DNA from: Verrucomicrobiales bacterium | GTDB lineage: Bacteria > Verrucomicrobiota > Verrucomicrobiia > Limisphaerales > UBA11358 | Length of the DNA: 64,000 nucleotides | NCBI GenBank assembly: GCA_028712475.1 | Contig: JAQTQB010000002.1 | Coordinates: forward strand, 496,001-560,000 | Direction: 5' to 3' | Part shown: positions 1 to 64,000 of the stretch, one piece after another | How positions within the stretch are numbered: the first letter of the stretch is position 1 | Layout of the letters: each line of letters starts with the position of its first letter | Translations under genes and position numbers: made by a program | The notes under the pieces: generated by a model | Told to the model about the DNA's origin: nothing | What the model saw: only the letters and a program-made list of their open reading frames with translations | The model's database searches: none

Positions 1-1464
1 CCAGTTGTGGAATGATGCGTCCACAATTTTATAACGGCGGAATTTTCCGGCGCTGTCCGTGAGCGCGACATGACAGACTTCGCCGCGCCAGCCTTCGACC
101 AGGGCGACGGCCAGTTGGTGGGGCGGGCGTCCTCGCGAGCCGCCGTTCGACAAAATTTCCCCTTCACCCCAGCTCGCGGAGACGCTTGCCCCACCTTGCC
201 AGGATGAGTTGAAACTTTGCTCCATAGTTTCTCCGTCCGGCGGCGCGGCAAGCTGCTCCTCGATAAATTTGGCGGAGCGCTGAATTTCCAGCCAGCGGAC
301 GCGCGCCCTTGCGAAAACATCGCCGCCCGGCCAGACCGCGACTGGAATGGGCGCAAAGCGATGCCAGCCCGCCGGATGATCAAAGCGCACGTCGCGAACG
401 AGTCCTGAAGCCCGCGCCCCCACGCCGACCAGACCAATTTCTGCGGCCTGCCCGGCGGAGACCGTGCCGGTGAACTCGAAGCGGGCGCGCACGGAGTTGG
501 AATCCCACAACCACTCGGCGGCTTGATTTACTTCGGCCAGCGCAACGCGGAGTTTGTCGAGCAACTGCGCCGCGCGTTCCGTTTCCAAATCGTGTTTGCA
601 GCCGCCGGGGCGGATGAGGCCGCGCCCGAAACGGTTGCCGCACAGCAGCGCGGTGAGATTCAGAAAATCGCCACGAATTTTTCCGCACGCGGCGGACGTG
701 GGGAGAAACGCCACGTCGTTCGCCAGCGCGCCGAGGTCGCCAGTGTGGTTGGCGAGCCGTTCCAGTTCGAGCGCGATGGCGCGCAGCCATTGGGCGCGCA
801 AGGGCGCTTCGGTGCCGGCGAGCGATTCGAGAATCGTCGCGTAAGCCGTCGCGTGGCCGATGGTCGTGTCGCCGGCTACGGTTTCCATCTGGCTCATCGC
901 CGCGCGCTGCGGCCCGCCCGTGAGCGCCTCTTCCGCGCCACGATGCTGGTAGCCGAGCGCGATTTCCAGATGCAACACTTCCTCGCCGTTGCATTGAAAC
1001 CGGAAATGTCCCGGCTCGATGATGCCCGCGTGAACCGGCCCGACGGCGACTTCGTGAATTTCGCCGCCTTCAACCCGGAAAAATTCTCCGACCGCCGGGT
1101 GACCGCCATTTTGCCGCCGCACGGGTTTGAGCCACGGGTGGCCTTCAGGCATGAGGCCGTGCTGTTCCCAGACCTCGCGCTCAAACAAGTGCGCCTGCGG
1201 ATGGCGCAACGTGAGCGATGGATAAGATTTCGTCACCGGCGCGCTGCGACCCACGGCAAGCGTGTTTTCGGCGTCGAACGCGATCACGGCCACGAGGCGC
1301 GTCGCGGAATTTTCCGGCACGCCGAACCACGCGCAGAGGCGTCCGCCGTGATCCAGTTCGGCGGCGGTCGCGACGACGAATTCATCTGCCGGCCATTCCG
1401 GCACGTCCGCCCACGGCACGCTGGTGCCGTTGCTCAAGGGGAGAAATTCGCGCGTTGTGTTCAT
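1..1464 (-). CDS. Hydrogenase-4 component G-like large subunit, Cys-ligand-less (Ehr type), 3' end off the window
   Basis: This is the peripheral large subunit (HyfG/HycE/NuoD family) of a membrane-bound energy-converting complex. The minus-strand reading frame starts at 1464 and runs off the left edge. It overlaps the upstream HyfF stop by 4 bases (ATGA). The N-terminal ~110 residues resemble the HycE/NuoC-like domain (LFEREVWEQHGL). The family motif GPVHAGIIEPGHFRF and EEVLHLEIALGYQHRGAEE follow. Where catalytic group-4 hydrogenases carry RxCGIC, this protein reads ETVAGDTTIGHATAYATIL, so both N-terminal Ni-binding cysteines are absent. The C-terminal CxxC pair cannot be seen. This fits Ehr complexes of unknown reaction. 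The opposite strand carries long shadow frames only. Confidence 0.85.
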   Translation of the reverse strand, partial: MNTTREFLPLSNGTSVPWADVPEWPADEFVVATAAELDHGGRLCAWFGVPENSATRLVAVIAFDAENTLAVGRSAPVTKSYPSLTLRHPQAHLFEREVWEQHGLMPEGHPWLKPVRRQNGGHPAVGEFFRVEGGEIHEVAVGPVHAGIIEPGHFRFQCNGEEVLHLEIALGYQHRGAEEALTGGPQRAAMSQMETVAGDTTIGHATAYATILESLAGTEAPLRAQWLRAIALELERLANHTGDLGALANDVAFLPTSAACGKIRGDFLNLTALLCGNRFGRGLIRPGGCKHDLETERAAQLLDKLRVALAEVNQAAEWLWDSNSVRARFEFTGTVSAGQAAEIGLVGVGARASGLVRDVRFDHPAGWHRFAPIPVAVWPGGDVFARARVRWLEIQRSAKFIEEQLAAPPDGETMEQSFNSSWQGGASVSASWGEGEILSNGGSRGRPPHQLAVALVEGWRGEVCHVALTDSAGKFRRYKIVDASFHNW

Positions 1465-2903
1465 GGCGTCGGAATTAAAAGTCTGGCGGCCGCGGTCCAG
1501 GCTTCACGCAGCAACGACGGCGTGGCGAGTCCGAGCCAGAGCGAGAGCGCGAGGAACAGCAGCGGCGGGACGATGATGCCGGGCAATTCGGGAAAGCGCT
1601 CGTTCGTTTTCCGCGCAGCGGCGCGCGGCCGTCCGTCCACGATGGCGAACACGAGCCGCGTCATTCCGAAAAACGCAAAGAGCAGGCAGCCGAGAAACGC
1701 GGTGGCGGCAAACGTGTTGTTCGTCTGGAAGGTGGCGAGAATGATTTTTAATTCGCTGAAAAACACCCCGAATGGCGGAAATGCCGTTACCGCCAGGATT
1801 CCCACCACGAAAATCCGCGCCGAAGCCGGTGAACGCCATGCCATGCCGGCGACTTTGTCATCGGTTTGCGCGCCTGCCGCACGGCGGATGTTACCGGCGC
1901 TCAAGAACAGCGCGCCCTTCGTCAAACCGTTCGTCCAGACGTGAAACAACGCGGCCCAGATGCCCGCGCCACCGAGCGCCGCGCCGACGGCGAGGATGCC
2001 CATGTGCTCGACGCTGGAATACGCGAGCATCCGTTTGAAGTCCGGCGTGCCGAGCAGAAACAGCGCGGCCACGAGCATGGAAAACAATCCGAACGCGAGC
2101 AGCGTGCGCTCGGTCATCGCGCCCGCGCCGGCGGCGTCCACCACCTGTTTCACGCGCAGAATAGCGACGAACGCCATCGTGGTCGTGCCGCCCGCGAGCA
2201 GTGCGCCGACCATTCCCGGCGCTTCGCCGTAGGCGTCCGGCTTCCATGTGTGCATCGGCGCAAGACCCATTTTTGTGCCGTAACCGGCGAGAAGCAGCAC
2301 CCACGCGGTGATGAGCCACGGGCGGGTGAGTGATGCGCCTTGCGCGACGAGCGCGGTGAAGTTGAGGTTGCCATTGCCGCCGCTATGAAGCGATGCGTAG
2401 CCAAGGCAGAACGAACCGAGCAGCGACAGCGCGATGCCCGTGCCGCCGATGAGCAGGTATTTCCACGACGCCTCGAACGCGCGCGCCGTGCCGTTGAAAT
2501 GCAGCAGCGGCACGGTCACCAGCGTGGTCGCCTCCGCCGCGACCCAGAGCAGTCCAAGGTTTTGGGCCTGCAACGCCAGGCTCAACAAGCCCAGCATGAC
2601 GAGCAGCGCGGTGACGAAAATCCTGTTCTTTCTTTCGGGGCGAATCTGGAGATACGCCACGCCGTAAATTGAACAAACAAAAAACAGCAGCGACACCATC
2701 GGCAACACGGCGCGGGCCAGCGGATCAAAGCCGAACCAGGCATCCGCCGCGAGCACCGGCGGATTCACGAGCAGCCACAGCGCGAGCATGGCGTGCAATC
2801 CGCCCGCGGCCGGCAGCAGCCACGGCCGCGTCCGTTCGCCCGGCCAGGCGAACGCCGCGCCCGCCGCCAGCAAGGGGATTGCGATGAGAAAAATTTCCTT
2901 CAT
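1461..2903 (-). CDS. HyfF-like proton-pumping membrane subunit
   Basis: 480-residue polytopic membrane protein of the NuoL/M/N (Mrp antiporter-like) family, in the position of HyfF. About 13 hydrophobic segments are visible. Family hallmarks include LLWVAAEATTLVTVPLL, a GTKMGLAPMHTWKPDAYGEAP segment (the conserved Lys/His region) and DFKRMLAYSSVEHMG. The start at 2903 (MKEIFLIAIP) overlaps the HyfE stop by 4 bases; an in-frame extension upstream is charged and non-membrane, so it was rejected. It presumably translocates ions in the Ehr complex. Confidence 0.9.
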   Translation of the reverse strand: MKEIFLIAIPLLAAGAAFAWPGERTRPWLLPAAGGLHAMLALWLLVNPPVLAADAWFGFDPLARAVLPMVSLLFFVCSIYGVAYLQIRPERKNRIFVTALLVMLGLLSLALQAQNLGLLWVAAEATTLVTVPLLHFNGTARAFEASWKYLLIGGTGIALSLLGSFCLGYASLHSGGNGNLNFTALVAQGASLTRPWLITAWVLLLAGYGTKMGLAPMHTWKPDAYGEAPGMVGALLAGGTTTMAFVAILRVKQVVDAAGAGAMTERTLLAFGLFSMLVAALFLLGTPDFKRMLAYSSVEHMGILAVGAALGGAGIWAALFHVWTNGLTKGALFLSAGNIRRAAGAQTDDKVAGMAWRSPASARIFVVGILAVTAFPPFGVFFSELKIILATFQTNNTFAATAFLGCLLFAFFGMTRLVFAIVDGRPRAAARKTNERFPELPGIIVPPLLFLALSLWLGLATPSLLREAWTAAARLLIPTP

Positions 2904-3541
2904 TCGCGCAACGAGTTCAGTTTCCGCGTGTCCAGCGTGTCGAACTCGCGTTGGATCCGGTCCACGATGATGCCGATGACGAACACCGCCACCGTGAGGT
3001 CGAGCAGGATTCCCGCCTCGACCAGCAGCGGCGTCGTGTTGATGAGCAGCAGGCCGAACAGGTAAATGCCGTTTTCCAAAATCAAATAGCCGCAGACCTG
3101 CGAGATGGCCTTGGTGCGCGCGATAAGCAGGATAAATCCGCACACGACCGTGGCGAACGCGCCGGGCACAAGCAGCGATCTGGCGTGCTCGGGCCGCAAC
3201 GGCAGTTCGCTGGCGAGCGCCGCCGCGCCGATGGTCGCCGCCGCGCCGAGCAGCAGCGACGGCACGAAACCGAGCAGCGGCTCGACTTCGCGGTCAATGT
3301 TCGCCGCGCGCAGCGCCCGCCGCAGCAGGTTCGGAATGATGAAGCCTTTCACCAAAATCGTGCCGATGGCGACGGCGACGACCAGCCCGTGAAATGTTTC
3401 TTCGAGCAGCAGCGGCAGCGTGCCGAGAATCATGCCTTGAAACGCCGCCGCGCGGATCACCGACGGCAGCCGGCTGCTCGCCAGCGCGACAAGGCTCAAG
3501 CCCATCGCCAGGCCGATGAGGAGGTTCATCGTGCCGTTCAT
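2900..3541 (-). CDS. HyfE-like membrane subunit
   Basis: 213-residue membrane protein of the HyfE/NuoK-like family. It has an N-terminal NuoK-type region (MNLLIGLAMGLSLVALASSRLPS) and a NuoK-like C-terminal half (GYLILENGIYLFGLLLIN). It sits between HyfC and HyfF as in hyf operons. The start at 3541 (MNGTMNLL) was chosen because in-frame codons further upstream lie in the hairpin repeat. Its stop overlaps the next start by 4 bases, implying translational coupling. Confidence 0.88.
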   Translation of the reverse strand: MNGTMNLLIGLAMGLSLVALASSRLPSVIRAAAFQGMILGTLPLLLEETFHGLVVAVAIGTILVKGFIIPNLLRRALRAANIDREVEPLLGFVPSLLLGAAATIGAAALASELPLRPEHARSLLVPGAFATVVCGFILLIARTKAISQVCGYLILENGIYLFGLLLINTTPLLVEAGILLDLTVAVFVIGIIVDRIQREFDTLDTRKLNSLRE

Positions 3542-3563
3542 GGCGGGCCTCCCTTCCTGAAGG

Positions 3564-3667
3564 CAACATTCAACAACCAACATTCAACATTGAACGCCCA
3601 AGTTTCAGCACGCGAACAAACCATGTCCCTTGGATGTTGGGCGTTGAATGTTGAATGTTGAATGTTT
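3564..3667 (-). repeat. Long hairpin repeat of AACATTC/CCAACAT-type units, copy 1
   Basis: Two arms, about 3564-3601 and 3630-3667, are near-perfect reverse complements built from iterated 8-9 base units (caacattcaac / gttgaatgttg). The loop between them is unrelated to copy 2. The element lies in the HyfC-HyfE gap and would form a stable stem in mRNA of either strand. A T-run follows on the plus strand at 3665-3670. It is not coding. Confidence 0.85.
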
Positions 3668-3677
3668 TTTATTCCAC

Positions 3678-4586
3678 TCATGGCATGCCTCCTTTCCACG
3701 CGACCAGCAGCGCGAACAGGCAAAATAAAAATGCCGTGGTCAGCAACAGCGGCACGCGACGAAAAGCCAGCCGCGCCAGCAGCGATTCAACGAGCCCGAT
3801 GACAATCGCCACGACGAACACCAAGGCGACAAGTGCGCCGATGGCTTGCAGTAAAGATAATTTACCAAGCGGCAGCACGGCTTCGGTCAGCAGCACGGCG
3901 AAGATCAGCAGTTTCAACGACGCACCGTGGAGAATGGCCGCGAGCGGCGGGCCGCTGTGATCCAGCACCATGACTTCGTGGATCATCGTAAGTTCGAGAT
4001 GCGTGTTCGGGTCGTCGAACGGCACGCGGCAGTTTTCCGCGAGCAGCACGCCGAACAAGCCCGCCGCGAGCAGCGCCGCGCCTGCGCCTGCCGACGGCGC
4101 GAGCATCGTGGCGAGCGACACACTGCCGCTTTGCACGCAGAGCGTCAGCAGCGCCGTGATGATCGCGGCCTCGGCGAGGACGGCGTAGCTGACTTCGCGC
4201 GCCACGCCCATGCCCTCGAAAGCCGAACCGGTGTCGAGCGCCGCGAGCGCGATGCAAAACCGCGCGAACGCCAGCAGATAAACAAACAACAACGCATCAC
4301 CGCGAAATGAAAGCGATGCGCCCGCCGGGCCGACCGGCAGCAGCAGTGCAGCTGCTATGATTGCAACCCATGCCATCGCCGGGCCGAGAATGTGCATGGG
4401 CGAAACCGCAGTGCTCAAGACGACGCCTTTGCGCCAGAGTTTGGCGAGATCGAAATAAAGTTGCAGCACCGGCGGTCCGCGCCGGCCGGCGACCCACGCC
4501 TTGACCTTGTTGATGATGCCGGGCAGCAGCGGCGCGAGCAGCAGCCACACTGCGAGCCGCAGAAAAATGTCGAGTGCGATGGTCAT
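3678..4586 (-). CDS. HyfC-like (NuoH family) membrane anchor subunit
   Basis: 302-residue NuoH/HyfC-type quinone-chamber subunit. Features are LPGIINKVKAWVAGRRGPPVLQLYFDLAKLWRKG (the conserved NuoH N-terminal region), an acidic FDDPNTHLELTMIHEVMVLDHSG segment and about eight transmembrane helices. The start at 4586 (MTIALDIF) is supported by GGAGGA about seven bases upstream. It forms the membrane anchor for the peripheral arm. Hairpin repeats lie in the gaps on both sides, so its translation is not directly coupled to its neighbours. Confidence 0.9.
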   Translation of the reverse strand: MTIALDIFLRLAVWLLLAPLLPGIINKVKAWVAGRRGPPVLQLYFDLAKLWRKGVVLSTAVSPMHILGPAMAWVAIIAAALLLPVGPAGASLSFRGDALLFVYLLAFARFCIALAALDTGSAFEGMGVAREVSYAVLAEAAIITALLTLCVQSGSVSLATMLAPSAGAGAALLAAGLFGVLLAENCRVPFDDPNTHLELTMIHEVMVLDHSGPPLAAILHGASLKLLIFAVLLTEAVLPLGKLSLLQAIGALVALVFVVAIVIGLVESLLARLAFRRVPLLLTTAFLFCLFALLVAWKGGMP

Positions 4587-4608
4587 GGAAATCCTCCGCT
4601 GGGAAAGA

Positions 4609-4711
4609 AACATTCAACATCCAACATCCAACATTCAACATCCAACGAAACGAGTCTCGGCGCGGGCCGATAATTCGATGTTCGACGTTGAATGTTGAAT
4701 GTTGAATGTTT
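4609..4711 (-). repeat. Long hairpin repeat of AACATTC/CCAACAT-type units, copy 2
   Basis: Arms at about 4609-4648 (attcaacatccaacatccaa) and 4672-4711 (ttgaatgttgaatgttgaat) form a long inverted repeat in the HyfB-HyfC gap. The central ~25 bases contain a smaller GC-rich hairpin around tctcggcgcgggccga. Units match copy 1, but order and loop differ. Confidence 0.85.
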
Positions 4712-4719
4712 CCAGCTTT

Positions 4720-6675
4720 TCATTTCGCTCCTCCCATCACGGCGAGAATCGCCAGCGCGGCCAGGCCGAGCAGCAGATAGAAAATGTAGGATTGCACGCG
4801 GCCATGTTGCAGCCGGCGCACCGCCGCCGAAACGCGCATCACGAGCGAGCCGGCGGGTTCGATGACGCTTTCCAAAACCGTCTCCGGCGTGTGTTCTGCA
4901 AAATCGGAGCGGGCCGGAAAAATTTCTTTGGGCAGATGCGCGTGCTGTTCTGGCCGCAGAATCCACGCGAACCAGCCCGTAATAATTCCCGCAAACGAAC
5001 CGGCGGTGTATTGCATCCGCGGCGTCGGCGCGGCGTAGCCGCAGTCCCACGTTCCCGCGCGGCTCACGCCGTTGCACTGCACACGCCGCCACAGGAATAT
5101 CGCCGCCAAAATCACGAGCGCGGCCAGTGCAAGATGAAACGCGCCGAGCGCTACCAGCGGTGCGGACGGCAAAATGTTCGCGCCCGCCAGTGCTGGTTGC
5201 CATGTCGCTGCCGCCGTGGCGAGCGCCGGCCAGAATAAAATTGGCGCGAGGCCGATGGCCACGCACGCCGCGCCTAGCACAAGCATCGGCAGACGCATCC
5301 GCCAGCCGCATTCGTGGACGTGTTCAGCGATTTTGCCGCGCGGCAGGCCGAGGAAAACCACGCCACAGACTTTCACAAAACACGCCAGAGCCAGCGCGCC
5401 GGTCACGCCAAGAAACACAGCGGCGCAAATGGCGGCATACGCGGCCGGGCCGTGCGCGGACACTGCGTCGAACAGGCCGAGATAAATCAGCCATTCGCTG
5501 ACGAAACCGTTCAGCGGCGGCAGTCCGGTGATGGCCGTGGCGCCGAGCGCGAACAGGCTGGCGGTCCACGGCATCGCGCGCCAGAGTCCGCCGAGCCGGC
5601 TCATTTCCCGCGTGCCGGTGGCGTGCAAAACTGAACCCGCACCGAGAAACAGCAGCGCTTTGAACAGGCCGTGATTCCAGACGTGCAGCAGCGCGCCGGC
5701 AAGCGCAAGTTGTCCCCACACAGGATTTCCGTGTGACGCGGCGATCATCGCGAAGCCGAGGCCGATGAGGATGATGCCGATGTTTTCGACGCTGTGATAG
5801 GCGAGCAGGCGTTTGAGATCGTGCTGGCCAAGCGCGAATGCGACACCCAGCACCGCGCTGATGACACCGAGCGTAGCCACGACCCAGCCCGCCGAATCCG
5901 GCGCCGGCAGCCAGCCGGTGAACCGCACGAGTCCGTAAATGCCCATCTTGATGGCCATGCCGGACATGATGGCGGAAACGTGGCTCGGCGCGTTGGCGTG
6001 CGCGGACGGCAGCCAGATGTGCAGCGGAAAAATTCCCGCCTTGATGCCGAAGCCGACAAGCGCGAGCCAGAACAACGACGCGAGTCCGGAATGTTCGCGC
6101 ATCGGACCGAGTTCCCAGCTTCCCGTGCGCGCCGCGAGCAGCGCGAAGAAAGCGAACAGGCAGATCATCGCCACATGCGACGCGGCGAGGTAAAGCCAGC
6201 CGGCCGCGCGCGCTTCGCGACGCTGGCGTTCGAGCGAAACCAGGAAATACGCGCAAACGGTGAAGATTTCCCAGACGATGAGGAAGTGCAGGCCGTTCGC
6301 GCACAGCAGCACAAAGCCCATGTTGAGCAGCAGGCCGTTCCACCACGCGCGGCCCGGTGGCGCGGAAGCCGGATGATTTTTGTCGTTCCAGTATTCGCTC
6401 GAATACAAAGTTCCTGCGCCGCCGAGCACCGAAAGCAAAACCAAAAAAAAGGCGCTGATGCCGTCGAGTTGGAGGTGCAGCATTTCACCGCCGATGACGA
6501 AGTCTGGCTGCCAGTCCCAAACCGCACCGCTGGCGAGCATCCACACGGCTGCCGCAAACGCCGCGACTGCGCCAACGAGCGTGACTGCGAGCCAGGCGCG
6601 CGGCGATTTGAAGGCGCTGAAAATCCCGGTGACGAGTCCGACGCCGGCGATCAACAGCAGCCAGCCCGGTGTCAT
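4720..6675 (-). CDS. HyfB-like proton-pumping membrane subunit
   Basis: 651-residue NuoL/HyfB-type antiporter-like subunit. The family core is obvious: a conserved Glu in HFLIVWEIFTVCAYFLVS, GIKAGIFPLHIWLPSAHANAPSHVSAIMSG, HDLKRLLAYHSVENIGII and LLHVWNHGLFKALLFLGAGSVLH. About 14-16 hydrophobic helices and a C-terminal extension (about 480-650) are as in HyfB. Its start overlaps the stop of the upstream PTS-IIA gene by 4 bases, making that gene the head of the operon. With HyfF it gives the complex two putative ion pumps. Confidence 0.92.
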   Translation of the reverse strand: MTPGWLLLIAGVGLVTGIFSAFKSPRAWLAVTLVGAVAAFAAAVWMLASGAVWDWQPDFVIGGEMLHLQLDGISAFFLVLLSVLGGAGTLYSSEYWNDKNHPASAPPGRAWWNGLLLNMGFVLLCANGLHFLIVWEIFTVCAYFLVSLERQRREARAAGWLYLAASHVAMICLFAFFALLAARTGSWELGPMREHSGLASLFWLALVGFGIKAGIFPLHIWLPSAHANAPSHVSAIMSGMAIKMGIYGLVRFTGWLPAPDSAGWVVATLGVISAVLGVAFALGQHDLKRLLAYHSVENIGIILIGLGFAMIAASHGNPVWGQLALAGALLHVWNHGLFKALLFLGAGSVLHATGTREMSRLGGLWRAMPWTASLFALGATAITGLPPLNGFVSEWLIYLGLFDAVSAHGPAAYAAICAAVFLGVTGALALACFVKVCGVVFLGLPRGKIAEHVHECGWRMRLPMLVLGAACVAIGLAPILFWPALATAAATWQPALAGANILPSAPLVALGAFHLALAALVILAAIFLWRRVQCNGVSRAGTWDCGYAAPTPRMQYTAGSFAGIITGWFAWILRPEQHAHLPKEIFPARSDFAEHTPETVLESVIEPAGSLVMRVSAAVRRLQHGRVQSYIFYLLLGLAALAILAVMGGAK

Positions 6676-7367
6676 GCGTCACCTTCCTTTTTGCCGCCCG
6701 TTTCAGTGGCGGCGACGGCGGCGAAAATCTCGTCGTCGGACACGCTTTCGTTGATCAGCTTTCGCAGGTTGCCGCGCGACAGGGCCGTGCTCAACTGGGC
6801 AAGCAGTTCGAGGTGTGCGCGCGGCGACGGGGCGACGAAGAACAGCAGCCGCGTGATGGCCTGTTCGTCCGGCGCGGGTTCCTTGACGGCGAGCGCATCG
6901 CGGAGCAGCACGATGGCGAAAATGCCCGCGTCGCGCCCGAGCGCGATTGGCGTGCGCAAATGCGGCAATGCGAGGCCGCCGCCGACCAGCGCCCAGGAAA
7001 TGCCGTTCGGCGCGCGAAGCCGTTGCTGGAGCATCTGGTGGACGGACGGTGTCGCACCGGGAAGTTTGGCGACGATGTCCGCGAACAGATTAAGGACATT
7101 GGCGGCGGGAACGTCGCGCCAGATGCCGCCGGTGCGCAGCATGGTTTCGAGTTTTTTTCCGCCTTGAATTTTGGAGCGTTCCGGCGCGAGGAATCCGACC
7201 TTGGCGGCCAGCCCGTGCGATTCGGCCCAGTTCACCACTTGCGTGCGGTCGAAGAGCAGCCGTCCCCGGTCGGTCACATGCGGCAGCCCCTCGTTGCGAA
7301 TCCAGCCTTCCACGACGTTCTCTTCCACGCCGAGGGATTCGGCCAATTGGATGACGTTTAGAAACAT
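6672..7367 (-). CDS. HTH plus PTS EIIA (fructose/Ntr type) domain protein
   Basis: 231 residues. Residues 1-60 resemble a MerR/excisionase-type helix-turn-helix (IQLAESLGVEENVVEGWIRNEG). Residues about 80-220 resemble a PTS EIIA-2/PtsN domain with a candidate phospho-accepting His136 in LALPHLRTP. No EIIB or EIIC is nearby, so a regulatory rather than sugar-transport role is likely. It is the first gene of the Ehr operon and overlaps HyfB by 4 bases. It may tie expression or activity of the complex to phosphorylation state; that link is inference. Confidence 0.8.
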   Translation of the reverse strand: MFLNVIQLAESLGVEENVVEGWIRNEGLPHVTDRGRLLFDRTQVVNWAESHGLAAKVGFLAPERSKIQGGKKLETMLRTGGIWRDVPAANVLNLFADIVAKLPGATPSVHQMLQQRLRAPNGISWALVGGGLALPHLRTPIALGRDAGIFAIVLLRDALAVKEPAPDEQAITRLLFFVAPSPRAHLELLAQLSTALSRGNLRKLINESVSDDEIFAAVAATETGGKKEGDA

Positions 7368-7821
7368 CGGCTTTGTTATTGAAAGGGGTTGTTGATCGCC
7401 ATATCAATGACCGGCGGCTGGCAGTTTTCCTTCCAACTCATCGCAAGCAAAACAAAAACGCGCCGGTTGCGCAATGCAGTTTCTTGCGGGCATCTTGGTT
7501 CGACCAAAAAGTGACCGTCAATTTAGGGGCCTTGAAGCGAGGCCGGTCAAAACGGGCCGTGTGCGTTTTTATTTTCAAGTTGTTCAAATCAGGCCAGCGG
7601 ATGCAGGCAGGGTTCATGCATGGAAAATAGATTTGCTTGGTTTCGCGAGAAGAATGCCCGTGCTTGCAAGGATGGCATATCTGGTGCTTGGCATGGTGAA
7701 GAGTGACCATTGTTCTTACATACTTCTATTCGCAGCGGTTCGATGACAGTCATTTTTTCCAACGCCTGACCCTCATTGACATCTGCTGCGGGCCGCCTGC
7801 TGCCTCTTGATTTCATTTTGT

Positions 7822-7852
7822 CCGGACGGGCATGAAGCCATCGTCCGGTTTT
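7822..7852 (+). terminator. Leader hairpin with T-run
   Basis: A 7-bp outer stem CCGGACG (7822-7828) / CGTCCGG (7842-7848) encloses a short GGC/GCC stem, followed by TTTT. There is no plus-strand gene upstream for it to terminate, so it is either part of a leader RNA or a transcription barrier. Confidence 0.5.
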
Positions 7853-7892
7853 CTGATTTATTTCATTTCGTTTTAACTTAACTGGGGGGAGG

Positions 7893-7914
7893 GCAGTTTT
7901 ATAACTGCTTTTTT
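7893..7914 (+). terminator. Intrinsic terminator 46 nt before the operon start
   Basis: GCAGTT (7893-7898) pairs with AACTGC (7903-7908) and is followed directly by six T. It is a compact Rho-independent terminator immediately upstream of the first gene of the 14-gene operon, the usual place for an attenuator or riboswitch expression platform. Alternatively it blocks read-through into the operon. Confidence 0.55.
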
Positions 7915-7960
7915 AGCACAACCCATGTTTACGTCGTCCATCTGTTTGATAAGGCTAAAA

Positions 7961-8746
7961 ATGCGTGCGCTTGAACAAAGACCACTGCTCTGGCAGAACC
8001 TGACGTGGGAGGAAATCGCCTGCCTGCGCCGGTCAGGGGTTGATTTATGCCTGCTGCCCGCCGGAGCCACGGAACAGCACGGACCGCAACTCGGCACGGG
8101 AATGGACACCTGCACCGCCGTGAAATTATGCGAAGCCGTCTCGCGTGAAACCGGCGTGCCAGTGCTGCCCGCGCTAAGCTACGGCTGTTCGCTGGGGCAT
8201 TCGCGGCGCTGGCCGGGCACGATTGCGCTGCAACCACAAACGATCATGAACACCGTGGTCGAAATTTACGACTGGCTTTATGGCGCAGGTTTCAAGCGGC
8301 TCATCATCGTGAACGGACACGTCGGCAACGCCGCGCCGTTGCGCTGTGCGGTGGATCTGATCCGCAGCCGGTTTGACGATGCGTTCATCCGTGCCTGCAA
8401 CATCCCTGAAATCAGCCCGCGCATCCGTGCTGAATTTTTTGCCGACGCGGAGGACTGGCACGCCAACGCCGCCGAGACTTCGCTCATGCTCGCCGTGGCG
8501 ACGGAACAGGTGCGCGCCGATAAAATCGCCGCCAGCGATGACGAAGACCGGACCGCCGGACTGGTGTTCACGCATCCCGTCAACCGCACGAGCTTGAACG
8601 GCGTCACCGGTTTTCCGAGCCGCGCGAGCCGCGAGCAAGGGGAAAAATTATTCAGCTTCATGGTGGAAGACCTCACCGCGCTGGTCCGGCGCGCATTGAA
8701 GGAACAACCGCCGCTGGCCCAAAGTTATTTCACAACGCTTGCATGA
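7961..8746 (+). CDS. Creatininase-family amidohydrolase
   Basis: 261-residue metal-dependent hydrolase of the creatininase/MftE/ArfB family. Candidate metal ligands are Glu38 and His40 in [15 protein letters not shown], Asp49, His120 in [13 protein letters not shown] and Glu172 in [13 protein letters not shown]. The usual NGHGGN is NGHVGN here. The start at 7961 (MRALEQRP) follows AAGG at good spacing; an ATG at 7925 would add a poorly placed N-terminus. The stop overlaps the next gene by 4 bases. In this operon it may open a cyclic guanidino or ureido amide such as creatinine, but the family acts on several lactams and amides, so the substrate is inferred only. Confidence 0.82.
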
Positions 8747-10098
8747 AATCGTCCGCCGAACTCAAACGTCTCCGTCAAAAGCTCGTCAAACAGGGAGTCA
8801 AATACTGCATCGGCGCGTATGTGGACATCCACGGCGTGCCCAAGGGCAAGTTCGTGCCGATCGGGCACTTTGAGCATTTTGCGCACGGCTCGGAGCTTTA
8901 CACCGGCTACGCGCTGGACGGCCTCGGCCAGGCGCCGAACGACGACGAAATCTCCTCCGTGCCGGACATGAACCACATCATCCAGCTTCCGTGGCAGAAG
9001 GAAGTGGCGTGGATGCCCGCCGATAATCATTTTCACGGCAAACCCTATCCGCTCAACTCGCGCGTGCTGTTGAAAAACATTCTCGGCGAAGCGTCCAAAA
9101 TGGGCTTCAGCTTTAACCTCGGCATCGAGTGCGAAATTTACGTCCTGAAGCAGGATGAGCGCGGACGGCTCGCGGTGCCGAATCCCGACGACAATCTCGA
9201 CAAAAGCTGTTACGACGTAAAACGGTTCATGGATGTCTTTCCGTGGCTTGACGAAATGGTCACAACGATAAACGGACTCGGCTGGGATGTTTATTCACTC
9301 GACCACGAGGACGGCAATTCGCAGTTTGAATTTGATTTCAAATACTCCGACGCGCTGACGATGGCGGACCGCTACATCTTTTTCCGCTACATGGCCAAGA
9401 CCATCGCCGCCAAACACGGCCTGCTGGCGACCTTCATGCCCAAGCCGTTTGCGGACAAGACCGGCAACGGCGCGCACTTCAACATGTCGCTGGCCGACCG
9501 GCGTTCGGGTAAAAACCTTTTCGAGTCGAAAAAAGATCCGCGCGGGCTGGGGATTTCGCCGCTCGGTTATTCGTTCATCGCGGGCATCCTCCGGCATGGC
9601 CGCGCGTTGTGCGCGGTGCTCGCGCCGACCGTGAACAGTTACAAACGGCTCATCCGCCGTGGCGCGATGAGTTATTATTCATGGGCGCCGGTGTTCAATT
9701 CCTTCGGCACCAATAATCGCACCAACTCCATCCGCGTGCCGATGGGCGGCGGGCGTTGCGAAAGCCGCAATGCCGATTCCTCGTGCAATCCCTATCTCGC
9801 CGCCGCGCTCGTGCTGGCCGCCGGCCTTGAAGGCGTGCGCGAGAAGCTCGATCCGGGCGAGCCACATCACGAGAACCTTTACGAGCTTTCGCCCGCCGAA
9901 CTGGCGAAGATCGGCGTGCAGGAACTGCCGCGCACCTTGGGCGAGGCGGTGGACGCGTTCGCGGCGGATCCGTTCGTGGAAAAAGTCCTCGGCGCGGAAT
10001 TGCGGAATGAATTCATCAAATACAAACGCGCCGAATGGGAGGAATATCACCAGAGCGTGAGCCAGTGGGAGATTGACCGCTACGCGCGGCTGTTCTGA
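8743..10098 (+). CDS. Glutamine synthetase-like ligase (GlnT / gamma-glutamylmethylamide synthetase type)
   Basis: 451 residues, the usual length for GlnT-type enzymes. Beta-grasp motif [19 protein letters not shown] and catalytic-domain motifs [57 protein letters not shown] and [12 protein letters not shown] are present. It aligns by eye with gamma-glutamylmethylamide synthetase along its whole length. It would ligate glutamate to ammonia or to an amine. Being embedded with a Rieske oxygenase and a guanidine-type carboxylase, it may trap methylamine or ammonia released by the pathway. The preference between ammonia and amine cannot be read from the sequence. Confidence 0.85.
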
Positions 10099-10146
10099 AA
10101 AATTTGCGGACACAAAATCAAACCAACCAACAAAAAAAGGAAAAAC

Positions 10147-11118
10147 ATGAAACTGAAAACATTGCTCACAATCGCGCTCATCGGGCTGGCCGGACTGGCT
10201 GGCGTGAGCGCGGCACCCATCAAAATCGCTTACAGCGACTGGCCCGGTTACACGGTCCTCGAAGTCGCCAAGCAAAAAGGCTGGTTCAAGGACGCCGGCC
10301 TAGACGTGGATCTCGTCTGGTTCGATTACCTGCCTTCGATTGACGCTTTTTCCGCCGGCAAGGTGGACGCTGTGACCATCGTGGCCAGCGACGCGCTTGT
10401 CACTGGCGCGAGCGGCGGCAAAAGCAAGATCATCGCCTTGCTGGATTACAGCGAAGGCAGCGACATGATTGTCGGTGTGCCGGGAATCAATTCCATCAAA
10501 GACTTGAAAGGCAAAAAAATTGGCATTGAGGTCACGCTGGTGGAACACATGCTTCTGTTGCAGGCGCTCAAGGACAACGGCATGAGCCAGTCCGACGTGG
10601 AACTGGTGAACACCGCGACGGACAAGACCCCGGAGACGCTGGCTTCCGGCAAGGTTGCCGCCATCGGCGCGTGGTATCCGATCTCCGGCCAGGCGCTCAA
10701 ACAGGTTCCCGGTTCCAAAAAATTGTTCACCAGCGCCGAGGCCAAGGGGCTGATCTACGACGTGCTGGCAGTCAGCCCGACGAGCTACGCGGCGCACAAG
10801 GAGGAATGGGCGAAAATCGCGGCCGTTTATTACAAGTGCGTTGACTACTTGAAAGACCCGAAGACGGCGGACGACGCGGTGAAAATCATGGCGGCGAAAG
10901 CCGGCGCGGACGCGGCGGAATACGCCAAGAACATTCCCGGCACGCATTTCCTGACGCTCGCGGAGGCGAAAGCGGCCTTCAAAAAAGGGCCGGGGCTTGA
11001 CTCGATCTACGGTTCAATGGCCATCGGCAACAAGTTCAACCTCGACAACGCCGTTTACAAGGAGTCGCAGAAACCGGAGAGCTATCTGGTTCCCGGAGTT
11101 GTCAAGGGATTGAAATAA
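10147..11118 (+). CDS. ABC transporter periplasmic substrate-binding protein (NMT1/TauA-like)
   Basis: 323 residues with a classic signal peptide (MKLKTLLTIALIGLAGLAGVSA) and a mature start around APIKIAYSDW. The SsuA/THI5/NMT1-type fold is shown by GYTVLEVAKQKGWFKDAGLDVDL and DALVTGASGGKSKIIAL. An AAGGA ribosome binding site precedes the ATG. It sits directly before the permease and ATPase genes, as in nitrate/taurine and urea-carboxylase-linked importers. The ligand is probably the N-rich substrate of this operon. Confidence 0.88.
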   Translation: MKLKTLLTIALIGLAGLAGVSAAPIKIAYSDWPGYTVLEVAKQKGWFKDAGLDVDLVWFDYLPSIDAFSAGKVDAVTIVASDALVTGASGGKSKIIALLDYSEGSDMIVGVPGINSIKDLKGKKIGIEVTLVEHMLLLQALKDNGMSQSDVELVNTATDKTPETLASGKVAAIGAWYPISGQALKQVPGSKKLFTSAEAKGLIYDVLAVSPTSYAAHKEEWAKIAAVYYKCVDYLKDPKTADDAVKIMAAKAGADAAEYAKNIPGTHFLTLAEAKAAFKKGPGLDSIYGSMAIGNKFNLDNAVYKESQKPESYLVPGVVKGLK

Positions 11119-11143
11119 CGCGCCCGCCGCAACATTCCGCACC

Positions 11144-12202
11144 ATGGCAAGCCACGACTGGCTGGGTTTGAAACAGGAGCTGCCGCGCAAGCGGCGGCTC
11201 CTCCTGGTCGGGCTGTCGTTCCTCATTCCGCTCCTGGTCTGGAGCGCGGTGAGCTATGTCCCGTGGCTGTGGCATCCGCTCGTCCATGTGACTGATCCGG
11301 GCAGCGTGGACTACTTCACCGATAACATGGATGTGCCGTGCGCGGATTTTGACAGGGAACTGGCGAAGGCGCTCGCGGCGGGAACGGCCCTGCCCGTGGG
11401 GTATCCGGCCAATCCCCTCTATCTGCCGCCGCCGCACAAAGTGGCGGCAGCCTTTTACACCGCTTTCAAAACGCCGCCACGATTGCCCAACGAACCGTGG
11501 CTGCACGAAAGCCTGGGGCACAGCATCCGCACGATTTTTCTGGGCTTTCTTTTTTCATCGCTGCTGGGCGTGCCCATCGGAATTCTCTGCGGCGCCTATC
11601 GCTTCTTCGCAAAACTGCAGGAGCCGTTCATCGAATTTTTCCGTTATCTGCCCGCGCCTGCGTTCGGCGCGTTGTGCGTTGCGATTCTCGGCATTGATGA
11701 CGCGCCGAAAATCGCCATCATTTTCATCGGCACATTTTTCCAGCAGGTGCTGATCATCGGGAACAGCGTGCGCAAGGTGGATCCCGCATTGCTCGAAGCC
11801 GCCCAGACTCTTGGCGCGAAAGGCTGGCGGCTCGTCAGCCGCGTGGTCATTCCCGCCTCCATCACGGACATCTACACCGACATGCGCATCCTGCTCGGCT
11901 GGGCGTGGACTTATTTGATCGTCGCGGAAGTCGTCGGCACCATGTCCGGCATCACCTTTTTCATCAACCAGCAGGCGCGCTACCGGAACTTTGACAATGT
12001 TTATGCCGCAATCGCGATGATCGGCATCATCGGTTTTTTCACGGACATGTTTCTCGCCTGGGTCGGCGGCATTCTATTCCCGTGGAAACGCAAGTCGCGG
12101 CGCACGGCGGGAAGCCAGCCTTTGTTCCCGCTGATAAAACTTAAAATTTTGAACCCCACAGCGCCGCCAAAAACAGGAGCCATGCCTCATGTCGTCCAGT
12201 GA
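11144..12202 (+). CDS. ABC transporter permease
   Basis: 352 residues. One N-terminal transmembrane helix (about 21-45) is followed by a ~75-residue periplasmic segment, then the SsuC/TauC-type BPD_transp_1 domain. The permease signature is around LLEAAQTLGAKGWRLVSRVVIPASI (EAA loop). The long N-terminal periplasmic insertion is also seen in permeases linked to urea-carboxylase operons. It overlaps the ATPase gene by 14 bases. Confidence 0.88.
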   Translation: MASHDWLGLKQELPRKRRLLLVGLSFLIPLLVWSAVSYVPWLWHPLVHVTDPGSVDYFTDNMDVPCADFDRELAKALAAGTALPVGYPANPLYLPPPHKVAAAFYTAFKTPPRLPNEPWLHESLGHSIRTIFLGFLFSSLLGVPIGILCGAYRFFAKLQEPFIEFFRYLPAPAFGALCVAILGIDDAPKIAIIFIGTFFQQVLIIGNSVRKVDPALLEAAQTLGAKGWRLVSRVVIPASITDIYTDMRILLGWAWTYLIVAEVVGTMSGITFFINQQARYRNFDNVYAAIAMIGIIGFFTDMFLAWVGGILFPWKRKSRRTAGSQPLFPLIKLKILNPTAPPKTGAMPHVVQ

Positions 12203-13094
12203 ATTAAAACTTCCCGATTACCGCGAACAGGCGCCCGCCGTGGCTGCGCGCTTCCAGCGCATCCGCGAGCGTCCGGTGATTTTGAGCGTGCGCGATTTGA
12301 AGAAATCTTTCGGCGTGAACGGTGCCACGCACATTGTGTTTGACAACGTTTCGCTCAATATTCACCGCCGCGAATTCGTTTGTGTGGTGGGGCCGTCGGG
12401 CTGCGGGAAATCCACGCTGGCCCGGATCGTTGCCGGCCTGGATGAAGCGTCCGGCGGCGAGATTTTGCTCGATGGGCAGGCGGTAGCCGGGCCGGGATCC
12501 GATCGCGGCATGGTATTCCAGGGCTACACGCTTTTCCCGTGGCTCACCGTGCGGCGCAACGTGATGTTCGGCCTCCAGATGCATGGCAAGGATGTCAACA
12601 CCGCCGAGGCCGAGGCGCGCGAATGGCTCGACATGGTCGGCCTGGCGAAGTTTGAAAATTCCTACCCGCACGAGCTTTCCGGCGGCATGAAACAGCGGGT
12701 CGCCATCGCCCGTGCGCTTGCGAACAACCCGCGCATCTTGATCATGGACGAACCCTTTGCCGCGCTGGATGCCCAGACGCGCTGCCAGATGCAGGGTTAC
12801 TTGATGCAAATCTGGAAAAAAGTGGACGTCACGATTTTGTTCATCACGCACGATCTGGACGAGGCGGCGCTGCTCGCCGACCGGATTCTGGTCATGGGCA
12901 CGAATCCCGGACGCGTCGTGGAGTTCATCGAAAATCCCGTGCCGCGACCGCGTAGTCCGGATCAGTTCATCTCGCCGGAATTTCTTGCGCTCAAAAAGCG
13001 GCTGGAAGAGCACATCCATCCGCCCATGGAAATGGAAGCGGCGGAAAAACTGCCCATGATCAAACTCACGGAGGCTGGCGATGAGGTTGAATGA
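12189..13094 (+). CDS. ABC transporter ATP-binding protein
   Basis: 301-residue SsuB/TauB/NrtD-type ATPase. Walker A GPSGCGKST is at about 68-76, the signature is LSGGMKQRVAIARAL, Walker B is ILIMDEPFAALD, and the H-loop lies in LFITHDLDEA. It has an N-terminal ~28-residue extension and a C-terminal tail beyond the domain. It overlaps both flanking genes (14 bases each), so the importer is co-translated with the deacetylase-like gene. Confidence 0.92.
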   Translation: MSSSELKLPDYREQAPAVAARFQRIRERPVILSVRDLKKSFGVNGATHIVFDNVSLNIHRREFVCVVGPSGCGKSTLARIVAGLDEASGGEILLDGQAVAGPGSDRGMVFQGYTLFPWLTVRRNVMFGLQMHGKDVNTAEAEAREWLDMVGLAKFENSYPHELSGGMKQRVAIARALANNPRILIMDEPFAALDAQTRCQMQGYLMQIWKKVDVTILFITHDLDEAALLADRILVMGTNPGRVVEFIENPVPRPRSPDQFISPEFLALKKRLEEHIHPPMEMEAAEKLPMIKLTEAGDEVE

Positions 13095-13989
13095 GCAGGC
13101 ACAATCCGCCGGCCGATTTTTGCCGCCGCCCCGCTTTCTCTGGCCACACGGCAATCGTTGCGCCGCCATGCTGTGCTTCGATGTGGACGGCGAGACCACC
13201 GCGCTGTCCGAGAATGCCGCGCTCGCCAGCCGCCGCACTTTGATGTCGCAATGCGAATATGGCCCGCGCATCGGCGTGCCGCGTTTGCTCGGTTTGCTCA
13301 AGCACCTCGAAGTGCCCGCGACGTTTTTCGTTCCCGGCTACATGGCGGAAAAACATCCGCGCATGGTCGAGGCGATTATTGCGGGGGGTCACGAAATTGG
13401 ACTTCATGGTTATCTCCACGAAAAGCTCGCGTATCTGACCGAGGCTGAAGAAGAAGCCATTCTGCTGCGCAGCCTCGAAATTTTGACCCGGCTCACCGGT
13501 TCGCGCCCCGCCGGTTTTCGCGCGCCGTGGTTTGAAATCAATCCGTGGACGCCTTCTCTGCTCGTCAAACACAACCTTGCCTATTGCGCCAGTGAAATGG
13601 GCGATGACGTGCCGTATTTCCACGAGAACGGTCTCGTCGAAATTCCCGGCCAGTGGATGCTTGAGGACTGGGAACAATTCGCCTTCAACGCCGATCCCGC
13701 GTGGGGCTTCGTCCCCGAGAACTGTGAAAAAGTTTTTGACCTCTGGTGGCGTGAGTTCGAGGCGATGCACGACTTCGGCTGCTGCTTCGTGCTTACGCTG
13801 CATCCGTGGTTGAGCGGCCGTCCCTCGCGCGTGCGGCTGCTGGAAAGCCTCGTCACCGCGATGCGCGAAAAACCCGGTGTCTGGCTCGCGCGTGGTCGCG
13901 AGATCGCGGACTATTTTCAAAATCACCCCGCAGCGCGGCGCGAACTGGACTTTGATGCCGCGCCAAAACCTGAACCGGCCAAATCATGA
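13081..13989 (+). CDS. Polysaccharide-deacetylase (NodB/PuuE-like) family hydrolase
   Basis: 302 residues with NodB-homology motifs: CFDVDGE (catalytic/metal Asp pair), GHEIGLHGYLHEKL (metal His pair), GFRAPWFEINPWT and a terminal FVLTLHPWLSGRPSR. There is no signal peptide, so it is cytoplasmic, arguing against cell-wall polysaccharide. The closest functional idea is the PuuE-type allantoinase branch of this superfamily, which hydrolyses cyclic ureides. That would fit a ureido/guanidino pathway but is unproven. Confidence 0.8.
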   Translation: MRLNEQAQSAGRFLPPPRFLWPHGNRCAAMLCFDVDGETTALSENAALASRRTLMSQCEYGPRIGVPRLLGLLKHLEVPATFFVPGYMAEKHPRMVEAIIAGGHEIGLHGYLHEKLAYLTEAEEEAILLRSLEILTRLTGSRPAGFRAPWFEINPWTPSLLVKHNLAYCASEMGDDVPYFHENGLVEIPGQWMLEDWEQFAFNADPAWGFVPENCEKVFDLWWREFEAMHDFGCCFVLTLHPWLSGRPSRVRLLESLVTAMREKPGVWLARGREIADYFQNHPAARRELDFDAAPKPEPAKS

Positions 13990-15341
13990 GTTCCACCGCC
14001 TTTGAATGGAAACCCGCGTTCGAGCCGCTGGCGTTCGCGCGCCAGTCCAGCACGCGCACGGCGCAGAAACCGCTGTCGCTCGCGGAAATCCAGCGCGGGA
14101 TTTGCGAGGCGGCGGGCCGCCCATTGAACCAGGCGACCACGTTGCCCGCGCAGGCTTACACCAGCGAAGAATTTTTCGCGTGGGAACTGGAGCACGTCCT
14201 GCGTGCCGGCTGGCAATGCGTCGGGCATGTTTCGCAAATCCCGGCACCCGGCGATTTTTTGAACCTTGACCTGCTCGGCGAGCCGCTCATCGTCGTGCGT
14301 GGCAAGGACGAATCCGTCCGCGTGCTGTCGCGCGTCTGCCCGCATCGTGCGATGGACATCATGCCGGAAGGTTTCGGCTATGACGGACATTCAGCGGCGC
14401 AGTCGCGCGACGGCAAACCCGGCTGCGGCCACACGCGGCTGTTTCTCTGCCCGTATCACGCCTGGACGTTTGAACTGGACGGCAAACTGAAAGCCTGCCC
14501 GGAAATGCACCAGGCAGAAAACTTTTGCCGGGACGAATTCACCCTCAAACCATTTCGAAGCGAAACCTGGCAGGGTTTTATTTTCGTGAACCTGGATGGA
14601 AATGCGCCGCCACTGGCAGAAGATCTGGGCGAAATGGCCGATGACCTTGCCGCCTTCCAACTGGACAAAATGAAGCTCGTCATCGCGCGCGAATGGGATT
14701 GTCCGTTCAACTGGAAGGTGCTCGTGGAAAATTTCATGGAGAGCTACCATCATCTCGGCATCCATCACAAGACGCTCCAGCCGATGATGCCCGCGCGCGA
14801 TACCTGGACGGAACGCGAACGACGTTGTTATGTCCGCGCGCACCTGCCCTACAAGGAATCCGTGCGCGACGCGTATCTGGAATTTGAACGGCGCGGCGAT
14901 TTTTCCGATGATCTGCCGCCGCTCGCCGGCTTGACCGGCGCGCAAAAGTCCGAATGGGGGTTGTTTCTCATCCACCCGACATTTTTGCTGGCGACCGCGC
15001 CCGACCGCGTCATCTGGTATCGCCTCCAGCCGCTCGGTCCAGACCGGCTGAAGCTGATCACGACGACACTCGTGTTCCCGGAAACCGCCGCGCGAGAAAA
15101 TTTTCCGCGCCTGCGCGAGCAAGCCCTGAAACTGCTGACGGAATTCCATCTTGAAGACATGGAAGTTTGCACCGCCGTGCAACGCGGCTTTTATGCGAGC
15201 GGCTGGCAGCCCGGACGCTTGAGCCATCTGGAAATGACCATCTGGCTGTTTCACCGCTACCTGGCCGCGCGCATCCGGGGTGTCTGGCCGACGGATGACC
15301 GGCCGGCCGCGCCCGGACAACGACGAAATGGAGATTCATGA
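13986..15341 (+). CDS. Rieske non-heme iron oxygenase, alpha subunit
   Basis: 451 residues. The Rieske [2Fe-2S] ligands are Cys118/His120 (RVCPHRAMD) and Cys155/His158 (LCPYHAW). The spacer between the two pairs is about 34 residues, longer than the ~17 usual in the family because of a Gly-rich insertion. The mononuclear iron site is ENFMESYHHLGIHHK (HX4H around 255-260), with a later Asp in EDMEVCTAVQRG. It resembles the carnitine/glycine-betaine/choline monooxygenase branch that cleaves N-alkyl bonds. No ferredoxin reductase is encoded in the window, so an external reductase is needed. It overlaps both neighbours by 4 bases. Confidence 0.88.
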   Translation: MSSTAFEWKPAFEPLAFARQSSTRTAQKPLSLAEIQRGICEAAGRPLNQATTLPAQAYTSEEFFAWELEHVLRAGWQCVGHVSQIPAPGDFLNLDLLGEPLIVVRGKDESVRVLSRVCPHRAMDIMPEGFGYDGHSAAQSRDGKPGCGHTRLFLCPYHAWTFELDGKLKACPEMHQAENFCRDEFTLKPFRSETWQGFIFVNLDGNAPPLAEDLGEMADDLAAFQLDKMKLVIAREWDCPFNWKVLVENFMESYHHLGIHHKTLQPMMPARDTWTERERRCYVRAHLPYKESVRDAYLEFERRGDFSDDLPPLAGLTGAQKSEWGLFLIHPTFLLATAPDRVIWYRLQPLGPDRLKLITTTLVFPETAARENFPRLREQALKLLTEFHLEDMEVCTAVQRGFYASGWQPGRLSHLEMTIWLFHRYLAARIRGVWPTDDRPAAPGQRRNGDS

Positions 15342-16114
15342 TTTGTGAAATTCCAGTTTCATCGTGCCAGTCGCGCGCTCAATCCTGGCGTGACGACGAG
15401 GCGACGCCGCTCATGGCCGGGCTGCCGGCGGGTGAATTCGTGATGGGCGAAAATGTCGGCGATAAATTCGCGACCGACACGGAGCGTCCCGCTCACCGCG
15501 TCCGTATTTCGGAGCCGTTTGCGCTCGGATGTTTTCCGGTCACGGTCGGCGAGTTCCGGCATTTTAGTCCCGGCCACGCGCCTGATGATGCGGATGAACT
15601 GCCTGTGGTTCGCGTGAACTGGCGCGAAGCGCTCGCCTACTGCGACTGGCTTTCCGGGCGAACTGGCCGAGCCTGCCGGCTTGCCAGCGAAGCGGAATGG
15701 GAATTTGCCTGCCGCGCCGGTTCGCGCTCGCCGTTTGCGTGTGGCGATGAAATTTCACCGTCGCAGGCGAATTTCTTTTACGACGAAAATGGCCTTCGCA
15801 TCGGAACTGGCCGGCGCACGCCGGTTGGAAAATACGCGCCGAACGCATTTGGTCTTTTCGACCTTCACGGCAACGTCTGCGAATGGGTCGCCGATTCGTG
15901 GCATCCGGATTATCACGGCGCACCGGTGAACGGCAGCGCGTGGATTGACCGAAACGATTCGCGGCGCGTGATCCGCGGCGGCGCGTGGGATTATCTGCCG
16001 CGACTGTTACGCAGCGCGTGGCGCGACTGGCGGCCAATTGATTTTTGCGCGGACAACATCGGTTTCCGCGTGGCGACCAGTGATTTGAAAAAAATTCCGG
16101 AGGCGGCGCGATGA
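15338..16114 (+). CDS. SUMF1/FGE-sulfatase-like domain protein (EgtB/formylglycine-enzyme superfamily)
   Basis: 258 residues. After ~25 N-terminal residues the whole protein is a SUMF1-type C-lectin-like fold: AGLPAGEFVMGEN, PVVRVNWREALAYCDWLS, CRLASEAEWEFACRAG, NAFGLFDLHGNVCEWVADSW and RRVIRGGAWDY. It lacks the DinB domain of EgtB. I see no obvious formylglycine-enzyme cysteine pair near the C-terminus. Its role between a Rieske oxygenase and an isomerase is unknown; it could be an iron-dependent oxidase, a maturation factor or a structural partner. Confidence 0.78.
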   Translation: MICEIPVSSCQSRAQSWRDDEATPLMAGLPAGEFVMGENVGDKFATDTERPAHRVRISEPFALGCFPVTVGEFRHFSPGHAPDDADELPVVRVNWREALAYCDWLSGRTGRACRLASEAEWEFACRAGSRSPFACGDEISPSQANFFYDENGLRIGTGRRTPVGKYAPNAFGLFDLHGNVCEWVADSWHPDYHGAPVNGSAWIDRNDSRRVIRGGAWDYLPRLLRSAWRDWRPIDFCADNIGFRVATSDLKKIPEAAR

Positions 16115-17034
16115 AACTGAAAGTCTTTAAGACGCTTTGGGGCCACACCGGCAGCCTGGACGAGGCCATCGCTGCGTGTCATCAGCACGGTTTTGACGGT
16201 ATTGAAGGCCAACCACCGCCGAGCCTGGCGGAGCGCCGGGAATTTCGTGCGAAATTGGACGCTGCCGGACTCGATTACATCGCGGAAATCTGCACGGCGG
16301 GCAGCTACGTTCCGCACCGAAACCTCTCGCCCTTCAAACACCTTGAATCGCTGCAAGCCTGCGCCGAAACCGCATTGGATTGCCGGCCGCATTTCCTCAC
16401 CGTTATCGCCGGCTGCGACGCTTGGAGCGTCGGGGAGAGCGTAGATTTTTTTGGCGCGGCGATTCGGATTGCAGATGGATTTGGGATCAACGCCAGTTTC
16501 GAGACGCATCGCAGCCGCTCGTTTTTCAATCCCTGGACAACCCGCGACATTTTGCGGCAGTTGCCCGCGCTCAAGCTCACCTGCGATTTTTCCCATTGGT
16601 GTGTCGTGTGCGAACGGCTCATTGACACGGAGCCGGATGTGATCGCGCTCTGTGCCGAACGCGCGCATCACATCCACGCACGCGTCGGCTACGATCAAGG
16701 CCCGCAAGTGCCGCATCCCGCCGCGCCGGAATTTCGCGCCGCACTGGAGGCGCACGAACGCTGGTGGACGCAAATCTGGCAAAGCCAGTTGGCGCGCAAC
16801 ATGGCCGTCAGCACGATGACGCCGGAGTTCGGGCCGGATGGCTATTTGCATTGCGCGCCGTTCACCGGCGAGCCGGTTGCGGATCTGGCCGAGATCAACG
16901 CCTGGATGGCGCAACGTCAAAAACGGAAGTTCGACGAAACATTCATGGCCGGGGCTGCCAGGACATTTGTGGACCGGGTTTCAAACCCTCTCGCGCTGGA
17001 GGGAAAAAATCATTACGCTCGAACGAACCGCTGA
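16111..17034 (+). CDS. Sugar-phosphate isomerase/epimerase-like TIM-barrel protein
   Basis: 307 residues of the xylose-isomerase-like TIM barrel family (AP_endonuc_2). Motifs include GFDGIEGQ, INASFETHRS (a metal-binding Glu position), LKLTCDFSHW and HIHARVGYDQGPQVP. The tail carries a RTFVDRVSNP segment. It overlaps the SUMF1-like gene by 4 bases and precedes the carboxylase gene by 17 bases. The family covers isomerases, dehydratases and hydrolases, so the reaction is not assignable. Confidence 0.78.
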   Translation: MKLKVFKTLWGHTGSLDEAIAACHQHGFDGIEGQPPPSLAERREFRAKLDAAGLDYIAEICTAGSYVPHRNLSPFKHLESLQACAETALDCRPHFLTVIAGCDAWSVGESVDFFGAAIRIADGFGINASFETHRSRSFFNPWTTRDILRQLPALKLTCDFSHWCVVCERLIDTEPDVIALCAERAHHIHARVGYDQGPQVPHPAAPEFRAALEAHERWWTQIWQSQLARNMAVSTMTPEFGPDGYLHCAPFTGEPVADLAEINAWMAQRQKRKFDETFMAGAARTFVDRVSNPLALEGKNHYARTNR

Positions 17035-17051
17035 AAGCCTGTTGAAAATTT

Positions 17052-20000
17052 ATGTTTAAAAAAGTTCTCATCGCCAATCGTGGCGCGATTGCCTGCCGGA
17101 TCATCCGCTCGCTCAAAAAAATGGGCGTGGGTTCGGTCGCCATTTTTTCCGATGCGGACGCGAATTCGCTTCACGTCTCGCAGGCGGACGAGGCGGTGGG
17201 CATCGGCGGCTTGACGGCGGCGGAAAGCTACCTTGATTTTGAAAAAGTTTTCGCTGCGGCGCGCAAAACCGGCGCGGAAGCGATTCATCCCGGCTACGGT
17301 TTCTTGAGCGAGAACGCCGACTTTGCCGAGGCTTGTGCGCGGGAAGGTTTTGTCTTCGTCGGACCGACGCCGCAGCACATGCGTGACTTCGGGCTCAAGC
17401 ACACCGCGCGGGCGCTGGCGCAGCAAAACGGCGTGCCGATGCTGCCGGGCAGCGAATTGCTCGACAGTCTGGCGCACGCGCAAGCGGAAGCGGCGCGGAT
17501 CGGCTATCCGGTCATGCTCAAAAGCACCGCCGGCGGCGGCGGCATCGGCATGAGGATGTGCGGCGATGAAGCCGCGCTGGCCGAGGCATTTGAATCCGTG
17601 AAACGCATGGCCGCGAGCGCCTTCAAGCAGAGCGGCGTTTATCTCGAAAAATTTGTCGGCGTCGCGCGGCACATTGAGGTGCAGATCTTCGGCGATGGAA
17701 AAGGCAACGTCGTTGCGCTGGGCGAACGCGATTGCTCGGCTCAGCGACGCAATCAAAAGGTCGTCGAGGAGACGCCCGCGCCCGGCTTGTCGGAGGAATT
17801 GCGCCGGTCGCTGCTGGATTCCGCCGTGCGGCTGACGCGCGAGGCGGGTTATCAATCTGCGGGAACGGTCGAGTTCGTTTTCGATGTGAAGGAACTCAAA
17901 TTTTACTTCCTTGAAGTGAACACGCGGCTGCAGGTCGAGCACGGAGTGACCGAGGAAGTCACCGGCGTTGACCTCGTGGAATGGATGATCAAGCAGGCGG
18001 CGGGCGAACTGGATTTGTCCGGCTTCAAAGCCGCGCCGCGCGGCGCGTCCATTCAAGTCCGGCTTTACGCGGAAGATCCGAACAAGAATTTCCAGCCCAG
18101 CTCCGGCGTGCTGACGGAAGCTGTTTTTCCGGCGAAGGCGCGCATCGAAACTTGGGTTGAGCGTGGTTCGGAAATCCCGCCGTTCTACGATCCGATGATC
18201 GCCAAGATCATCGTGAAGGCGGCGACGCGGAAAGAAGCCGTGGCCGCGTTGCAAGAGGTGCTGGCCGGGACGAAGGTCGCCGGCATCGAATGCAATCTCG
18301 AATATCTCCGGCAGGTGATCAGCAGCGAGGAATTCGCCGCTGGCGACATTCACACCAAATGGCTTGCGACGTTTCCGTATCGGCCTGCGACGATTGATGT
18401 CATCGAGCCGGGCACGCAAAGCAGCGTGCAGGATTATCCCGGACGCACCGGCTATTGGGCCGTAGGCGTGCCACCGTCGGGACCGATGGATGATTACGCG
18501 TTTCGCGTGGCCAACGAACTGGCCGGAAATCCCACTGACGCGGCCGGCTTGGAAATCACGTTGAGCGGGCCGGTGTTGAAATTCAATCTGGATGCGACCA
18601 TCGCGCTCACCGGCGCGGTCATGGAAGCCGACCTCGACGGCAATCCGGTGAACTTCTGGCAAAGCATCCACGTCCGCGCCGGCAGCGTCTTGCGCCTGCA
18701 GAAAATCAAGGCGGCCGGTTGTCGCGCTTATCTCGCGGTCCAGGGCGGCTTTGACGTGCCGGATTATCTCGGCAGCAAATCCACCTTCAGCCTCGGAAAA
18801 TTCGGCGGTCACGCCGGTCGCACGCTGCGCCACGGCGACGTGCTGCATGTGCATCGCGTGGCCGAACCATTCACGACCATGCGCACCACACCGGCGGCGC
18901 TGGTGCCGAAATACAATTCGCATTGGGAGATCGGCGTGCTTTACGGCCCGCACGCCGCGCCGGATTTTTTCACGGAAGAATTCATCGGCACATTTTTCAC
19001 TACGGACTGGAAGGTGCATTACAATTCCAACCGCTCCGGCATCCGTTTGATAGGCCCGAAGCCCGGCTTCGCCCGCACGGACGGCGGCGACGCGGGCCTG
19101 CATCCCTCCAACATCCACGACACGGAATACGCCATCGGCACGATTTGTTTCACGGGTGACATGCCGATCATTCTCTCAAAAGACGGCCCCAGCCTCGGCG
19201 GCTTCGTCTGCCCGGCGACCATCGCCAAGGCGGAATTCTGGAAGGTCGGCCAGCTCCGGCCCGGCGACACGATCCGTTTCGTGCGGATGAAATTAGCCGA
19301 GGCGCTCGCCACCGAACGCAGCCAGGATGAGGCGATCCGCAAGCTGGAGGGAAAATCGTTTTCGTCCGCGCCGAACCTCGTCACGAAACAATCCGCGCCG
19401 AGTGAACTGGCAATCCTCCACAGCATCCCGGCGTCGGCCACGAATCCCGGCGTTGTTTACCGGCAGGCGGGCGATAAATTTCTGCTGATCGAATACGGGC
19501 CGCTCGCGCTCGATTTCGAGCTGCGCTTTCGCGCGCACCTGCTCATGGAATGGTTTGCGACGCATCCGGTGGAAGGCGTCATCGAGCTATCGCCCGGCGT
19601 GCGTTCGTTGCAGATCAATTTCGACAGCCGCGTCATTTCGCTGGAAAAGCTGCTCGGCATTCTCGTGCAGGCAGAGAATGAATTGCCCTCGGTTGATTCG
19701 CTCGAAGTGCCGACGCGCATTTTGCGGATGCCGCTGTCTTACGATGACGCTGGCATCCGGCTCACGATTGAAAAATATCAGCAGTCCGTCCGCGCCAAGG
19801 CGCCGTGGCTGCCGAGCAACATTGAATTCATCCGCCGCATGAACGGCCTCGACAGTGTTGATCAGGTGCATGAGACCGTTTTTGCCGCCAACTATCTCGT
19901 GCTCGGCCTCGGCGACGTTTACCTCGGCGCGCCGTGCGCGGTGCCCGTTGATCCGCGCCATCGTTTCGTGACTACGAAATATAATCCCGCGCGCACGTTC

Positions 20001-20669
20001 ACCGTTGAAAACGTCGTCGGCATCGGCGGCGTTTACATGTGCATCTATGGAATGGAAGGACCGGGCGGCTATCAACTGTTTGGCCGCACCGCGCAGGTCT
20101 GGAACACATATCGCAGCTCGCGCGAATTTGAGCCGGGCAAACCTTGGCTGCTTCGCTTCTTCGACCAGATCCGTTTCTATCCGGTGTCGGCCAAGGAACT
20201 CCTCGATTTCCGCCAGTCGTTCCTGCACGGACAGGTGAAGCTCGACATCCAGGAAGATATTTTCAGTTTTCCGAAATACCGGAAATTTTTGCAGGATAAC
20301 GAGGCGAGCATCACAACCTTCCGCAACCAGCAACAAAAAGCGTTTGCCGAAGAGCGCGAGCGTTGGGCGATTGACGGCTCCGGTGCGGTGGAGACCGAAC
20401 CGGAAGTCGAAGCCGTGGCTGATGAAATCTCTGTGCCGCCGAACGGACAGCTCATCGCCTCGCCCATCACCGGCAACGTCTGGATTGTGCTGGCGAAGGA
20501 AGGCGACCGCGTGACTGCCGGCCAGAAAGTCGTGGTCGTCGAGGCCATGAAAATGGAGGTCGGCGTCGAAGCGCCGTTTGCCGGCGTCATCACAAAAATG
20601 GCCGCCGTGCCGGGCAAACTGGTCAACGCCGGCCAGCCGCTGGCGGTCATCGAAAAGGAGAATGTATGA
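17052..20669 (+). CDS. Urea/guanidine carboxylase (biotin-dependent)
   Basis: 1205 residues, the full length of single-chain urea carboxylases. Order: biotin carboxylase (about 1-450; KSTAGGGGIGMRMC ATP loop, FLEVNTRLQVEHGVTE), AHS2/KipA half (about 455-770; PGTQSSVQDYPGRTGYWAVGVPPSGPMDDYAFR), AHS1/KipI half (about 800-1040; GLGDVYLGAPCAVPVDPR), and a C-terminal biotinyl domain with Lys1167 in VVEAMKMEV. It carboxylates urea to allophanate or, as shown for homologues paired with carboxyguanidine deiminase, guanidine to carboxyguanidine. The two associated genes downstream favour the guanidine reading. I cannot place the published substrate-deciding residue reliably by eye. Confidence 0.93.
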   Translation: MFKKVLIANRGAIACRIIRSLKKMGVGSVAIFSDADANSLHVSQADEAVGIGGLTAAESYLDFEKVFAAARKTGAEAIHPGYGFLSENADFAEACAREGFVFVGPTPQHMRDFGLKHTARALAQQNGVPMLPGSELLDSLAHAQAEAARIGYPVMLKSTAGGGGIGMRMCGDEAALAEAFESVKRMAASAFKQSGVYLEKFVGVARHIEVQIFGDGKGNVVALGERDCSAQRRNQKVVEETPAPGLSEELRRSLLDSAVRLTREAGYQSAGTVEFVFDVKELKFYFLEVNTRLQVEHGVTEEVTGVDLVEWMIKQAAGELDLSGFKAAPRGASIQVRLYAEDPNKNFQPSSGVLTEAVFPAKARIETWVERGSEIPPFYDPMIAKIIVKAATRKEAVAALQEVLAGTKVAGIECNLEYLRQVISSEEFAAGDIHTKWLATFPYRPATIDVIEPGTQSSVQDYPGRTGYWAVGVPPSGPMDDYAFRVANELAGNPTDAAGLEITLSGPVLKFNLDATIALTGAVMEADLDGNPVNFWQSIHVRAGSVLRLQKIKAAGCRAYLAVQGGFDVPDYLGSKSTFSLGKFGGHAGRTLRHGDVLHVHRVAEPFTTMRTTPAALVPKYNSHWEIGVLYGPHAAPDFFTEEFIGTFFTTDWKVHYNSNRSGIRLIGPKPGFARTDGGDAGLHPSNIHDTEYAIGTICFTGDMPIILSKDGPSLGGFVCPATIAKAEFWKVGQLRPGDTIRFVRMKLAEALATERSQDEAIRKLEGKSFSSAPNLVTKQSAPSELAILHSIPASATNPGVVYRQAGDKFLLIEYGPLALDFELRFRAHLLMEWFATHPVEGVIELSPGVRSLQINFDSRVISLEKLLGILVQAENELPSVDSLEVPTRILRMPLSYDDAGIRLTIEKYQQSVRAKAPWLPSNIEFIRRMNGLDSVDQVHETVFAANYLVLGLGDVYLGAPCAVPVDPRHRFVTTKYNPARTFTVENVVGIGGVYMCIYGMEGPGGYQLFGRTAQVWNTYRSSREFEPGKPWLLRFFDQIRFYPVSAKELLDFRQSFLHGQVKLDIQEDIFSFPKYRKFLQDNEASITTFRNQQQKAFAEERERWAIDGSGAVETEPEVEAVADEISVPPNGQLIASPITGNVWIVLAKEGDRVTAGQKVVVVEAMKMEVGVEAPFAGVITKMAAVPGKLVNAGQPLAVIEKENV

Positions 20670-22468
20670 GCGAGGCAATCCATTTTGATTTAACCGCGCT
20701 GCGCCGCGCCTACGCTGATGGCACGCTGACGCCGGAGCAGGTCATCGAGGAAGTCTTGCGCCGGGCCGACAACGCCAGGCATCCAAATGTTTGGATCGCA
20801 AAAACGGGCCGCGAACGTCTGCTCGAAATGGCGCGCGCATTGCCGCCAGCCCCCACGGAGCAATTGCCGCTTTACGGCGTGCCGTTTGCCATCAAGGACA
20901 ATATTGATCTGGCGGAAACTCCGACAACGGCCGGCTGTCCTGATTTTTCCTTCCTGCCGCCGGAATCGGCCACCGTTGTCAAACGTCTCATCGCCGCCGG
21001 CGCGCTGCCCGTCGGCAAAACCAATCTCGATCAATTCGCCACCGGACTCGTCGGCGTGCGTTCGCCATATGGCGTTTGCGAATCGGTTTTTGACAAGCGC
21101 TACATTTCCGGCGGCTCCAGTTCCGGCTCGGCGGTCGCAGTGGCTGCGGGCATGGTGACATTTTCGCTCGGCACGGACACGGCGGGATCGGGGCGCGTTC
21201 CGGCGGCGTTCAACAACATCGTCGGCCACAAACCGACGCGCGGACTGTTGAGCAATCGCGGCGTCTTTCCCGCCTGCCGCTCGCTGGATTGCGTTTCGAT
21301 TTTTGCCGGCAGTTGTCACGACGCGCAGGCCGTGCTCGACGTGGCGGCAGGGTTTGATTCCGCCGATCCTTATTCGCGTTCACGGCCAAAGGGCGGCGTC
21401 ACTTTTTCAGAGAAATTCCACTTTGGCATTCTGGCGCCCGCGCAACGGGAATTTTTTGGCGACACTGAAGCGGCGGCGCTTTACGAACAGGCCATCGCGC
21501 GATTGCGCGGTTGCGGCGGCGAACCGGCGGAGTTTGACTACACGCCGTTCGCACAGGCGGCGGCGCTGCTTTACGCCGGGCCGTGGGTGGCAGAACGCCG
21601 CTGGGCTTTGGGTGAATTTTTCGACCAGCACGGCGACAGCATTCATCCCGTCGTGCGCGGGATCATCGGCGGCGCGGCGAAGCATGACGCGGTGGCTGCG
21701 TTCGACGCGCAGTATCGGCTGCAAGCCCTGTTGCAAACCACGCGCGAGATTTGGAAGAAACTGGATTTGCTGCTGCTGCCAACGACCGGCACGACGTATC
21801 GCATCGAAGAGGTGCTGGCCGATCCGGTCCGTTTGAACAGCAATCTGGGGCATTACACAAATTTTATGAACCTGCTCGACCTGGCGGCGGTGGCGTTGCC
21901 CGCCGGGTTTCGGGCGTCGAACGGCCTGCCGTTCGGCGTCACGCTCATCGCGCCGGCGTTTTCAGACGATGCGTTGCTGTCGTTGGGCGGGCGTTATCAT
22001 TTTACGCTGGGCGGAAACATTGGCGTTACTCCGGGGAAAATTTCCGGACAGCCGCTGCCAAAGGAAAAGAGCGAAGGCGTCCTGCTCGCGGTTGTCGGCG
22101 CGCACTTGCGCGGACAGCCGCTCAATCATCAACTCACGTCGCGCCGCGCGCGGTTTGTCCGGCAAACAAAAACCTCACCGCATTACCGGCTTTACGCGCT
22201 TGCCAACACGCAGCCGCCCAAGCCGGGCCTGCGGCGCGTCGCGGAAAAATTGCCGCACGGCATCGAGATCGAAGTCTGGGCGCTGAACGAGGCGGCCTTC
22301 GGTTCGTTCGTCGCCGAAATTCCACCACCGCTCGGCATTGGCGCGTTGGAACTGGAAGACGGCACCAGTGTGAAAGGTTTTCTCTGCGAACCCATCGGGC
22401 TGGAAGGTGCGCGCGACATCACGGAATTCGGCGGCTGGCTGGCTTTCCGTCAATCTCCCGCCAAATAA
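20666..22468 (+). CDS. atzF: Allophanate hydrolase
   Basis: 600 residues. The N-terminal amidase-signature domain (about 1-450) has the catalytic Lys in PFAIKDNID and the Ser-cisSer-Lys region YISGGSSSGSAVAVAAGMVTFSLGTDTAGSGRVPAA. The C-terminal allophanate-hydrolase domain (about 470-600) ends GLEGARDITEFGGWLAF, the typical end of the family. It converts allophanate to ammonia and CO2 as the last step after the carboxylase. It overlaps the carboxylase stop by 4 bases. Confidence 0.94.
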   Translation: MSEAIHFDLTALRRAYADGTLTPEQVIEEVLRRADNARHPNVWIAKTGRERLLEMARALPPAPTEQLPLYGVPFAIKDNIDLAETPTTAGCPDFSFLPPESATVVKRLIAAGALPVGKTNLDQFATGLVGVRSPYGVCESVFDKRYISGGSSSGSAVAVAAGMVTFSLGTDTAGSGRVPAAFNNIVGHKPTRGLLSNRGVFPACRSLDCVSIFAGSCHDAQAVLDVAAGFDSADPYSRSRPKGGVTFSEKFHFGILAPAQREFFGDTEAAALYEQAIARLRGCGGEPAEFDYTPFAQAAALLYAGPWVAERRWALGEFFDQHGDSIHPVVRGIIGGAAKHDAVAAFDAQYRLQALLQTTREIWKKLDLLLLPTTGTTYRIEEVLADPVRLNSNLGHYTNFMNLLDLAAVALPAGFRASNGLPFGVTLIAPAFSDDALLSLGGRYHFTLGGNIGVTPGKISGQPLPKEKSEGVLLAVVGAHLRGQPLNHQLTSRRARFVRQTKTSPHYRLYALANTQPPKPGLRRVAEKLPHGIEIEVWALNEAAFGSFVAEIPPPLGIGALELEDGTSVKGFLCEPIGLEGARDITEFGGWLAFRQSPAK

Positions 22469-22476
22469 ATTTTATC

Positions 22477-23199
22477 ATGAACAACGAAACCATTCTGTTT
22501 GAGGAAACGCTGCCGGGCGGCGGGCTTTGGTCGTGGCGGCTGCAGCGGCACACGACGTTGCGGCTGACCGACCTGGAAGGCGGCGCGAATGCCGGCATCA
22601 TGGCCTACAACGCCGATCAGCCGCTCGACCGGCTTAATCTGCCGGACACGCTCAAGGCGCAATACACCGCCAAACTCACACGCGGCCATGTCCTGATGAG
22701 CGACATGGGCCACGCGCTGCTTTCAATCACCGCTGACACGGCGGGCTGGCACGATCCGCTCGGCGGTCATGGCAACGCGGCGCAGGTCAAAAGCAAATAT
22801 GGCGTGGCGACGTATCAGGAAAAGCGCAACGACTGGTATCGCAATGCGCATGACAATTTTCTCATCGAACTCGGCAAGCATGGTCTCGGCAAACGCGACC
22901 TGGTGGCGAACGTGAATTTTTTCAGCCGCCTCGACGTGGACGCGGAAGGCGTGATGAAATTTCATCCAGGAAATTCAAAAGCCGGCGCTCACGCTGACTT
23001 GCGCGCGGAAATGAACGTGCTGGTGGTGTTGAACACCTGCCAGCATCCGCTTGACCCAAATCCAAAATACGCGCCGAAGCCGGTCAAGCTGACCGTGCTG
23101 AAAACGCCGCCGCCGGGGCCGGACGATTTCTGCCGCAATTTACGGGGCGAAAACCAGCGCAGCTTCATATTAACCGAACGACTTTTTCTGGGAGCCTGA
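22477..23199 (+). CDS. Urea carboxylase-associated protein 2 / carboxyguanidine deiminase subunit
   Basis: 240 residues starting at ATG 22477; a longer open frame begins far upstream inside the allophanate hydrolase gene and is an artefact. Family motifs are [50 protein letters not shown] and [23 protein letters not shown]. Homologues pair with the next gene and have been shown to form carboxyguanidine deiminase (CgdAB), converting carboxyguanidine to allophanate. The gene lies 8 bases after the hydrolase stop. Confidence 0.9.
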
Positions 23200-23201
23200 A
23201 C

Positions 23202-23849
23202 ATGAGCACATTTATTTTGACCGAGAGCCGACTTGATCCGGCGAGGGCCGTTTACGATTTCACGCTGCCAGCCGGCGACGGCTGGATGCACGAAATCAAA
23301 CGCGGCCAGACCTTTCGCATCGTTGACCTGGACGGCAATCAGGCCGTGGACACGCTGTTTTACAACGCGCACGACATGAGCGACCGCTATTCGGCGCAGG
23401 ACACCATCCGCGAGCAGGGCGGCATTTATCTGACGACTGGAACGAAACTGATTTCGAGCGAAGGCAATCTCCTCGCCACCATTGTCGCGGACACCTGCGG
23501 CCGGCACGACACGATCGGCGGCGCGTGTGCGGCGGAGAGCAACCAGGTGCGTTACGCGCTCGACAAGCGCTGGATGCACAGTTGCCGCGACACGTTCATG
23601 CTGGTGATCTCGCGCTGGGGACGCGGCGTGACGAAATGCGACATCACGCACAACATCAATTTTTTCATGAACGTGCCGGTCACGCCGGATGGAAAACTGT
23701 CGTTCGCGGACGGCGTCAGCGCGGGCGGACGGTATGTCGAGCTGCGCGCAGAAATGGATTTGATCTGCCTGATTTCCAATTGCCCGCAACTGAACAACCC
23801 CTGCAACGCCTACAACCCCACGCCGGTGCGCCTGTTGATCTGGCCATGA
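23202..23849 (+). CDS. Urea carboxylase-associated protein 1 / carboxyguanidine deiminase subunit
   Basis: 215 residues. Motifs are [68 protein letters not shown] and [34 protein letters not shown]. It is paralogous to the preceding gene (same LDG/YNA.D core), consistent with a heterodimer. Presence of both subunits next to a carboxylase and an allophanate hydrolase is the hallmark of guanidine-assimilation operons. Confidence 0.92.
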
Positions 23850-24217
23850 AAAAACCGTTCCGCCAATTGAGCGCCTTGCTTTTGATTGCGGCCCTGGCCG
23901 TGACGTTGACGCTGCTGGTTTTGGATGCGTCGAATAATTTGCGCCTGACTTTCATTCATCAGCGGACAGGCGCGCTGTCCTTCATGCTGATCGGCGCGTC
24001 CTACATCAGCCTGCTGTTGAGCGTCCGGCGTCCGTGGCGGGAAAAAATCAAGGGCCTGCTGCTCGGCACCGGGTTTCTGCTATGGGGCAGCGAGCAATTC
24101 CTGCAGCCCGGCCCGTTGGTGACGGTCATGGACAGCATGGTGGTTTTGATCTTTGTGGCGGACTTGACCTTGATAATCCTGAATAACTTGAGGCACAAGG
24201 GAGATGAGAAGCTTTAG
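23846..24217 (+). CDS. Small polytopic membrane protein, unknown
   Basis: 123 residues starting at ATG 23846, overlapping the previous stop by 4 bases. Three to four hydrophobic helices are visible ([50 protein letters not shown] and a C-terminal [14 protein letters not shown]). No family is recognised. It is the last gene of the operon and might assist uptake or simply be a hitch-hiking membrane protein. Confidence 0.7.
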
Positions 24218-24233
24218 CACGCCATGCATATTT

Positions 24234-24323
24234 TGGCGGAAGGGGTGGGATTTGAACCCACGGTAGGGTTGCCCCTACTCCTGATTTCGAGTCAGGTGCC
24301 TTTAACCACTCAGCCACCCTTCC
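24234..24323 (-). tRNA. tRNA-Ser(CGA)
   Basis: The reverse complement folds into a class II tRNA: acceptor GGAAGGG/CCCTTCC, D-arm GCTGAGTGGTTAAAGGC, anticodon stem CCTGA/TCAGG with loop CTCGAAA (anticodon CGA), a long variable arm (GTAGGGGCAACCCTAC) and T-arm GTGGG-TTCAAAT-CCCAC. The 3' CCA is encoded. The gene's 5' end faces the integrase. Confidence 0.96.
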
Positions 24324-24378
24324 GTTATGTTGAATTGATTGCCTAAAATGCTGGTTTTCACATTTTACAACTTGCGTT

Positions 24379-24400
24379 TTCTATACTGCCATTCTATACT
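24379..24400. repeat. Direct repeat TTCTATACT x2 before the integrase
   Basis: TTCTATACT occurs at 24379-24387 and again at 24392-24400, ending at the integrase start codon. It may be an operator or arm-type integrase site. Confidence 0.45.
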
Positions 24401-25564
24401 ATGTGTATGAAGACCAATTCATCAGATAATACAGAACTGCGCTGGCAAAAAACGCCCGTGGCGAACCTAGTCCGCCACGTTCAATCAAGCAACTATTATG
24501 CGCGAATCCGCGTTCGCGGCAAGCTGATTTGGAAATCGCTCAAAACCGACCGCATAAGCGTAGCCAAGCTGCGTCTTGGCGATTTCCACAAGGAGGAACG
24601 GCAGCGCGCCGCCGCACAGACGGCAGTTGCGCGGGGAAAAATGACTTTGGCCGACGCCCTGCAAACCTACCGCGAGCGGCTAAACGGCGACCAGTCGCTC
24701 AAAGAACGAAGCAAAGCATACCGGGAGGAACGTATTACGGCTTTGCTAAAATCATGGCCCGATCTCAATCAGATGGATGTTGCCCAAATCTCCAAAGCCG
24801 ATGGCTTGGCTTGGGCCGCGCGATTTGGGAAAACCGCGAGTCCGTCGGCTTTCAATAATACCATCGGAACATTCAAGTTGGTTTTGGACATCGCCGTTGA
24901 AGCCGGTGCGCGTTACGACAATCCCGCCGTTCACATCAAACGGAAAAAAATCCGGCAGAAGCAATTGCAGCTTCCGAGTCAAAAACATTTTGTTGAATTG
25001 ATAAATACTATCAGGAACGGGGACGGCGGCTGGGCGGAACGGTGCGCCGATCTGGTGGAATTTCTGGCATATAGCGGATGCCGAAAAGGTGAGGCGGCGC
25101 GCGTCAACGGCCGGGACTGTGATTTTGAAAAAGGCGAAATCACAGTTTTGGGCGACCCCGCCACCGGAACCAAGAATTGGGAAATTCGCCGCGTCCCCAT
25201 GATTTCTGATATGCGCCGACTATTGCGTCGGCTGCAAAAGGAGCGCGGTGAAACTGAATTTTCAAACAAGCCAGTCATGCTCATCCACGAATGTCAGGGT
25301 GCCATTGATACGGCTTGTAAAAAACTCGGTATCGTCCGTATCACGCATCATGATTTGCGACACCTGTTCGCCACTCGTTGCATTGAATCCGGCGTTGATA
25401 TACCGACAGTCAGTCGCTGGCTCGGCCACAAGGATGGCGGCGCGCTGGCGATGAAAGTTTATGGACATCTGCGCGACAGTCATTCTACTGAGATGGCGCA
25501 GAAAGTTCGTTTTCACGAAAGTGAACCGACCACGAATGAGACAACCGCGAAATTGAAGGCGTAA
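24401..25564 (+). CDS. Tyrosine recombinase (phage-type integrase)
   Basis: 387 residues. An N-terminal SAM-like core-binding region (about 90-190) is followed by the catalytic domain. The catalytic set is visible: Arg in AYSGCRKGEAAR, HxxR in ITHHDLRHLFATRC, His in WLGHKDG and Tyr in KVYGHLRDSHS. It starts at 24401, with a second ATG at 24407. It lies 77 bases from tRNA-Ser and reads away from it, and is probably the integration enzyme of the element extending to about 29.9 kb. The stretch is visibly less GC-rich than the preceding operon. Confidence 0.92.
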   Translation: MCMKTNSSDNTELRWQKTPVANLVRHVQSSNYYARIRVRGKLIWKSLKTDRISVAKLRLGDFHKEERQRAAAQTAVARGKMTLADALQTYRERLNGDQSLKERSKAYREERITALLKSWPDLNQMDVAQISKADGLAWAARFGKTASPSAFNNTIGTFKLVLDIAVEAGARYDNPAVHIKRKKIRQKQLQLPSQKHFVELINTIRNGDGGWAERCADLVEFLAYSGCRKGEAARVNGRDCDFEKGEITVLGDPATGTKNWEIRRVPMISDMRRLLRRLQKERGETEFSNKPVMLIHECQGAIDTACKKLGIVRITHHDLRHLFATRCIESGVDIPTVSRWLGHKDGGALAMKVYGHLRDSHSTEMAQKVRFHESEPTTNETTAKLKA

Positions 25565-25569
25565 TCGTT

Positions 25570-25923
25570 TCAGCGCTGCTCTGCTTTTTCCTCAATTTCA
25601 ATGGAATTGACTGATGCTTCAGTTCCGGCCAACGACGTATATCGATCCAGTGCGGGCAGCAGTCGGACAAATTCAACGCAGCGGTCTTGCAGCGCCAGTC
25701 CCAATTCGCGCAGATTTTTGCCCGTGATCAGCACCGTGCGTTTCAGGAATGACAGCGTAAGCGTGTCCTGCCCTTCGCCGGATTCAAATTTGACGAGTTC
25801 CAAATGATGGCACGGCAGCAGGTAAAAACTGTTTGCATCCAGTTCCAGCCGTAAATTCTCCACCGGGGTGGGATTGTGGTTGACGCCCGTCCTGATCTTG
25901 TAACAGGGACTTTCAGTTCTCAT
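25570..25923 (-). CDS. Hypothetical protein coupled to the relaxase
   Basis: 117 residues with no recognised family. It is a mostly beta/alpha soluble protein (FYLLPCHHLELVKFESG, DTLTLSFLKRTVLITGKNL) with an acidic C-terminus. The start overlaps the relaxase stop by 4 bases, so the two are translated together and this is likely a transfer accessory or element-maintenance protein. It converges with the integrase gene, 5 bases apart. Confidence 0.6.
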   Translation of the reverse strand: MRTESPCYKIRTGVNHNPTPVENLRLELDANSFYLLPCHHLELVKFESGEGQDTLTLSFLKRTVLITGKNLRELGLALQDRCVEFVRLLPALDRYTSLAGTEASVNSIEIEEKAEQR

Positions 25924-28835
25924 ACTCTCATGCCTTTGCTTTTTTGTTGGGTTGGTTGCGGCGGAATTTCAACGCGCCGCCGCACGATTTGTGGTTTTGG
26001 AATCTCTACCGTCTCGGTTGTTTTGACAGGTTCAGTTTGCTTCTCGGTTTGGGATTGCCCCATCGCCGCATCCTGACGGAGCGCCTCGTCCCGCCGTTCG
26101 GTGAATTTGCGTTGTGCCTGTTGAACATTGAGGACGTAGGCAATATCGCGACCCCAAATCTTGGCCAGCTCCTGGACGGAACTGGCCATGCCCAGCGCCA
26201 GAGTCCGATGGCCGGAATGGGCGATGTTTTGCCGAAGCTGGATTTTATCCGCCGTGAAAATCTTCACGCCTTTGCGCCCGCGCGAAATCGTGACATACCA
26301 TTGCTGCTCATTCGTCGCGGCCTTGACCGCCGAATCCGAAAACAAAACGCAGTCCACTGTCTTGCCCTGCGCGGCGTATGACGTGACTGCGTAGCCGCGC
26401 ACGAACTGGCGGTAATTTTCCGGCAACTCCCGGCCATCATTCAGGGCGATGCGCCCGTCTTGATGAATTTCCTTCACCGTCACCAGTTCGCCATTGGCGA
26501 GCCGTCGTCCGTCCTGGCTTTGGGCATTGGCCTTGAGCTGCAATCTATCGCCGGTGGACAGGGAAAGTTCTTTTGGCTGGCAGACGGTGATTTTATCCAG
26601 TTCCTTGAACGGAACGGGTCGGATGCGATGGTCAGCCTCGATCAACAGATGCTTGTCGGTAATGCCGCATAGTTTTCCCGTGCTGCCGGATTTGAACCCG
26701 GCCGTCGGACGGTTGAACACTAAAATGGAGTCGGGCTGATAAAACCGCTTGTCGCGTTTTTGAGCGTCCGTTAAATCCTGCCGCTCCAAGGCCGTGACCG
26801 CCGTTTCAGCCTCACCGATTAACTTCTGTGCTTTCAGGCCGAGCCGGACTTGTTCATTGACCTTGTGAATTTCCGACCAGCTTTGTGACACGACCACGGT
26901 GGATTGCTGATTTTTGAAAAGTTCAAGAAAATGCTCGGTCAATTTCTGCTGTTGATCCGCCAGTGTGCAGGCGACCACCGCGCCCTGTTTGTCCAGCCGG
27001 TCGAAGGATGCACCGAGTTTGCCCTGCTGTGCGTCCTTCACGGCGAGTTTGTATTGTTCCAGCCAATGACGTTCCGCCTTCGTTTTTGCCGCTTTGGGAT
27101 TCTGACGGCGGATGTTCGTCAGTTCTGCGTAGCCCAGCCCCGAATACTGTTCAATGGCACGCAGGGCATCAGACGCCTCGACCGCTCCATGCTGATGCGT
27201 GTCACCGGACAGGATGACGCGGCCCTTGACTGTCTGGATCATCGAGAGCAGTTCCAGCATCTGTTGCCCGCCGATTTGTCCGGCTTCGTCCACCAGAACG
27301 ACCGTCCCGCGCGTCAGGAAATTTTGCTTGAGCAAGGCACTGACGGTTTGCGCGCCGGTAAACCCGTCCCGTTCCAGATCGGCGACCTGCTGGCGTTGTG
27401 GTGCGAGGACTTGGACGGTATGGCCGGCCTGAATGAGTCCGGCTTTGACTTCCCGCAATGTAAAACTTTTGCCCGTCCCTGCACCGCCCCGAAACAGGGT
27501 GACGAAATCACGCGAGGACAAAATATGTTCGACGGCCCTGCGTTGTTCATCATCCAGCGAACGGTTTGACGGCTGGTAATTGGCAGCGAGCGGTTCGTAT
27601 TGGTTCATCTGATGTTGAGCCAGCCGGACGATGTTAAATTCACGTTGAAAAACTTCGCGGGTGGTGATCTTGCCCTGAAATTGTTCGTCGCGGAGATACT
27701 CACGTCTCCGGGTAGCAGCTTTAATTTCCGGCAGTGATATGGTTTGACCGCGCGTATGTTCCAGAGCGTGACGCCAAACCTCATGCTCATGGACGACCGA
27801 CCGGCGTTCAAACAGATGTTTTTCCGCCCAACTGACCGCCTGTTCCGCTCTCATCTTCTGTGAAATCTCCGGTGAACGATGTTTGTCCAAGCGGCTGATT
27901 TGCCACCGTTCTTTCCATGACAGTTGCTGGTTCCAGATGGATTGCAGTTTGACGATGCCCACATCCTTGATCTTCCGCGCCCGTTCCTTGTGCGCGATGT
28001 TCGCCCGGATGACCTTGATGTTCTGACCGGCCTTGTCTGGTTCACGTTCCAAAAACTCCCTGGTCTTTTCGTCAATCTCCCGGTGACGCTTGGAAAATCG
28101 GTCAATCAATTCTTTGGACACACCGGCAATCTCAAAATCCCCACGCTGATTGTTTTCAACGCCATAGCCGAACCGCTGCAACGACCTGACCAGTTCGTGA
28201 TAATAGACGTTCCGAACGAACTTTTGTGCCGAGACCATTTCACAGGCTTCCAATGCCTTCCAGCGGCCTTCAACTGAATCCTTTGTGGCATTGAACAGGA
28301 TGCAATGGCTGTGCAAGTGCGGGTCTAATGCGCGGGACGTATCGTGCCGGAACACCGCGCCCACGACATTGCCCGTCACCCGATGCGAATTCTGATTCTG
28401 TTTCCGAACCCGTGTTGCGGCGTAGGCTTGCAGTTCACGCATGGCCGTCGTCACCGCCTCATCATGGGCCTCGATGATCCGCTGGTCATTGCCAACCAGT
28501 GCCGCGATGGATACCGATTTAGGCGGTGACAGCGTAAAATCATAGAACACCCGGCGATTGGCGGATTCATGCACGTTCCCTTCTTTATCCACACTGACAC
28601 GTTTAGAATTCAGCCGGGGTGTCAATTGCTCATCGGTTTGTGGATGAATGTTCCGGCACAGGTTCAGGAAATCCTTTTCCGTCGTCACCCCTGACAATCC
28701 CAATTTTGCCGCCCCTTCACCAATCCATTGACCGGAAACGCTGCGGCCTTCCATGTAGTAATCACCGACGCCCAGGTGTTCGCGAAAATACGACTCCGCA
28801 TTCCGCAAACTGTATTGGGCCTTCATCGTCAGCAT
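25920..28835 (-). CDS. MobF-family conjugative relaxase-helicase (TraA/TrwC-like)
   Basis: 971 residues. The relaxase domain (about 1-300) has a candidate catalytic tyrosine region GVGDYYMEG near the N-terminus and the three-His metal motif in HDTSRALDPHLHSHCILFN. The C-terminal half is a RecD2-type helicase with Walker A LFRGGAGTGKSF, VVLVDEAGQIGG, ILSGDTHQHGA and the UvrD-like motif VTSYAAQGKTVDCVLF. It nicks and unwinds DNA at oriT. No type IV secretion genes lie nearby, so the element would need helper machinery. Confidence 0.93.
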   Translation of the reverse strand: MLTMKAQYSLRNAESYFREHLGVGDYYMEGRSVSGQWIGEGAAKLGLSGVTTEKDFLNLCRNIHPQTDEQLTPRLNSKRVSVDKEGNVHESANRRVFYDFTLSPPKSVSIAALVGNDQRIIEAHDEAVTTAMRELQAYAATRVRKQNQNSHRVTGNVVGAVFRHDTSRALDPHLHSHCILFNATKDSVEGRWKALEACEMVSAQKFVRNVYYHELVRSLQRFGYGVENNQRGDFEIAGVSKELIDRFSKRHREIDEKTREFLEREPDKAGQNIKVIRANIAHKERARKIKDVGIVKLQSIWNQQLSWKERWQISRLDKHRSPEISQKMRAEQAVSWAEKHLFERRSVVHEHEVWRHALEHTRGQTISLPEIKAATRRREYLRDEQFQGKITTREVFQREFNIVRLAQHQMNQYEPLAANYQPSNRSLDDEQRRAVEHILSSRDFVTLFRGGAGTGKSFTLREVKAGLIQAGHTVQVLAPQRQQVADLERDGFTGAQTVSALLKQNFLTRGTVVLVDEAGQIGGQQMLELLSMIQTVKGRVILSGDTHQHGAVEASDALRAIEQYSGLGYAELTNIRRQNPKAAKTKAERHWLEQYKLAVKDAQQGKLGASFDRLDKQGAVVACTLADQQQKLTEHFLELFKNQQSTVVVSQSWSEIHKVNEQVRLGLKAQKLIGEAETAVTALERQDLTDAQKRDKRFYQPDSILVFNRPTAGFKSGSTGKLCGITDKHLLIEADHRIRPVPFKELDKITVCQPKELSLSTGDRLQLKANAQSQDGRRLANGELVTVKEIHQDGRIALNDGRELPENYRQFVRGYAVTSYAAQGKTVDCVLFSDSAVKAATNEQQWYVTISRGRKGVKIFTADKIQLRQNIAHSGHRTLALGMASSVQELAKIWGRDIAYVLNVQQAQRKFTERRDEALRQDAAMGQSQTEKQTEPVKTTETVEIPKPQIVRRRVEIPPQPTQQKSKGMRV

Positions 28836-28865
28836 GGTGGAACGCTAAACCATGTCCGGTGCAAT

Positions 28866-28920
28866 TCTGCGCCATCGGTAGCGCAAAATGGATGGATGGC
28901 AATGTTATCTGTTAATCGTG
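28866..28920. promoter_or_regulatory. Candidate oriT hairpin
   Basis: Inverted repeat TGCGC (28868-28872) / GCGCA (28881-28885) with an 8-base loop, followed by AAAATGGATGG. It lies between the divergent relaxase and accessory genes, the usual oriT position for MobF systems, and resembles in layout the IR-plus-nic arrangement of R388-like oriT. The site is proposed from layout, not from sequence identity. Confidence 0.4.
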
Positions 28921-28976
28921 TTAAAGATTGGACGCTGTTCTCCTTGCGAGTGCAAGGGGCGGCCGTAACAACAAAA

Positions 28977-29393
28977 ATGCCGGACAAAAATCAAATCGCA
29001 GTTGAATCAAAAATTATGAATGCAACCATCGTATCCGCCGAGGCGAAGGCCCGCCTGACCGAAGCCGTCAATCATTACACGCCGCCCGCGCCGGAAAAAT
29101 ACCGCGTGCTGAACGAAGTCAAAGAGTCCATCATCGCGTTGCGCGAGCGCAAAGCGTCGTATGAAACCATCCGCGCCATGCTGCACGAGAACGCCGGCAT
29201 CGAGGTGTCGCACCAGGCCGTAGCCCGCTACTGCCGCGAGGTGCTGGATACAGCCAAGCTAAAGAAACCACGCCATCCCAAGACGCCAGCGGCGGAACCG
29301 CCGGCATCCGCTCAAGCGGAATTAGCAGCGCGTCCGCCAAGCGGCCAGCTACGGCCACGCGGATCGCGCAGTGCCGATTCCAAGAATCTTTAG
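28977..29393 (+). CDS. Small basic transfer accessory protein with HTH-like core
   Basis: 138 residues from ATG 28977 (MPDKNQ); an internal ATG gives MNATIVS. The core RVLNEVKESIIALRERKASYETIRAML followed by GIEVSHQAVARYCREV looks like a helix-turn-helix of the TraK/MobC-like accessory type. The tail is Pro/Ala-rich and basic. It is divergent from the relaxase across the candidate oriT, suggesting relaxosome assembly or autoregulation. The family assignment is tentative. Confidence 0.6.
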   Translation: MPDKNQIAVESKIMNATIVSAEAKARLTEAVNHYTPPAPEKYRVLNEVKESIIALRERKASYETIRAMLHENAGIEVSHQAVARYCREVLDTAKLKKPRHPKTPAAEPPASAQAELAARPPSGQLRPRGSRSADSKNL

Positions 29394-29484
29394 CGCAGCA
29401 GCACAGGCGTCGCCAGTCGCGGCGACGGAGAGCGACCAAGAAGAAATCTTCCAATCCTGAAATGCAAATGCCCTTGGGTTCAAA

Positions 29485-29536
29485 GTCCGCGACCAATGCG
29501 TGTTACACAGCCCTGTAACACGCGCTCGTCGCGGAC
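29485..29536. repeat. 52-bp palindrome
   Basis: Outer arms GTCCGCGA (29485-29492) and TCGCGGAC (29529-29536) and inner arms GCGTGTTACA (29498-29507) and TGTAACACGC (29514-29523) are all perfect. They are separated by unpaired 5-base loops and a 6-base apex. There is no T-run, so a simple terminator is unlikely. Confidence 0.85.
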
Positions 29537-29562
29537 AGACAGTGGTGGAGCGCATCTGCGCT

Positions 29563-29617
29563 GCGCTTCCGTTTGCGGCACGGCGACGGACGTTCGCCGA
29601 ACCGCAAACCGAAGCGC
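29563..29617. repeat. 55-bp imperfect palindrome
   Basis: Arms GCGCTTCCGTTTGCGG (29563-29578) and CCGCAAACCGAAGCGC (29602-29617) match at 15 of 16 positions. An inner GGCGA/TCGCC stem (29582-29586, 29594-29598) adds pairing. It lies 26 bases after the first palindrome. Confidence 0.82.
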
Positions 29618-29762
29618 GCAACAAAAGTCATCTGCTGATGGGTGAAAAAATCATGGAAAATACAACCGTCAGCGCACCCGCTGCGTTCAGGGCGCGTGAA
29701 GTATGGCAACTCATCCGGGGTGAGTCGCCAAGAAACAGCCTCGTGGCAAAAAAACAGGCGAT

Positions 29763-29970
29763 GAGGGCAGCGGCGGCGGATGGCGCACACAGGTATCGGG
29801 CAAGTCACTTACGATGGCGTTTTACTCCGGGCGGCTGGTGGTCGAGCCGGAAATGGAAAACCCCATGCTGGTCATTGTTACAGAACGAAATGCCGTGATG
29901 CCAGCTATTCAGCACGTTCGCCTGCTGCCATGAATGGCTCCGGCAAAAGTCAATGCAAGCCTCATATCGC
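29763..29970 (+). pseudogene. Decayed fragment of a type I restriction R subunit (hsdR)
   Basis: The frame from 29781 translates to [20 protein letters not shown] and then [17 protein letters not shown]. This matches the HsdR motor-domain stretch around Walker A ([16 protein letters not shown]... MENPTLVVLTDRN in typical members). The Walker A is degraded (QVSGKS). After a frameshift the match resumes at 29908 with [21 protein letters not shown], equivalent to the FGTFxRCxxLLRQxPVQAESR segment. No start, upstream nuclease domain or downstream helicase remains. Confidence 0.75.
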
Positions 29971-30022
29971 TTGCCTTTCATTCGACTGGCAACATCACTT
30001 CACTTGGCAGGAAAAAACTGAA

Positions 30023-31261
30023 TCACGTCACACCCTTTGCTTGAGGCGATTTATCCGGTGGGGCAACCGCCGTGCTCTCGCGGATCACTAGGGTGGGAGG
30101 CATGAATTCAGCCCGCGTCCCAGGCAGATTCTCAACCAACATCTCAATGGCACGCCGAACGATCTCGCCCACCGGTTGGGCGATGGTGGACAAGGCCGGA
30201 TGCATGAACCGACTGGGACGATCATCGGAAAACCCAAGGACGGAAATCTCCTGCGGCACAGCGACGCCGCGTTCCGACAACCGCCGGAGGGCCGCCCACG
30301 CACCAGCGTCCGACACGCTAAAAATCGCGGTGGGCCGGGGGTTCAACGCCAGCACCTTGTCCATCTGTTGGTAGGCCGCCTCATAGGAATCTTCCCCGAA
30401 CTTCGTGCCGCACTGAACGACCATGGCCTCTGCCAGTCCGCGTGCCGCCGCGATCTCCTCAAAGGCACGCACTCGCTCCTCAATGGTGCCGGCCTCCATC
30501 GGTTCGTTCACCAACAGGACAATTCGTCGGTGGCCCAATCCCGCAAGATGCTCCAAGCCCAGCCGGATTCCAGCCCGGTCGTCCACGCCCACATAATTGC
30601 CGCTGTAGCCAGGAATTCGCGTGTCCACATTCACCGTCTGAAACCCGCGCTTGACGAGCGCCGTATGCAACTGCCGGGTCAGTTTTGGTGTGTTGCACAG
30701 CAGCACGATCCGTTCGTGTGCCGGCGCATTCTCGATCTGCCGGAGCGTTTCCTCCGGGCCGTCATGGCGATGGGCCAGATAGATCTGGGTCGTGTATTGC
30801 CGCGCGCGGCATTGCTGGGATAGCTCATTCAACAGCCCGGCGATGAATTCCGAATTGTTGCCCAAAGTGAAGATGCCAATGGTAAGCACTTTATCGGGCT
30901 GCTTGCACACAAATGTTCCGGCGGGAACCTTGCGGATCAACAAACCTTCGCGAGTCAAATCCAACATTGCGTGGCGGATAGTTCCTTGCGACACGCCGAA
31001 CCGCTGGATCAATTCCGGCTCGCTGAAAAATTTGTCTCCATCCTCAAACTGATTCAGCGCGATTTCCCGGAGCGCCTCGCGGATTTTGGCATGGAGCGGG
31101 ACGCTCCGGAATTGTTTTGCTCCGAGCGTTTCTTCCAACGACTGTTGTCGCAATGAATCTTTTGCAATGTTCTCTTCCACTTGCAACACATTGTATGAAG
31201 AACTGTGCGTCGGCAACAAGACTTTGATAAGGCGTCTGCCACTGGCGCATTCGCCGGACAT
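30023..31261 (-). CDS. GntR-HTH / LacI-type ligand-binding chimeric regulator 1
   Basis: About 412 residues. A GntR winged helix (KFFSEPELIQRFGVSQGTIRHAMLDLTREGLLIRKVPAGTFV) is fused to a LacI/GalR-type sugar-binding domain (YVGVDDRAGIRLGLEHLAGLGHRRIVLLV; TAIFSVSDAGAWAALRRL; ISVLGFSDD), the AraR architecture. The exact start is uncertain: ATG 31261 is given, but the ~45 residues before the HTH look unstructured and a later GTG/TTG is possible. It is the terminal gene of the glycosidase locus and paralogous to the regulator at 50085-51275. Confidence 0.88.
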   Translation of the reverse strand: MSGECASGRRLIKVLLPTHSSSYNVLQVEENIAKDSLRQQSLEETLGAKQFRSVPLHAKIREALREIALNQFEDGDKFFSEPELIQRFGVSQGTIRHAMLDLTREGLLIRKVPAGTFVCKQPDKVLTIGIFTLGNNSEFIAGLLNELSQQCRARQYTTQIYLAHRHDGPEETLRQIENAPAHERIVLLCNTPKLTRQLHTALVKRGFQTVNVDTRIPGYSGNYVGVDDRAGIRLGLEHLAGLGHRRIVLLVNEPMEAGTIEERVRAFEEIAAARGLAEAMVVQCGTKFGEDSYEAAYQQMDKVLALNPRPTAIFSVSDAGAWAALRRLSERGVAVPQEISVLGFSDDRPSRFMHPALSTIAQPVGEIVRRAIEMLVENLPGTRAEFMPPTLVIRESTAVAPPDKSPQAKGVT

Positions 31262-31336
31262 GGTGATCCAGCTCAAGCGCGGTTGCGCATCGCCGATGGC
31301 TGGCGCTGCTCTGCTAATTTGATTTCATGGAAATGC

Positions 31337-32413
31337 TCATCTGATTCGTGTTTGACTGATCCGCACGGGAAGGTGCCTGGCATCGGATTCGATGCAGGCG
31401 TCCAAGACCTTCTGAACTTCAGCGCCCCGCGCAAAATCCGGTTCTCCCGGCGTTCCAGTCCTGATGGCCTTGATGAACTTCTGGAAATTAGTCAGCACCG
31501 GTTTGCAGGCGATTTCTTTCCACTTACATTTGTCGAGACCGTGGCCGCGACATTCGCGGTAGGAGGTGGTTGAGCGATCCGAATCAATTTCTATGGTTCC
31601 GAGCGTGCCAGAGATTTTCAAAAACAGACGATTCGCATGGCCGCCCACCCAGCGGCTGGTGTGGATGACCCCAAGTGCCCCGTTGGCAAACTCGACGGTC
31701 ATCACGGCAGAATCGTTCGCATCCAGACGATACTTCCCGATTTTGTTGCCGGGAGCCTTCGGAAACGACTTCAGACGGCATGAAACCTCGCGCAACGGCC
31801 CGGCAGGATAGGTGGCGAAATCCACAATATGAACGCCGACATCGCCCAGCACACCTTTGGAACCATGAGCCGCCGACAGCCGCCAGAGCCAGGCTGGTGT
31901 CGTGCGCCAATCCCCCCAGATTTTTGACGCCAGCCAGGCCTGCAAATAGCTGGCTTCGACATGGCGGATTTCCCCGATGTCGCCGCGACGGATGGAAGCC
32001 GAAGCACTCTGGAGACATGGCCAATTCCGATAGGTGAAGTTGACCATATTGACCACGCCCGCTTTGCCGGCGGCAGCCACCATCTTCTTCGCGTCCGCAT
32101 GATTCAAAGCCAGCGGCTTTTCGCACAAGACGTGTTTTCCGTGCGCCAGACACTCCAGCGTCACCGGCAGGTGCAAGCGATCTGGCGTCACGATGCTCAC
32201 GGCGTCAATCTTCGCGCGCTTCAGCAATTTCCCAACGGAACTGAACACTTCCGGTATGCCATGTTTCTTGGCAAATTCCTCCGCGCGGGTCGCGTTGCTG
32301 TCGCAGGCCGCCACAATCCGGCAACCGGGGATCGCTTTGAAATTTTTGGCGTGTTCCTCGCCCCACCCGCCGGCGCCGATGATGGCGAGCTTGACGCGCT
32401 TCGTGATCTTCAT
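31337..32413 (-). CDS. Gfo/Idh/MocA family NAD(P)-dependent oxidoreductase
   Basis: 358 residues. N-terminal Rossmann motif LAIIGAGGWGEEHAKNF, then AACDSNATRAEEFAKKHGI, VTPDRLHLPV and the family hallmark CEKPLALN with its Lys. The C-terminal domain has GDVGVHIVDFATY. It likely oxidises or reduces a sugar or sugar derivative in the cytoplasm. The gene lies 25 bases after thuA-like, and pairing with ThuA-type proteins is known in keto-sugar pathways. Confidence 0.9.
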   Translation of the reverse strand: MKITKRVKLAIIGAGGWGEEHAKNFKAIPGCRIVAACDSNATRAEEFAKKHGIPEVFSSVGKLLKRAKIDAVSIVTPDRLHLPVTLECLAHGKHVLCEKPLALNHADAKKMVAAAGKAGVVNMVNFTYRNWPCLQSASASIRRGDIGEIRHVEASYLQAWLASKIWGDWRTTPAWLWRLSAAHGSKGVLGDVGVHIVDFATYPAGPLREVSCRLKSFPKAPGNKIGKYRLDANDSAVMTVEFANGALGVIHTSRWVGGHANRLFLKISGTLGTIEIDSDRSTTSYRECRGHGLDKCKWKEIACKPVLTNFQKFIKAIRTGTPGEPDFARGAEVQKVLDACIESDARHLPVRISQTRIR

Positions 32414-32438
32414 GGAATATGGTCAGGAGATAAAGGGA

Positions 32439-33209
32439 TCATCGGTGGCCGGTCACCGAACGGTCCGCTGCTTCCGGGTCAGACGGCAGAGGCTCCAGTG
32501 CCGGGGAATTGGGACAGTCATCTGGAATTCTCACGGTTGCTCGCGCCCAGCGCACTCCGTTCGTGATGACACGTTGGACTTCCGCCTGATGATAGGCGGG
32601 ATAAGTTTCGTGCCCCGGACGGAAATAGAAAATCCGCCCGTTCCCGCGCTGCCAGGTCGCGCCGCTGCGGAAAACCTCGCCGCCGGTGAACCAAGAAATG
32701 AAGATGAGTTCGTCCGGCGCGGGGATTCCGAATGGTTCGCCATACATTTCCTCGGCGGGAATTTCAAAGTATTCCCCAATGCCGCTGGTGATCGGGTGCG
32801 AGGGGTTCACGTTCCAAAGCCGTTCCTTGTCGGTGGATTCCCGCCACTTCAACGAGCAGGTCGTGCCCAGCAGGGCTTTGAAAATCTTCGCGTAATGCCC
32901 GGAATGCAGCACGACCAGTCCCATGCCTTCCAGCACGCGGGTTTTGACCCGCTGCACGATTTCATCCTGCACCTCGCCATGCGCCATGTGTCCCCACCAG
33001 ACCAGCACATCAGTCTTGGCGAGCCGTTCGATAGTTAATCCATGCTCCGCTTGATCCAGCCAGGCGGTGGAAACCTCCATGTCAGCCTCGCGACGCAGGA
33101 ACGCGGCGATCGTTTCGTGCATGCCGTCGGGATAAATCGCGGCAACCTTCGGGTTTTTCTTCTCGTGCCGAAATTCGCCCCAGACAACAACATTGATGGG
33201 ATGTGACAT
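32439..33209 (-). CDS. ThuA-like (trehalose utilization family) protein
   Basis: 256 residues from ATG 33209 ([10 protein letters not shown]); a TTG six codons upstream would overlap the GH31 stop. ThuA/class-I-glutamine-amidotransferase-like fold: [69 protein letters not shown] and [17 protein letters not shown]. The characterised ThuA takes part in trehalose conversion with a Gfo/Idh partner, which matches the adjacent gene. Confidence 0.88.
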
Positions 33210-33220
33210 AATTAACGGGT

Positions 33221-35911
33221 TCAATTTTGGATCGTGAACCGGACCGGTTCAAAACGGTCGCTGTCCTTGATGGTGACTACGCCCTCCGAATACATCCAGC
33301 CGCGTGGCGATTTGCCAAACGTGGCGGCATCCAGCCGGGGTAAGGGTTTGTCCTTTGACGCATTGTCGCCATACCGGGCGGAGACAGTTTGCGGTGCTTG
33401 CGTGATCCATGTCTCAAGAATCAAGTCACGCGCAACGGGACGATATGTTCCTTCTGGCGCTGAAGCCTCGATGCGGATTGCGTAATCACCGCGGCTTTGG
33501 TGAAAACGGCGCTTGAAAAATTTCCCGTTGCGATACTGAAGACTGCCGCCGTCATCCTCGTAATTCACAGCCTCCGATTCTGTAGCCGGAGCGACTAGAA
33601 CCCGCAGCGGCTGGCCGGGCATTTCGCCGGTGTTTTGAACCACCGGCTGGCGAAAAATGAAAGCGCCGCCGCGCACAAACATCGGAATGGAATCCAGCGT
33701 CACCGGAATGTTAATGGTCGCGTTGCCAGCATGCTTGTGGCCGGTCCAGTAATCGAACCACTCGCCGGCGGGCAGATAAATTTCCCGTTCGGTTATACCC
33801 TCCCACAGCACCGGCGCGATGAGCAGGTCGGAACCGAAAAGGAATTCATCGTCCCGCGTGGCGACGCGCTCGTCGTCGGGAAATTCCAAAAACAGCGGGC
33901 GCAGCGCCGGCACACCGGTTTCGCTGGCCTGCTGCATCACGTTGTAAATGTAAGGCAACAGTTCGTAGCGCAGTTCGATGGCGCGCTTGTTGACGGCTTC
34001 GTAGCGCCAGCCGAACGACCACGGTTCCTTGTCCGGCAGCGTGACTTCCGCGTGCATCCGCATGAACGGATAGAAGACGGCGGCCTGCAACCAGCGCGTG
34101 CATAGTTCCGCCGATGGCATCCGCACGAAACCACCGATGTCGCTGCCGACAAATGGAAAGCCGGAGACGCCCATGCCAAGCAGGGTGGAAACCGATTGCC
34201 GCAGCGAAGCCCAGTCCGCCGTGTTATCGCCCGCCCACACCGCTGCGAAACGCTGCCCGCCCGCATAGCTGGCGCGCGTCAGCACGAATGCGCGTTCGTC
34301 CGGCCGCAGCCGGCTCAAGCCATCAAACGTGGACCGGCTCATCAACTGGCCATAAACATTGTGGATTTCACGATGCGTCGTGGGCTGGCCGTCGTTGTCG
34401 TGGATCAGTTCCAGCGGCATCGTCCCCGTTGGCGCGATGAAGACCGACGGCTCGTTCATGTCATTCCAGATGCCGGCCACCCCGACGTCGAGCAGGCTTT
34501 GATACAGCGAGCCCCACCATGCGCGTGCCGCCGGCTTGCTGAAGTCCGGGAAGACGCTCGGACCAGGATTCTTTTCCGCCTGCGACGGCCAGACCGGCCC
34601 CTCAAAAACTTTTCCGTCCGGCCATTTCACAAACTGATCGCCAGCCATTCCCGAATCATACGGCGCGTAACCTTTCAACGCCGGCGGATGCGGATCCACA
34701 ATTGTGACGAGGCGGAATCCCTGCGCGCGCAAATCCGAAATCATCTTCTTCGGATCGGGAAAACGCTGGTGATCCCAGGTGAACGGCTTGTAGCCGTCCA
34801 TGTAATGAATGTCGAGCCAGATGGCGTCGGCGGGAATTTGCTTCTCGCGGAACGTGTCGGCAAGCCGGCGCACGCGCGATTCGGGATAATAACTCCAGCG
34901 GCATTGCTGATAGCCGAGCGACCACAGCGGCGGCAACGGCATCCGCCCGGTGAGCGCGGTGTAACGCTCGATGACTTTTTTCGGTTCCGGGCCGTTGATG
35001 AAATAATAGTCCAGGTCGCCGCCGTCCGCGCCAAACGTCAGCAAGTCCGTCTGTTCGCGGCCAATGTCAAAGAAAGTGCGCCAGGTATTATCGAGAAAAA
35101 TTCCGTGAGCCTGACCGTGGCGCGTGACCATGAAAAACGGGACATCAACGTAAAGCGGATCGGTGCTGGAATCGTAAGCGGGCGTGTCAGAATTCCACAT
35201 CACATAGTTGTAGCCGCCCAACTGCCAGCCACGCTTGTCGAGCCGTCCGTTTTTTTCGCCCAAGCCATAGACGTGCTCGTCGTTGCGAAGCCGCTTGGCA
35301 ATACGAAACTCCGTTCCGGCGCGGGAAATTCCGCGCACCGGATCATCGGCGTCGAGGCTTTCACCGGCGGCGTTTGCGAAGGAAATCCGCAATGGCGAAT
35401 GTTGCACCATCACCTTGAGCGAAGCCGTCGTCAACGTGGTGGAATCCGTTTTGATTTCCGCCTTCACCGCCGGCGCGCCCAGGTCGTGATTGACCACGGC
35501 ATAGGAATGGTCGCGACCGAAAGCCGGCTGGCTCGTGAAGCGGACCCGAATGACGTCATCCGAAATCGGCGTGATGGCGAGCGTGCCTTGCGCACCGTGA
35601 AAGAGCAGCGCCTTGCCGTCCCAAACTGGCCTGGGCATTTCAGCGAGTGATGACCAGCCCGCCGCGGGCGCAGACTTCGACTTTGACGCAGTAACAGGAA
35701 TCTCATCAGCTTGAAGCGCATGTTGATTCAAGCTCACGAATAAACAAACCGCCACCGCGCAGAAGACAGCACCCAGTCTTGGATAAAGGTGGCAAGACTT
35801 GTTGCGCCAGACACGCCGCCGGTTGGAGAGAGTTTCCGAAGCTGGAAATGAAGCGCGGAGATTCCATGATTCAGAAATGGATTTCATTGAATTTCGAATG
35901 TATTGATTCAT
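33221..35911 (-). CDS. GH31 alpha-glucosidase family protein
   Basis: 896 residues. A ~50-residue N-terminus precedes a hydrophobic signal/anchor ([23 protein letters not shown]), so it is exported or anchored. GH31 N-terminal beta domain has [16 protein letters not shown]. The catalytic barrel has the nucleophile Asp in [15 protein letters not shown] and an acid/base Asp in [15 protein letters not shown], with VGSDIGGF and RMHAEV downstream. It probably releases glucose (or xylose) from alpha-linked oligosaccharides, feeding the GH65/beta-PGM pair. 51 bases separate it from the upstream PGM gene. Confidence 0.92.
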
Positions 35912-35962
35912 GTCGTGTTTTGATTGGATGTAATTTTCAGTGAATTTAACCAGTCTTTCAGT

Positions 35963-36616
35963 TCAAACTTCGCCTATCATCAAAATATCGGACGCCGGGA
36001 AAGTCGCCAGGCTGTCGGCGCGCGCGGTGGCACGCGGATCGGTGGCGGCTGAACCAACCGCCAGCACGCGCATTCCGGCCCGCAACGCTCCCTCCACCCC
36101 AACCGCGGCGTCCTCGATGACGAGACATTCCGCCGGCGGCAGGCCGACTTGGTGCGCGGCTTTGAGAAAAATTTCCGGGCTGGGTTTTGTCTCGCGGATG
36201 TCGTTGCCGGTGACGACGGCATCAAATGTGTCCGTCAGACCAACCCGCTCCAGAATCGTCCAGGTGTTCTTGCTGGAGGAGGCGATGGCAATTTTAATGT
36301 GGCGGTCTTTAAGCCCGGCGATGACCGCCGGCACGCCCGGCAGCAAGTCTCCCGGGACGAGGGTTTGAATCAAGGCTCGGTAATACTCGTTCTTGCGTTC
36401 CGCCAGCGCATGTTTTTCCCCGTCACTGCGGCGACGGCTGTCCCGCTCCAGCAAAATCTCCAGGCTCTGCTGGCGGCTGACGCCGCGAAGGCGCTCATTG
36501 ACCTGCCGGTCAAACGGGACGGCTTCCTCATCCGCCAGCCGCTGCCAGCCCTGATAATGAAATTCATCGGTGGAAACGATGACCCCGTCGAGATCGAAAA
36601 TAACAGCGCGAATCAT
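35963..36616 (-). CDS. pgmB: Beta-phosphoglucomutase-type HAD phosphatase
   Basis: 217 residues, HAD subfamily IA with a cap domain. FDLDGVIVSTDEFHYQGWQRLA carries the nucleophile Asp and general acid Asp; ERLRGVSRQQSLEILL is the beta-PGM cap signature; SSSKN and VIEDAAVGVEGALRAGM follow. It turns beta-glucose-1-phosphate into glucose-6-phosphate. It lies 10 bases after the GH65 gene, a classic phosphorylase/PgmB pair. Confidence 0.9.
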   Translation of the reverse strand: MIRAVIFDLDGVIVSTDEFHYQGWQRLADEEAVPFDRQVNERLRGVSRQQSLEILLERDSRRRSDGEKHALAERKNEYYRALIQTLVPGDLLPGVPAVIAGLKDRHIKIAIASSSKNTWTILERVGLTDTFDAVVTGNDIRETKPSPEIFLKAAHQVGLPPAECLVIEDAAVGVEGALRAGMRVLAVGSAATDPRATARADSLATFPASDILMIGEV

Positions 36617-36625
36617 TTGTCCTTT

Positions 36626-38968
36626 TCAAGCCAGACGTTGCACATCGGGCAGTTCGGTTGGGTTGCGGAGAACGGTTGTTCGTCCCCGATAACGGATGGC
36701 GACTTCACTGCGCGCCGGCAGCGTCACCGTCACTTCCTGTGCGGTGATCCGCAGACGCAACTGCAGTCCCCGGTAAATCAGCGGCAATTCGACTGCCCGC
36801 CACGTCACCGGCAGGGACGGTTCGATGCTCACCTGCCCGGGCGTGATCCGCACGCCGGCAAAGCCCTCGACCACGGCCCGATAGGTGGCACCGTGGCAGG
36901 CGGTATGCAGTCCGTTCGCAGTCTCTTTTTTGATGTCATCCAAGTCCATCCGGCTTCCCAGGAAAAACAGCCGCTCCGCTTCTTCCTGCCGGCCCGCCCG
37001 GAGGGCCGCCAACGCGCAGGTGCCGGGAGACAGGCTGGAAAAGTGAAGTGTTCTCCGGCTGTAATAATCGTAACTGGCGCGGATAATTTCCGGCGTAAAC
37101 TGATCTGGAACCAGCACGAGCAACAGCACGGCATCGGCCTGCTTGATGAGCTGCGTGGTGGTGGCATGCGCCTGCAACGCATCTTCCTGCTCGGTCTGGG
37201 GAAGACCCCTGCCAACATCCCCCGCCGGATAAACGGGCAATCCCCGCTCGTTGGTGGCGGCAACGGTCAGGTCAAGCAGTTGGAAATATCCGGCAAATTG
37301 TTCAATCACGTTGGCGCGGAGTTCGGGCAGATGAATTCCTTCGCCGACACGCGTCAACTCCTCGATTTCAACGTCGGTGAGCGCATTCAGGCGACGCACG
37401 TCAAATTGCTGTTTCGGCGTGGCGTTCCGGTAAAATTCGGCGAACTGCCGGAAAATGAGTTTCGTCAGGAAATTGGTGTAGTAGTTGTCGTCAACGTGCC
37501 GGTGATACTCGTCGGGACCCATGATGCTGCGAAGATGATACTGTGAGGCGTTCGGCGGATTGCAGGCCCGCAAAAAACTTCGCCAGAATCGCAAGGCCTC
37601 GACAATCAGCGGGCTTAATCGGGTCACAAAAAACGCCGTGTCGCCGGTGTAACGAAGATGCTCAAGACACGCATAAGCCACATCTGACACAATGTGGTAT
37701 TGCTCGAGGATTTCCCGGACATGAATGGTGCCGTCCGCACGCACAATGTTGCGGATGCCTTCTTCCCCCACGGAGTCAGATTGCCAGGGCCAGAGACAGC
37801 CTTCAAAGCCGGCGGCGCGGGCGCGCGTCTTCGCACGGTCAAGTGTCCTCGCCCGGAAATCGAGCAGATTGCGCGCAACCCCCGGCGCGGTGTGCAGGTA
37901 GAAGGGCAGCAGGTAAATCTCGGTGTCCCAGAAATAGTGGCCGCCGTAGCGTTCGTTGGTGAGACCCTTGGCGCCAATGGAAAAGTCCGACCGCGTCTCG
38001 TGCCCCAGCCCGAGCAACTGGAAGATGTTGAAACGGACGGCCAAATCAGCCTGCTCATCGCCTTCGATAACAATGCCCGCGCCTTGCCAGCGATGCTGCA
38101 ACTGGGCGGCGGATCGTGACCACTCTTCGTCGAAGCCGGCGGCCTTCATGCGTTCCAACCGGGCAACGACTTCCTGGCGCAGCGTCGCGGGCGCAAATGA
38201 CCGTCCGTCGGCTACCACAAAATACTTTGTCACCGTCAGCGGCACGTCTTCCTGTGCCGGTAATTCCACCTGCTCGCGCATCACCTCGCCCCGGAGACGG
38301 CGCTGGCGCAAGGGGGCGTGGTTGCCGGACACGACCAGACAGGTGGCAAGATCCACCGGCAATCCGGTGTCGCGCAGAATTACCCTGCAAGTTAGATTCT
38401 CCTCATATTGATCGTTGAAGCCGCCCAGCGTGTAATGTTTGACCGCCTCGTCGTAGTGGTAACTTCCCTCGCGGCTTAACCGCGACGCGTCGAATGCGGT
38501 GTGAATGCGGAGTGTGCCGCTGAAGTTCAACGGGGTGACAACCCATTGGATCGCGCCGCAATGCTGGTCGGCAAAACTGACGTAGCGGATGCTGTCCACG
38601 CGAATGCGCCGGCCTGCATTGGTGCAATACACGATCGTGCGATGCACCGCCGCGCGCTCCATATCCAGCCTCCGTTCGTAGGACTCGATTTTCGTCTCCG
38701 CCGGATTGAGGACGCTGCCGTCCACTTCCACGGACATCTGCAGGAAGGCCGGGAAATTTACGATCTCCGGGACAAGGCACTCCGACTTGTCAAACAGCCC
38801 CGCGATATACAAACCCGGCAATGACCCGGCGGGATCCTCATCTTCGACCCCGCGCAATCCTAGATAAGTGTTGCTGAGAGTCAGGAGACTTTCGCGCTGG
38901 TTGAGTTGATCCGGTTCAAACCGGTCAAATACAACTTGGTTGCGTAGATGGATCATGGATTGGGTCAT
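36626..38968 (-). CDS. GH65 disaccharide phosphorylase (maltose/kojibiose/trehalose type)
   Basis: 780 residues with the usual GH65 layout: an N-terminal beta-sandwich (FDRFEPDQLNQRESLLTLSNTYLGLRG), an (alpha/alpha)6 barrel with SIGAKGLTNERYGGHYFWDTEIYLLPF and the general acid Glu in IMGPDEYHRHVDDNYYTNFL, then a small C-terminal sheet. No signal peptide, so it acts in the cytoplasm. It releases beta-glucose-1-phosphate by phosphorolysis; which alpha-glucoside is used cannot be read by eye. Confidence 0.9.
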   Translation of the reverse strand: MTQSMIHLRNQVVFDRFEPDQLNQRESLLTLSNTYLGLRGVEDEDPAGSLPGLYIAGLFDKSECLVPEIVNFPAFLQMSVEVDGSVLNPAETKIESYERRLDMERAAVHRTIVYCTNAGRRIRVDSIRYVSFADQHCGAIQWVVTPLNFSGTLRIHTAFDASRLSREGSYHYDEAVKHYTLGGFNDQYEENLTCRVILRDTGLPVDLATCLVVSGNHAPLRQRRLRGEVMREQVELPAQEDVPLTVTKYFVVADGRSFAPATLRQEVVARLERMKAAGFDEEWSRSAAQLQHRWQGAGIVIEGDEQADLAVRFNIFQLLGLGHETRSDFSIGAKGLTNERYGGHYFWDTEIYLLPFYLHTAPGVARNLLDFRARTLDRAKTRARAAGFEGCLWPWQSDSVGEEGIRNIVRADGTIHVREILEQYHIVSDVAYACLEHLRYTGDTAFFVTRLSPLIVEALRFWRSFLRACNPPNASQYHLRSIMGPDEYHRHVDDNYYTNFLTKLIFRQFAEFYRNATPKQQFDVRRLNALTDVEIEELTRVGEGIHLPELRANVIEQFAGYFQLLDLTVAATNERGLPVYPAGDVGRGLPQTEQEDALQAHATTTQLIKQADAVLLLVLVPDQFTPEIIRASYDYYSRRTLHFSSLSPGTCALAALRAGRQEEAERLFFLGSRMDLDDIKKETANGLHTACHGATYRAVVEGFAGVRITPGQVSIEPSLPVTWRAVELPLIYRGLQLRLRITAQEVTVTLPARSEVAIRYRGRTTVLRNPTELPDVQRLA

Positions 38969-39045
38969 GGATTTGCAGCCGCACGCCGGAATTCACCGGG
39001 AAGCGGGGTGCAATATTTGATCGTGTCAGAGAGCCAGAAACCCTC

Positions 39046-40179
39046 TCAACGCTTCGGGGCATTTGTTAACCCCAGTCCTCTTTTCGTCAGCTCGTTTTGT
39101 TCCGCTGGAGATAAAGTTCCCCCGGCGAATGAAGTGGCGATGAGCAGACTGATTTTAGGCTTCTGCAAAGCGGTATCGTAAAACAGCCCAAAGCGGTTTT
39201 CCGGGATTTCCTTTTTCGGCTCGTCACACAGCTCATAGAAAATAACCGCTTCAACTTTCGCCACCTTTTGATTGACGAGCCCTCTCAAGTGCTTGTCCAG
39301 GCTGCGGAAACCAAGTTCGGTCATTGGAGCTTCAGCCCGATTTTCGTAATTAGTCCCCGGGTGAACGGCATCGCCCGAATATATTTCACCGCTATTGAAT
39401 TCATTGATGACAATCGGCTTGTTGAATTTTGCGAGCTGCCCCAAAGGTCCACCCGGGCCATACCAAGAGTCTTGATCAAGCGGCGTATGCTTTTCCCATG
39501 GGTAGATATGATATCCAACGACATCAAAAATGACGCCCTGTTGTTGCATGAAGGACAAAAATCCGAAGCTTCGATCCGTTGTTCCCAGAATGATTCGGAG
39601 TGGCAGATGGGATGTTTTTCTCACCTCATCAATGGCCCGGGAAATACCCCGGAGCGCCGCTGCCTGCATCCGCCCCACCGGAACATCATAGTCACTGGCA
39701 GCTTGTCCGGTTGATCCTTCAACTTTAATGTTCGGATAGAGCGAAACCTCATTTTGGAGTTCATAATCCTGCACCAAATCTTTCGTGCGCTCGATCTGGG
39801 GTTTTGTCTGCGCGTAGGCGGTTGCTTCCACTTCCACCAGGCTCGCGTTGGTGTCGTGCTGGCGGGCCTGATCCCGGGCAAAAGTGGTAAACAAGATCGC
39901 TTCGATTTTTATATTTTTTGCCTTATAAGCTTCTGCGGCATTCCTAAATCTGGCTAGTTCAAGGGGATCATTTCCCCAGAGATCCATTCTGACACATTTC
40001 AAATTACGCTGGGTAAGCTTGTCGGCTAAATCTCGACTGCCACTGGTATGAACATTAACCCCCCATTGAATGGCATTGGTGGCGGGTTCGGCTGACGCCG
40101 AAAGCAAAAGGCCAAGCGTCAGTGAAGTTAAAGCGCACCACGATTTGATGTGTGTTTGAACGGCTGAATGATGAGTCAT
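39046..40179 (-). CDS. Secreted clan GH-A glycoside hydrolase
   Basis: 377 residues from ATG 40179, with a signal peptide (IKSWCALTSLTLGLLLSASA). Barrel features include WGVNVHTSG, a candidate acid/base Glu in YELQNEVSLY, DVVGYHIYPWEK and a nucleophile-like Glu in KPIVINEFNSGE. The pattern fits clan A (GH5/GH39/GH53-like) without a secure family. It resembles the glycosidases at 47081, 53398, 60655 and 62040 in this window. Confidence 0.78.
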   Translation of the reverse strand: MTHHSAVQTHIKSWCALTSLTLGLLLSASAEPATNAIQWGVNVHTSGSRDLADKLTQRNLKCVRMDLWGNDPLELARFRNAAEAYKAKNIKIEAILFTTFARDQARQHDTNASLVEVEATAYAQTKPQIERTKDLVQDYELQNEVSLYPNIKVEGSTGQAASDYDVPVGRMQAAALRGISRAIDEVRKTSHLPLRIILGTTDRSFGFLSFMQQQGVIFDVVGYHIYPWEKHTPLDQDSWYGPGGPLGQLAKFNKPIVINEFNSGEIYSGDAVHPGTNYENRAEAPMTELGFRSLDKHLRGLVNQKVAKVEAVIFYELCDEPKKEIPENRFGLFYDTALQKPKISLLIATSFAGGTLSPAEQNELTKRGLGLTNAPKR

Positions 40180-40193
40180 AATTTTTCTTGTTG

Positions 40194-42215
40194 TTATTGT
40201 TTTTGACATTGCACGGCGATCTCGGGAACCGGGCCGGAAGGCACCGCTGGCTGGCCCGGCAAAGTGAAGGGTTCCTTCCGCATCAGCGGCCGCCACCAGA
40301 ACCAATACATGCCCGCCACGCCCACGAGGAAAAACGGCAGCGTCAGCCAGAAGGCCCGGTAGGATTTGATCACCAACTGCATTGGCAGCAGAAACAACGT
40401 CACCTGCCAGAGCAGCGCGAACGGGACCGTGATCATGTCGGTGCGGTTCTCACGGTCGATCGCCACCCGGTCCGCGCCTTGAAATTCTTTGCGGAGCGGT
40501 CCCCAGAAACCAAAAGGCCGGGTGGTCCGGTAAAATTTTTGCAACACCGGCATCGGTGTCGGAGCCGTGAGCAGCGAACCGACAATCGTGCCGAAAAACG
40601 ACAGCGAGGTCATCAGGAGGAACTGCGTCGTCTCGGGCATCTGCGGATAGAAGCTGCGTTGCAGCACGGCCCCCACGCCACCCAAGATATAGCCGCCGCA
40701 CATGCCCCAGGCGTTGCAGCGCCACCAGTAAAGCCTCAACGCCAATGGCGCGAGTTGTCCGGCCGTCATGCTCATGATGATCCAACCCCACAGATCATTG
40801 ATGCTCTTGGCCGCCACGCCAAAATAGAAAGCCACCATGACGATGCCCAGGGTGGAGGCATAGGAAGCGAAAATCAGCTCCCGATTGGCGGCCTTGGGGC
40901 GGAGAAAATTCTGGTAAATGTCCTTCACAAAAAATCCGCTGGCGATATTCACAAAGCCGTTCTTGCAGGACATCATCGCCGCAAACATCGCCACGACCAG
41001 AATGCCCTTCAATCCGGTCGGCACCATGTTGAGCAGCACGGCGGGAAGAATTTGCTCCGGGTTGACCGTTCCATTAACGCCAACCAGGGGGAGCTTGCCG
41101 CGCCAGTCCGGTCCCAACAACGTCTGCAGGCCGTTGATCAAGTCCGCCGGTTGCTTCGTCGGTGCGTTGATGATGCTGGAGGTCAGGTTGTGCCAGTAGG
41201 CCGGTTCGGTGTTCGGATAATGCGTCCGCACCAGTTCCGCCGTCCGCTGAATCACGGTTGCGTCGGGATAAATCGCATGCACCATGTAAATGCCCATCAC
41301 CGCGAATCCGATCATCAACGGCCAGCGAAACATCACCGTCACCCCTTGCAGCATGGATAACAGCCCGCAATCCCGGTCGCTCCGCGCCCCGAAATAACGC
41401 TGGTCGGCGCCCTGCCCCAGACCGCCGATGACATTCCGCAGCAGATAGAACGCCGCGATCATGATGAGCGGTGAATACGTTTCATAACCGGGCGGCATTG
41501 GCGTATGCCAGGCGGGTTGCGTGTTGATCCAGTCCGCATTGCCAGTCACCGCCTGTGCCGTTATCGCCAGGCTCGCGCTGTCCGGCACCAGCATCCACGC
41601 CATGCTGGCGATGACGAAACAGGAGAAGATCATAATGACCCCCTGCACCAGATCGGTCAGCACCACGCCATAGAAACCCGATCCCATCGTGTAGAGCGTC
41701 GAGACGGCCACCAGCACCAGCGTCGTGGCCATCGGCGGGAACGGAAAAAACATGCCGAGGAACAGGCTCGCGCCCCGGATCAGGTAGGCCAGAAACATCA
41801 CACAGCTGATGATATTGATGGCCGCCGACAACAGCCGCAGGCCTTCTGCCGACTTGCCCTCGCCAAAACGAAAGGTCATCCACTCCGCCAGCGTCATGCA
41901 ACCGGAACGCCGATGCCATTTGCCCGCATAGGCAATCAGGAAGGCCAGCACCAGCACCGCACCGCCGCGAAACTCGATGTAAAGCCCGCGCGGTCCGAGC
42001 ATGTAAAGAAACGACGTGATGATCATTGTTCCCGTGAGATCAAACCAGTTGGCCATGCCGGCAATGCCGAGCAGATACCACGGCAGCGTGCGCCCGCCGA
42101 GGAAGTAGTGATCCAGGCTGCCGCTGGCCCTCCGCGTCATCAGCAATCCGGCAATCAGACTTAAGCCGAGGTAGCCAATGATTATGGTGTAATCAAGAAC
42201 CGCTAGTTGGTGCAT
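40194..42215 (-). CDS. Sodium:solute symporter (SSS family)
   Basis: 673 residues with about 13-14 transmembrane helices. SSS hallmarks are YFLGGRTLPWYLLGIAGMANWFDLTGTMIITSF, a cytoplasmic CMTLAEWMTFRFG segment and MGSGFYGVVLTDLVQG. It is the only sugar importer in the glycosidase locus and sits between a secreted glycosidase and the cytoplasmic GH38, so it probably imports the oligo- or monosaccharides released outside. Confidence 0.9.
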   Translation of the reverse strand: MHQLAVLDYTIIIGYLGLSLIAGLLMTRRASGSLDHYFLGGRTLPWYLLGIAGMANWFDLTGTMIITSFLYMLGPRGLYIEFRGGAVLVLAFLIAYAGKWHRRSGCMTLAEWMTFRFGEGKSAEGLRLLSAAINIISCVMFLAYLIRGASLFLGMFFPFPPMATTLVLVAVSTLYTMGSGFYGVVLTDLVQGVIMIFSCFVIASMAWMLVPDSASLAITAQAVTGNADWINTQPAWHTPMPPGYETYSPLIMIAAFYLLRNVIGGLGQGADQRYFGARSDRDCGLLSMLQGVTVMFRWPLMIGFAVMGIYMVHAIYPDATVIQRTAELVRTHYPNTEPAYWHNLTSSIINAPTKQPADLINGLQTLLGPDWRGKLPLVGVNGTVNPEQILPAVLLNMVPTGLKGILVVAMFAAMMSCKNGFVNIASGFFVKDIYQNFLRPKAANRELIFASYASTLGIVMVAFYFGVAAKSINDLWGWIIMSMTAGQLAPLALRLYWWRCNAWGMCGGYILGGVGAVLQRSFYPQMPETTQFLLMTSLSFFGTIVGSLLTAPTPMPVLQKFYRTTRPFGFWGPLRKEFQGADRVAIDRENRTDMITVPFALLWQVTLFLLPMQLVIKSYRAFWLTLPFFLVGVAGMYWFWWRPLMRKEPFTLPGQPAVPSGPVPEIAVQCQKQ

Positions 42216-42287
42216 AATTTTCTATGTGAATTGGTTCGATCATTTTACCGCGCTCCGGTGATATGAGTTGGAGAGCCGCCGGAAAAA

Positions 42288-45074
42288 TCATTTCATTTTC
42301 TTGGCGATGAATCGCAGCGTGACAATTTCCTTCGGCTTCAGCGTGGTCTTGAACGTGCCCGCGAAAGCTGTCGGACGGCCCTGCGGTCGGCTCTCAAAAT
42401 TTACGCGTTGAGCATAGTGCGGTTGCGTCACCCCACGCGGACGACCGCTGAAATCGAGCCGGGTTGCAGCGGCTTTCGTCTGCGGATTGAACAGCCGGAT
42501 CTCCAACGCCCCTCCGGCTTCCCGCACGCTGGTGATCACGACGCCACCCGTCAGCGAAAGGAAGGCGGATTGCGGCGGCAATGTTGTTTTGCCGCGATAG
42601 ATGGCGACATCGGCGGCGCTCATCTGCACGTCACGCACGCCGGCGGCAAGACGCACGCCCAAATCGCACAACCGCGCGCGGTCCGCCGCGCCTTGAAACG
42701 GCACGAGCCAGTAATCAAAGCGCAGTTCACCCTGCAACTCGCCCTCGGGTTCGCCATCGGTGAACACCGTGCGGCGGGTGGCACGAAAGAGTGTGAGCGC
42801 CAGTGGCCGCTCCGGCAAATCGCGCACGCAGCTTTCCAGCAGGCCGCTCGACACGACGGCCAGTCCGCGCCGCGCATCCGATACCGCCGTCCAGCTTTGT
42901 TGCGGACGCGGCTCAACCGAAAGTTCGCGTCCAAGATGATTGTCCGCCGGCAGCGCGATGTCGCGCTCCACCACATCGAACGCGCCGTCGGCCAGATAGG
43001 TGCTGGCTTTGACGCCCGTCGGGAACAGCACGCGCAGCCGGTGATCCTTGGCGAAGTTTTTTACGGTCGTGTTGATCTCCAGCCGGTCGCAACCGCGTCG
43101 GAGCGTGATGAGATTATCCACCACAAGATCGCTGAACTCTTCCGCCCGCACCATGCGGTCAAACTTGAACTCCACCGGCACGCGCAACACCGTGCGCACG
43201 CGGAAGCGGCATTGCAGCGGGCCGTTCTGTAGCAACGCGACATCAGCCCCGGCAGCGGTTGAAACAAAAGTTTGATCGTTCATCGCCTGGCCGTGATACC
43301 AGCCGTCGCCGATGTCCGCGATGTCCTCAAAGGTCAGGAGGCGCGAGTAAGTCTGGCCCGTCCGCTGGTCGGTGAGCGTCAGCGAGCCATTGCTCTCCAC
43401 CGTGACGGCGAGGAATTCATTGGCCATCGAGCGCTCGCTCGTGGCGAGGCCCGGCGTTTCCGGATGGCGCGTGGGCAAGATGATCTCGGGCACAATCTCG
43501 TCCTTGGGCGGCATCGCCCCTTCGCGCACCGTGAGCGTGGTGTAGCCAAGCGCTGGCACCGCCAATTCCAGGCAGACGGTAATGTCGTTCGTCTTGTAGG
43601 TCTGTGGAAACTTGGTGGGACGGATGCGCGTCTTGGTGCGGTTCAACGCCTGGGCGAGCCGTTGATAAGGCAGCTCCTTGCCCGTGTCATCAAACACCCG
43701 GAAACCGGGCTTGAGTTCAAAGCCGAAACCCTCCTGAAAGCACTGCCATTCCGCCGGGATCTGCAAGGTGAGTTCCACCGGTTCGTTCAACTCGCGCGGC
43801 AGCGGGTTGGCCACCAGCACGCGCAATTCCCTGGGCGCAACCTCGCCCGCCACCGCCGCCGTCAACGTGCGCAGCGATTCCGTGGTCTGCCGAGCCGCAA
43901 TCTGCCGGCTCTGGGCGAAGCGGAATTTCATGTCCTCATGCACCGCGTCAATGCTGCAGCCGCAGATGGAATCGTGTGGATGATTCATCAGCAGCCAGCG
44001 CCACGCGACCTCAAGATAGCCCTGGGGATATTCGTGTCCGGCCAGCGCCTTCGCGACCGCGCCGAACGGCTCGGCCCAGTGACAAAGTTGCGTCTGACAA
44101 TCCGCATTGGCCTGCTTGATCCACACCCGGCTCGACAGCACACTCGGGATGAGCCAGCTCCCATCCTGAATTTGCGGAGCGCGGCCTGTATCACGCAACT
44201 CGCCCCGGACCACGTCCGTGATTTTATCAGCGTGCAGCAGCATGTCATCCAGATACGCATCGAGGGTGCTGTGATTAATTTCGTAAGGAAATTCCGCCCC
44301 GGCCTTCTGGGCGAACATCAACTGGTAATGTTCCGTGTCGTATTCCAGATGGTCGCCGCCGTCAAAAACAATCAGCGGCGGCAGCGTGGCGCGCGCCGCC
44401 TCTTTGTCCAGGAACGCCTTCAAATCCTTGCGCCCGCGCTCCACTTCGAACGGCATATCCGGCTGTGTAATGCGGCGGACATCGGCACCATAGTCGCAAT
44501 AACCGTTCCGGCCAAACCGGTAGCACGGCAGCCGCGTGCCATCGCTGCCTTCCCAGAGAAAATGCGCCGTCTTGCGCGGCGCGAGACCGCGCCAGATAAA
44601 GCCGCCCTTGATGCCAAACCCGGCCAGTAGCTGCGGCAACTGCCCGATGTGGCCAAACAGGTCGCAGACGAATCCCGCGTCCGACGGCACACCGCCATAT
44701 TGCCGTGCGACCTCGCGGCCCAGGCGCAGGTTGCGAACCAGCGCCTCGCCGGAGACGAGCCACTCATCCGGCAGCACAAACCACGGCCCAATTTTCAACT
44801 TGTCGGTGCGGGCAAACTCTTCCACTTGGGCACGCCGCTCGGGTCGGATTTCCAAATAATCGTCCAACAGAATGGACTGGCCATCGGTCGTGAACGGCCC
44901 TTTGAGCCTGCCCGCCGCAAGGTCGTCCAGCGTGCGATCCAGCAATGCGACCAGCCGCTGCCGGTAATCCTGGAACGTCTGATACCATTCGCGATCCCAA
45001 TGCGTGCTAAGAACGTAATGAACTTTTCTAGGCGGTGCGGTGATGCTTTTCAGGGCCATTTCTTTGCGGATCAT
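42288..45074 (-). CDS. GH38 alpha-mannosidase
   Basis: 928 residues (start 45074, or Met six codons in at 45059). The GH38 zinc site and catalytic core are visible: VLSTHWDREWYQTFQDYR, FTTDGQSILLDDYLE and the nucleophile Asp in VCDLFGHIGQLPQLL, plus NHPHDSICGCSIDAVHEDM. The C-terminal half is the family's beta-sandwich region. No signal peptide is seen, so it is probably cytoplasmic. It would remove alpha-mannosyl residues from imported glycans. Confidence 0.93.
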   Translation of the reverse strand: MIRKEMALKSITAPPRKVHYVLSTHWDREWYQTFQDYRQRLVALLDRTLDDLAAGRLKGPFTTDGQSILLDDYLEIRPERRAQVEEFARTDKLKIGPWFVLPDEWLVSGEALVRNLRLGREVARQYGGVPSDAGFVCDLFGHIGQLPQLLAGFGIKGGFIWRGLAPRKTAHFLWEGSDGTRLPCYRFGRNGYCDYGADVRRITQPDMPFEVERGRKDLKAFLDKEAARATLPPLIVFDGGDHLEYDTEHYQLMFAQKAGAEFPYEINHSTLDAYLDDMLLHADKITDVVRGELRDTGRAPQIQDGSWLIPSVLSSRVWIKQANADCQTQLCHWAEPFGAVAKALAGHEYPQGYLEVAWRWLLMNHPHDSICGCSIDAVHEDMKFRFAQSRQIAARQTTESLRTLTAAVAGEVAPRELRVLVANPLPRELNEPVELTLQIPAEWQCFQEGFGFELKPGFRVFDDTGKELPYQRLAQALNRTKTRIRPTKFPQTYKTNDITVCLELAVPALGYTTLTVREGAMPPKDEIVPEIILPTRHPETPGLATSERSMANEFLAVTVESNGSLTLTDQRTGQTYSRLLTFEDIADIGDGWYHGQAMNDQTFVSTAAGADVALLQNGPLQCRFRVRTVLRVPVEFKFDRMVRAEEFSDLVVDNLITLRRGCDRLEINTTVKNFAKDHRLRVLFPTGVKASTYLADGAFDVVERDIALPADNHLGRELSVEPRPQQSWTAVSDARRGLAVVSSGLLESCVRDLPERPLALTLFRATRRTVFTDGEPEGELQGELRFDYWLVPFQGAADRARLCDLGVRLAAGVRDVQMSAADVAIYRGKTTLPPQSAFLSLTGGVVITSVREAGGALEIRLFNPQTKAAATRLDFSGRPRGVTQPHYAQRVNFESRPQGRPTAFAGTFKTTLKPKEIVTLRFIAKKMK

Positions 45075-45096
45075 AATTTGTTTGTCATAGTCTCAA

Positions 45097-46986
45097 TCAC
45101 TTGGTCGAGACTCTAAGCCGGGCGGCGAATCCGCCGCCGGGCTGCAAGTTTAGCCGGAGTGTTTCCGACCGTGTTAATGAGCGCTCGCGCCGGTCAAACG
45201 CGGCGGGTTGCCCGGGTAAATCAAAAAAGAGCGAGGCGTCGAACTTTCCCGCCGGCAGGAAATCCAGCTTGATGTTTAACTGGCTGGCTTGAGCGCCATT
45301 CATGACGCCAACATACCAGTCGGATCCTTTCCGCCGGGCAAACCCCACCACCTTGCCGATTTCCGTGCCCGGCAGGACAAGGGTTTCGTCCCACGTTGTT
45401 GGCAGGTCATGCAATATATCCTCGGCTGGATTTCCCACATATTGTTTGTAGCTGTCGCCATAGTGCATCAGCGGCGAAGTGAACACAATGGCGGATGCCA
45501 GTTCGCGCGGCCAGGTGAAGCCGCGAAGCTGCGCGGGATCAAACACCATGGGCGTATAATCGGCCGGGCCTTGCAGGTAACGCGTGAACGGGATGATCGT
45601 GTCCGTCTCAAGCGGCATCGTGCGATTAAACCGGGTCATGTGCCATTCCTGACCGCGCACCGCTTCGCGGGTCAGTTCATGGGGCCAGGTGCGACGGCGG
45701 CCAGAGGGTTTGATGCAGCCGTGAAAATTGCAGAGCAGTTTCAACCCGGCGGTGTCCTTCAACGCGCCTTCATACCAGCGCACGATCTCGGCCGTCGCCG
45801 GCGGGATGAAATCAATCTTGATGCCCGCTGCTCCGGTGGCTTTGACTTTCTCCAGGTAAGCCCGGCGGCTGGCCGCATCGCGCATCTCCTTCGAGTCAAC
45901 CCAGACGATGGACTTCACGCCCTTGGAATTCCCGTAGTCAATAACCTCCTTGAGGCATTGCCACTGGTCTTTGCCGTCAGCGCGCCAGGTGCGCCAGCCG
46001 TCGTCAATGAGGTAATACTCCCAGCCCAGTTTCGCAGCGGCGTCAAACCAGGCGGGCTGTTCGGCAAACTTCGGCGAATCGGAACTATACCATTGCCAAA
46101 GCACCCGTCCGGGTTGGATCCAATCCGCATTGGCGAGTTCCGGTTCGGGAGACGGGTTCAGGTTTGCGATGATGTCGCTGTTGACCAACGCCGTCAGGTC
46201 AGCCGCAACGATGACAACGCGCCAGGGTGAAGTAACCGGCCCAGACACCTCCCAGCCTTTTTCGGACGCCCAGAAATCCGGGCGGAGCAATGTCCCCTCG
46301 CGGCGCAACGCCATGTCGGGATAGTCTTCGCAATCGGCTTCAGAAATGGCCACATAGAGTTTGCCGCCGCGCGGTTGCAAGGTGACGGGAGTTTCGATGG
46401 GCTTGCCCTCCGGGATTTCGCCGAAGGAACTGCCCCGAAAAAGTTCCTCATAGGAGGGATCAAAAGGCGACCACCATGCTTGGGCATCCGTCGCGAACTG
46501 CCACGCGGTCGCTTCCCCATTCAGACGATGCGCGCCTTGCAATGGCACCTCATAGCGAACGGCTGCCCCGTCATCAAAGACGCGCACGACCAGATTGTAG
46601 CTTTGCCCGCCCGTCGGCTGGGTGACGGGGAAGACCGCTTCATTTAAGTGGTTCGTCGCGATGTCATGCCAGCCGGGCAAAGGGTAGGTTTCCTGCAAGC
46701 TCCGCCGGCTGGGATCGCCGAGCTTGACGCCAAGCCCGAGATCGTGGTCATCAATGATCAACCCGAGCGGAGATGGTGCCAGAATAAGCTTATTCGACCG
46801 GAACACTTCCCAGGCCAGCCTGCCGCCGGAGGAAATTCCGACCTGCGCCACGAGCCTGCCATCGGGGCTGGAGATTTTCGCGGAGCTTTGAAATTCCGAG
46901 GTGTCACCCTGAACGCTGGATGCAGCGAGGCCAAAGCCGCAGCAGAGAATCAGTGAAGCGATACGAAATAAAAATGATTTCAGCAT
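45097..46986 (-). CDS. GH97 glycoside hydrolase, secreted
   Basis: 629 residues from ATG 46986 (a GTG three codons upstream is possible), with a signal peptide (FLFRIASLILCCGFGLAASS). N-terminal beta-sandwich carries LAWEVFRSNKLILAPSPLGL. The barrel has WGWEYYLIDDGW-like GWEYYLIDDGWRTW, GAAGIKIDFI and LLCNFHGCIKPSGRRRTWP. GH97 enzymes are calcium-dependent alpha-glucosidases or alpha-galactosidases; the retaining/inverting split is not resolved here. It would act in the periplasm on glycans before uptake. Confidence 0.9.
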   Translation of the reverse strand: MLKSFLFRIASLILCCGFGLAASSVQGDTSEFQSSAKISSPDGRLVAQVGISSGGRLAWEVFRSNKLILAPSPLGLIIDDHDLGLGVKLGDPSRRSLQETYPLPGWHDIATNHLNEAVFPVTQPTGGQSYNLVVRVFDDGAAVRYEVPLQGAHRLNGEATAWQFATDAQAWWSPFDPSYEELFRGSSFGEIPEGKPIETPVTLQPRGGKLYVAISEADCEDYPDMALRREGTLLRPDFWASEKGWEVSGPVTSPWRVVIVAADLTALVNSDIIANLNPSPEPELANADWIQPGRVLWQWYSSDSPKFAEQPAWFDAAAKLGWEYYLIDDGWRTWRADGKDQWQCLKEVIDYGNSKGVKSIVWVDSKEMRDAASRRAYLEKVKATGAAGIKIDFIPPATAEIVRWYEGALKDTAGLKLLCNFHGCIKPSGRRRTWPHELTREAVRGQEWHMTRFNRTMPLETDTIIPFTRYLQGPADYTPMVFDPAQLRGFTWPRELASAIVFTSPLMHYGDSYKQYVGNPAEDILHDLPTTWDETLVLPGTEIGKVVGFARRKGSDWYVGVMNGAQASQLNIKLDFLPAGKFDASLFFDLPGQPAAFDRRERSLTRSETLRLNLQPGGGFAARLRVSTK

Positions 46987-47080
46987 GGCTTTCACAAAAA
47001 GTGCTTTGCTGGTTTAGCCCCCGAAATGTTGTTCAGGGTTGGGCATGTTTGAATCGGGTTCACATTTTCACTCGTTCCCG

Positions 47081-49846
47081 CTACTGCTTGATCTGGAAAA
47101 AAATATTCGGCCTGGCTGGATCAATGGTGTTGGTCACATTGAACCCACCGCCGGCATCAAATGTGTTTGTCGAAACCGGCGTCCAGTTCGCCATCGGCAG
47201 CGCCACATTCGTCGAGGACAACACCTGATAAATGCCGTTGGCCGCTCCGCTGGTGCCGCTCAACACTAGACCAGTCCCAGATCTCATGACACTGGTGACA
47301 ACTGGCGTGGGCGGAGTCGTCACCGTGACCGTGATCAACGAACTGGCGGCTCCGCTGTTTCCATTGGTGATTGTGTAACCGACGCTCACCGTCGCCAGCG
47401 AGCCTTGCGTCGGCGTGACCAGAACATTGGTGCCACCGATGACGCTTGCCGTAGCATTCGTCGGGCTAACACCCACCACTGTCAGCGGATAACCATTCGG
47501 ATCGGCGTCATTGGTCAGTGGAGCAATCGTCACCGGCACATTCCACGCCGTGGTCGCAATGTCGAGATTGGCGGTGGGCGACCCTATCTGCGCGATTTGT
47601 GACGCCGTGAGGGCCTGGTCATATACTCTGGCCTCGTCGAAGGTGTAGCCCGCTCCGCCACTGGCCTTCAACGTGCCCAAGGCAAAAGCCAGGCTGGCCA
47701 CGTTCGTTCCTGCGCCAGACCCCGAGCCGACGGACACCCCGTTGACGTAAGTCTGGAACCGGGTCAGCGTGGCATTGGGGAAACCATTTTCATCGAGTCC
47801 CGAGGTTAAGACCAAGGCCATGGTAAAGGGGGTGTTCACAGCGGGGGGGGCTACAAATAGCTGACCATACTCCCCGGTGGTCGTCTTGGAAAACTGCCCG
47901 ATTTTGAAACCACCGGAGTTGCCATAGTATCCAGTCATGGCCATCTGGCCCCAATCAGCGGGGGCAGCGGCCTTCACCAGCCCAAAGAAAAATGTCGGGG
48001 GGTTGCCTGGCACGGAGTCAAACTTCATCTTGACCCAGACGGTGGCATTGGTAGCCAGGGCCGGCAGGGCCGCGGAGTTAATTCCCGCGACCACCAGTTC
48101 CGTGCCGTTCGCGAGGGAGACGCCGCCGGCATTATACGTTGGCGTTCCCACACCGGCCACGATGAACGTATAAACGCCATTGTCCGAGGTCAGATCGGCA
48201 GACGTGCCCGTGCTGAAACTCCACCGCGCCAGCAACGAAGATGGCTGGCTGTCAACGACAACATAGTTGACGCGTGTATTGGTGCTGCTGCCGCTGCTTC
48301 CACTGACAACCAGGCTGACGGTGTAAGTTCCGACATTAGCATAAACATGGCTCACATTGAGCGCCGTCGTGTTGGTTGTGCTGCCATCACCGAAATTCCA
48401 AAACCGGTTGGTGATTAAACCGGTTGAACTGTCTGCAAACGAAACCGACAACGGAACGGAGCCATTCGTGGGACTGCCGCTGAAGGCCGCCAGGAGTGGA
48501 CCAGTAACCAGCCGAACCACCAGCACCTCGTCGGGAACGCTCAAACTCATAGAGCTTGGATTGGCATAGGTAGCCGTTGGCGTCAGTGATCCCAGCAGAT
48601 AGGTTGCAGCACTTGTAATTGGCGTGTTCAACGTCAGCGTGACTGGAACCGTTGCGTTGGTGATGTCCTTCCAGTTCGCGATGTTTCCGCCGCCCCCGTT
48701 GTTGTAGAAAGTGCTGACCTCCTGCCACAACAACAGGTAAAACTCACCCGTGCTCTTCTGGAGGAGGGTATGATGCACGTTATTGGTGCTGCCCGCCAAG
48801 GTGTAGTCTAGACCGGAGGATGGCGTGAAACTTGGCACGTTCCAAACTTTGTTGTTGGCGTCCCATGTTCCTTCTCCCAACAGCGTGATCAGGTTTTGCA
48901 GGTTAGTGAACACGGGCTTGGGCGTCAGGTCGTAATTCACCAGGCCGAATTTGGCTTCCTTGTCCGCGTAATTTGTCCCTTCGTCCACGAACTCGTAGAT
49001 GTAGGTGGTGCGAATTCCGCGGTTGAAGTATTCGGCGAAGAGCCGCGGCAGATATTTGCCTTGCGCCCGTTGGGACACATAGGGATGCGTGCTGGTGTCA
49101 TTGGTGGCGGTGTGATAACCCGTCTCCGTCGCGACGATCGGCTTGGACGGAGTGACCATCAAGTTGACATTGGGGATGTTGTAGTTGTCCAGGTTGTTCA
49201 CGGGATTCTTGCCGCCGGGATAACTGTGCATCGCCTCGTAATCCAGTGATATCGGGGCCAGATACTGCGCGTTCAAGGAAAAGGCCATCGCCGGAGAAAA
49301 CATCAGCGTGGCGCTGGTCTGGGGGTCGCCTTTGACTCCGGTGAACATGTCGTTTTGCCAGGCCCGCGTGCCCGCGTAATTGTTGCCGGCCGGATTATCC
49401 GTGAACCCGTTGTAGGAAATCGGCGCGGGAATGGCGTCAGGTTCGTTCGGTCCTTCGATGGACTCGAAGAATGCGTTGGCCTTGAGGCTGCTCACGAGTT
49501 GGGCGGCGGTCGGTGCCGTGCGCTCCCAAGTGTATGGCACCCAGTTCACCCGGATGCCGTAGGAGTTGTAAATGCTGGCGAGCCGGCTGTTCGCGCTGTT
49601 TCCCACCTGCATGTCGTCGCGGATGTGACGCAATCCCGACTGGCCGAGCAGCGCAAGAATCTGCGCGTTGGCATAAGGATTCGAGCCGGTGGTAAATTTG
49701 AGATGCGTGTTGACCCCCATCGCATCCACGAAACGATCCGCTGACGAGGCTGGCTCTGCCGACAAACGGCCGGGTGTCAATCCGAAACAGACAGCCCCGG
49801 CCGCCACAAGCAGGGCGGACCATTTGGAAGCGCGGTTCAAAATCAT
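47081..49846 (-). CDS. Secreted multidomain clan GH-A glycosidase with PKD and LamG-like domains
   Basis: 921 residues from ATG 49846, with a signal peptide (ALLVAAGAVCFGLTPGRLSA). A longer frame opens at GTG 49891 but starts hydrophilic. Catalytic barrel about 35-330: RHIRDDMQVG, acid/base Glu in IEGPNEPDA, nucleophile-like Glu in PIVATETGYH. Then PKD (FWNFGDGSTTNTTALNVSHVYANVGTYTVSLVVSG), a concanavalin/LamG-like domain ending FDEARVYDQALTASQI, a cadherin-like segment and a C-terminal beta domain ending FFQIKQ. This modular layout suits binding to insoluble glycans at the cell surface. Confidence 0.85.
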   Translation of the reverse strand: MILNRASKWSALLVAAGAVCFGLTPGRLSAEPASSADRFVDAMGVNTHLKFTTGSNPYANAQILALLGQSGLRHIRDDMQVGNSANSRLASIYNSYGIRVNWVPYTWERTAPTAAQLVSSLKANAFFESIEGPNEPDAIPAPISYNGFTDNPAGNNYAGTRAWQNDMFTGVKGDPQTSATLMFSPAMAFSLNAQYLAPISLDYEAMHSYPGGKNPVNNLDNYNIPNVNLMVTPSKPIVATETGYHTATNDTSTHPYVSQRAQGKYLPRLFAEYFNRGIRTTYIYEFVDEGTNYADKEAKFGLVNYDLTPKPVFTNLQNLITLLGEGTWDANNKVWNVPSFTPSSGLDYTLAGSTNNVHHTLLQKSTGEFYLLLWQEVSTFYNNGGGGNIANWKDITNATVPVTLTLNTPITSAATYLLGSLTPTATYANPSSMSLSVPDEVLVVRLVTGPLLAAFSGSPTNGSVPLSVSFADSSTGLITNRFWNFGDGSTTNTTALNVSHVYANVGTYTVSLVVSGSSGSSTNTRVNYVVVDSQPSSLLARWSFSTGTSADLTSDNGVYTFIVAGVGTPTYNAGGVSLANGTELVVAGINSAALPALATNATVWVKMKFDSVPGNPPTFFFGLVKAAAPADWGQMAMTGYYGNSGGFKIGQFSKTTTGEYGQLFVAPPAVNTPFTMALVLTSGLDENGFPNATLTRFQTYVNGVSVGSGSGAGTNVASLAFALGTLKASGGAGYTFDEARVYDQALTASQIAQIGSPTANLDIATTAWNVPVTIAPLTNDADPNGYPLTVVGVSPTNATASVIGGTNVLVTPTQGSLATVSVGYTITNGNSGAASSLITVTVTTPPTPVVTSVMRSGTGLVLSGTSGAANGIYQVLSSTNVALPMANWTPVSTNTFDAGGGFNVTNTIDPARPNIFFQIKQ

Positions 49847-49887
49847 GTCTTTCTTGTCGCCGGGTTCATCCGCGATTTGAATTTGGT

Positions 49888-49992
49888 TCACGGAAACATG
49901 CGACCGTTCGTGTAGTCGGCCTTCGCAACCATTGCGAGACAGGCCATGCCAAGCATGACAAACATGCTTTTTAATGTTCGATTGATTTTCAT
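49888..49992 (-). CDS. Small ORF with a complete signal-peptide-like sequence
   Basis: 34 codons from ATG 49992: MKINRTLKSMFVMLGMACLA, then MVAKADYTNGRMFP and stop. It has basic residues, a hydrophobic core and an AKA|D cleavage-like site. Its stop overlaps the GTG that opens the following frame (GTGA). It may be a tiny secreted peptide, a leader, or the 5' relic of a disrupted secreted protein. Confidence 0.35.
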   Translation of the reverse strand: MKINRTLKSMFVMLGMACLAMVAKADYTNGRMFP

Positions 49993-50084
49993 GTTGATTG
50001 AGGGGTTTGTGTTTGTTTGTGTTTATCGGGAGGGAGATTGATGCTGTTTTTGTGTTTTGATCTGCGGAATTTCATTCAACTCAT

Positions 50085-51275
50085 TCAAAAATTTGCCAGC
50101 GCCATATCTCGTCTGGCGGTTGCCGGTTTGGAAGCACGTTTGTTCCCCACGGGAAAAGCCCCGGCGACTCCCGTGCTTTCGCGGATCACCAAGTGGGGAG
50201 GCAGATACTTGACGCGCGGTGAAGTCGAATCGTCGCTTAATAGTTCCATGGCTTCGTGCGCTATCCTGGCCAGCGGTTGCGCCACCGTGGAAAGCGATGG
50301 CTGAACGAAGCGGCTCGGCGAATCATCGTCAAACCCCAGCACGGAAACTCGCTTCGGAACCTCGATCCCGCGCTGGGAAAACCATTTTAACGCCGCCCAC
50401 GCTCCTGAATCGGAAACCGCAAAAACCGCCGTCACCGGAGCTTCATCGCCCCAGAATCCGCCCATCTTCTGGCTGGCCGTCTCGAACGGATCTTCGCCAA
50501 TCTTGGTCTCGCAATCCCACACCGGGCATTGGGACAAACCCCGTTCCTTGACCATTCGCTCGAAGGCACGCCGCCGGGCAATTACACTTCCCAACTCCAT
50601 CGGCTCATCCACCAGCAGCGCGATGTGCCGGTGTCCCAGCTCGAACAGGTGGTCGAACCCCAGACGAATGCCGGCTTCGTTGTCCACCCCGACATAGCTG
50701 CCAGCATAGCCGGGGATAAACGCGTCCACGTTCACCGAGCGGAATCCGCGCGAGGTCAGGGTTCGACTCAATTGATCCGTGAGCTTCTGATTGCCTCCCA
50801 TTAGCAAAACCCTGGTGCCATTTGGCGATCCTTCCATGCCCTGGAACGCCTCGTCAGCGGTTTCGCTCAAATGTGTTTGCAACACTTTCAGTTGATGCCG
50901 CCGTTGCCGACATTCAGCAGCCAGTTCCTCCAGCAGTGCCATCTCGAATGGCGAGTTGTAATCGGATACGAAAACGATCACCGAGAAAAGTTCACAATCG
51001 CTTTTGCGGACAAAAGTGCCCATCGGAACCCGGCGCACAAGCAGTCCTTCCCTAGCAAGATCGGTCATGGCCCTGCGAACCGTGCCTTGAGAAACGCCCA
51101 ATCTTTGAACCAGAACCGGCTCACTGAAAAACTTGTCCCCGTGTTTGAAATCCTCCTCGATTAATTTCCGGAGATGCTCACGCACTTGCAGATGCAACGC
51201 CCCAAATGGAACGCCGTCAGCCATGATATTAACTGGCTTTTCAGGCGCGTTGGCAGTGGTGTTCAAATTTTTCAT
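50085..51275 (-). CDS. GntR-HTH / LacI-type ligand-binding chimeric regulator 2
   Basis: 396 residues from ATG 51275 (a TTG 15 codons upstream is also open). GntR winged helix KFFSEPVLVQRLGVSQGTVRRAMTDLAREGLLVRRVPMGTFV is followed by a LacI-type sensor (YVGVDNEAGIRLGFDHLFELGHRHIALLVDEPMELGS; VSVLGFDDDSPSRFVQPSLSTVAQPL). It is strongly similar along its length to the regulator at 30023. Together they bracket the glycosidase locus, and this one is the first gene of that minus-strand block. Confidence 0.9.
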   Translation of the reverse strand: MKNLNTTANAPEKPVNIMADGVPFGALHLQVREHLRKLIEEDFKHGDKFFSEPVLVQRLGVSQGTVRRAMTDLAREGLLVRRVPMGTFVRKSDCELFSVIVFVSDYNSPFEMALLEELAAECRQRRHQLKVLQTHLSETADEAFQGMEGSPNGTRVLLMGGNQKLTDQLSRTLTSRGFRSVNVDAFIPGYAGSYVGVDNEAGIRLGFDHLFELGHRHIALLVDEPMELGSVIARRRAFERMVKERGLSQCPVWDCETKIGEDPFETASQKMGGFWGDEAPVTAVFAVSDSGAWAALKWFSQRGIEVPKRVSVLGFDDDSPSRFVQPSLSTVAQPLARIAHEAMELLSDDSTSPRVKYLPPHLVIRESTGVAGAFPVGNKRASKPATARRDMALANF

Positions 51276-51473
51276 TCGGTGATTCTTCAAAGAATACACT
51301 ATGAAGTTATGTCTTGTCAAAAAATTTACTTATTTGCATTTTCATAATTGCCTGGCTGATAAACTTGGTCTCTTTGGCCTCGCCTCGATTGTGTGGACAG
51401 GAGACGTGTGGTTGTGTGAGCCAAGAACCACATAATAACGGCAAGTGACTTGCCGAAAGTATGTTGTATGTAA

Positions 51474-52346
51474 CTATGGTGCAGCTTCCGACGCATCCAG
51501 TGCTGGACTGCTTGATGCGCGATCCCACAGAATGCCCGGGATCACCTGTCCTTGAAATTTGCCATACCACTGGCCCAAGTAAATCTTGCTGGGTAGTGAC
51601 GGAGCCGAGTGCCCATCCACATACACGATGTTGACCCGCTTGTTGTGCTTTTTCATCTGCGATTGCCAGCGGAAATTCGCGTTGCCCGTGGCCGCAGTGG
51701 CCCTCGGAAAACTCCTGTCCGCCCAATAGTAGTCCAACCATGCAGAATCAGCTTTTTCATTGCCGATGCCACCTCCGATTTCAGCCGGATTATCCGAGCC
51801 ATTGACATCGGTCATGGCGACAACCTCTGTCGGCTTGATGATGGATGTAAATTTTCGCACGGTGTTTGTCATGGAGAAGACGCCAAGATAATTAAAGCCA
51901 TAAGAGATAAACCCGGTATAGGCGGGGTCAAAGTCGCCCGGCTCGGTCTTGTAGGTCAGCCCGCGCTTCTTGCCGGGGCAGACCCACACGCCTGGATTCT
52001 TGATGTAATTATCCAATTGAATGGCGGGGCTGGCCTGCCATTCCCCGCCGCAGGCCTTGTTGGCCGAGTTTTTGTAGGGTCCCCTAAACCACCATAAATT
52101 GGGCAAACGATCATCATTATCCCCCACATACATGACCATGGCCAGTCCGATTTGGCGGGTGTTGCTAAGACACCCCGCGGCTTTCGCCTTCTCCTTGGCC
52201 TTGCCCAAAGCCGGCAGCAGCATCGCCGCCAGAATTGCGATGATGGCAATGACGACCAGCAGTTCGATGAGGGTGAAGCCCCGCCTTCTCGCGAGCGGGG
52301 AGGGAGTCTGGTTTGATTTCATGGCAATCTGTTTGGAACCGTGCAT
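51474..52346 (-). CDS. Type II/IV pseudopilin-like protein (DUF1559-type) 1
   Basis: 290 residues (ATG 52346, or Met 9 at 52322). The prepilin leader and methylation motif [20 protein letters not shown] has cleavage after Gly and Glu+5. Mature domain: [25 protein letters not shown] and the C-terminal [11 protein letters not shown] loop typical of verrucomicrobial and planctomycete DUF1559/H-X9-DG proteins. Such proteins are numerous in this phylum, and their assembly with secretion systems is inferred. The shared TGCTACC promoter element lies 33-78 bases upstream. Confidence 0.9.
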
Positions 52347-52378
52347 AATTGCAACGATAATGCAAAAACGTCCGCTCC

Positions 52379-52424
52379 GTCATCTGATCTTTGGTAGCAA
52401 TCCCAATACTACTTAGGTAGCACA
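52379..52424 (-). promoter_or_regulatory. Shared upstream element, copy 1 (pseudopilin 1)
   Basis: Read on the minus strand: TGTGCTACCTAAGTAGTATT, then TGCTACCAAAGATCAGATGAC, with the two TGCTACC units 24 bases apart. A CATTATC-like box lies at 52356-52363. The 35-bp spacer to the start codon is nearly identical to copy 2. Confidence 0.8.
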
Positions 52425-52497
52425 GCCGGTTGCCGTGAACCGGCTGCTGCCGTGCAACACTGGCTGAATACTCCCAACTGCCACCTTAAACGATTCC

Positions 52498-53211
52498 TCA
52501 TCTCAATTCCTTGGCATCCAGCGGACTCCAATCGTAATTGTAAGGCCGGGTGAGATTGGCGGTGCATGGATTCATCTGCGTCCACTTGGCGAACTGCGAG
52601 TGGCCATCCACGAAGAGCCAGTTAAACCCGCCCCCATGAGCGCCGTTCTTCGGCGGATTCAGGTCGGCATCAAAAAGCGCACTGTTGGCGCTGGCAAAAC
52701 AAACCTGAATGGCCTTTGCCGTTGGATTCCTGACTTCGCTGACTTTGTGTTTGGCGGAATAGAACATGTAGTAATAACCATAGGAACAGGAAAACGGCAG
52801 TTCGTTGGTCGTGCCGCCTCCCACTTTCTGAACCAGCTGGAAGTTGAAGCCCAGATCCTTCTCCGCCGGACAACGATAAAAGCTGCGATTGTTCGTGCTG
52901 ATATACGGATTCTGCAAAGTGAGCAGGTCAATCAGCGGCATGCGCCACCACCCCTTGGACGTGTATGGGAATGATTCGTTGTTGTCACCGGTATACATCG
53001 CCAGCACGAGCCCCACCTGCTTCAAATTGGACGTGCAAGCAATCTGCTGCGCCTTGCTTTTCGCCTTCGCCAGCGCAGGCAGGAGCATCGCCGCCAGAAT
53101 GGCGATGATGGCAATGACAACCAGCAGTTCTATGAGGGTGAAGGCCCGTTCTCTCGGGAGCGGGCAGAGAGTCTGGTTTCGTTTCATGGCAATCTGTTTG
53201 GAACCGTGCAT
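52498..53211 (-). CDS. Type II/IV pseudopilin-like protein (DUF1559-type) 2
   Basis: 237 residues from ATG 53211. It shares [10 protein letters not shown] and the prepilin motif [20 protein letters not shown] with its downstream neighbour, plus [35 protein letters not shown] and [15 protein letters not shown]. The mature domain is shorter than that of copy 1. The 5' regions of the two genes, including the upstream element, are near-identical, so they arose by recent tandem duplication. Confidence 0.9.
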
Positions 53212-53243
53212 AATTGCAACGATAATGCAAAAACGGCCGCTCC

Positions 53244-53291
53244 GTCATCTGATCTTTGGTAGCAATCCCCAAATACTACTTGGGTAACACA
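53244..53291 (-). promoter_or_regulatory. Shared upstream element, copy 2 (pseudopilin 2)
   Basis: Same element: distal unit TGTTACC (one change), proximal TGCTACCAAAGATCAGATGAC, spacing 25 bases. A CATTATC-like box follows before the start codon at 53211. Confidence 0.8.
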
Positions 53292-53397
53292 TCTGATTTC
53301 ACCAGACCCAACCTCACACCCGCTTTTATCTGACGCGCCTTGCTCCGATAATCAATTCGCTCGACTGGCCGTCTTTCACAGTTGCGTTACCCCACTT

Positions 53398-55764
53398 CTA
53401 AGGCCCCAGTTGAACCTGGTAGAACTCCCAGCCCTTGCCGCTGGGCGGCGGCACGAAGAGAAAAGGCGTGACCGGCGAGGACAAGGTGAAAACGGGAGTC
53501 CAATCGAGAAGATTGGTTGACGCCGAGAAGGTGTAGTCGGGGCCGACGTCACCGGTAACCCACGAGCGGAAGACACCGTTGGTGAAAACCAAACTGGTGA
53601 ACACCGGCCGCGCCGGCGGCACAACCGTGACGGTGAAGGTTTGGGTGGCACTTAGGCTGGGGCTGCCGCTGTCCGAGACGATCACGGCGAGGAGATTGGT
53701 CGAACTGGCCTGGGCCATCGTGGGACGCCAACTGAATATGCCGCTGGCGGGGTCAATAATGGCGCCCGCTGGCGGGGCAGGAGACGGCAGCAGGCTGTAG
53801 ATGACCGGCGGGAACAAGGCGTTGGTGTTGCTGAATGAGTTGGTGATTGTCAGGGTCGTCCCGGCGATGATGGTCCGGTTGGAAATCGCTGCCAGCACGG
53901 GAGCCAGGTTGGTCGCCTGCCAGGTGCCGGGGAAGGAGAAGTAAACGGGGCCATTGGTTTCGTAAACGGTATAGGCCAGGCGATTGGTCCAATCCAGAAG
54001 TGTCAGCGGTGATCCCAGATAATTCATCGCTGTAACATTGGTCGGCACGGTGACCGTATATTGCCCGTTGGCAGTGGAAGACCAGAGGGCCACGACCAAA
54101 TTGGTGCGGCCGTCAAAACGCAGAATGCGCAAGCCGGAAGTGGCCCCGGAAATGAACCCGCTGAACCGGCGGTCGCCGGCAATGGAAGCGATGGTTTTGA
54201 CGGCTCGCATTGCAGGTTTATCCGAATAGTCGTTGGCGAGAAGGCCGAAGTTCTGTTCCTTTTCGTTTGGATCCGTGCCGTCATCGCGCAAGTCATAATA
54301 GGTGACGAGCGGGAGGCCGGTGGCCGCCGCGCAGAGGAATTCGCGCGCGACCATCACCGCCTGACGCTTGCGGGCACCAGCCGAGTGTCCGTCGCCGTAG
54401 GATGCGGAAGAGAAGCCCCACTCGGTGTCCCAGACCGGCGGAGCATTGGAGAGGTGCTGGCTGACGATGTCGCGGAGCATGATCAGGCGATCCGAGAGTT
54501 TCTCGGGCGGGTTTGCGTCGTAAGGATGAATGCCCACGCCATCGGCTCCCGCGCCGCCACCGAGACCCAGATACGAATCGGCGAAGCTGAAGTCGAACCA
54601 GGCCAGGCCACCGGTGATCACGCGGGCGGCGGGATCGCCCATGTGGACGCGGCGAATGCCTTCCTTGGCCAGAGCCGCGTATTGGGCGGTGCTGGGCGCG
54701 GGGGGCCAGAAAAGAGAGATATCCGGTTCATTCCAGACCTCGAAGCAAGTGCCGCTGCCGGCGAAATGGCTGGCAGCCGCCTGGGCGAAATTGCCAAATG
54801 CCTGGATGGCGGCGGCATTGGTGGGGGGCGAATGCGAATTGCCGGGATCGGTGTAGAGCGGGTTCCCGTAGTCCAGAATCAGCACCGCTTTCATGCCGCG
54901 AGTTTGCAGCGCATTCACCAACCCATCGTAAGCGGCCCAGTTGTAAACGTTGGGGGTTGTCTCGATTCCGTCCCAGAACATGTCCGTCCGCACCCATGAA
55001 AAACCGGCGGCGCGGGCCGCATCCAGAGCCTGGTTGTCGCTGGTGAAGTGGACGGCAACGCCCAGCCGGGGGAGCATGGCGGCGCTGCCTGGAGGGCTGG
55101 GTATGAGGGTTTGGGTGGCCGGATCCAGATTGAACACGGTTGAATTGACGGCAATGACGTCGTCAAAATCAATCGCCCCGACAGCGCCCGGCAGGGGAGG
55201 GTCGCCGGCAAGAATTGAAAGGCTGCTGATCGGGAAATGAACCACGCCATCGTTGAGACCGCTCCACCACATGTTCGGTGTGTTGAGTGCAACGACCTGC
55301 TGATACCAGGCATTCGGATCAAGGTTTTCCAAAGGCCGGAAGAGTGTGTATTGCAAGGTCTGCCCGGAAGCGTCAACGACACGCAGGCTGACCGTGATGT
55401 TGGGCGGCGACTTCACCCAGAAGCTGATGGCCGGCGTTGTCAGAGGCGTCGGAAGCGTCAGGCTGGCCTTGACGTATGCGCCACCCTGGGAAAAATTATA
55501 CGCCAGATGGGCGCCCTGCCCCGAATGCCCCGCGCCAATTGAAAGTGAGCCGGTGGCCCCGGGAAACTCTGCTCCGTTGCCAAACTGCCACGGGGCGGGG
55601 GCGGCCCGTTCAAAGCTGTCAATGAGCGTATCGGCGGTGGCGGAGCCGAGGCTGGCGGCAAGCAAAAGACAGGCGCACCAGAGCGAAAGGCTGTTTGTGT
55701 TTGATCTTGAAGACATCATTGTAAAACTGGCAGTGGATTGTTTTTTGACGCGTCGCCCCTTCAT
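53398..55764 (-). CDS. Secreted clan GH-A glycosidase with N-terminal carbohydrate-binding and Ig-like domains
   Basis: 788 residues from ATG 55764; the open frame extends to 55965 but that part reads through the promoter element. Signal peptide SLSLWCACLLLAASLGSATA. N-terminal galactose-binding/CBM-like sandwich (about 50-200), then a barrel with FSWVRTDMFWDGIE, acid/base Glu in CFEVWNEPDISLFWPP and nucleophile Glu in PVWDTEWGFSS (GH39/GH5-like). A putative Ig/cadherin-like segment and a C-terminal domain ending WEFYQVQLGP follow. Likely cell-surface glycan hydrolysis; the substrate is unknown. Confidence 0.85.
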   Translation of the reverse strand: MKGRRVKKQSTASFTMMSSRSNTNSLSLWCACLLLAASLGSATADTLIDSFERAAPAPWQFGNGAEFPGATGSLSIGAGHSGQGAHLAYNFSQGGAYVKASLTLPTPLTTPAISFWVKSPPNITVSLRVVDASGQTLQYTLFRPLENLDPNAWYQQVVALNTPNMWWSGLNDGVVHFPISSLSILAGDPPLPGAVGAIDFDDVIAVNSTVFNLDPATQTLIPSPPGSAAMLPRLGVAVHFTSDNQALDAARAAGFSWVRTDMFWDGIETTPNVYNWAAYDGLVNALQTRGMKAVLILDYGNPLYTDPGNSHSPPTNAAAIQAFGNFAQAAASHFAGSGTCFEVWNEPDISLFWPPAPSTAQYAALAKEGIRRVHMGDPAARVITGGLAWFDFSFADSYLGLGGGAGADGVGIHPYDANPPEKLSDRLIMLRDIVSQHLSNAPPVWDTEWGFSSASYGDGHSAGARKRQAVMVAREFLCAAATGLPLVTYYDLRDDGTDPNEKEQNFGLLANDYSDKPAMRAVKTIASIAGDRRFSGFISGATSGLRILRFDGRTNLVVALWSSTANGQYTVTVPTNVTAMNYLGSPLTLLDWTNRLAYTVYETNGPVYFSFPGTWQATNLAPVLAAISNRTIIAGTTLTITNSFSNTNALFPPVIYSLLPSPAPPAGAIIDPASGIFSWRPTMAQASSTNLLAVIVSDSGSPSLSATQTFTVTVVPPARPVFTSLVFTNGVFRSWVTGDVGPDYTFSASTNLLDWTPVFTLSSPVTPFLFVPPPSGKGWEFYQVQLGP

Positions 55765-55839
55765 GTTCGGATTTTCATATGTCTTTGTTGGATTCTTGGG
55801 GCTGTTGCAGCCGTGATTATGTAAAAAAACCGCCGACCC

Positions 55840-55886
55840 GTCACATGATCTTTGGTAGCAATCCCGAACACCACCAAGGTAACACA
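55840..55886 (-). promoter_or_regulatory. Shared upstream element, copy 3 (GH-A glycosidase)
   Basis: Minus strand: distal TGTTACC, proximal TGCTACCAAAGATCATGTGAC, 24 bases apart; an ACATAATC box lies about 55813-55820. It is the most divergent copy in the spacer, while both TGxTACC units stay intact. Confidence 0.75.
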
Positions 55887-56041
55887 ACGGTTCCGTCTTG
55901 TGAATCATGTCAGGGTCGGTTCCCGCAACCGGTAATGACCAGCCGTGAACCAGTTCGGCCCACAAAATAAGACGAGGCGGCGCAGGCCAGCCGAACCTTG
56001 GCTCGCCGCGCCGCCGGAAAGATCCGTGTGGTGGATGTCAA

Positions 56042-56815
56042 TCAACCCTTGCGGGAAATCGCGGATCCGTTTTTGCGAACGACGAAAAACATTCCCGCCA
56101 AACCCATGATGACGAGCACTCCAACTTGAGGTTCCGGAACTGCAGCTACAGTATATTCCAAGTTCACGGAATAAAACACATCAGGAACCCCGGCGACGTT
56201 GACTGGTTCGGCGAAAGCTGTTGTAAATGAACGCATCAAATTTGGATTGTCACCGAGAGTTCCAATTGTGAAATCTGGGGAAAAAGTCACTCCCGGCGTG
56301 GCACTACCCGAGCCGACCCATTCATCAGCATTCGCATGGACACCACCGCCGTTGAAGAATTGCGCCCCTATGGTGTAGGTTTGACCGGCAAGCAACGTAA
56401 CAGGCGCGTTCAAGGTGACATAGCGCCATTCGCCTGCGCCAAAGGGGGCGGCAGTTCCCGCAGGCATTGTCGCCGAAGCGATCAGAGTGCCGGCACTCCA
56501 GATTCCCATATCGTGAGTTGAAACAAAGCCGTCCAACCACCAGTCCCATATACCCATCCCGGTTACGTATAAATCGCTGGAGCCAACTGTAATACGCGTG
56601 CCAAGGGTCTCATTTTCCCAATTTGTGTTGAAAACCTGGAGCCCGCCGGTTATCCCCATCATTTCCGCCGCATTTGCCTTGGGGGCCGACAAGCCAGCCA
56701 GTGCCAGGCAGGAAACGGCGGCTATAACCGCCCTGTTCACAGATCGGGCGCGAAGCAGCAGCGTGGAGGCGTGATTAATCAACGTCAGGCAGGAAGGAAT
56801 GGTTTTGTGGTTCAT
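56042..56815 (-). CDS. PEP-CTERM sorted surface protein with DUF4082-like domain
   Basis: 257 residues from ATG 56815 (MNHKTIPS). The frame opens at 56917, but the extra N-terminus differs between paralogues mainly by amino-acid-changing substitutions. Signal peptide AVIAAVSCLALAGLSAPKANA. The central domain (NTNWENETLGTRITVGSSDLYVTGMGIWD; VTLLAGQTYTIGAQFF) is DUF4082-like. The C-terminus AAVPEPQVGVLVIMGLAGMFFVVRKNGSA is a PEP-CTERM exosortase signal (VPEP, helix, basic tail). No exosortase gene is in the window. Confidence 0.85.
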   Translation of the reverse strand: MNHKTIPSCLTLINHASTLLLRARSVNRAVIAAVSCLALAGLSAPKANAAEMMGITGGLQVFNTNWENETLGTRITVGSSDLYVTGMGIWDWWLDGFVSTHDMGIWSAGTLIASATMPAGTAAPFGAGEWRYVTLNAPVTLLAGQTYTIGAQFFNGGGVHANADEWVGSGSATPGVTFSPDFTIGTLGDNPNLMRSFTTAFAEPVNVAGVPDVFYSVNLEYTVAAVPEPQVGVLVIMGLAGMFFVVRKNGSAISRKG

Positions 56816-56946
56816 GTTACGTTCTTGTTGAGGTTGCTGGAAAACGAAATCTTCGGTTCCCTTTTCAATTGCAATCTGATTTTTCATAATGTTGTTTTGA
56901 ATTTTGGGGCTGTTCATTTACGAATATGCGAGAAACTGCCGGACGT

Positions 56947-56992
56947 GTCACCTGATCTTTGGTAGCACTCCTAATGCTGCTTAAGTGGCACA
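56947..56992 (-). promoter_or_regulatory. Shared upstream element, copy 4 (PEP-CTERM protein)
   Basis: Minus strand: distal TGCCACTTAAGCAGCATTAG, proximal GTGCTACCAAAGATCAGGTGAC; a GCATATTC box lies at 56922-56929. Confidence 0.78.
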
Positions 56993-57142
56993 AACCGGTT
57001 CCGCCACGCCACACCTCGCGCCCGCCTTCATCGCAAATTCGGCATTTAGCTTGTCATGCATTTTGATGACTCCCAATCCGTGCATGCAAAAAGGGCGCCG
57101 CTTGTGGCGGCACCCTGTGAATTAATTCAATTCAGCGTGGTT

Positions 57143-58897
57143 CTACGGATTTACCGTAACATCCGCGCTAAGGCTCGAAGTCTTCGCCGGGTCAGTCACG
57201 TCACTGGCAATAACGTTGAATGAACCACTATCATAGAAGGTCACTTCTTGTGTGGAGGTGCCGTTTGACAGGCTGAAATCAGCCGGTAACAAAGGGGAGC
57301 CATAGTAGGCTGTGAGGTTGATTGTGTCGGTCACCGAACTGACTACATTCCAGTTCTGATCGCAGGCATTTATGACAACATTGAATGGTATGCCGCTGAT
57401 CTGCGCAACCGGCACGCCGGTCTTGCCGCCCGGGGTGTTGGGAGCCGCAGTTTCGCCAGGAAGCAAAACCTGAAGCTGGTTGGCGAAGTGCTTGATCAGG
57501 CGGAAATAGGTGTGGGGATTGGACAAGTCGGCCTGCGTCAGCACAATCCTCTTTGTGTCGCCGACAACCACGGCATTGTTGATCAGCGATGAACTGGACC
57601 AGCTCGTCAGATTCGAACTCGTTTGGAGTTCTGAAAACCCGGCATCCGGAAGGGTCCACGACAGGAAGAATTCATTCGGCCCATTCTTCGTCAGACTCAT
57701 TATAGGCGGGGGAGGTGGCGGAACATACCTAAAGTTCAAGGCGTAACTCGTTAATCCGGAACCACCAAAGTCGTCCGGGCCGACGAAAGCTCCATTGTTT
57801 TTGTAAACATGCACCGGCCTATCCTGCGGGGCCGCAGCGAAGGCATAAGTCCAATTCGTCGAGACATCGGGCGGTGTCGGCCCATACATCCACTTATCTC
57901 CATCGTCTGTTGCGGTGGATGCCCCTAAAAAGTATTTCTGGCCGGCTGTCAGCGTAATCGGTGTTGCCAGCGTGGCAAAGCGCCACTCGTCAATCAATGG
58001 ATTGACTGCGCCCGCAGATATCGTCACCGAGCCAAGCAGCGTCCTTGGGCCGTCGTCCGCAAAAATCCCAACCGTATGGGGGACGACAAAGCCGTCCCGC
58101 CCAAAATCATTAAAACCCAATTCAGTGACTGTTATGTCATCGACCCCGATCTGGATATACGCACCAATGGTGCCATTGACCCAATTCTGGGCGTCATTAT
58201 ACGCGCTATCATATCCTCCCGATAACATCATCGCTGTGGCCGCCTTGGGAGTAAATTGCATGTTTAGGGCGTAACTCGATAATCCGGCGCCACCAAAGTC
58301 GTCCGGGCCGACGAAAGCTCCGTTGTTTTTGTAAACATGCACCGGACGGTCTTGCGCGGCTGAAGCGAAGGCATAAGTCCAATTCGTCGAGACATCGGGC
58401 GGTGTCGGCCCATACATCCATTTATCTCCATCGTCTGTTGCGGTGGATGCCCCTAATAAGTATTTCTGGCCGGCTGTCAGCGTAATCGGTGTTGCCAGCG
58501 TGGCAAAGCGCCACTCGCCAACCAATGGATCGGCTGTGCCCGCAGATAGCGTCACCGAGCCAAGCAGCGTCCTTGGGATGTCGTCCGCAAAAATTCCAAC
58601 CGTATGGGGGACGACAAAGCCGTCCTGCCCAAAATCATCAAAACCCAAGGCGGTGACTGTTATATCATTGGTGCCAACCTGGATATACGCACCAATGGTG
58701 CCATTGACCCAATTCTGGGCGTCATTATACGCGCTATCATACCCTCCCGTTAACATCTGGTCTGCGTCTGCCGTGGAAATCAACAAACTGGCAACTGCCA
58801 GCAACGAGACGGCGGCGATAATTGATCGGGCACGAAACAGCAGCGTGGAGACGTGATTAATCAACGTCAGACGGGAGGGAATAGTTTTGTGGTTCAT
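57143..58897 (-). CDS. Secreted protein with two tandem DUF4082-like repeats
   Basis: 584 residues from ATG 58897 (GGAAAG about six bases upstream); the frame opens at 59029. Signal peptide SIIAAVSLLAVASLLISTADA. Two ~176-residue repeats begin MLTGGYDSAYNDAQNWVNGTIGAYIQ and MLSGGYDSAYNDAQNWVNGTIGAYIQ. A region with FSELQTSSNLTSWSSSSLI and TYFRLIKH follows, then a C-terminal Ig-like domain (VINACDQNWNVVSSVTDTINLTAY; ADVTVNP). Unlike its paralogue it lacks a PEP-CTERM tail, so it is probably released or held by its C-terminal domain. Confidence 0.82.
   Translation of the reverse strand: MNHKTIPSRLTLINHVSTLLFRARSIIAAVSLLAVASLLISTADADQMLTGGYDSAYNDAQNWVNGTIGAYIQVGTNDITVTALGFDDFGQDGFVVPHTVGIFADDIPRTLLGSVTLSAGTADPLVGEWRFATLATPITLTAGQKYLLGASTATDDGDKWMYGPTPPDVSTNWTYAFASAAQDRPVHVYKNNGAFVGPDDFGGAGLSSYALNMQFTPKAATAMMLSGGYDSAYNDAQNWVNGTIGAYIQIGVDDITVTELGFNDFGRDGFVVPHTVGIFADDGPRTLLGSVTISAGAVNPLIDEWRFATLATPITLTAGQKYFLGASTATDDGDKWMYGPTPPDVSTNWTYAFAAAPQDRPVHVYKNNGAFVGPDDFGGSGLTSYALNFRYVPPPPPPIMSLTKNGPNEFFLSWTLPDAGFSELQTSSNLTSWSSSSLINNAVVVGDTKRIVLTQADLSNPHTYFRLIKHFANQLQVLLPGETAAPNTPGGKTGVPVAQISGIPFNVVINACDQNWNVVSSVTDTINLTAYYGSPLLPADFSLSNGTSTQEVTFYDSGSFNVIASDVTDPAKTSSLSADVTVNP
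57741..58268. repeat. Internal 528-bp tandem repeat, unit A
   Basis: Compared with 58269 onward, this unit is nearly identical at nucleotide level over about 500 bases (for example gtcgtccgggccgacgaaag in both). The period is 528 bases, an exact multiple of three, so the reading frame is kept. Confidence 0.82.
58269..58770. repeat. Internal 528-bp tandem repeat, unit B
   Basis: Second unit of the in-frame duplication. Differences from unit A are scattered single bases, pointing to a recent event or ongoing gene conversion. Confidence 0.8.
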
Positions 58898-59029
58898 ATT
58901 ACTTTCCAGTTGAGGTTGCTGGAAAACGAAATCTTCGGTTCCCTTTTCAATTGCAATCTGATTTTTCATAATGTTGTTTTGGATTTTGGGGCTGTCAATA
59001 TCACGAATATGCGAGAAACTGCCGGGCAT

Positions 59030-59075
59030 GTCATCTGATCTTTGGTAGCAATCCTAATGCTGCTTAGGTAGCACA
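59030..59075 (-). promoter_or_regulatory. Shared upstream element, copy 5 (tandem-repeat protein)
   Basis: Minus strand: distal TGTGCTACCTAAGCAGCATT, proximal TGCTACCAAAGATCAGATGAC; a GCATATTC box follows about 16-18 bases downstream. Confidence 0.8.
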
Positions 59076-59304
59076 ACCGGTTCCGCCACGCCACACCTCG
59101 CGCCCGCCTTCATCGCAAATTCCGGTATTTGGTTTGTAACTCCATCGGCGGATTCACGCCCGCAAGTTCAATGGAAAACCATGCCCACCGTAAGCGATTG
59201 CGCCTGGTAACTGACCAACAGTTACCAGGCGCATGACCTGTCTTTCCCAGCACCCCAGTTTTGCTGCGAGACGCTCAAACGCGTTCCGCATCAAAGCCCT
59301 GACC

Positions 59305-60462
59305 TCAATACAAAAACACTTGCCGATAGAACTGGCTGGTGGATATCGGCAGAGTGGGGTCAGTAATATATTGCGGCCACACCGTCAGCGTGTTCGTGCT
59401 GAACGGAGTCCAGGGTCCGGTAACAGTGGGAGCGCGATCCACCTCGTAGGTGTTGCCAATCGTGCCATAAAGGACGACGGTTGGGAATACGTTGAGGCCA
59501 TTGATCGCGAGCGGAACCGTCACGCTAAAGATCGAGCCGGTCACATTCGAAACTTGAACCTGGTATTGTCCGACATCATTGGTTGAAGCACCCGTAATGG
59601 TGAGCGTCGCGGTGGTCGCGCCGGAGAACTCGCCGCCGTTGACGACGGTGTTGCCGTTGCGCGTCCATACATAGGTGACCCCCGCCGCGTTGGAGACGCC
59701 AACGGTGAAATGCGTGGTTCCGCCTTGCGCAACTGTCGTGGCGCTCGGTTGGTTGGTGATGACCGGCGAGCCGGGAGGTGCCAGGACATCATACTTGATG
59801 TTAACGGAATAAAGCACATCGCTGCCCCCGGCGGGGTTGACTGGTTCGGTCGGCCACGTTGTCGAAAAAGCGCGCATCAAATTCGGATTTACACCAAAAT
59901 CCGCAGTTGCGAAATTTGTGGAAAAAATCAATCCCGGCGTGACACTAGCCGAACCGACCCATTCATCAGCATTCGCATGGACACCGCCGCCGTTGAAGAA
60001 TTGCGCCCCGATTGTGTAGGTTTGACCGGCAAGCAGCGTAACAGGCGCGGGCAAGGTGACCCAGCGCCATTCGTAAACTCCGTCAAACTGGGCGACAGTT
60101 CCCGCAGGCATTGTCACCGAGGCGATCAGCACGCCATTACTCCAGATTCCCATTTCATGACTTGTAACGAAGCCGTCCAACCAAACATCCCACAGGCCCA
60201 TCCCGGTTACGGATAAATCATTGGATCCAACTGTGATAAGCGTTCCGAAGGTCTCATCTTCAAAATTTGCGAAGTAAACCGAGGCACCGCCGGGATTGGT
60301 TACCCACTCCTCCGCCGCGTTTGCCTTGAAAGCCGACAAGCCGGACAGTGCCAGGCAGGAAACGGCGGCTATAACCGCCCTGTTCACAGATCGGGCGCGA
60401 AGCAGCAGCGTGGCGGCGTGATTAATTAACGCCAGGCAGGAAGGTATAATTTTGTGGTTCAT
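59305..60462 (-). CDS. Secreted DUF4082-like protein with Ig-like domain
   Basis: 385 residues from ATG 60462; the frame opens at 60564. Signal peptide AVIAAVSCLALSGLSAFKANA. The first ~220 residues closely match the PEP-CTERM paralogue (FANFEDETFGTLITVGSNDLSVTGMGLWD; LLAGQTYTIGAQFFNGGGVHANADEWVGS). Here the PEP-CTERM tail is replaced by an Ig-like domain (ITNQPSATTVAQGGTTHFTV; ATLTITGASTNDVGQYQVQVSN) and a C-terminal domain ending STSQFYRQVFLY. Same body, different tail from the 56042 gene, so a domain swap. Confidence 0.83.
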   Translation of the reverse strand: MNHKIIPSCLALINHAATLLLRARSVNRAVIAAVSCLALSGLSAFKANAAEEWVTNPGGASVYFANFEDETFGTLITVGSNDLSVTGMGLWDVWLDGFVTSHEMGIWSNGVLIASVTMPAGTVAQFDGVYEWRWVTLPAPVTLLAGQTYTIGAQFFNGGGVHANADEWVGSASVTPGLIFSTNFATADFGVNPNLMRAFSTTWPTEPVNPAGGSDVLYSVNIKYDVLAPPGSPVITNQPSATTVAQGGTTHFTVGVSNAAGVTYVWTRNGNTVVNGGEFSGATTATLTITGASTNDVGQYQVQVSNVTGSIFSVTVPLAINGLNVFPTVVLYGTIGNTYEVDRAPTVTGPWTPFSTNTLTVWPQYITDPTLPISTSQFYRQVFLY

Positions 60463-60593
60463 AGTATTTTCAGGTTGGGGTTGCTGGGAAACGAAATCTC
60501 CGGTTCCCTTTTCAATTGCACTTTGATTGTTCATAATGTTGCTTTGGATTTTGGGGCTGTTCATTTACGAATATGCGAAAAACTGCCGGACAT

Positions 60594-60639
60594 GTCACCT
60601 GATCTTTGGTAGCACTCCTAATGCTACTTAGGTAGCATT
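60594..60639 (-). promoter_or_regulatory. Shared upstream element, copy 6 (DUF4082/Ig protein)
   Basis: Minus strand: distal ATGCTACCTAAGTAGCATTA, proximal GTGCTACCAAAGATCAGGTGAC; a GCATATTC box lies at about 60569-60576. The element begins only 15 bases after the next upstream gene's stop. Confidence 0.8.
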
Positions 60640-60654
60640 AATGGCATTTTTTTG

Positions 60655-61998
60655 TTACTCTTTAATAGATATCGTTACGTTCACTCCTGCACTGGTTGTT
60701 GTATTTCCTGCCGCATCGCGTGCAACTGCAGTTATGGAGTGCGATCCGTTTGTTAGTTTGGCAGTGTTCCACACAATCGAATACGGAGGATTGGCATCCT
60801 CCGCTCCGAGGTTAACGCCATCCAATTTGAATTGAACACCAGCAACACCTGCATTATCAGAAGCGTTGGCGCTTAAAGTTACGGAAGACATGGAAATGGT
60901 TGCGCTGTTCGCAGGTGCAGTGATGGAAACAACGGGGGCTTGAACGTCGAACGTCCTGACCGCGGAACCTGCAATAATTTGTTTATAGACTTCAAATGAA
61001 GGCTTTGGCGAGGTGAAATTGTAAACCAAGCCCATGTTTTGCTCAAAGCCGACAGCGGCGGGTTCATCAAGCAATTCGTAAATGATATAAGCGCTGATAT
61101 TCGGATTGGCGTGCATGCCTTTTAGAGTTTTGGAAATATAGTCTGCCTGTGTGGTTTCATTCCCACCCGTGCTTCCTTCCCATCTGTTTCCTTCCGTAAC
61201 CCAAAGGGGCTTGTGAAATTGCGTTTTAAGATATTCAGGAAGATTCATTCCCTTAACGTTTATCACATCGCCCCAATACCAATCTATGCCCAAGATATCG
61301 AAGTTGATTCCGTCATCTACAAGCCGTTGGATGAAGCCATAGTGAAGCCAGGTAAAATTAACGATGGTTTTGGCGTTCGGGTCGCCCGCTTTGATTCCGT
61401 CAATTAATCCTTTTATCTCGGTTTTTGCCTGTGCATATTTTACATCATCAAATTCGGTTGGAAGTTGACCATCCGCGATTGTTGCTTTTCCTGTCCAAAC
61501 ATCCCGTTCATTGGAAACCTGATAGTAACGTATCTTGCCGGCATATTTTTTCGCAAATGCGAACCCCTCATTATAGGACGCAGTATAATCGCCAGGAGTC
61601 CCAAATAGTATTGCTATCAGTTTAATATCTCTTGATTGAGCCGCCGGGAGTAATCTGTCAGTTAGATCATAATATTTTGTGCCCAGATCAACCCGGTATA
61701 ACCCTGCACCCGCCTGCTGCACCAAATCAAGTGTGGGAACTACGTTGGTTGCATATGGTCCCCATGGGTGACCCGCGAATCCGAAGAAGGGATTGGCAGC
61801 AAAACCTAATTGAGAACTAAACATGAAATATGCAACAAAAGCATACGTTGCGGCCTTGCCTCGTTTTGGTGGACAGGTGTTCCCGAGACGCCGCATGGCC
61901 GGGACGGTTCCTTCAAGCACGAGTTTCGCGGCGGTGCAGCACTTCTGGAGCATTGTTGAATTGCGCCCGGAATCCGGGAAGACATGAGGGGTTTTCAT
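60655..61998 (-). CDS. Secreted clan GH-A glycosidase with bacterial Ig-like domain
   Basis: 447 residues from ATG 61998; Met35 at 61896 would place the signal sequence (ATYAFVAYFMFSSQLGFA) nearer the N-terminus. Barrel features: FGFAGHPWGPYA, YYQVSNERDVW (acid/base Glu), ILGIDWYWGD and KPLWVTEGNRWEGS (nucleophile Glu). The C-terminal ~90 residues form an Ig-like domain (VSITAPANSATISMSSVTLSANASDNAGVAGVQF; SHSITAVARDAAGN). No shared promoter element precedes it; it lies 41 bases after the 62040 gene and is probably in one operon with it. Confidence 0.84.
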   Translation of the reverse strand: MKTPHVFPDSGRNSTMLQKCCTAAKLVLEGTVPAMRRLGNTCPPKRGKAATYAFVAYFMFSSQLGFAANPFFGFAGHPWGPYATNVVPTLDLVQQAGAGLYRVDLGTKYYDLTDRLLPAAQSRDIKLIAILFGTPGDYTASYNEGFAFAKKYAGKIRYYQVSNERDVWTGKATIADGQLPTEFDDVKYAQAKTEIKGLIDGIKAGDPNAKTIVNFTWLHYGFIQRLVDDGINFDILGIDWYWGDVINVKGMNLPEYLKTQFHKPLWVTEGNRWEGSTGGNETTQADYISKTLKGMHANPNISAYIIYELLDEPAAVGFEQNMGLVYNFTSPKPSFEVYKQIIAGSAVRTFDVQAPVVSITAPANSATISMSSVTLSANASDNAGVAGVQFKLDGVNLGAEDANPPYSIVWNTAKLTNGSHSITAVARDAAGNTTTSAGVNVTISIKE

Positions 61999-62039
61999 AA
62001 TTATCGGTTATTTTCGAATACGTTAATTACCGGGATCCA

Positions 62040-63563
62040 CTACGGAGCGGCAGTCAACGCCCATTGCACACTCGAGTAGTTGTCCGGAATAGAACCGTAT
62101 TGCACATATCCAAGCTGGTTTTCGGTGTGCATTTTTGCGCCCGTCCAACGGTTGACTATCGTATAATAACCATCGCTGTTTTTTACGAAGCTCCATTGAG
62201 CGCTCCATGCACCGCTCATGTATGGATCGTATTGCACATATCCAAGCTGGTTTTCGATATGCAAATATGCGCCGGTCCAGCGGCTTTGTATCGTATAATA
62301 TCCTTCGCCATTCTTTACGAGCGTCCAATGGGAGCTCCATGCACCCGCAGCGATCGCGCCATATTGCACTTTGCCCGTCAGATTTTCGATGTGCATGAAG
62401 TAGCCTGTCCACCGGTTGCTCAAACGATAGTTGCCGCCGCCGAGACCGGGAGCTTTCGCGGCTTGGAAGGCGTTGAAAACCACATCCTTTCGGCCCGAAA
62501 TATAATAGGAACCCGGAGATCCCCCGATGCGATAAAAACCGTAGCGGCTTTCGTTGGGGGCCTGGCTGGCCAGGTTGGGCTCATCGAAGAGTTCGTAGGG
62601 GAAAATCGCCGTGACAAAGGACAGGGTCTTCAGATCGTTGACCTGGGCACCCAGACCGTCGGCCTGGCGCTGTTCCGCCTGGGCGACGGTTTCTCCCGGC
62701 AGTTGCAGCGATCCATTTCGGTTGTTCACCTCGGTGATCCAAACCGGCTTGCCGTAACTTTGCAGCTTGGATGTTACCGCCGGCTGCTGGCTGATCAGGC
62801 CCATTTCGCTATACCAATGATAAACAACGCCCTCCCAATTCGCATTTCCGCAGTCAATGAGCAGCTTGTCAATAAACCCGTAGTGATACCATCCCGCGCA
62901 TCCAATCAGGCGCTTCACGGTGGGGTGGGCTTGGCGAATGCCGTCCGCGAGCCCGTCTATGACCGCCTGGCATCGCCAGTAGGAACCCTGGATCGTGTTC
63001 GCCTGGAAACCGCCCTCGTCATGGTAGTCCGTCAGATCCTTGCCGTCTTCGCCGTCTTTTATGCAAATGAGATCCATCTCATTGCCAATCTCGATGGCTT
63101 CGAATGGCATTCCATATCCCGAATTGATCCACCAACTGGCAAAATCCTTTCCGCGTTGTTTGCAGGTGTTATAGAAGTAGGAATTTGAATACCCATTGGG
63201 ATTGGTTTTCAGATCGTCCGTGGTAAACCATGAATAAATGATTGGGATAATTTTGATGTTCGCATAGGGCGAACCCGGAGCGCGCACGGCGTCCACCAGC
63301 GCCTTGATTTCCCAGACATCGGTGGCATCAACGCGATAGTAGGTCACTCCCAGCTCCTTGACCTTGTCCAGTTGCTGCGCAGCCGAAAGACTTTGATAGA
63401 CGGGAAACGCGGGTTGACTGGAATGGCCGGCGACGCCGAAGCTTGCGGCGGAAGACGTGGCGACGCCCAACGTGAAAGAAAAGAGCGCCAGGAGCGAGCC
63501 CTTCAAAGTGCGACTAATCCGGCAGCGGCGCTGTGTCGGTGGCTTGGATTGAGATGTTTTCAT
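62040..63563 (-). CDS. Secreted clan GH-A glycosidase with three CBM13/ricin-like repeats
   Basis: 507 residues from ATG 63563 (MKTSQSKPP); the upstream extension to 63752 reads through the promoter element. Signal SLLALFSFTLGVATSSAAS. Barrel: FGVAGHSSQPAF, VTYYRVDATDVWEI, acid/base Glu in AIEIGNEMDLI, nucleophile Glu in PVWITEVNNRNG. The C-terminal ~120 residues hold three repeats of YxLSNRWTGYFMHIEN...YGxIxxGAWSxxW type, resembling beta-trefoil ricin/CBM13 or RICIN-like lectin units. It shares its GVAGH N-terminal barrel motif with the downstream glycosidase. Confidence 0.84.
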   Translation of the reverse strand: MKTSQSKPPTQRRCRISRTLKGSLLALFSFTLGVATSSAASFGVAGHSSQPAFPVYQSLSAAQQLDKVKELGVTYYRVDATDVWEIKALVDAVRAPGSPYANIKIIPIIYSWFTTDDLKTNPNGYSNSYFYNTCKQRGKDFASWWINSGYGMPFEAIEIGNEMDLICIKDGEDGKDLTDYHDEGGFQANTIQGSYWRCQAVIDGLADGIRQAHPTVKRLIGCAGWYHYGFIDKLLIDCGNANWEGVVYHWYSEMGLISQQPAVTSKLQSYGKPVWITEVNNRNGSLQLPGETVAQAEQRQADGLGAQVNDLKTLSFVTAIFPYELFDEPNLASQAPNESRYGFYRIGGSPGSYYISGRKDVVFNAFQAAKAPGLGGGNYRLSNRWTGYFMHIENLTGKVQYGAIAAGAWSSHWTLVKNGEGYYTIQSRWTGAYLHIENQLGYVQYDPYMSGAWSAQWSFVKNSDGYYTIVNRWTGAKMHTENQLGYVQYGSIPDNYSSVQWALTAAP

Positions 63564-63686
63564 AGGTGGGACATGGTTGTTGTCTGGTTGTATGTTTAGT
63601 TTATACGATGACTTGGATTGAGCGGCATGATCCAAGTCTTCGTAACATTTGTGGGTGCTGTGACAATGCGGGAAAACGCCGGACAT

Positions 63687-63733
63687 GTCACCTGATCTTT
63701 GGTAGCAACCCCGGATACTACTTTGGTAGCGCA
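63687..63733 (-). promoter_or_regulatory. Shared upstream element, copy 7 (CBM13 glycosidase)
   Basis: Minus strand: distal TGCGCTACCAAAGTAGTATC, proximal TTGCTACCAAAGATCAGGTGAC, 24 bases apart; a GCATTGTC box follows near 63662-63669. The LuxR-type gene ends 55 bases upstream of it. Confidence 0.8.
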
Positions 63734-63788
63734 GCCGGTTCCGCCATGCCAAGCGGGTGCAAGCTCCAGAAGCGTCTTTGCAGTATCG

Positions 63789-64000
63789 TCACGGCAGTTG
63801 GACCAGACCACGTCGTATTGCTTCGACCGCTGCCTGCGTGCGAGACCGGACGTGCAGTTTATAAAGCAGATGGCCGACATGCCTCTTGACTGTCAGTTCA
63901 CTTAACGAAACTGCTGCCCCAATTTCTTTATTGCTTAGTCCTTTTACAAGCAAACGCAGGATCTCATCTTCCCGTTCAGTCAATGCAGGACGCTCGGCTG
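63789..64000 (-). CDS. LuxR/NarL-type response regulator, C-terminal part
   Basis: The frame is open from the right edge (AERPALTEREDEILRLLV...) to a stop at 63789, about 70 residues. It is a complete LuxR/GerE helix-turn-helix: LTEREDEILRLLVKGLSNKEIG, then SLSELTVKRHVGHLLYKLHVRSRTQAAVEAIRRGL. The receiver domain expected at the N-terminus lies outside the window. Its place next to copy 7 of the shared element makes it a candidate regulator of that regulon. Confidence 0.9.
   Translation of the reverse strand, partial: AERPALTEREDEILRLLVKGLSNKEIGAAVSLSELTVKRHVGHLLYKLHVRSRTQAAVEAIRRGLVQLP

Follow-up and report, generated by a model that had tools for sequence, protein, structure and literature searches.

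Bacterial operons for guanidine degradation are candidates for control by guanidine riboswitches, and the question raised by the locus described here is what would take the place of such a riboswitch when none precedes the operon. The locus lies within a 64-kb stretch of Verrucomicrobiota DNA, referred to throughout as the window, in which a first-pass annotation had reported two consecutive terminator-like hairpins (7822-7852 and 7893-7914) in front of a guanidine-type operon, with no plus-strand gene before them, and had proposed either an attenuator or a new riboswitch platform.

The operon and its intergenic region

The guanidine-type operon is confirmed by its gene content. The first gene encodes a creatininase-family protein (PF02633; 7961-8746, plus strand), and the rest of the operon (8743-23849, plus strand) comprises genes with Pfam and NCBIfam matches to a type III glutamine synthetase, an NMT1-type ABC importer, a deacetylase-like protein, a Rieske oxygenase, a formylglycine-generating enzyme (FGE)-like protein, a TIM-barrel protein, a urea/guanidine carboxylase, an allophanate hydrolase, and two DUF1989 (carboxyguanidine deiminase-type) subunits. 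A review (PMC12186494) describes the guanidine carboxylase pathway as made up of carboxylase, a pair of DUF1989 subunits, and allophanate hydrolase, and the description of PF09347/CgdAB in another source (PMC11410670) identifies the DUF1989 pair as a carboxyguanidine deiminase. Given their tight spacing on one strand, the genes from 7961 to 23849 are probably co-transcribed. The creatininase-family gene starts at the ATG at 7961, not at 7925, because the start region of its relative at locus L025, AAAAATGCG, aligns there and because homology in relatives begins nearby, at residues 5-26 of the longer open reading frame (ORF) and mostly at residues 13-23. Upstream, the divergent neighbor is a PTS-EIIA/HTH gene (6672-7367, minus strand), and the survey of genes and domains found the interval between the two (7368-7960) to be intergenic, without a gene of ordinary size.

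No covariance match to the guanidine riboswitch families RF00442, RF01068, and RF01763 was found in the leader. At the Rfam gathering threshold the whole window contains only a tRNA, and relaxing the search to E 10 in 7368-8000 gave no match of any family, which bears out the earlier remark that no ykkC, mini-ykkC, or ykkC-III consensus is visible. The companion remark, that related operons are often controlled by guanidine riboswitches, is right insofar as orthologous operons elsewhere can carry one: an Rfam scan of 23 loci with the orthologous genes detected Guanidine-II in three (L066, L067, and L094; the 23 comprise a set of 12, two of them leader-bearing, and a set of 11). Among genomes bearing the leader described below, neither Guanidine-I nor Guanidine-II was found in the eight of nine searched (all but G834).

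A leader peptide behind a sigma54-type promoter

The plus strand before the hairpins does hold a gene, contrary to the first-pass annotation. A 35-codon ORF with a GTG start (7703-7810, plus strand) ends 11 nt before hairpin 1 and encodes the peptide VTIVLTYFYSQRFDDSHFFQRLTLIDICCGPPAAS, with the core TLIDICCGPP at codons 23-32 (7769-7798, plus strand). The ORF recurs in relatives, and comparison of the leaders of the closest of them places the conserved part 5′ of the hairpins, with a three-base rhythm. Over 22 compared codons, the window and L025 differ by 11 synonymous and no non-synonymous changes. Across eight leaders (28 pairs), pN/pS was 0.25 in frame and rose to 2.1 and 1.9 when the frame was shifted; variable positions per 22 codons numbered 20 at third positions, 9 at first positions, and 10 at second positions. 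This is a conserved short ORF with protein-level selection upstream of an operon, an attribute of regulatory leader peptides, and because it is selected at the protein level, the ORF is translated.

Selection on the peptide is distributed unevenly. When ten leaders were compared by region, pN/pS fell from 0.81 in codons 2-12 to 0.34 in codons 13-22 and 0.06 in codons 23-32, where nine of the ten residues are invariant in every leader and the exception, codon 26, is Asp or Val. Past Pro32, each of the ten leaders has two to five residues with little in common, followed by a stop. The start codon (ATG, GTG, or TTG) occupies the identical position in 10/10 leaders, while at any other offset from -12 to +12 codons a start codon occurs in at most three of the ten; starting at the same codon despite the drift of codons 2-12 means that the distance from the start to the Pro-Pro pair is kept. 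Constraint at the C-terminus up to a proposed stall site, combined with a drifting N-terminus, is a feature of ribosome-arrest peptides, and a fixed length together with constraint that rises toward Gly-Pro-Pro is expected of a peptide acting inside the exit tunnel. The ORF at 7703-7810 is, then, a translated peptide selected at the protein level, with a fixed length to CCGPP, and arrest would be expected at Pro31-Pro32.

A sigma54 (-24/-12) promoter, TGGCATATCTGGTGCT, was identified immediately upstream by pattern match (7673-7688, plus strand). The consensus of such elements is GG-N10-GC. In all ten leaders the pattern TGGYAYN6TGCW (reported also as TGGYAYN6TGCT) occurs within the 90 nt that precede the ORF, and 7673-7688 is its only match on either strand of the window; the background across all loci is 96 sites in 2502 kb. 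An RpoN DNA-binding domain is encoded in each of the eight leader-bearing genomes searched, so that both the -24/-12 element (10/10 leaders) and the sigma factor that would recognize it (8/8 genomes) accompany the leader. With the transcription start placed 12 nt past the -12 element, initiation in the window is predicted at about position 7699, and the predicted leader start codon falls at +3 to +6 in eight leaders and at +29 in the other two (L026 and L027). Because the sigma54 site is immediately upstream, most leaders (8/10) would be translated from a nearly leaderless mRNA. A search for an enhancer motif shared by the sequences 5′ of the sigma54 sites gave no convincing candidate, as the best 7-mer, GTTTTGA, occurred in six of ten leaders and shuffled sequences reached five. 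Separately, L118, L028, and L128 share similar stretches near GTGARCAG..TGAACAATT, approximately 100-180 nt upstream of the sigma54 site, which could perhaps be an activator site.

A promoter of this class in every leader would also suit a leader that senses general nitrogen or amino-acid supply, for example of cysteine, by codon-dependent pausing and not by recognition of a guanidino compound, as would the two adjacent Cys codons, which are of one codon type only in 10/10 leaders. Yet there are no Cys codons beyond these two, constraint covers all of TLI.ICCGPP instead of a run of a single codon, and the targets are guanidine genes, not cysteine genes, which together make codon-dependent pausing quite unlikely.

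Both hairpins reported in the first-pass annotation exist. Hairpin 1 (7822-7848, plus strand) consists of 7 bp and 3 bp separated by a 2-nt bulge and closed by the loop AUGAA; its predicted energy is -16.4 kcal/mol (z -2.90, 1/200 shuffles as stable), and T-rich sequence follows it. Hairpin 2 (GCAGTT-TTAT-AACTGC, 7893-7908) is followed by a T6 tract (7909-7914), making the plus-strand element at 7893-7914 terminator-like; its energy is -12.1 kcal/mol (z -4.81, 0/200 shuffles as stable). The stability of 7780-7925 as a whole is unremarkable (z -1.18, 27/200 shuffles as stable). A terminator scan of 6500-9000 called neither hairpin and returned 3 sites against 3.8 expected; under a looser definition only hairpin 2 qualifies, and 10 of 100 shuffled versions of the window leader also contain such a site. 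The hairpin-plus-T-tract arrangement occurs in the window only and is absent from the other eight of nine leaders, and in relatives no T tract follows the counterpart of hairpin 1. Neither the hairpin sequences nor the sequence and structures of the spacer between the leader ORF and the first gene, which measures 70-185 nt in nine leaders, are conserved between relatives. What recurs to some degree is position: four of nine leaders (window, L029, L028, and L118) have a significant (p<0.05) hairpin at +6 to +50 past the stop, with a combined Stouffer Z of -6.0 that comes largely from L029, while the next two stretches give -2.1 and 0.4. In a fold model, masking part of the RNA with a stalled ribosome shifted the predicted pairing of the downstream start region in no consistent direction, toward neither opening nor closing, across nine leaders. 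A Rho-type C-rich bubble was also considered and was not convincing, the spacers being mixed, with best C/G ratios from 1.00 to 2.43.

These features bear on two further explanations. Classic attenuation would have the intrinsic terminator at 7893-7914 read through upon ribosome- or ligand-driven refolding, with the peptide serving as a coupling device, and hairpin 2 with its T6 tract does sit past the leader stop and ahead of the first gene. Because a terminator-like site is present in just one of nine leaders, arises in a tenth of the shuffled window leaders, and is not conserved in sequence, attenuation is very unlikely, and the notion of tandem terminator-like hairpins acting as an attenuator is not supported. 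A new guanidine riboswitch, that is, an RNA aptamer within 7703-7960, would accord with the Guanidine-II elements of some orthologous operons and with the positional recurrence of a hairpin past the stop. It is highly improbable, as the spacer sequence and its structures differ between relatives, conservation tracks codons, and even a permissive Rfam search is empty. The earlier expectation that a different leader RNA acts here survives to the extent that a different leader element does act, but a riboswitch platform is unsupported, the conserved unit being a translated peptide behind a sigma54-type promoter; likewise, conservation of the leader among relatives extends to the ORF and the promoter, kept in ten leaders, but not to the hairpin sequences.

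Distribution of the leader and the genes behind it

Ten distinct leaders were found in nine Verrucomicrobiota genomes: those of the window, L025, L026, L027, L029, L028, L030, L106, L118, and L128, the latter two in one genome. A six-frame search of 104 loci and the window recovered the leader in the window and in L025-L030, duplicates of loci aside. L025-L030 are the six closest of 80 glutamine synthetase loci (identity at least 78%), and all six have the leader; it was not found in the other 74, where flanks of at most 6 kb, often shorter, leave absence unproven. In the order, 6 of 320 genomes matched a strict DNA pattern for LIDICCGPP, and none of the 320 matched the reversed-pattern control. 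A wider leader pattern matched 4 of 384 genomes of the class, with no control matches, and 1 of 142 genomes in the order of G834, namely G834 itself. When guanidinase was searched for in the order, 3 of 313 genomes contained it, and all three have the leader. A leader profile run against 387 genomes of the phylum recovered the window's own genome (E 3.8e-23); four further matches (E 0.002-0.008) were dismissed as chance, two having an internal stop and the others lying inside frames of 755 and 99 codons. As guanidinase itself was found in 0/387 genomes of the same kind of sample, that sample is uninformative about absence of the leader. Searches of plasmids and of viral contigs found no leader homologues. 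All leaders come from one class and are therefore not fully independent.

Behind five leaders (window, L025, L026, L027, and L029) lies a carboxylase-type operon, with creatininase, glutamine synthetase, and ABC importer next and carboxylase, allophanate hydrolase, and DUF1989 further on; the middle genes of L027, from importer to carboxylase, gave no match. The Rieske oxygenase and FGE-like genes (13986-16114 in the window) are retained in most leader-bearing operons. Four other leaders (L028, L118, L030, and L106) precede a guanidinase operon or gene. An arginase-family enzyme comes first in L028, L118, and L030, followed by creatininase and synthetase, with no carboxylase matched on the stretches examined, and in L106 the arginase-family enzyme follows the leader at the contig end. 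The L028 enzyme matched solved guanidine hydrolases far above other arginase relatives (9fek, which we take to be a guanidine hydrolase, at E 2e-156; 7esr/7oi1 at E 1.4e-154). The 7OI1 structure is that of the Synechocystis guanidinase, according to PMC11410670. The guanidinases of L028 (3663-5123), L118, L030, and L106 carry a His-rich N-terminal extension of approximately 110 residues, possibly for metal storage, which precedes the part that matches the solved enzymes.

Genome G144 contains, in addition to L118, a second copy of the leader (L128; contig C51, approximately 18.2 kb) with its own sigma54 site. Downstream of this copy lie a short remnant resembling the start of a guanidinase and then a gene for a His-rich membrane protein without any Pfam or NCBIfam match. 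We presume a resemblance of this protein to nickel/cobalt permeases, and the label of nickel permease was dropped for want of support from either database. The same leader peptide thus stands before different genes of one pathway, with carboxylase operons behind five copies, guanidinase behind four, and the membrane protein behind one. The carboxylase and guanidinase routes are non-homologous, and a leader retained across a change of degrading enzyme points to a signal that belongs to the pathway and not to one enzyme. The leader element is linked to guanidine catabolism, and its promoter element is conserved.

Protein-level selection alone does not prove regulation in cis, and the ORF might instead encode a small trans-acting protein, such as an adaptor or a metal-binding peptide, that is merely co-transcribed with the operon. 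Its invariant Cys-Cys pair could bind metal, and guanidinases use nickel, according to PMC12186494. Against this, the N-terminal third is almost unconstrained while the length to CCGPP is fixed in all ten leaders, the ORF keeps close to the first gene in the nine leaders measured (70-185 nt), and in G144 the additional copy, under a promoter of its own, stands before a different gene, as expected of a cis-acting element. A trans-acting role is accordingly unlikely.

Proposed mechanism and comparison with known systems

The interval 7673-7960 is, on balance, probably a sigma54-driven nascent-peptide (ribosome-arrest) leader that stands in place of a guanidine riboswitch. We infer the arrest itself, its dependence on a small molecule, and the control of downstream transcription or translation. 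The promoter at 7673-7688, probably together with an activator responsive to nitrogen status, would start the mRNA a few bases before the ORF, and the nascent TLIDICCGPP, aided by the upstream FDD..FF, would arrest the ribosome at Pro31-Pro32. A constraint gradient followed by an unconserved tail would be expected if function lay in the part of the chain that faces the tunnel behind a stall site and not in the remainder. The signal for arrest would be a pathway metabolite, with guanidine itself or a similar guanidino compound as the likeliest candidate. As with TnaC or SpeFL, the presence or absence of the stalled ribosome would decide the fate of the spacer and its hairpins and, with it, expression of the guanidine genes.

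The nature of the effector bears on the carboxylase (17052-20669, plus strand). At the position of Asn1330 of the K. lactis urea carboxylase (alignment numbering; residue 699 in the window), which we take to be also the position of the Asp of guanidine carboxylases, Asp is present in 17 of 19 carboxylases from a motif search and Cys in the window and L027. The residue is likewise Cys in L025 and L026, and Asn in L029; L120, L121, and L122 were examined as well. Asp is the residue assigned to guanidine carboxylases in PMC12186494. With Cys, or Asn in L029, in place of Asp, guanidine is less certain as substrate and effector in the window clade. The window-type carboxylase may therefore act preferentially on another compound, with a substituted guanidine as a possible effector, a role that the Rieske oxygenase of the operon would, speculatively, fit.

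A more ambitious reading, which we offer tentatively, is that the exit tunnel and nascent ICCGPP form a sensor of guanidine or guanidino compounds that stands in for the riboswitch in one lineage. In this scheme sigma54 would report the need for nitrogen and the arrest peptide, on its nearly leaderless mRNA, the presence of substrate, and the two together would gate alternative guanidine-degrading routes. To our knowledge, all known guanidine sensors are riboswitches, and it would be unusual for a nearly leaderless leader of the arrest type to be driven by sigma54. The guanidine sensors in the available text of one review are riboswitches (PMC12186494), and the literature consulted, which includes few subscription journals and was available in part, yielded no paper on this element in searches covering its peptide core, leader peptides of Verrucomicrobia, leader peptides linked to guanidine, and leaderless sigma54 leaders. 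If the reading is true, a ribosome-based peptide sensor would be a convergent solution to the guanidine riboswitch and would offer a defined 32-residue chain with a small ligand. Even with another effector, a leader this conserved marks a regulon and its genes in the poorly studied Verrucomicrobiota.

Several known systems offer points of comparison. Guanidine-I to -III riboswitches, like the window leader, sit before guanidine-degradation operons, but they are aptamers, whereas the conserved unit of the window leader is a peptide with no RNA family match. TnaC undergoes metabolite-dependent arrest near its C-terminus that controls downstream genes, and the same is proposed for the window leader. 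Both are short peptides before a catabolic operon, in the case of TnaC the tryptophanase operon of E. coli (PMC8429421). They differ in that their sequences are unrelated and their pathways distinct, and a sigma54 promoter precedes the window leader, whose start is nearly leaderless and whose arrest is proposed from its conservation. The ornithine-sensing SpeFL is similar in length (approximately 34 residues), in belonging to the pathway of a nitrogen-rich small molecule, and in preceding a catabolic gene. By eye, its C-terminus, which we take to be FDFHFFNAR, loosely resembles FDDSHFFQR of the window leader; unlike SpeFL, the window leader continues with TLIDICCGPP. Finally, polyproline-type arrest, which involves PP motifs and EF-P (PMC11611912 and PMC4176338), makes Gly-Pro-Pro a plausible stall point. 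The window leader has only two prolines and is constrained for approximately 20 residues upstream of them, which points to more than a bare Pro-Pro pause.

Follow-up and report, generated by a model that had tools for sequence, protein, structure and literature searches.

The two palindromes located at positions 29485–29617 of the 64-kb stretch of DNA analysed here (the window) form one copy of an order-restricted, covarying two-hairpin element which apparently has not been described previously and which we will call the H unit. This unit recurs in the order of the window's genome (Verrucomicrobia subdivision 3) at places where unrelated genes are joined, and it looks like a gene-shuffling site, not like the transfer origin of the relaxase encoded next to it. 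Its copies share a conserved, covarying structure with asymmetric strands and abrupt ends; their flanks are modular, and two junctions fall at an end box. The reading that we favor, with a probability of roughly 0.4, is a folded single-strand recombination or cassette site which would resemble an integron attC site in its working without being one.

Both inverted repeats of the preliminary description were confirmed, one at 29485–29536 (52 nt) and the other at 29563–29617 (55 nt), with a spacing of 26 nt. Their arms had been called long and perfect. However, they are imperfect: the first hairpin, H1, contains a conserved internal loop CAA/CTC (20 of 23 positions match) and the second, H3, a C-C mismatch. 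A T-run is absent and no convincing gene spans the palindromes, as had been described. The internal loop, the mismatch and the missing T-run rule out a perfect palindrome or a terminator. A third, short hairpin is located between the two palindromes (Table 1). When the whole window was scanned for inverted repeats (arms of 23 nt, at least 18 matches, loop of 3–12 nt), the two palindromes were the sole ones of such size, and the same scan of five shuffled windows gave zero matches. The calculated folding energy of the 161-nt region was −53.6 kcal/mol for DNA (z −7.55) and −82.6 for RNA (z −7.17), and in both cases none of 200 shuffled sequences folded equally well.

Table 1. Features of the window in the region of the H unit.
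Feature	Position	Strand	Remarks
tRNA-Ser(CGA), integration target region	24234..24323	-	element on the 5' side of the tRNA
Tyrosine recombinase (integrase) of the element	24401..25564	+	Pfam Phage_integrase 2.5e-19
Small conserved protein of the mobilisation module	25570..25923	-	
MobF (TrwC-type) relaxase-helicase	25920..28835	-	Pfam TrwC 3e-83; NCBIfam MobF
Candidate oriT of the relaxase, divergent intergenic region	28836..28976	.	hairpin CCTTGC-GAGT-GCAAGG (28942-28957), flanking GGACGC
Small protein, weakly resembling DNA-binding parts of transposases	28977..29393	+	ends about 90 nt before H1
Whole H unit	29485..29615	- (putative folded strand)	
H1, first large hairpin, 52 nt	29485..29536	-	parsed and compared in 37 copies
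H1 boxes GACCAATGC and GCGCTCGTC	29491..29499 and 29522..29530		on either side of the internal loop
Linker hairpin AGCGC-ATCT-GCGCT	29549..29562	-	consensus in relatives AACGC-AGTC-GCGTT
H3, second large hairpin	29565..29615	-	basal GCTTC/GAAGC stem, conserved C.C mismatch, covarying inner stem
Remnant of cargo, similar to an internal part of a type I restriction R-subunit (hsdR-like) gene	29725..29961	+	

The module in the window resembles an integrative mobilisable element with decayed cargo. The palindromes had been placed at the end of a mobile element, but they are not terminal. The type I restriction-modification (hsdR-like) gene remnant lies downstream and indicates the side of the H unit on which cargo has been swapped; it is followed by a regulator of the GntR/LacI type. 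A right end of the element could not be located within the window. A duplicated att site of the tRNA in the window was rejected, as no repeat of the tRNA end longer than 10 bp was found near H. The first 40 nt of tRNA-Ser(CGA) recur as lone copies in the genus, among them one in the window's genome (G000:C16:8353-8392), which suggests integrases that duplicate the 5' half of the tRNA instead of the usual 3' half. The integrase of the window has a 92% identical copy at another locus (L017), where it immediately precedes an H unit. The small protein encoded upstream of H1 is likely a mobilisation accessory protein. Besides the weak transposase-type similarity it gave one PDB match, which is probably due to chance. 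The nearest named relatives are MAGs of uncultured Verrucomicrobia subdivision 3.

The H unit is a dispersed unit of approximately 130–260 nt which consists of H1, a short linker hairpin and H3. DNA searches revealed a second, diverged copy in the window's genome (C17:3054-3139) and copies in 8 of the 59 genomes searched, the window's genome counted. Using a covariance model built from 11 copies, units were detected in 16 of 49 genomes of the genus and also in several other genera of the order. Units are 80–90% identical within a genus. For a second genus (G184, G146, G117 and G166) the unit was found as a sharp-ended repeat of about 220 nt, and tandem or paired units occur. The window's genome was the sole match in a sample of 388 genomes of the phylum, mostly from other orders. 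Plasmid records, phage records and viral contigs contained no match to the H unit, and no description of it was found in the open-access literature.

The structure was parsed in 37 copies. On the top strand H1 is made up of the box GACCAACGC, a variable apex (15–72 nt past the counted stem) and the box GCGCTCGTC. The linker forms a small hairpin around ACGC/GCGT, and H3 comprises the box GCTTCCGTC, again a variable apex, and the box GACCGAAGC. Both pairs of ends, GACCAACGC...GCGCTCGTC and GCTTCCGTC...GACCGAAGC, are conserved in 33–37 copies. Compensatory changes were observed in the inner stems (TTTGCGG/CCGCAAA, TCAGCGG/CCGCTGA, TCTTGAG/CTCAAGA, CCTGCGG/CCGCAGG and others). For 22 dereplicated copies 94.7% of the stem cells were paired, compared to 80.7 ± 1.0% after shuffling, and 73 cells had changed on both sides, compared to 22.9 ± 3.6 (maximum 33) after shuffling; this count allowed wobble pairs on the complementary strand. 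The first 11 copies agree with this result (90.8% paired, 0 of 500 shuffles as high).

Mismatches on the top strand were A.C in 32 cases and G.T in 6, so that the complement retains wobble pairs. The corresponding p value of about 2 × 10−5 assumes independent cells, which they are not. The complement folded better as RNA in 69 of 70 hairpins; a shuffle control revealed that this bias is partly due to composition, while an excess persisted and the bottom strand was more significant in 55 of 70. On the minus strand the internal loop of H1 closes to A-T (A-U in RNA), G.T (G.U) and one G.G mismatch, and the conserved C.C mismatch of H3 becomes G.G. Thus, a G.G mismatch is present in the lower stem of each hairpin. 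The asymmetries of mismatches and energies indicate that the minus strand, the complement of the strand given here, is probably the folding strand. It is the complement of the ORF which usually precedes the unit. Such strand asymmetry argues for a structure whose active form is single-stranded, be it RNA or DNA.

An RNA would have to be a structured non-coding RNA of the minus strand, for example a regulatory or defence-related one, which was spread by mobile elements and for which the junctions described below are a by-product of mobility. The strong covariation, the wobble pairs kept on one strand, the very stable RNA folds, the long variable loop regions and the intergenic position are all consistent with this explanation, and a covarying multi-hairpin structure is also found in Rfam RNA families of mobile elements. 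Unlike these, the H unit gave no match to any Rfam covariance model even at E values up to 1, which excludes a known RNA family, and it has no conserved promoter or terminator. Conservation between copies stops at the bases of the hairpins and both flanks are unrelated. Consequently, no common promoter or terminator travels with the unit. Moreover, modularity of the flanks is not expected of an RNA gene. We therefore consider an RNA unlikely.

The behaviour of the flanks was followed in 43 pairs of complete units sharing a flank. Only the left flank was shared by 23 pairs, only the right one by 15, and both by 5. Two species (L158/L161) have an identical left flank and an H unit which is about 97% identical up to CCAACCGAAGC, with nothing in common beyond. 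L156 and L165 also combine a common left flank with different right ones. The right-flank families R1, R2 and R3 start directly after GAAGC behind differing left flanks, and two copies are cut on the left exactly at (G)AACCAACACG. Within the window's genus the left side (accessory gene and H1) is common to six or more loci that differ in their cargo, and subtypes of H1 and H3 assort independently. Several pairs join at AACCG/AAGC; other joins are located at the 5' end or outside the unit. The 3' end box of H3 in the window, AACCGAAGC at 29607–29615, corresponds to the position of the junctions in relatives.

A lone end box CAACCGA(A/G)GC was observed at a near-empty ortholog and at an insertion junction. 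The near-empty ortholog (G117:C529) is devoid of the 422-nt, unit-containing segment of G184:C48, and its joint TCAACCG/AAGC equals the H3 end box; the overlap of 6 bp at this joint could also result from a micro-homology deletion. At the second locus (G008:C18) a MORN-repeat gene and the H unit that usually accompanies it are kept apart by an insert. The box CCAACCGAGGC is found at this junction, which lies just past the stop codon and reads CCCAACCGAGGC, an end box with one mismatch. Most of these genomes are MAGs, and any single junction might therefore reflect a faulty assembly.

The flanks could also have been changed by transposition of the unit itself if it were a non-autonomous mobile palindromic repeat, i.e., an IS200/IS605-type PATE, a REP-like repeat or a one-ended rolling-circle element. 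Several copies per genome, units of about 220 nt, composites of H+R3 (about 525 nt) and H+R2 (about 690 nt), sharp left ends, hairpins at both ends and two units in tandem fit this explanation. Like REP/BIME, the repeats of RAYTs (PMC3733652) and IS200/IS605-derived PATEs, H units are dispersed intergenic palindromes which are often found downstream of genes and sometimes in tandem. In contrast to them, an H unit has 130–260 nt with two elaborate hairpins and lacks the GTAG tag, its copies are few and diverged, not many and near-identical, and flanks are exchanged on either side. The REP super-families of PMC3733652 are stems of 20–40 bp tagged with GTAG/CGTC, and the H unit is not among them. 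A Y1/HUH transposase was absent from the 25 commonest neighbour families of 109 flanking proteins. Furthermore, nearly every copy has retained the 3' end box with its AAGC, which would have to be target DNA, and the combination of one left flank and H with different right flanks is unexpected for an inserted repeat. A mobile repeat of this kind thus appears improbable.

Alternatively, the junctions may have been made by homologous recombination between dispersed repeats, or by breakage and repair stimulated by the hairpins, and the unit would have another conserved role. The identity of the units within a genus would agree with this. L165 and the pair L023/L024 (left flank 99% identical, H units and right flanks different) look like exchanges beside or within H, and some breaks are located 25–110 nt outside the unit or involve another H unit (L023/L024, L208/L217). 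These breaks, the inconstant recombinase (see below) and the use of metagenome assemblies mean that ordinary repeat recombination could account for part of the data. However, the switches occur repeatedly at the same end boxes, and the identity of the flanks drops from 97–100% to nothing within a few bases. As an explanation of the junctions in general, repeat recombination is very unlikely.

The neighbourhood of the units connects them with mobile elements. Integrases and TrwC relaxases were the commonest neighbours among the 109 flanking proteins, with tyrosine integrases as the top family. Approximately 27 units of the genus were considered, and 7 of them are located less than 3 kb from a relaxase of the window's family, while about 0.1 were expected. 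The preliminary description of a functional structured element linked to the biology of mobile elements is supported by these associations. Its pairing with the MobF relaxase holds as an enrichment; that the unit is exclusive to the relaxase or its transfer origin is not supported. Units were present near some relaxases of the family (4 of 30 fetched loci within 1.5 kb, all four among the closest homologs), but no plasmid record matched, and most relaxases 50–65% identical to that of the window have no unit within 1.5 kb. Two incomplete MAGs (G025 and G027) contain units and no detectable relaxase of the family; palindromes in genomes lacking the element had been named beforehand as the finding that would refute the preliminary interpretation. 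The contig with the second site of the window's genome showed no relaxase within its initial 12 kb, units of other genera are located beside ordinary genes, and many units have neither a relaxase nor an integrase nearby. A recombinase consistently adjacent to the units was not found, and none was seen beside the copies of the second genus. MobF relaxases are unusually abundant in the genus, with up to 10–12 matching pieces per genome (G008, G013 and G031).

The order of relaxase, accessory gene and H is stereotyped in at least five loci, and more than 10 loci show an ORF followed by H with a gap within about 50 nt. Units often trail a co-directional ORF and divide mobility genes from defence cargo, which includes hipBA, AbiE, a YhcG-type nuclease, DUF4062, MmeI and GmrSD. 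A MORN-repeat gene (about 278 aa) immediately precedes the H unit at four loci (L079, L080, L081 and L088), which belong to two families of the order. At L082 an insert encoding a protein with a PEP-CTERM-like tail parts the MORN gene from the H unit.

From its anatomy, the divergent region of about 140 bp directly upstream of the relaxase gene (28836–28976) is a likelier oriT than the H unit. It contains a hairpin CCTTGY....RCAAGG with a compensatory pair and flanking GGACGC, which are kept in homologous modules, and three more distant relaxases without H units have a comparable upstream hairpin with GGCGT. Although the enrichment near relaxases, the stereotyped gene order, the presence of hairpins near a TrwC-family relaxase in DNA which turns single-stranded, and the ability of the R388 TrwC to catalyse recombination between oriT copies (PMC3264647), which would connect nicking with the junctions, speak for the H unit as oriT or recombination target of the neighbouring MobF relaxase, this is highly improbable, since a constant association with the cognate relaxase or element was not observed, the upstream region fits better, and two long hairpins are far larger than and unlike the compact R388 oriT with its in vivo minimum of 17 bp (PMC3264647).

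Like an attC site, the H unit is an imperfect single-strand hairpin structure whose structured strand is complementary to the preceding ORF. Its place is behind an ORF, and the cargo that it separates is exchangeable and includes toxin-antitoxin and defence genes. The core boxes of attC sites are RYYYAAC (R'') and GTTRRRY (R'). The H unit does not possess such ends; its boxes are GACCAACGC and AACCGAAGC. Where an attC site has a single hairpin, the H unit has two large ones and a linker hairpin. Typical features of attC sites are a single-strand hairpin, strand bias, unpaired bases low in the stem and a variable terminal structure (PMC2727003), and the H unit shares them, having conserved unpaired bases low in the stem and a variable top. 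Matches to IntI were obtained in 18 genomes, where the arrays look canonical. Scanning 13 IntI regions with the H-unit model gave a best match with an E value of 0.35 and no adjoining H unit. The differing core boxes, and genuine IntI genes in the same genomes without adjoining H units, exclude identity with integron attC sites. Two integron integrase genes scoring above the curated cut-off are present in the window's genome itself (G000:C14:37022-37957 and G000:C9:340127-340921; L187 and L188), accompanied by canonical-looking attC arrays; the same applies to many relatives, often at contig ends. At L197 (G059:C145) several repeats of a short palindrome, GGATCAACGAACCGCCGGTTCGTTGATCC, precede intI.

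For the H unit as a folded single-strand site, we infer an enzymatic, site-specific exchange in which DNA and not RNA acts. The minus strand would become single-stranded during conjugative transfer or replication and would fold into two long hairpins that both keep the basal stem and the G.G mismatch but vary freely at the top. A recombinase may then read this shape together with the end boxes (GACCAACGC and AACCGAAGC) and exchange whatever lies past the hairpins. By this means a gene and its trailing H unit could be joined to new neighbours. Since TrwC relaxases can recombine oriT copies, the relaxase is one candidate for this enzyme; the resident tyrosine integrase is the other.

Whether H units form a second integron-like, IntI/attC-independent gene-capture system, with a single-stranded site of two hairpins that transfers accessory and defence genes among the mobile islands of one verrucomicrobial order, is a more far-reaching proposal which we regard as rather doubtful. 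Folded single-strand sites for gene shuffling are known mainly from integrons. Even as an RNA or a small transposon, the H unit would be a strongly covarying element absent from Rfam. If the proposal is true, a second type of site on conjugative islands with defence cargo, in a bacterial order that has been little studied, would mean that such gene swapping arose more than once, and the H unit would provide a concrete marker for finding and testing the responsible enzyme.
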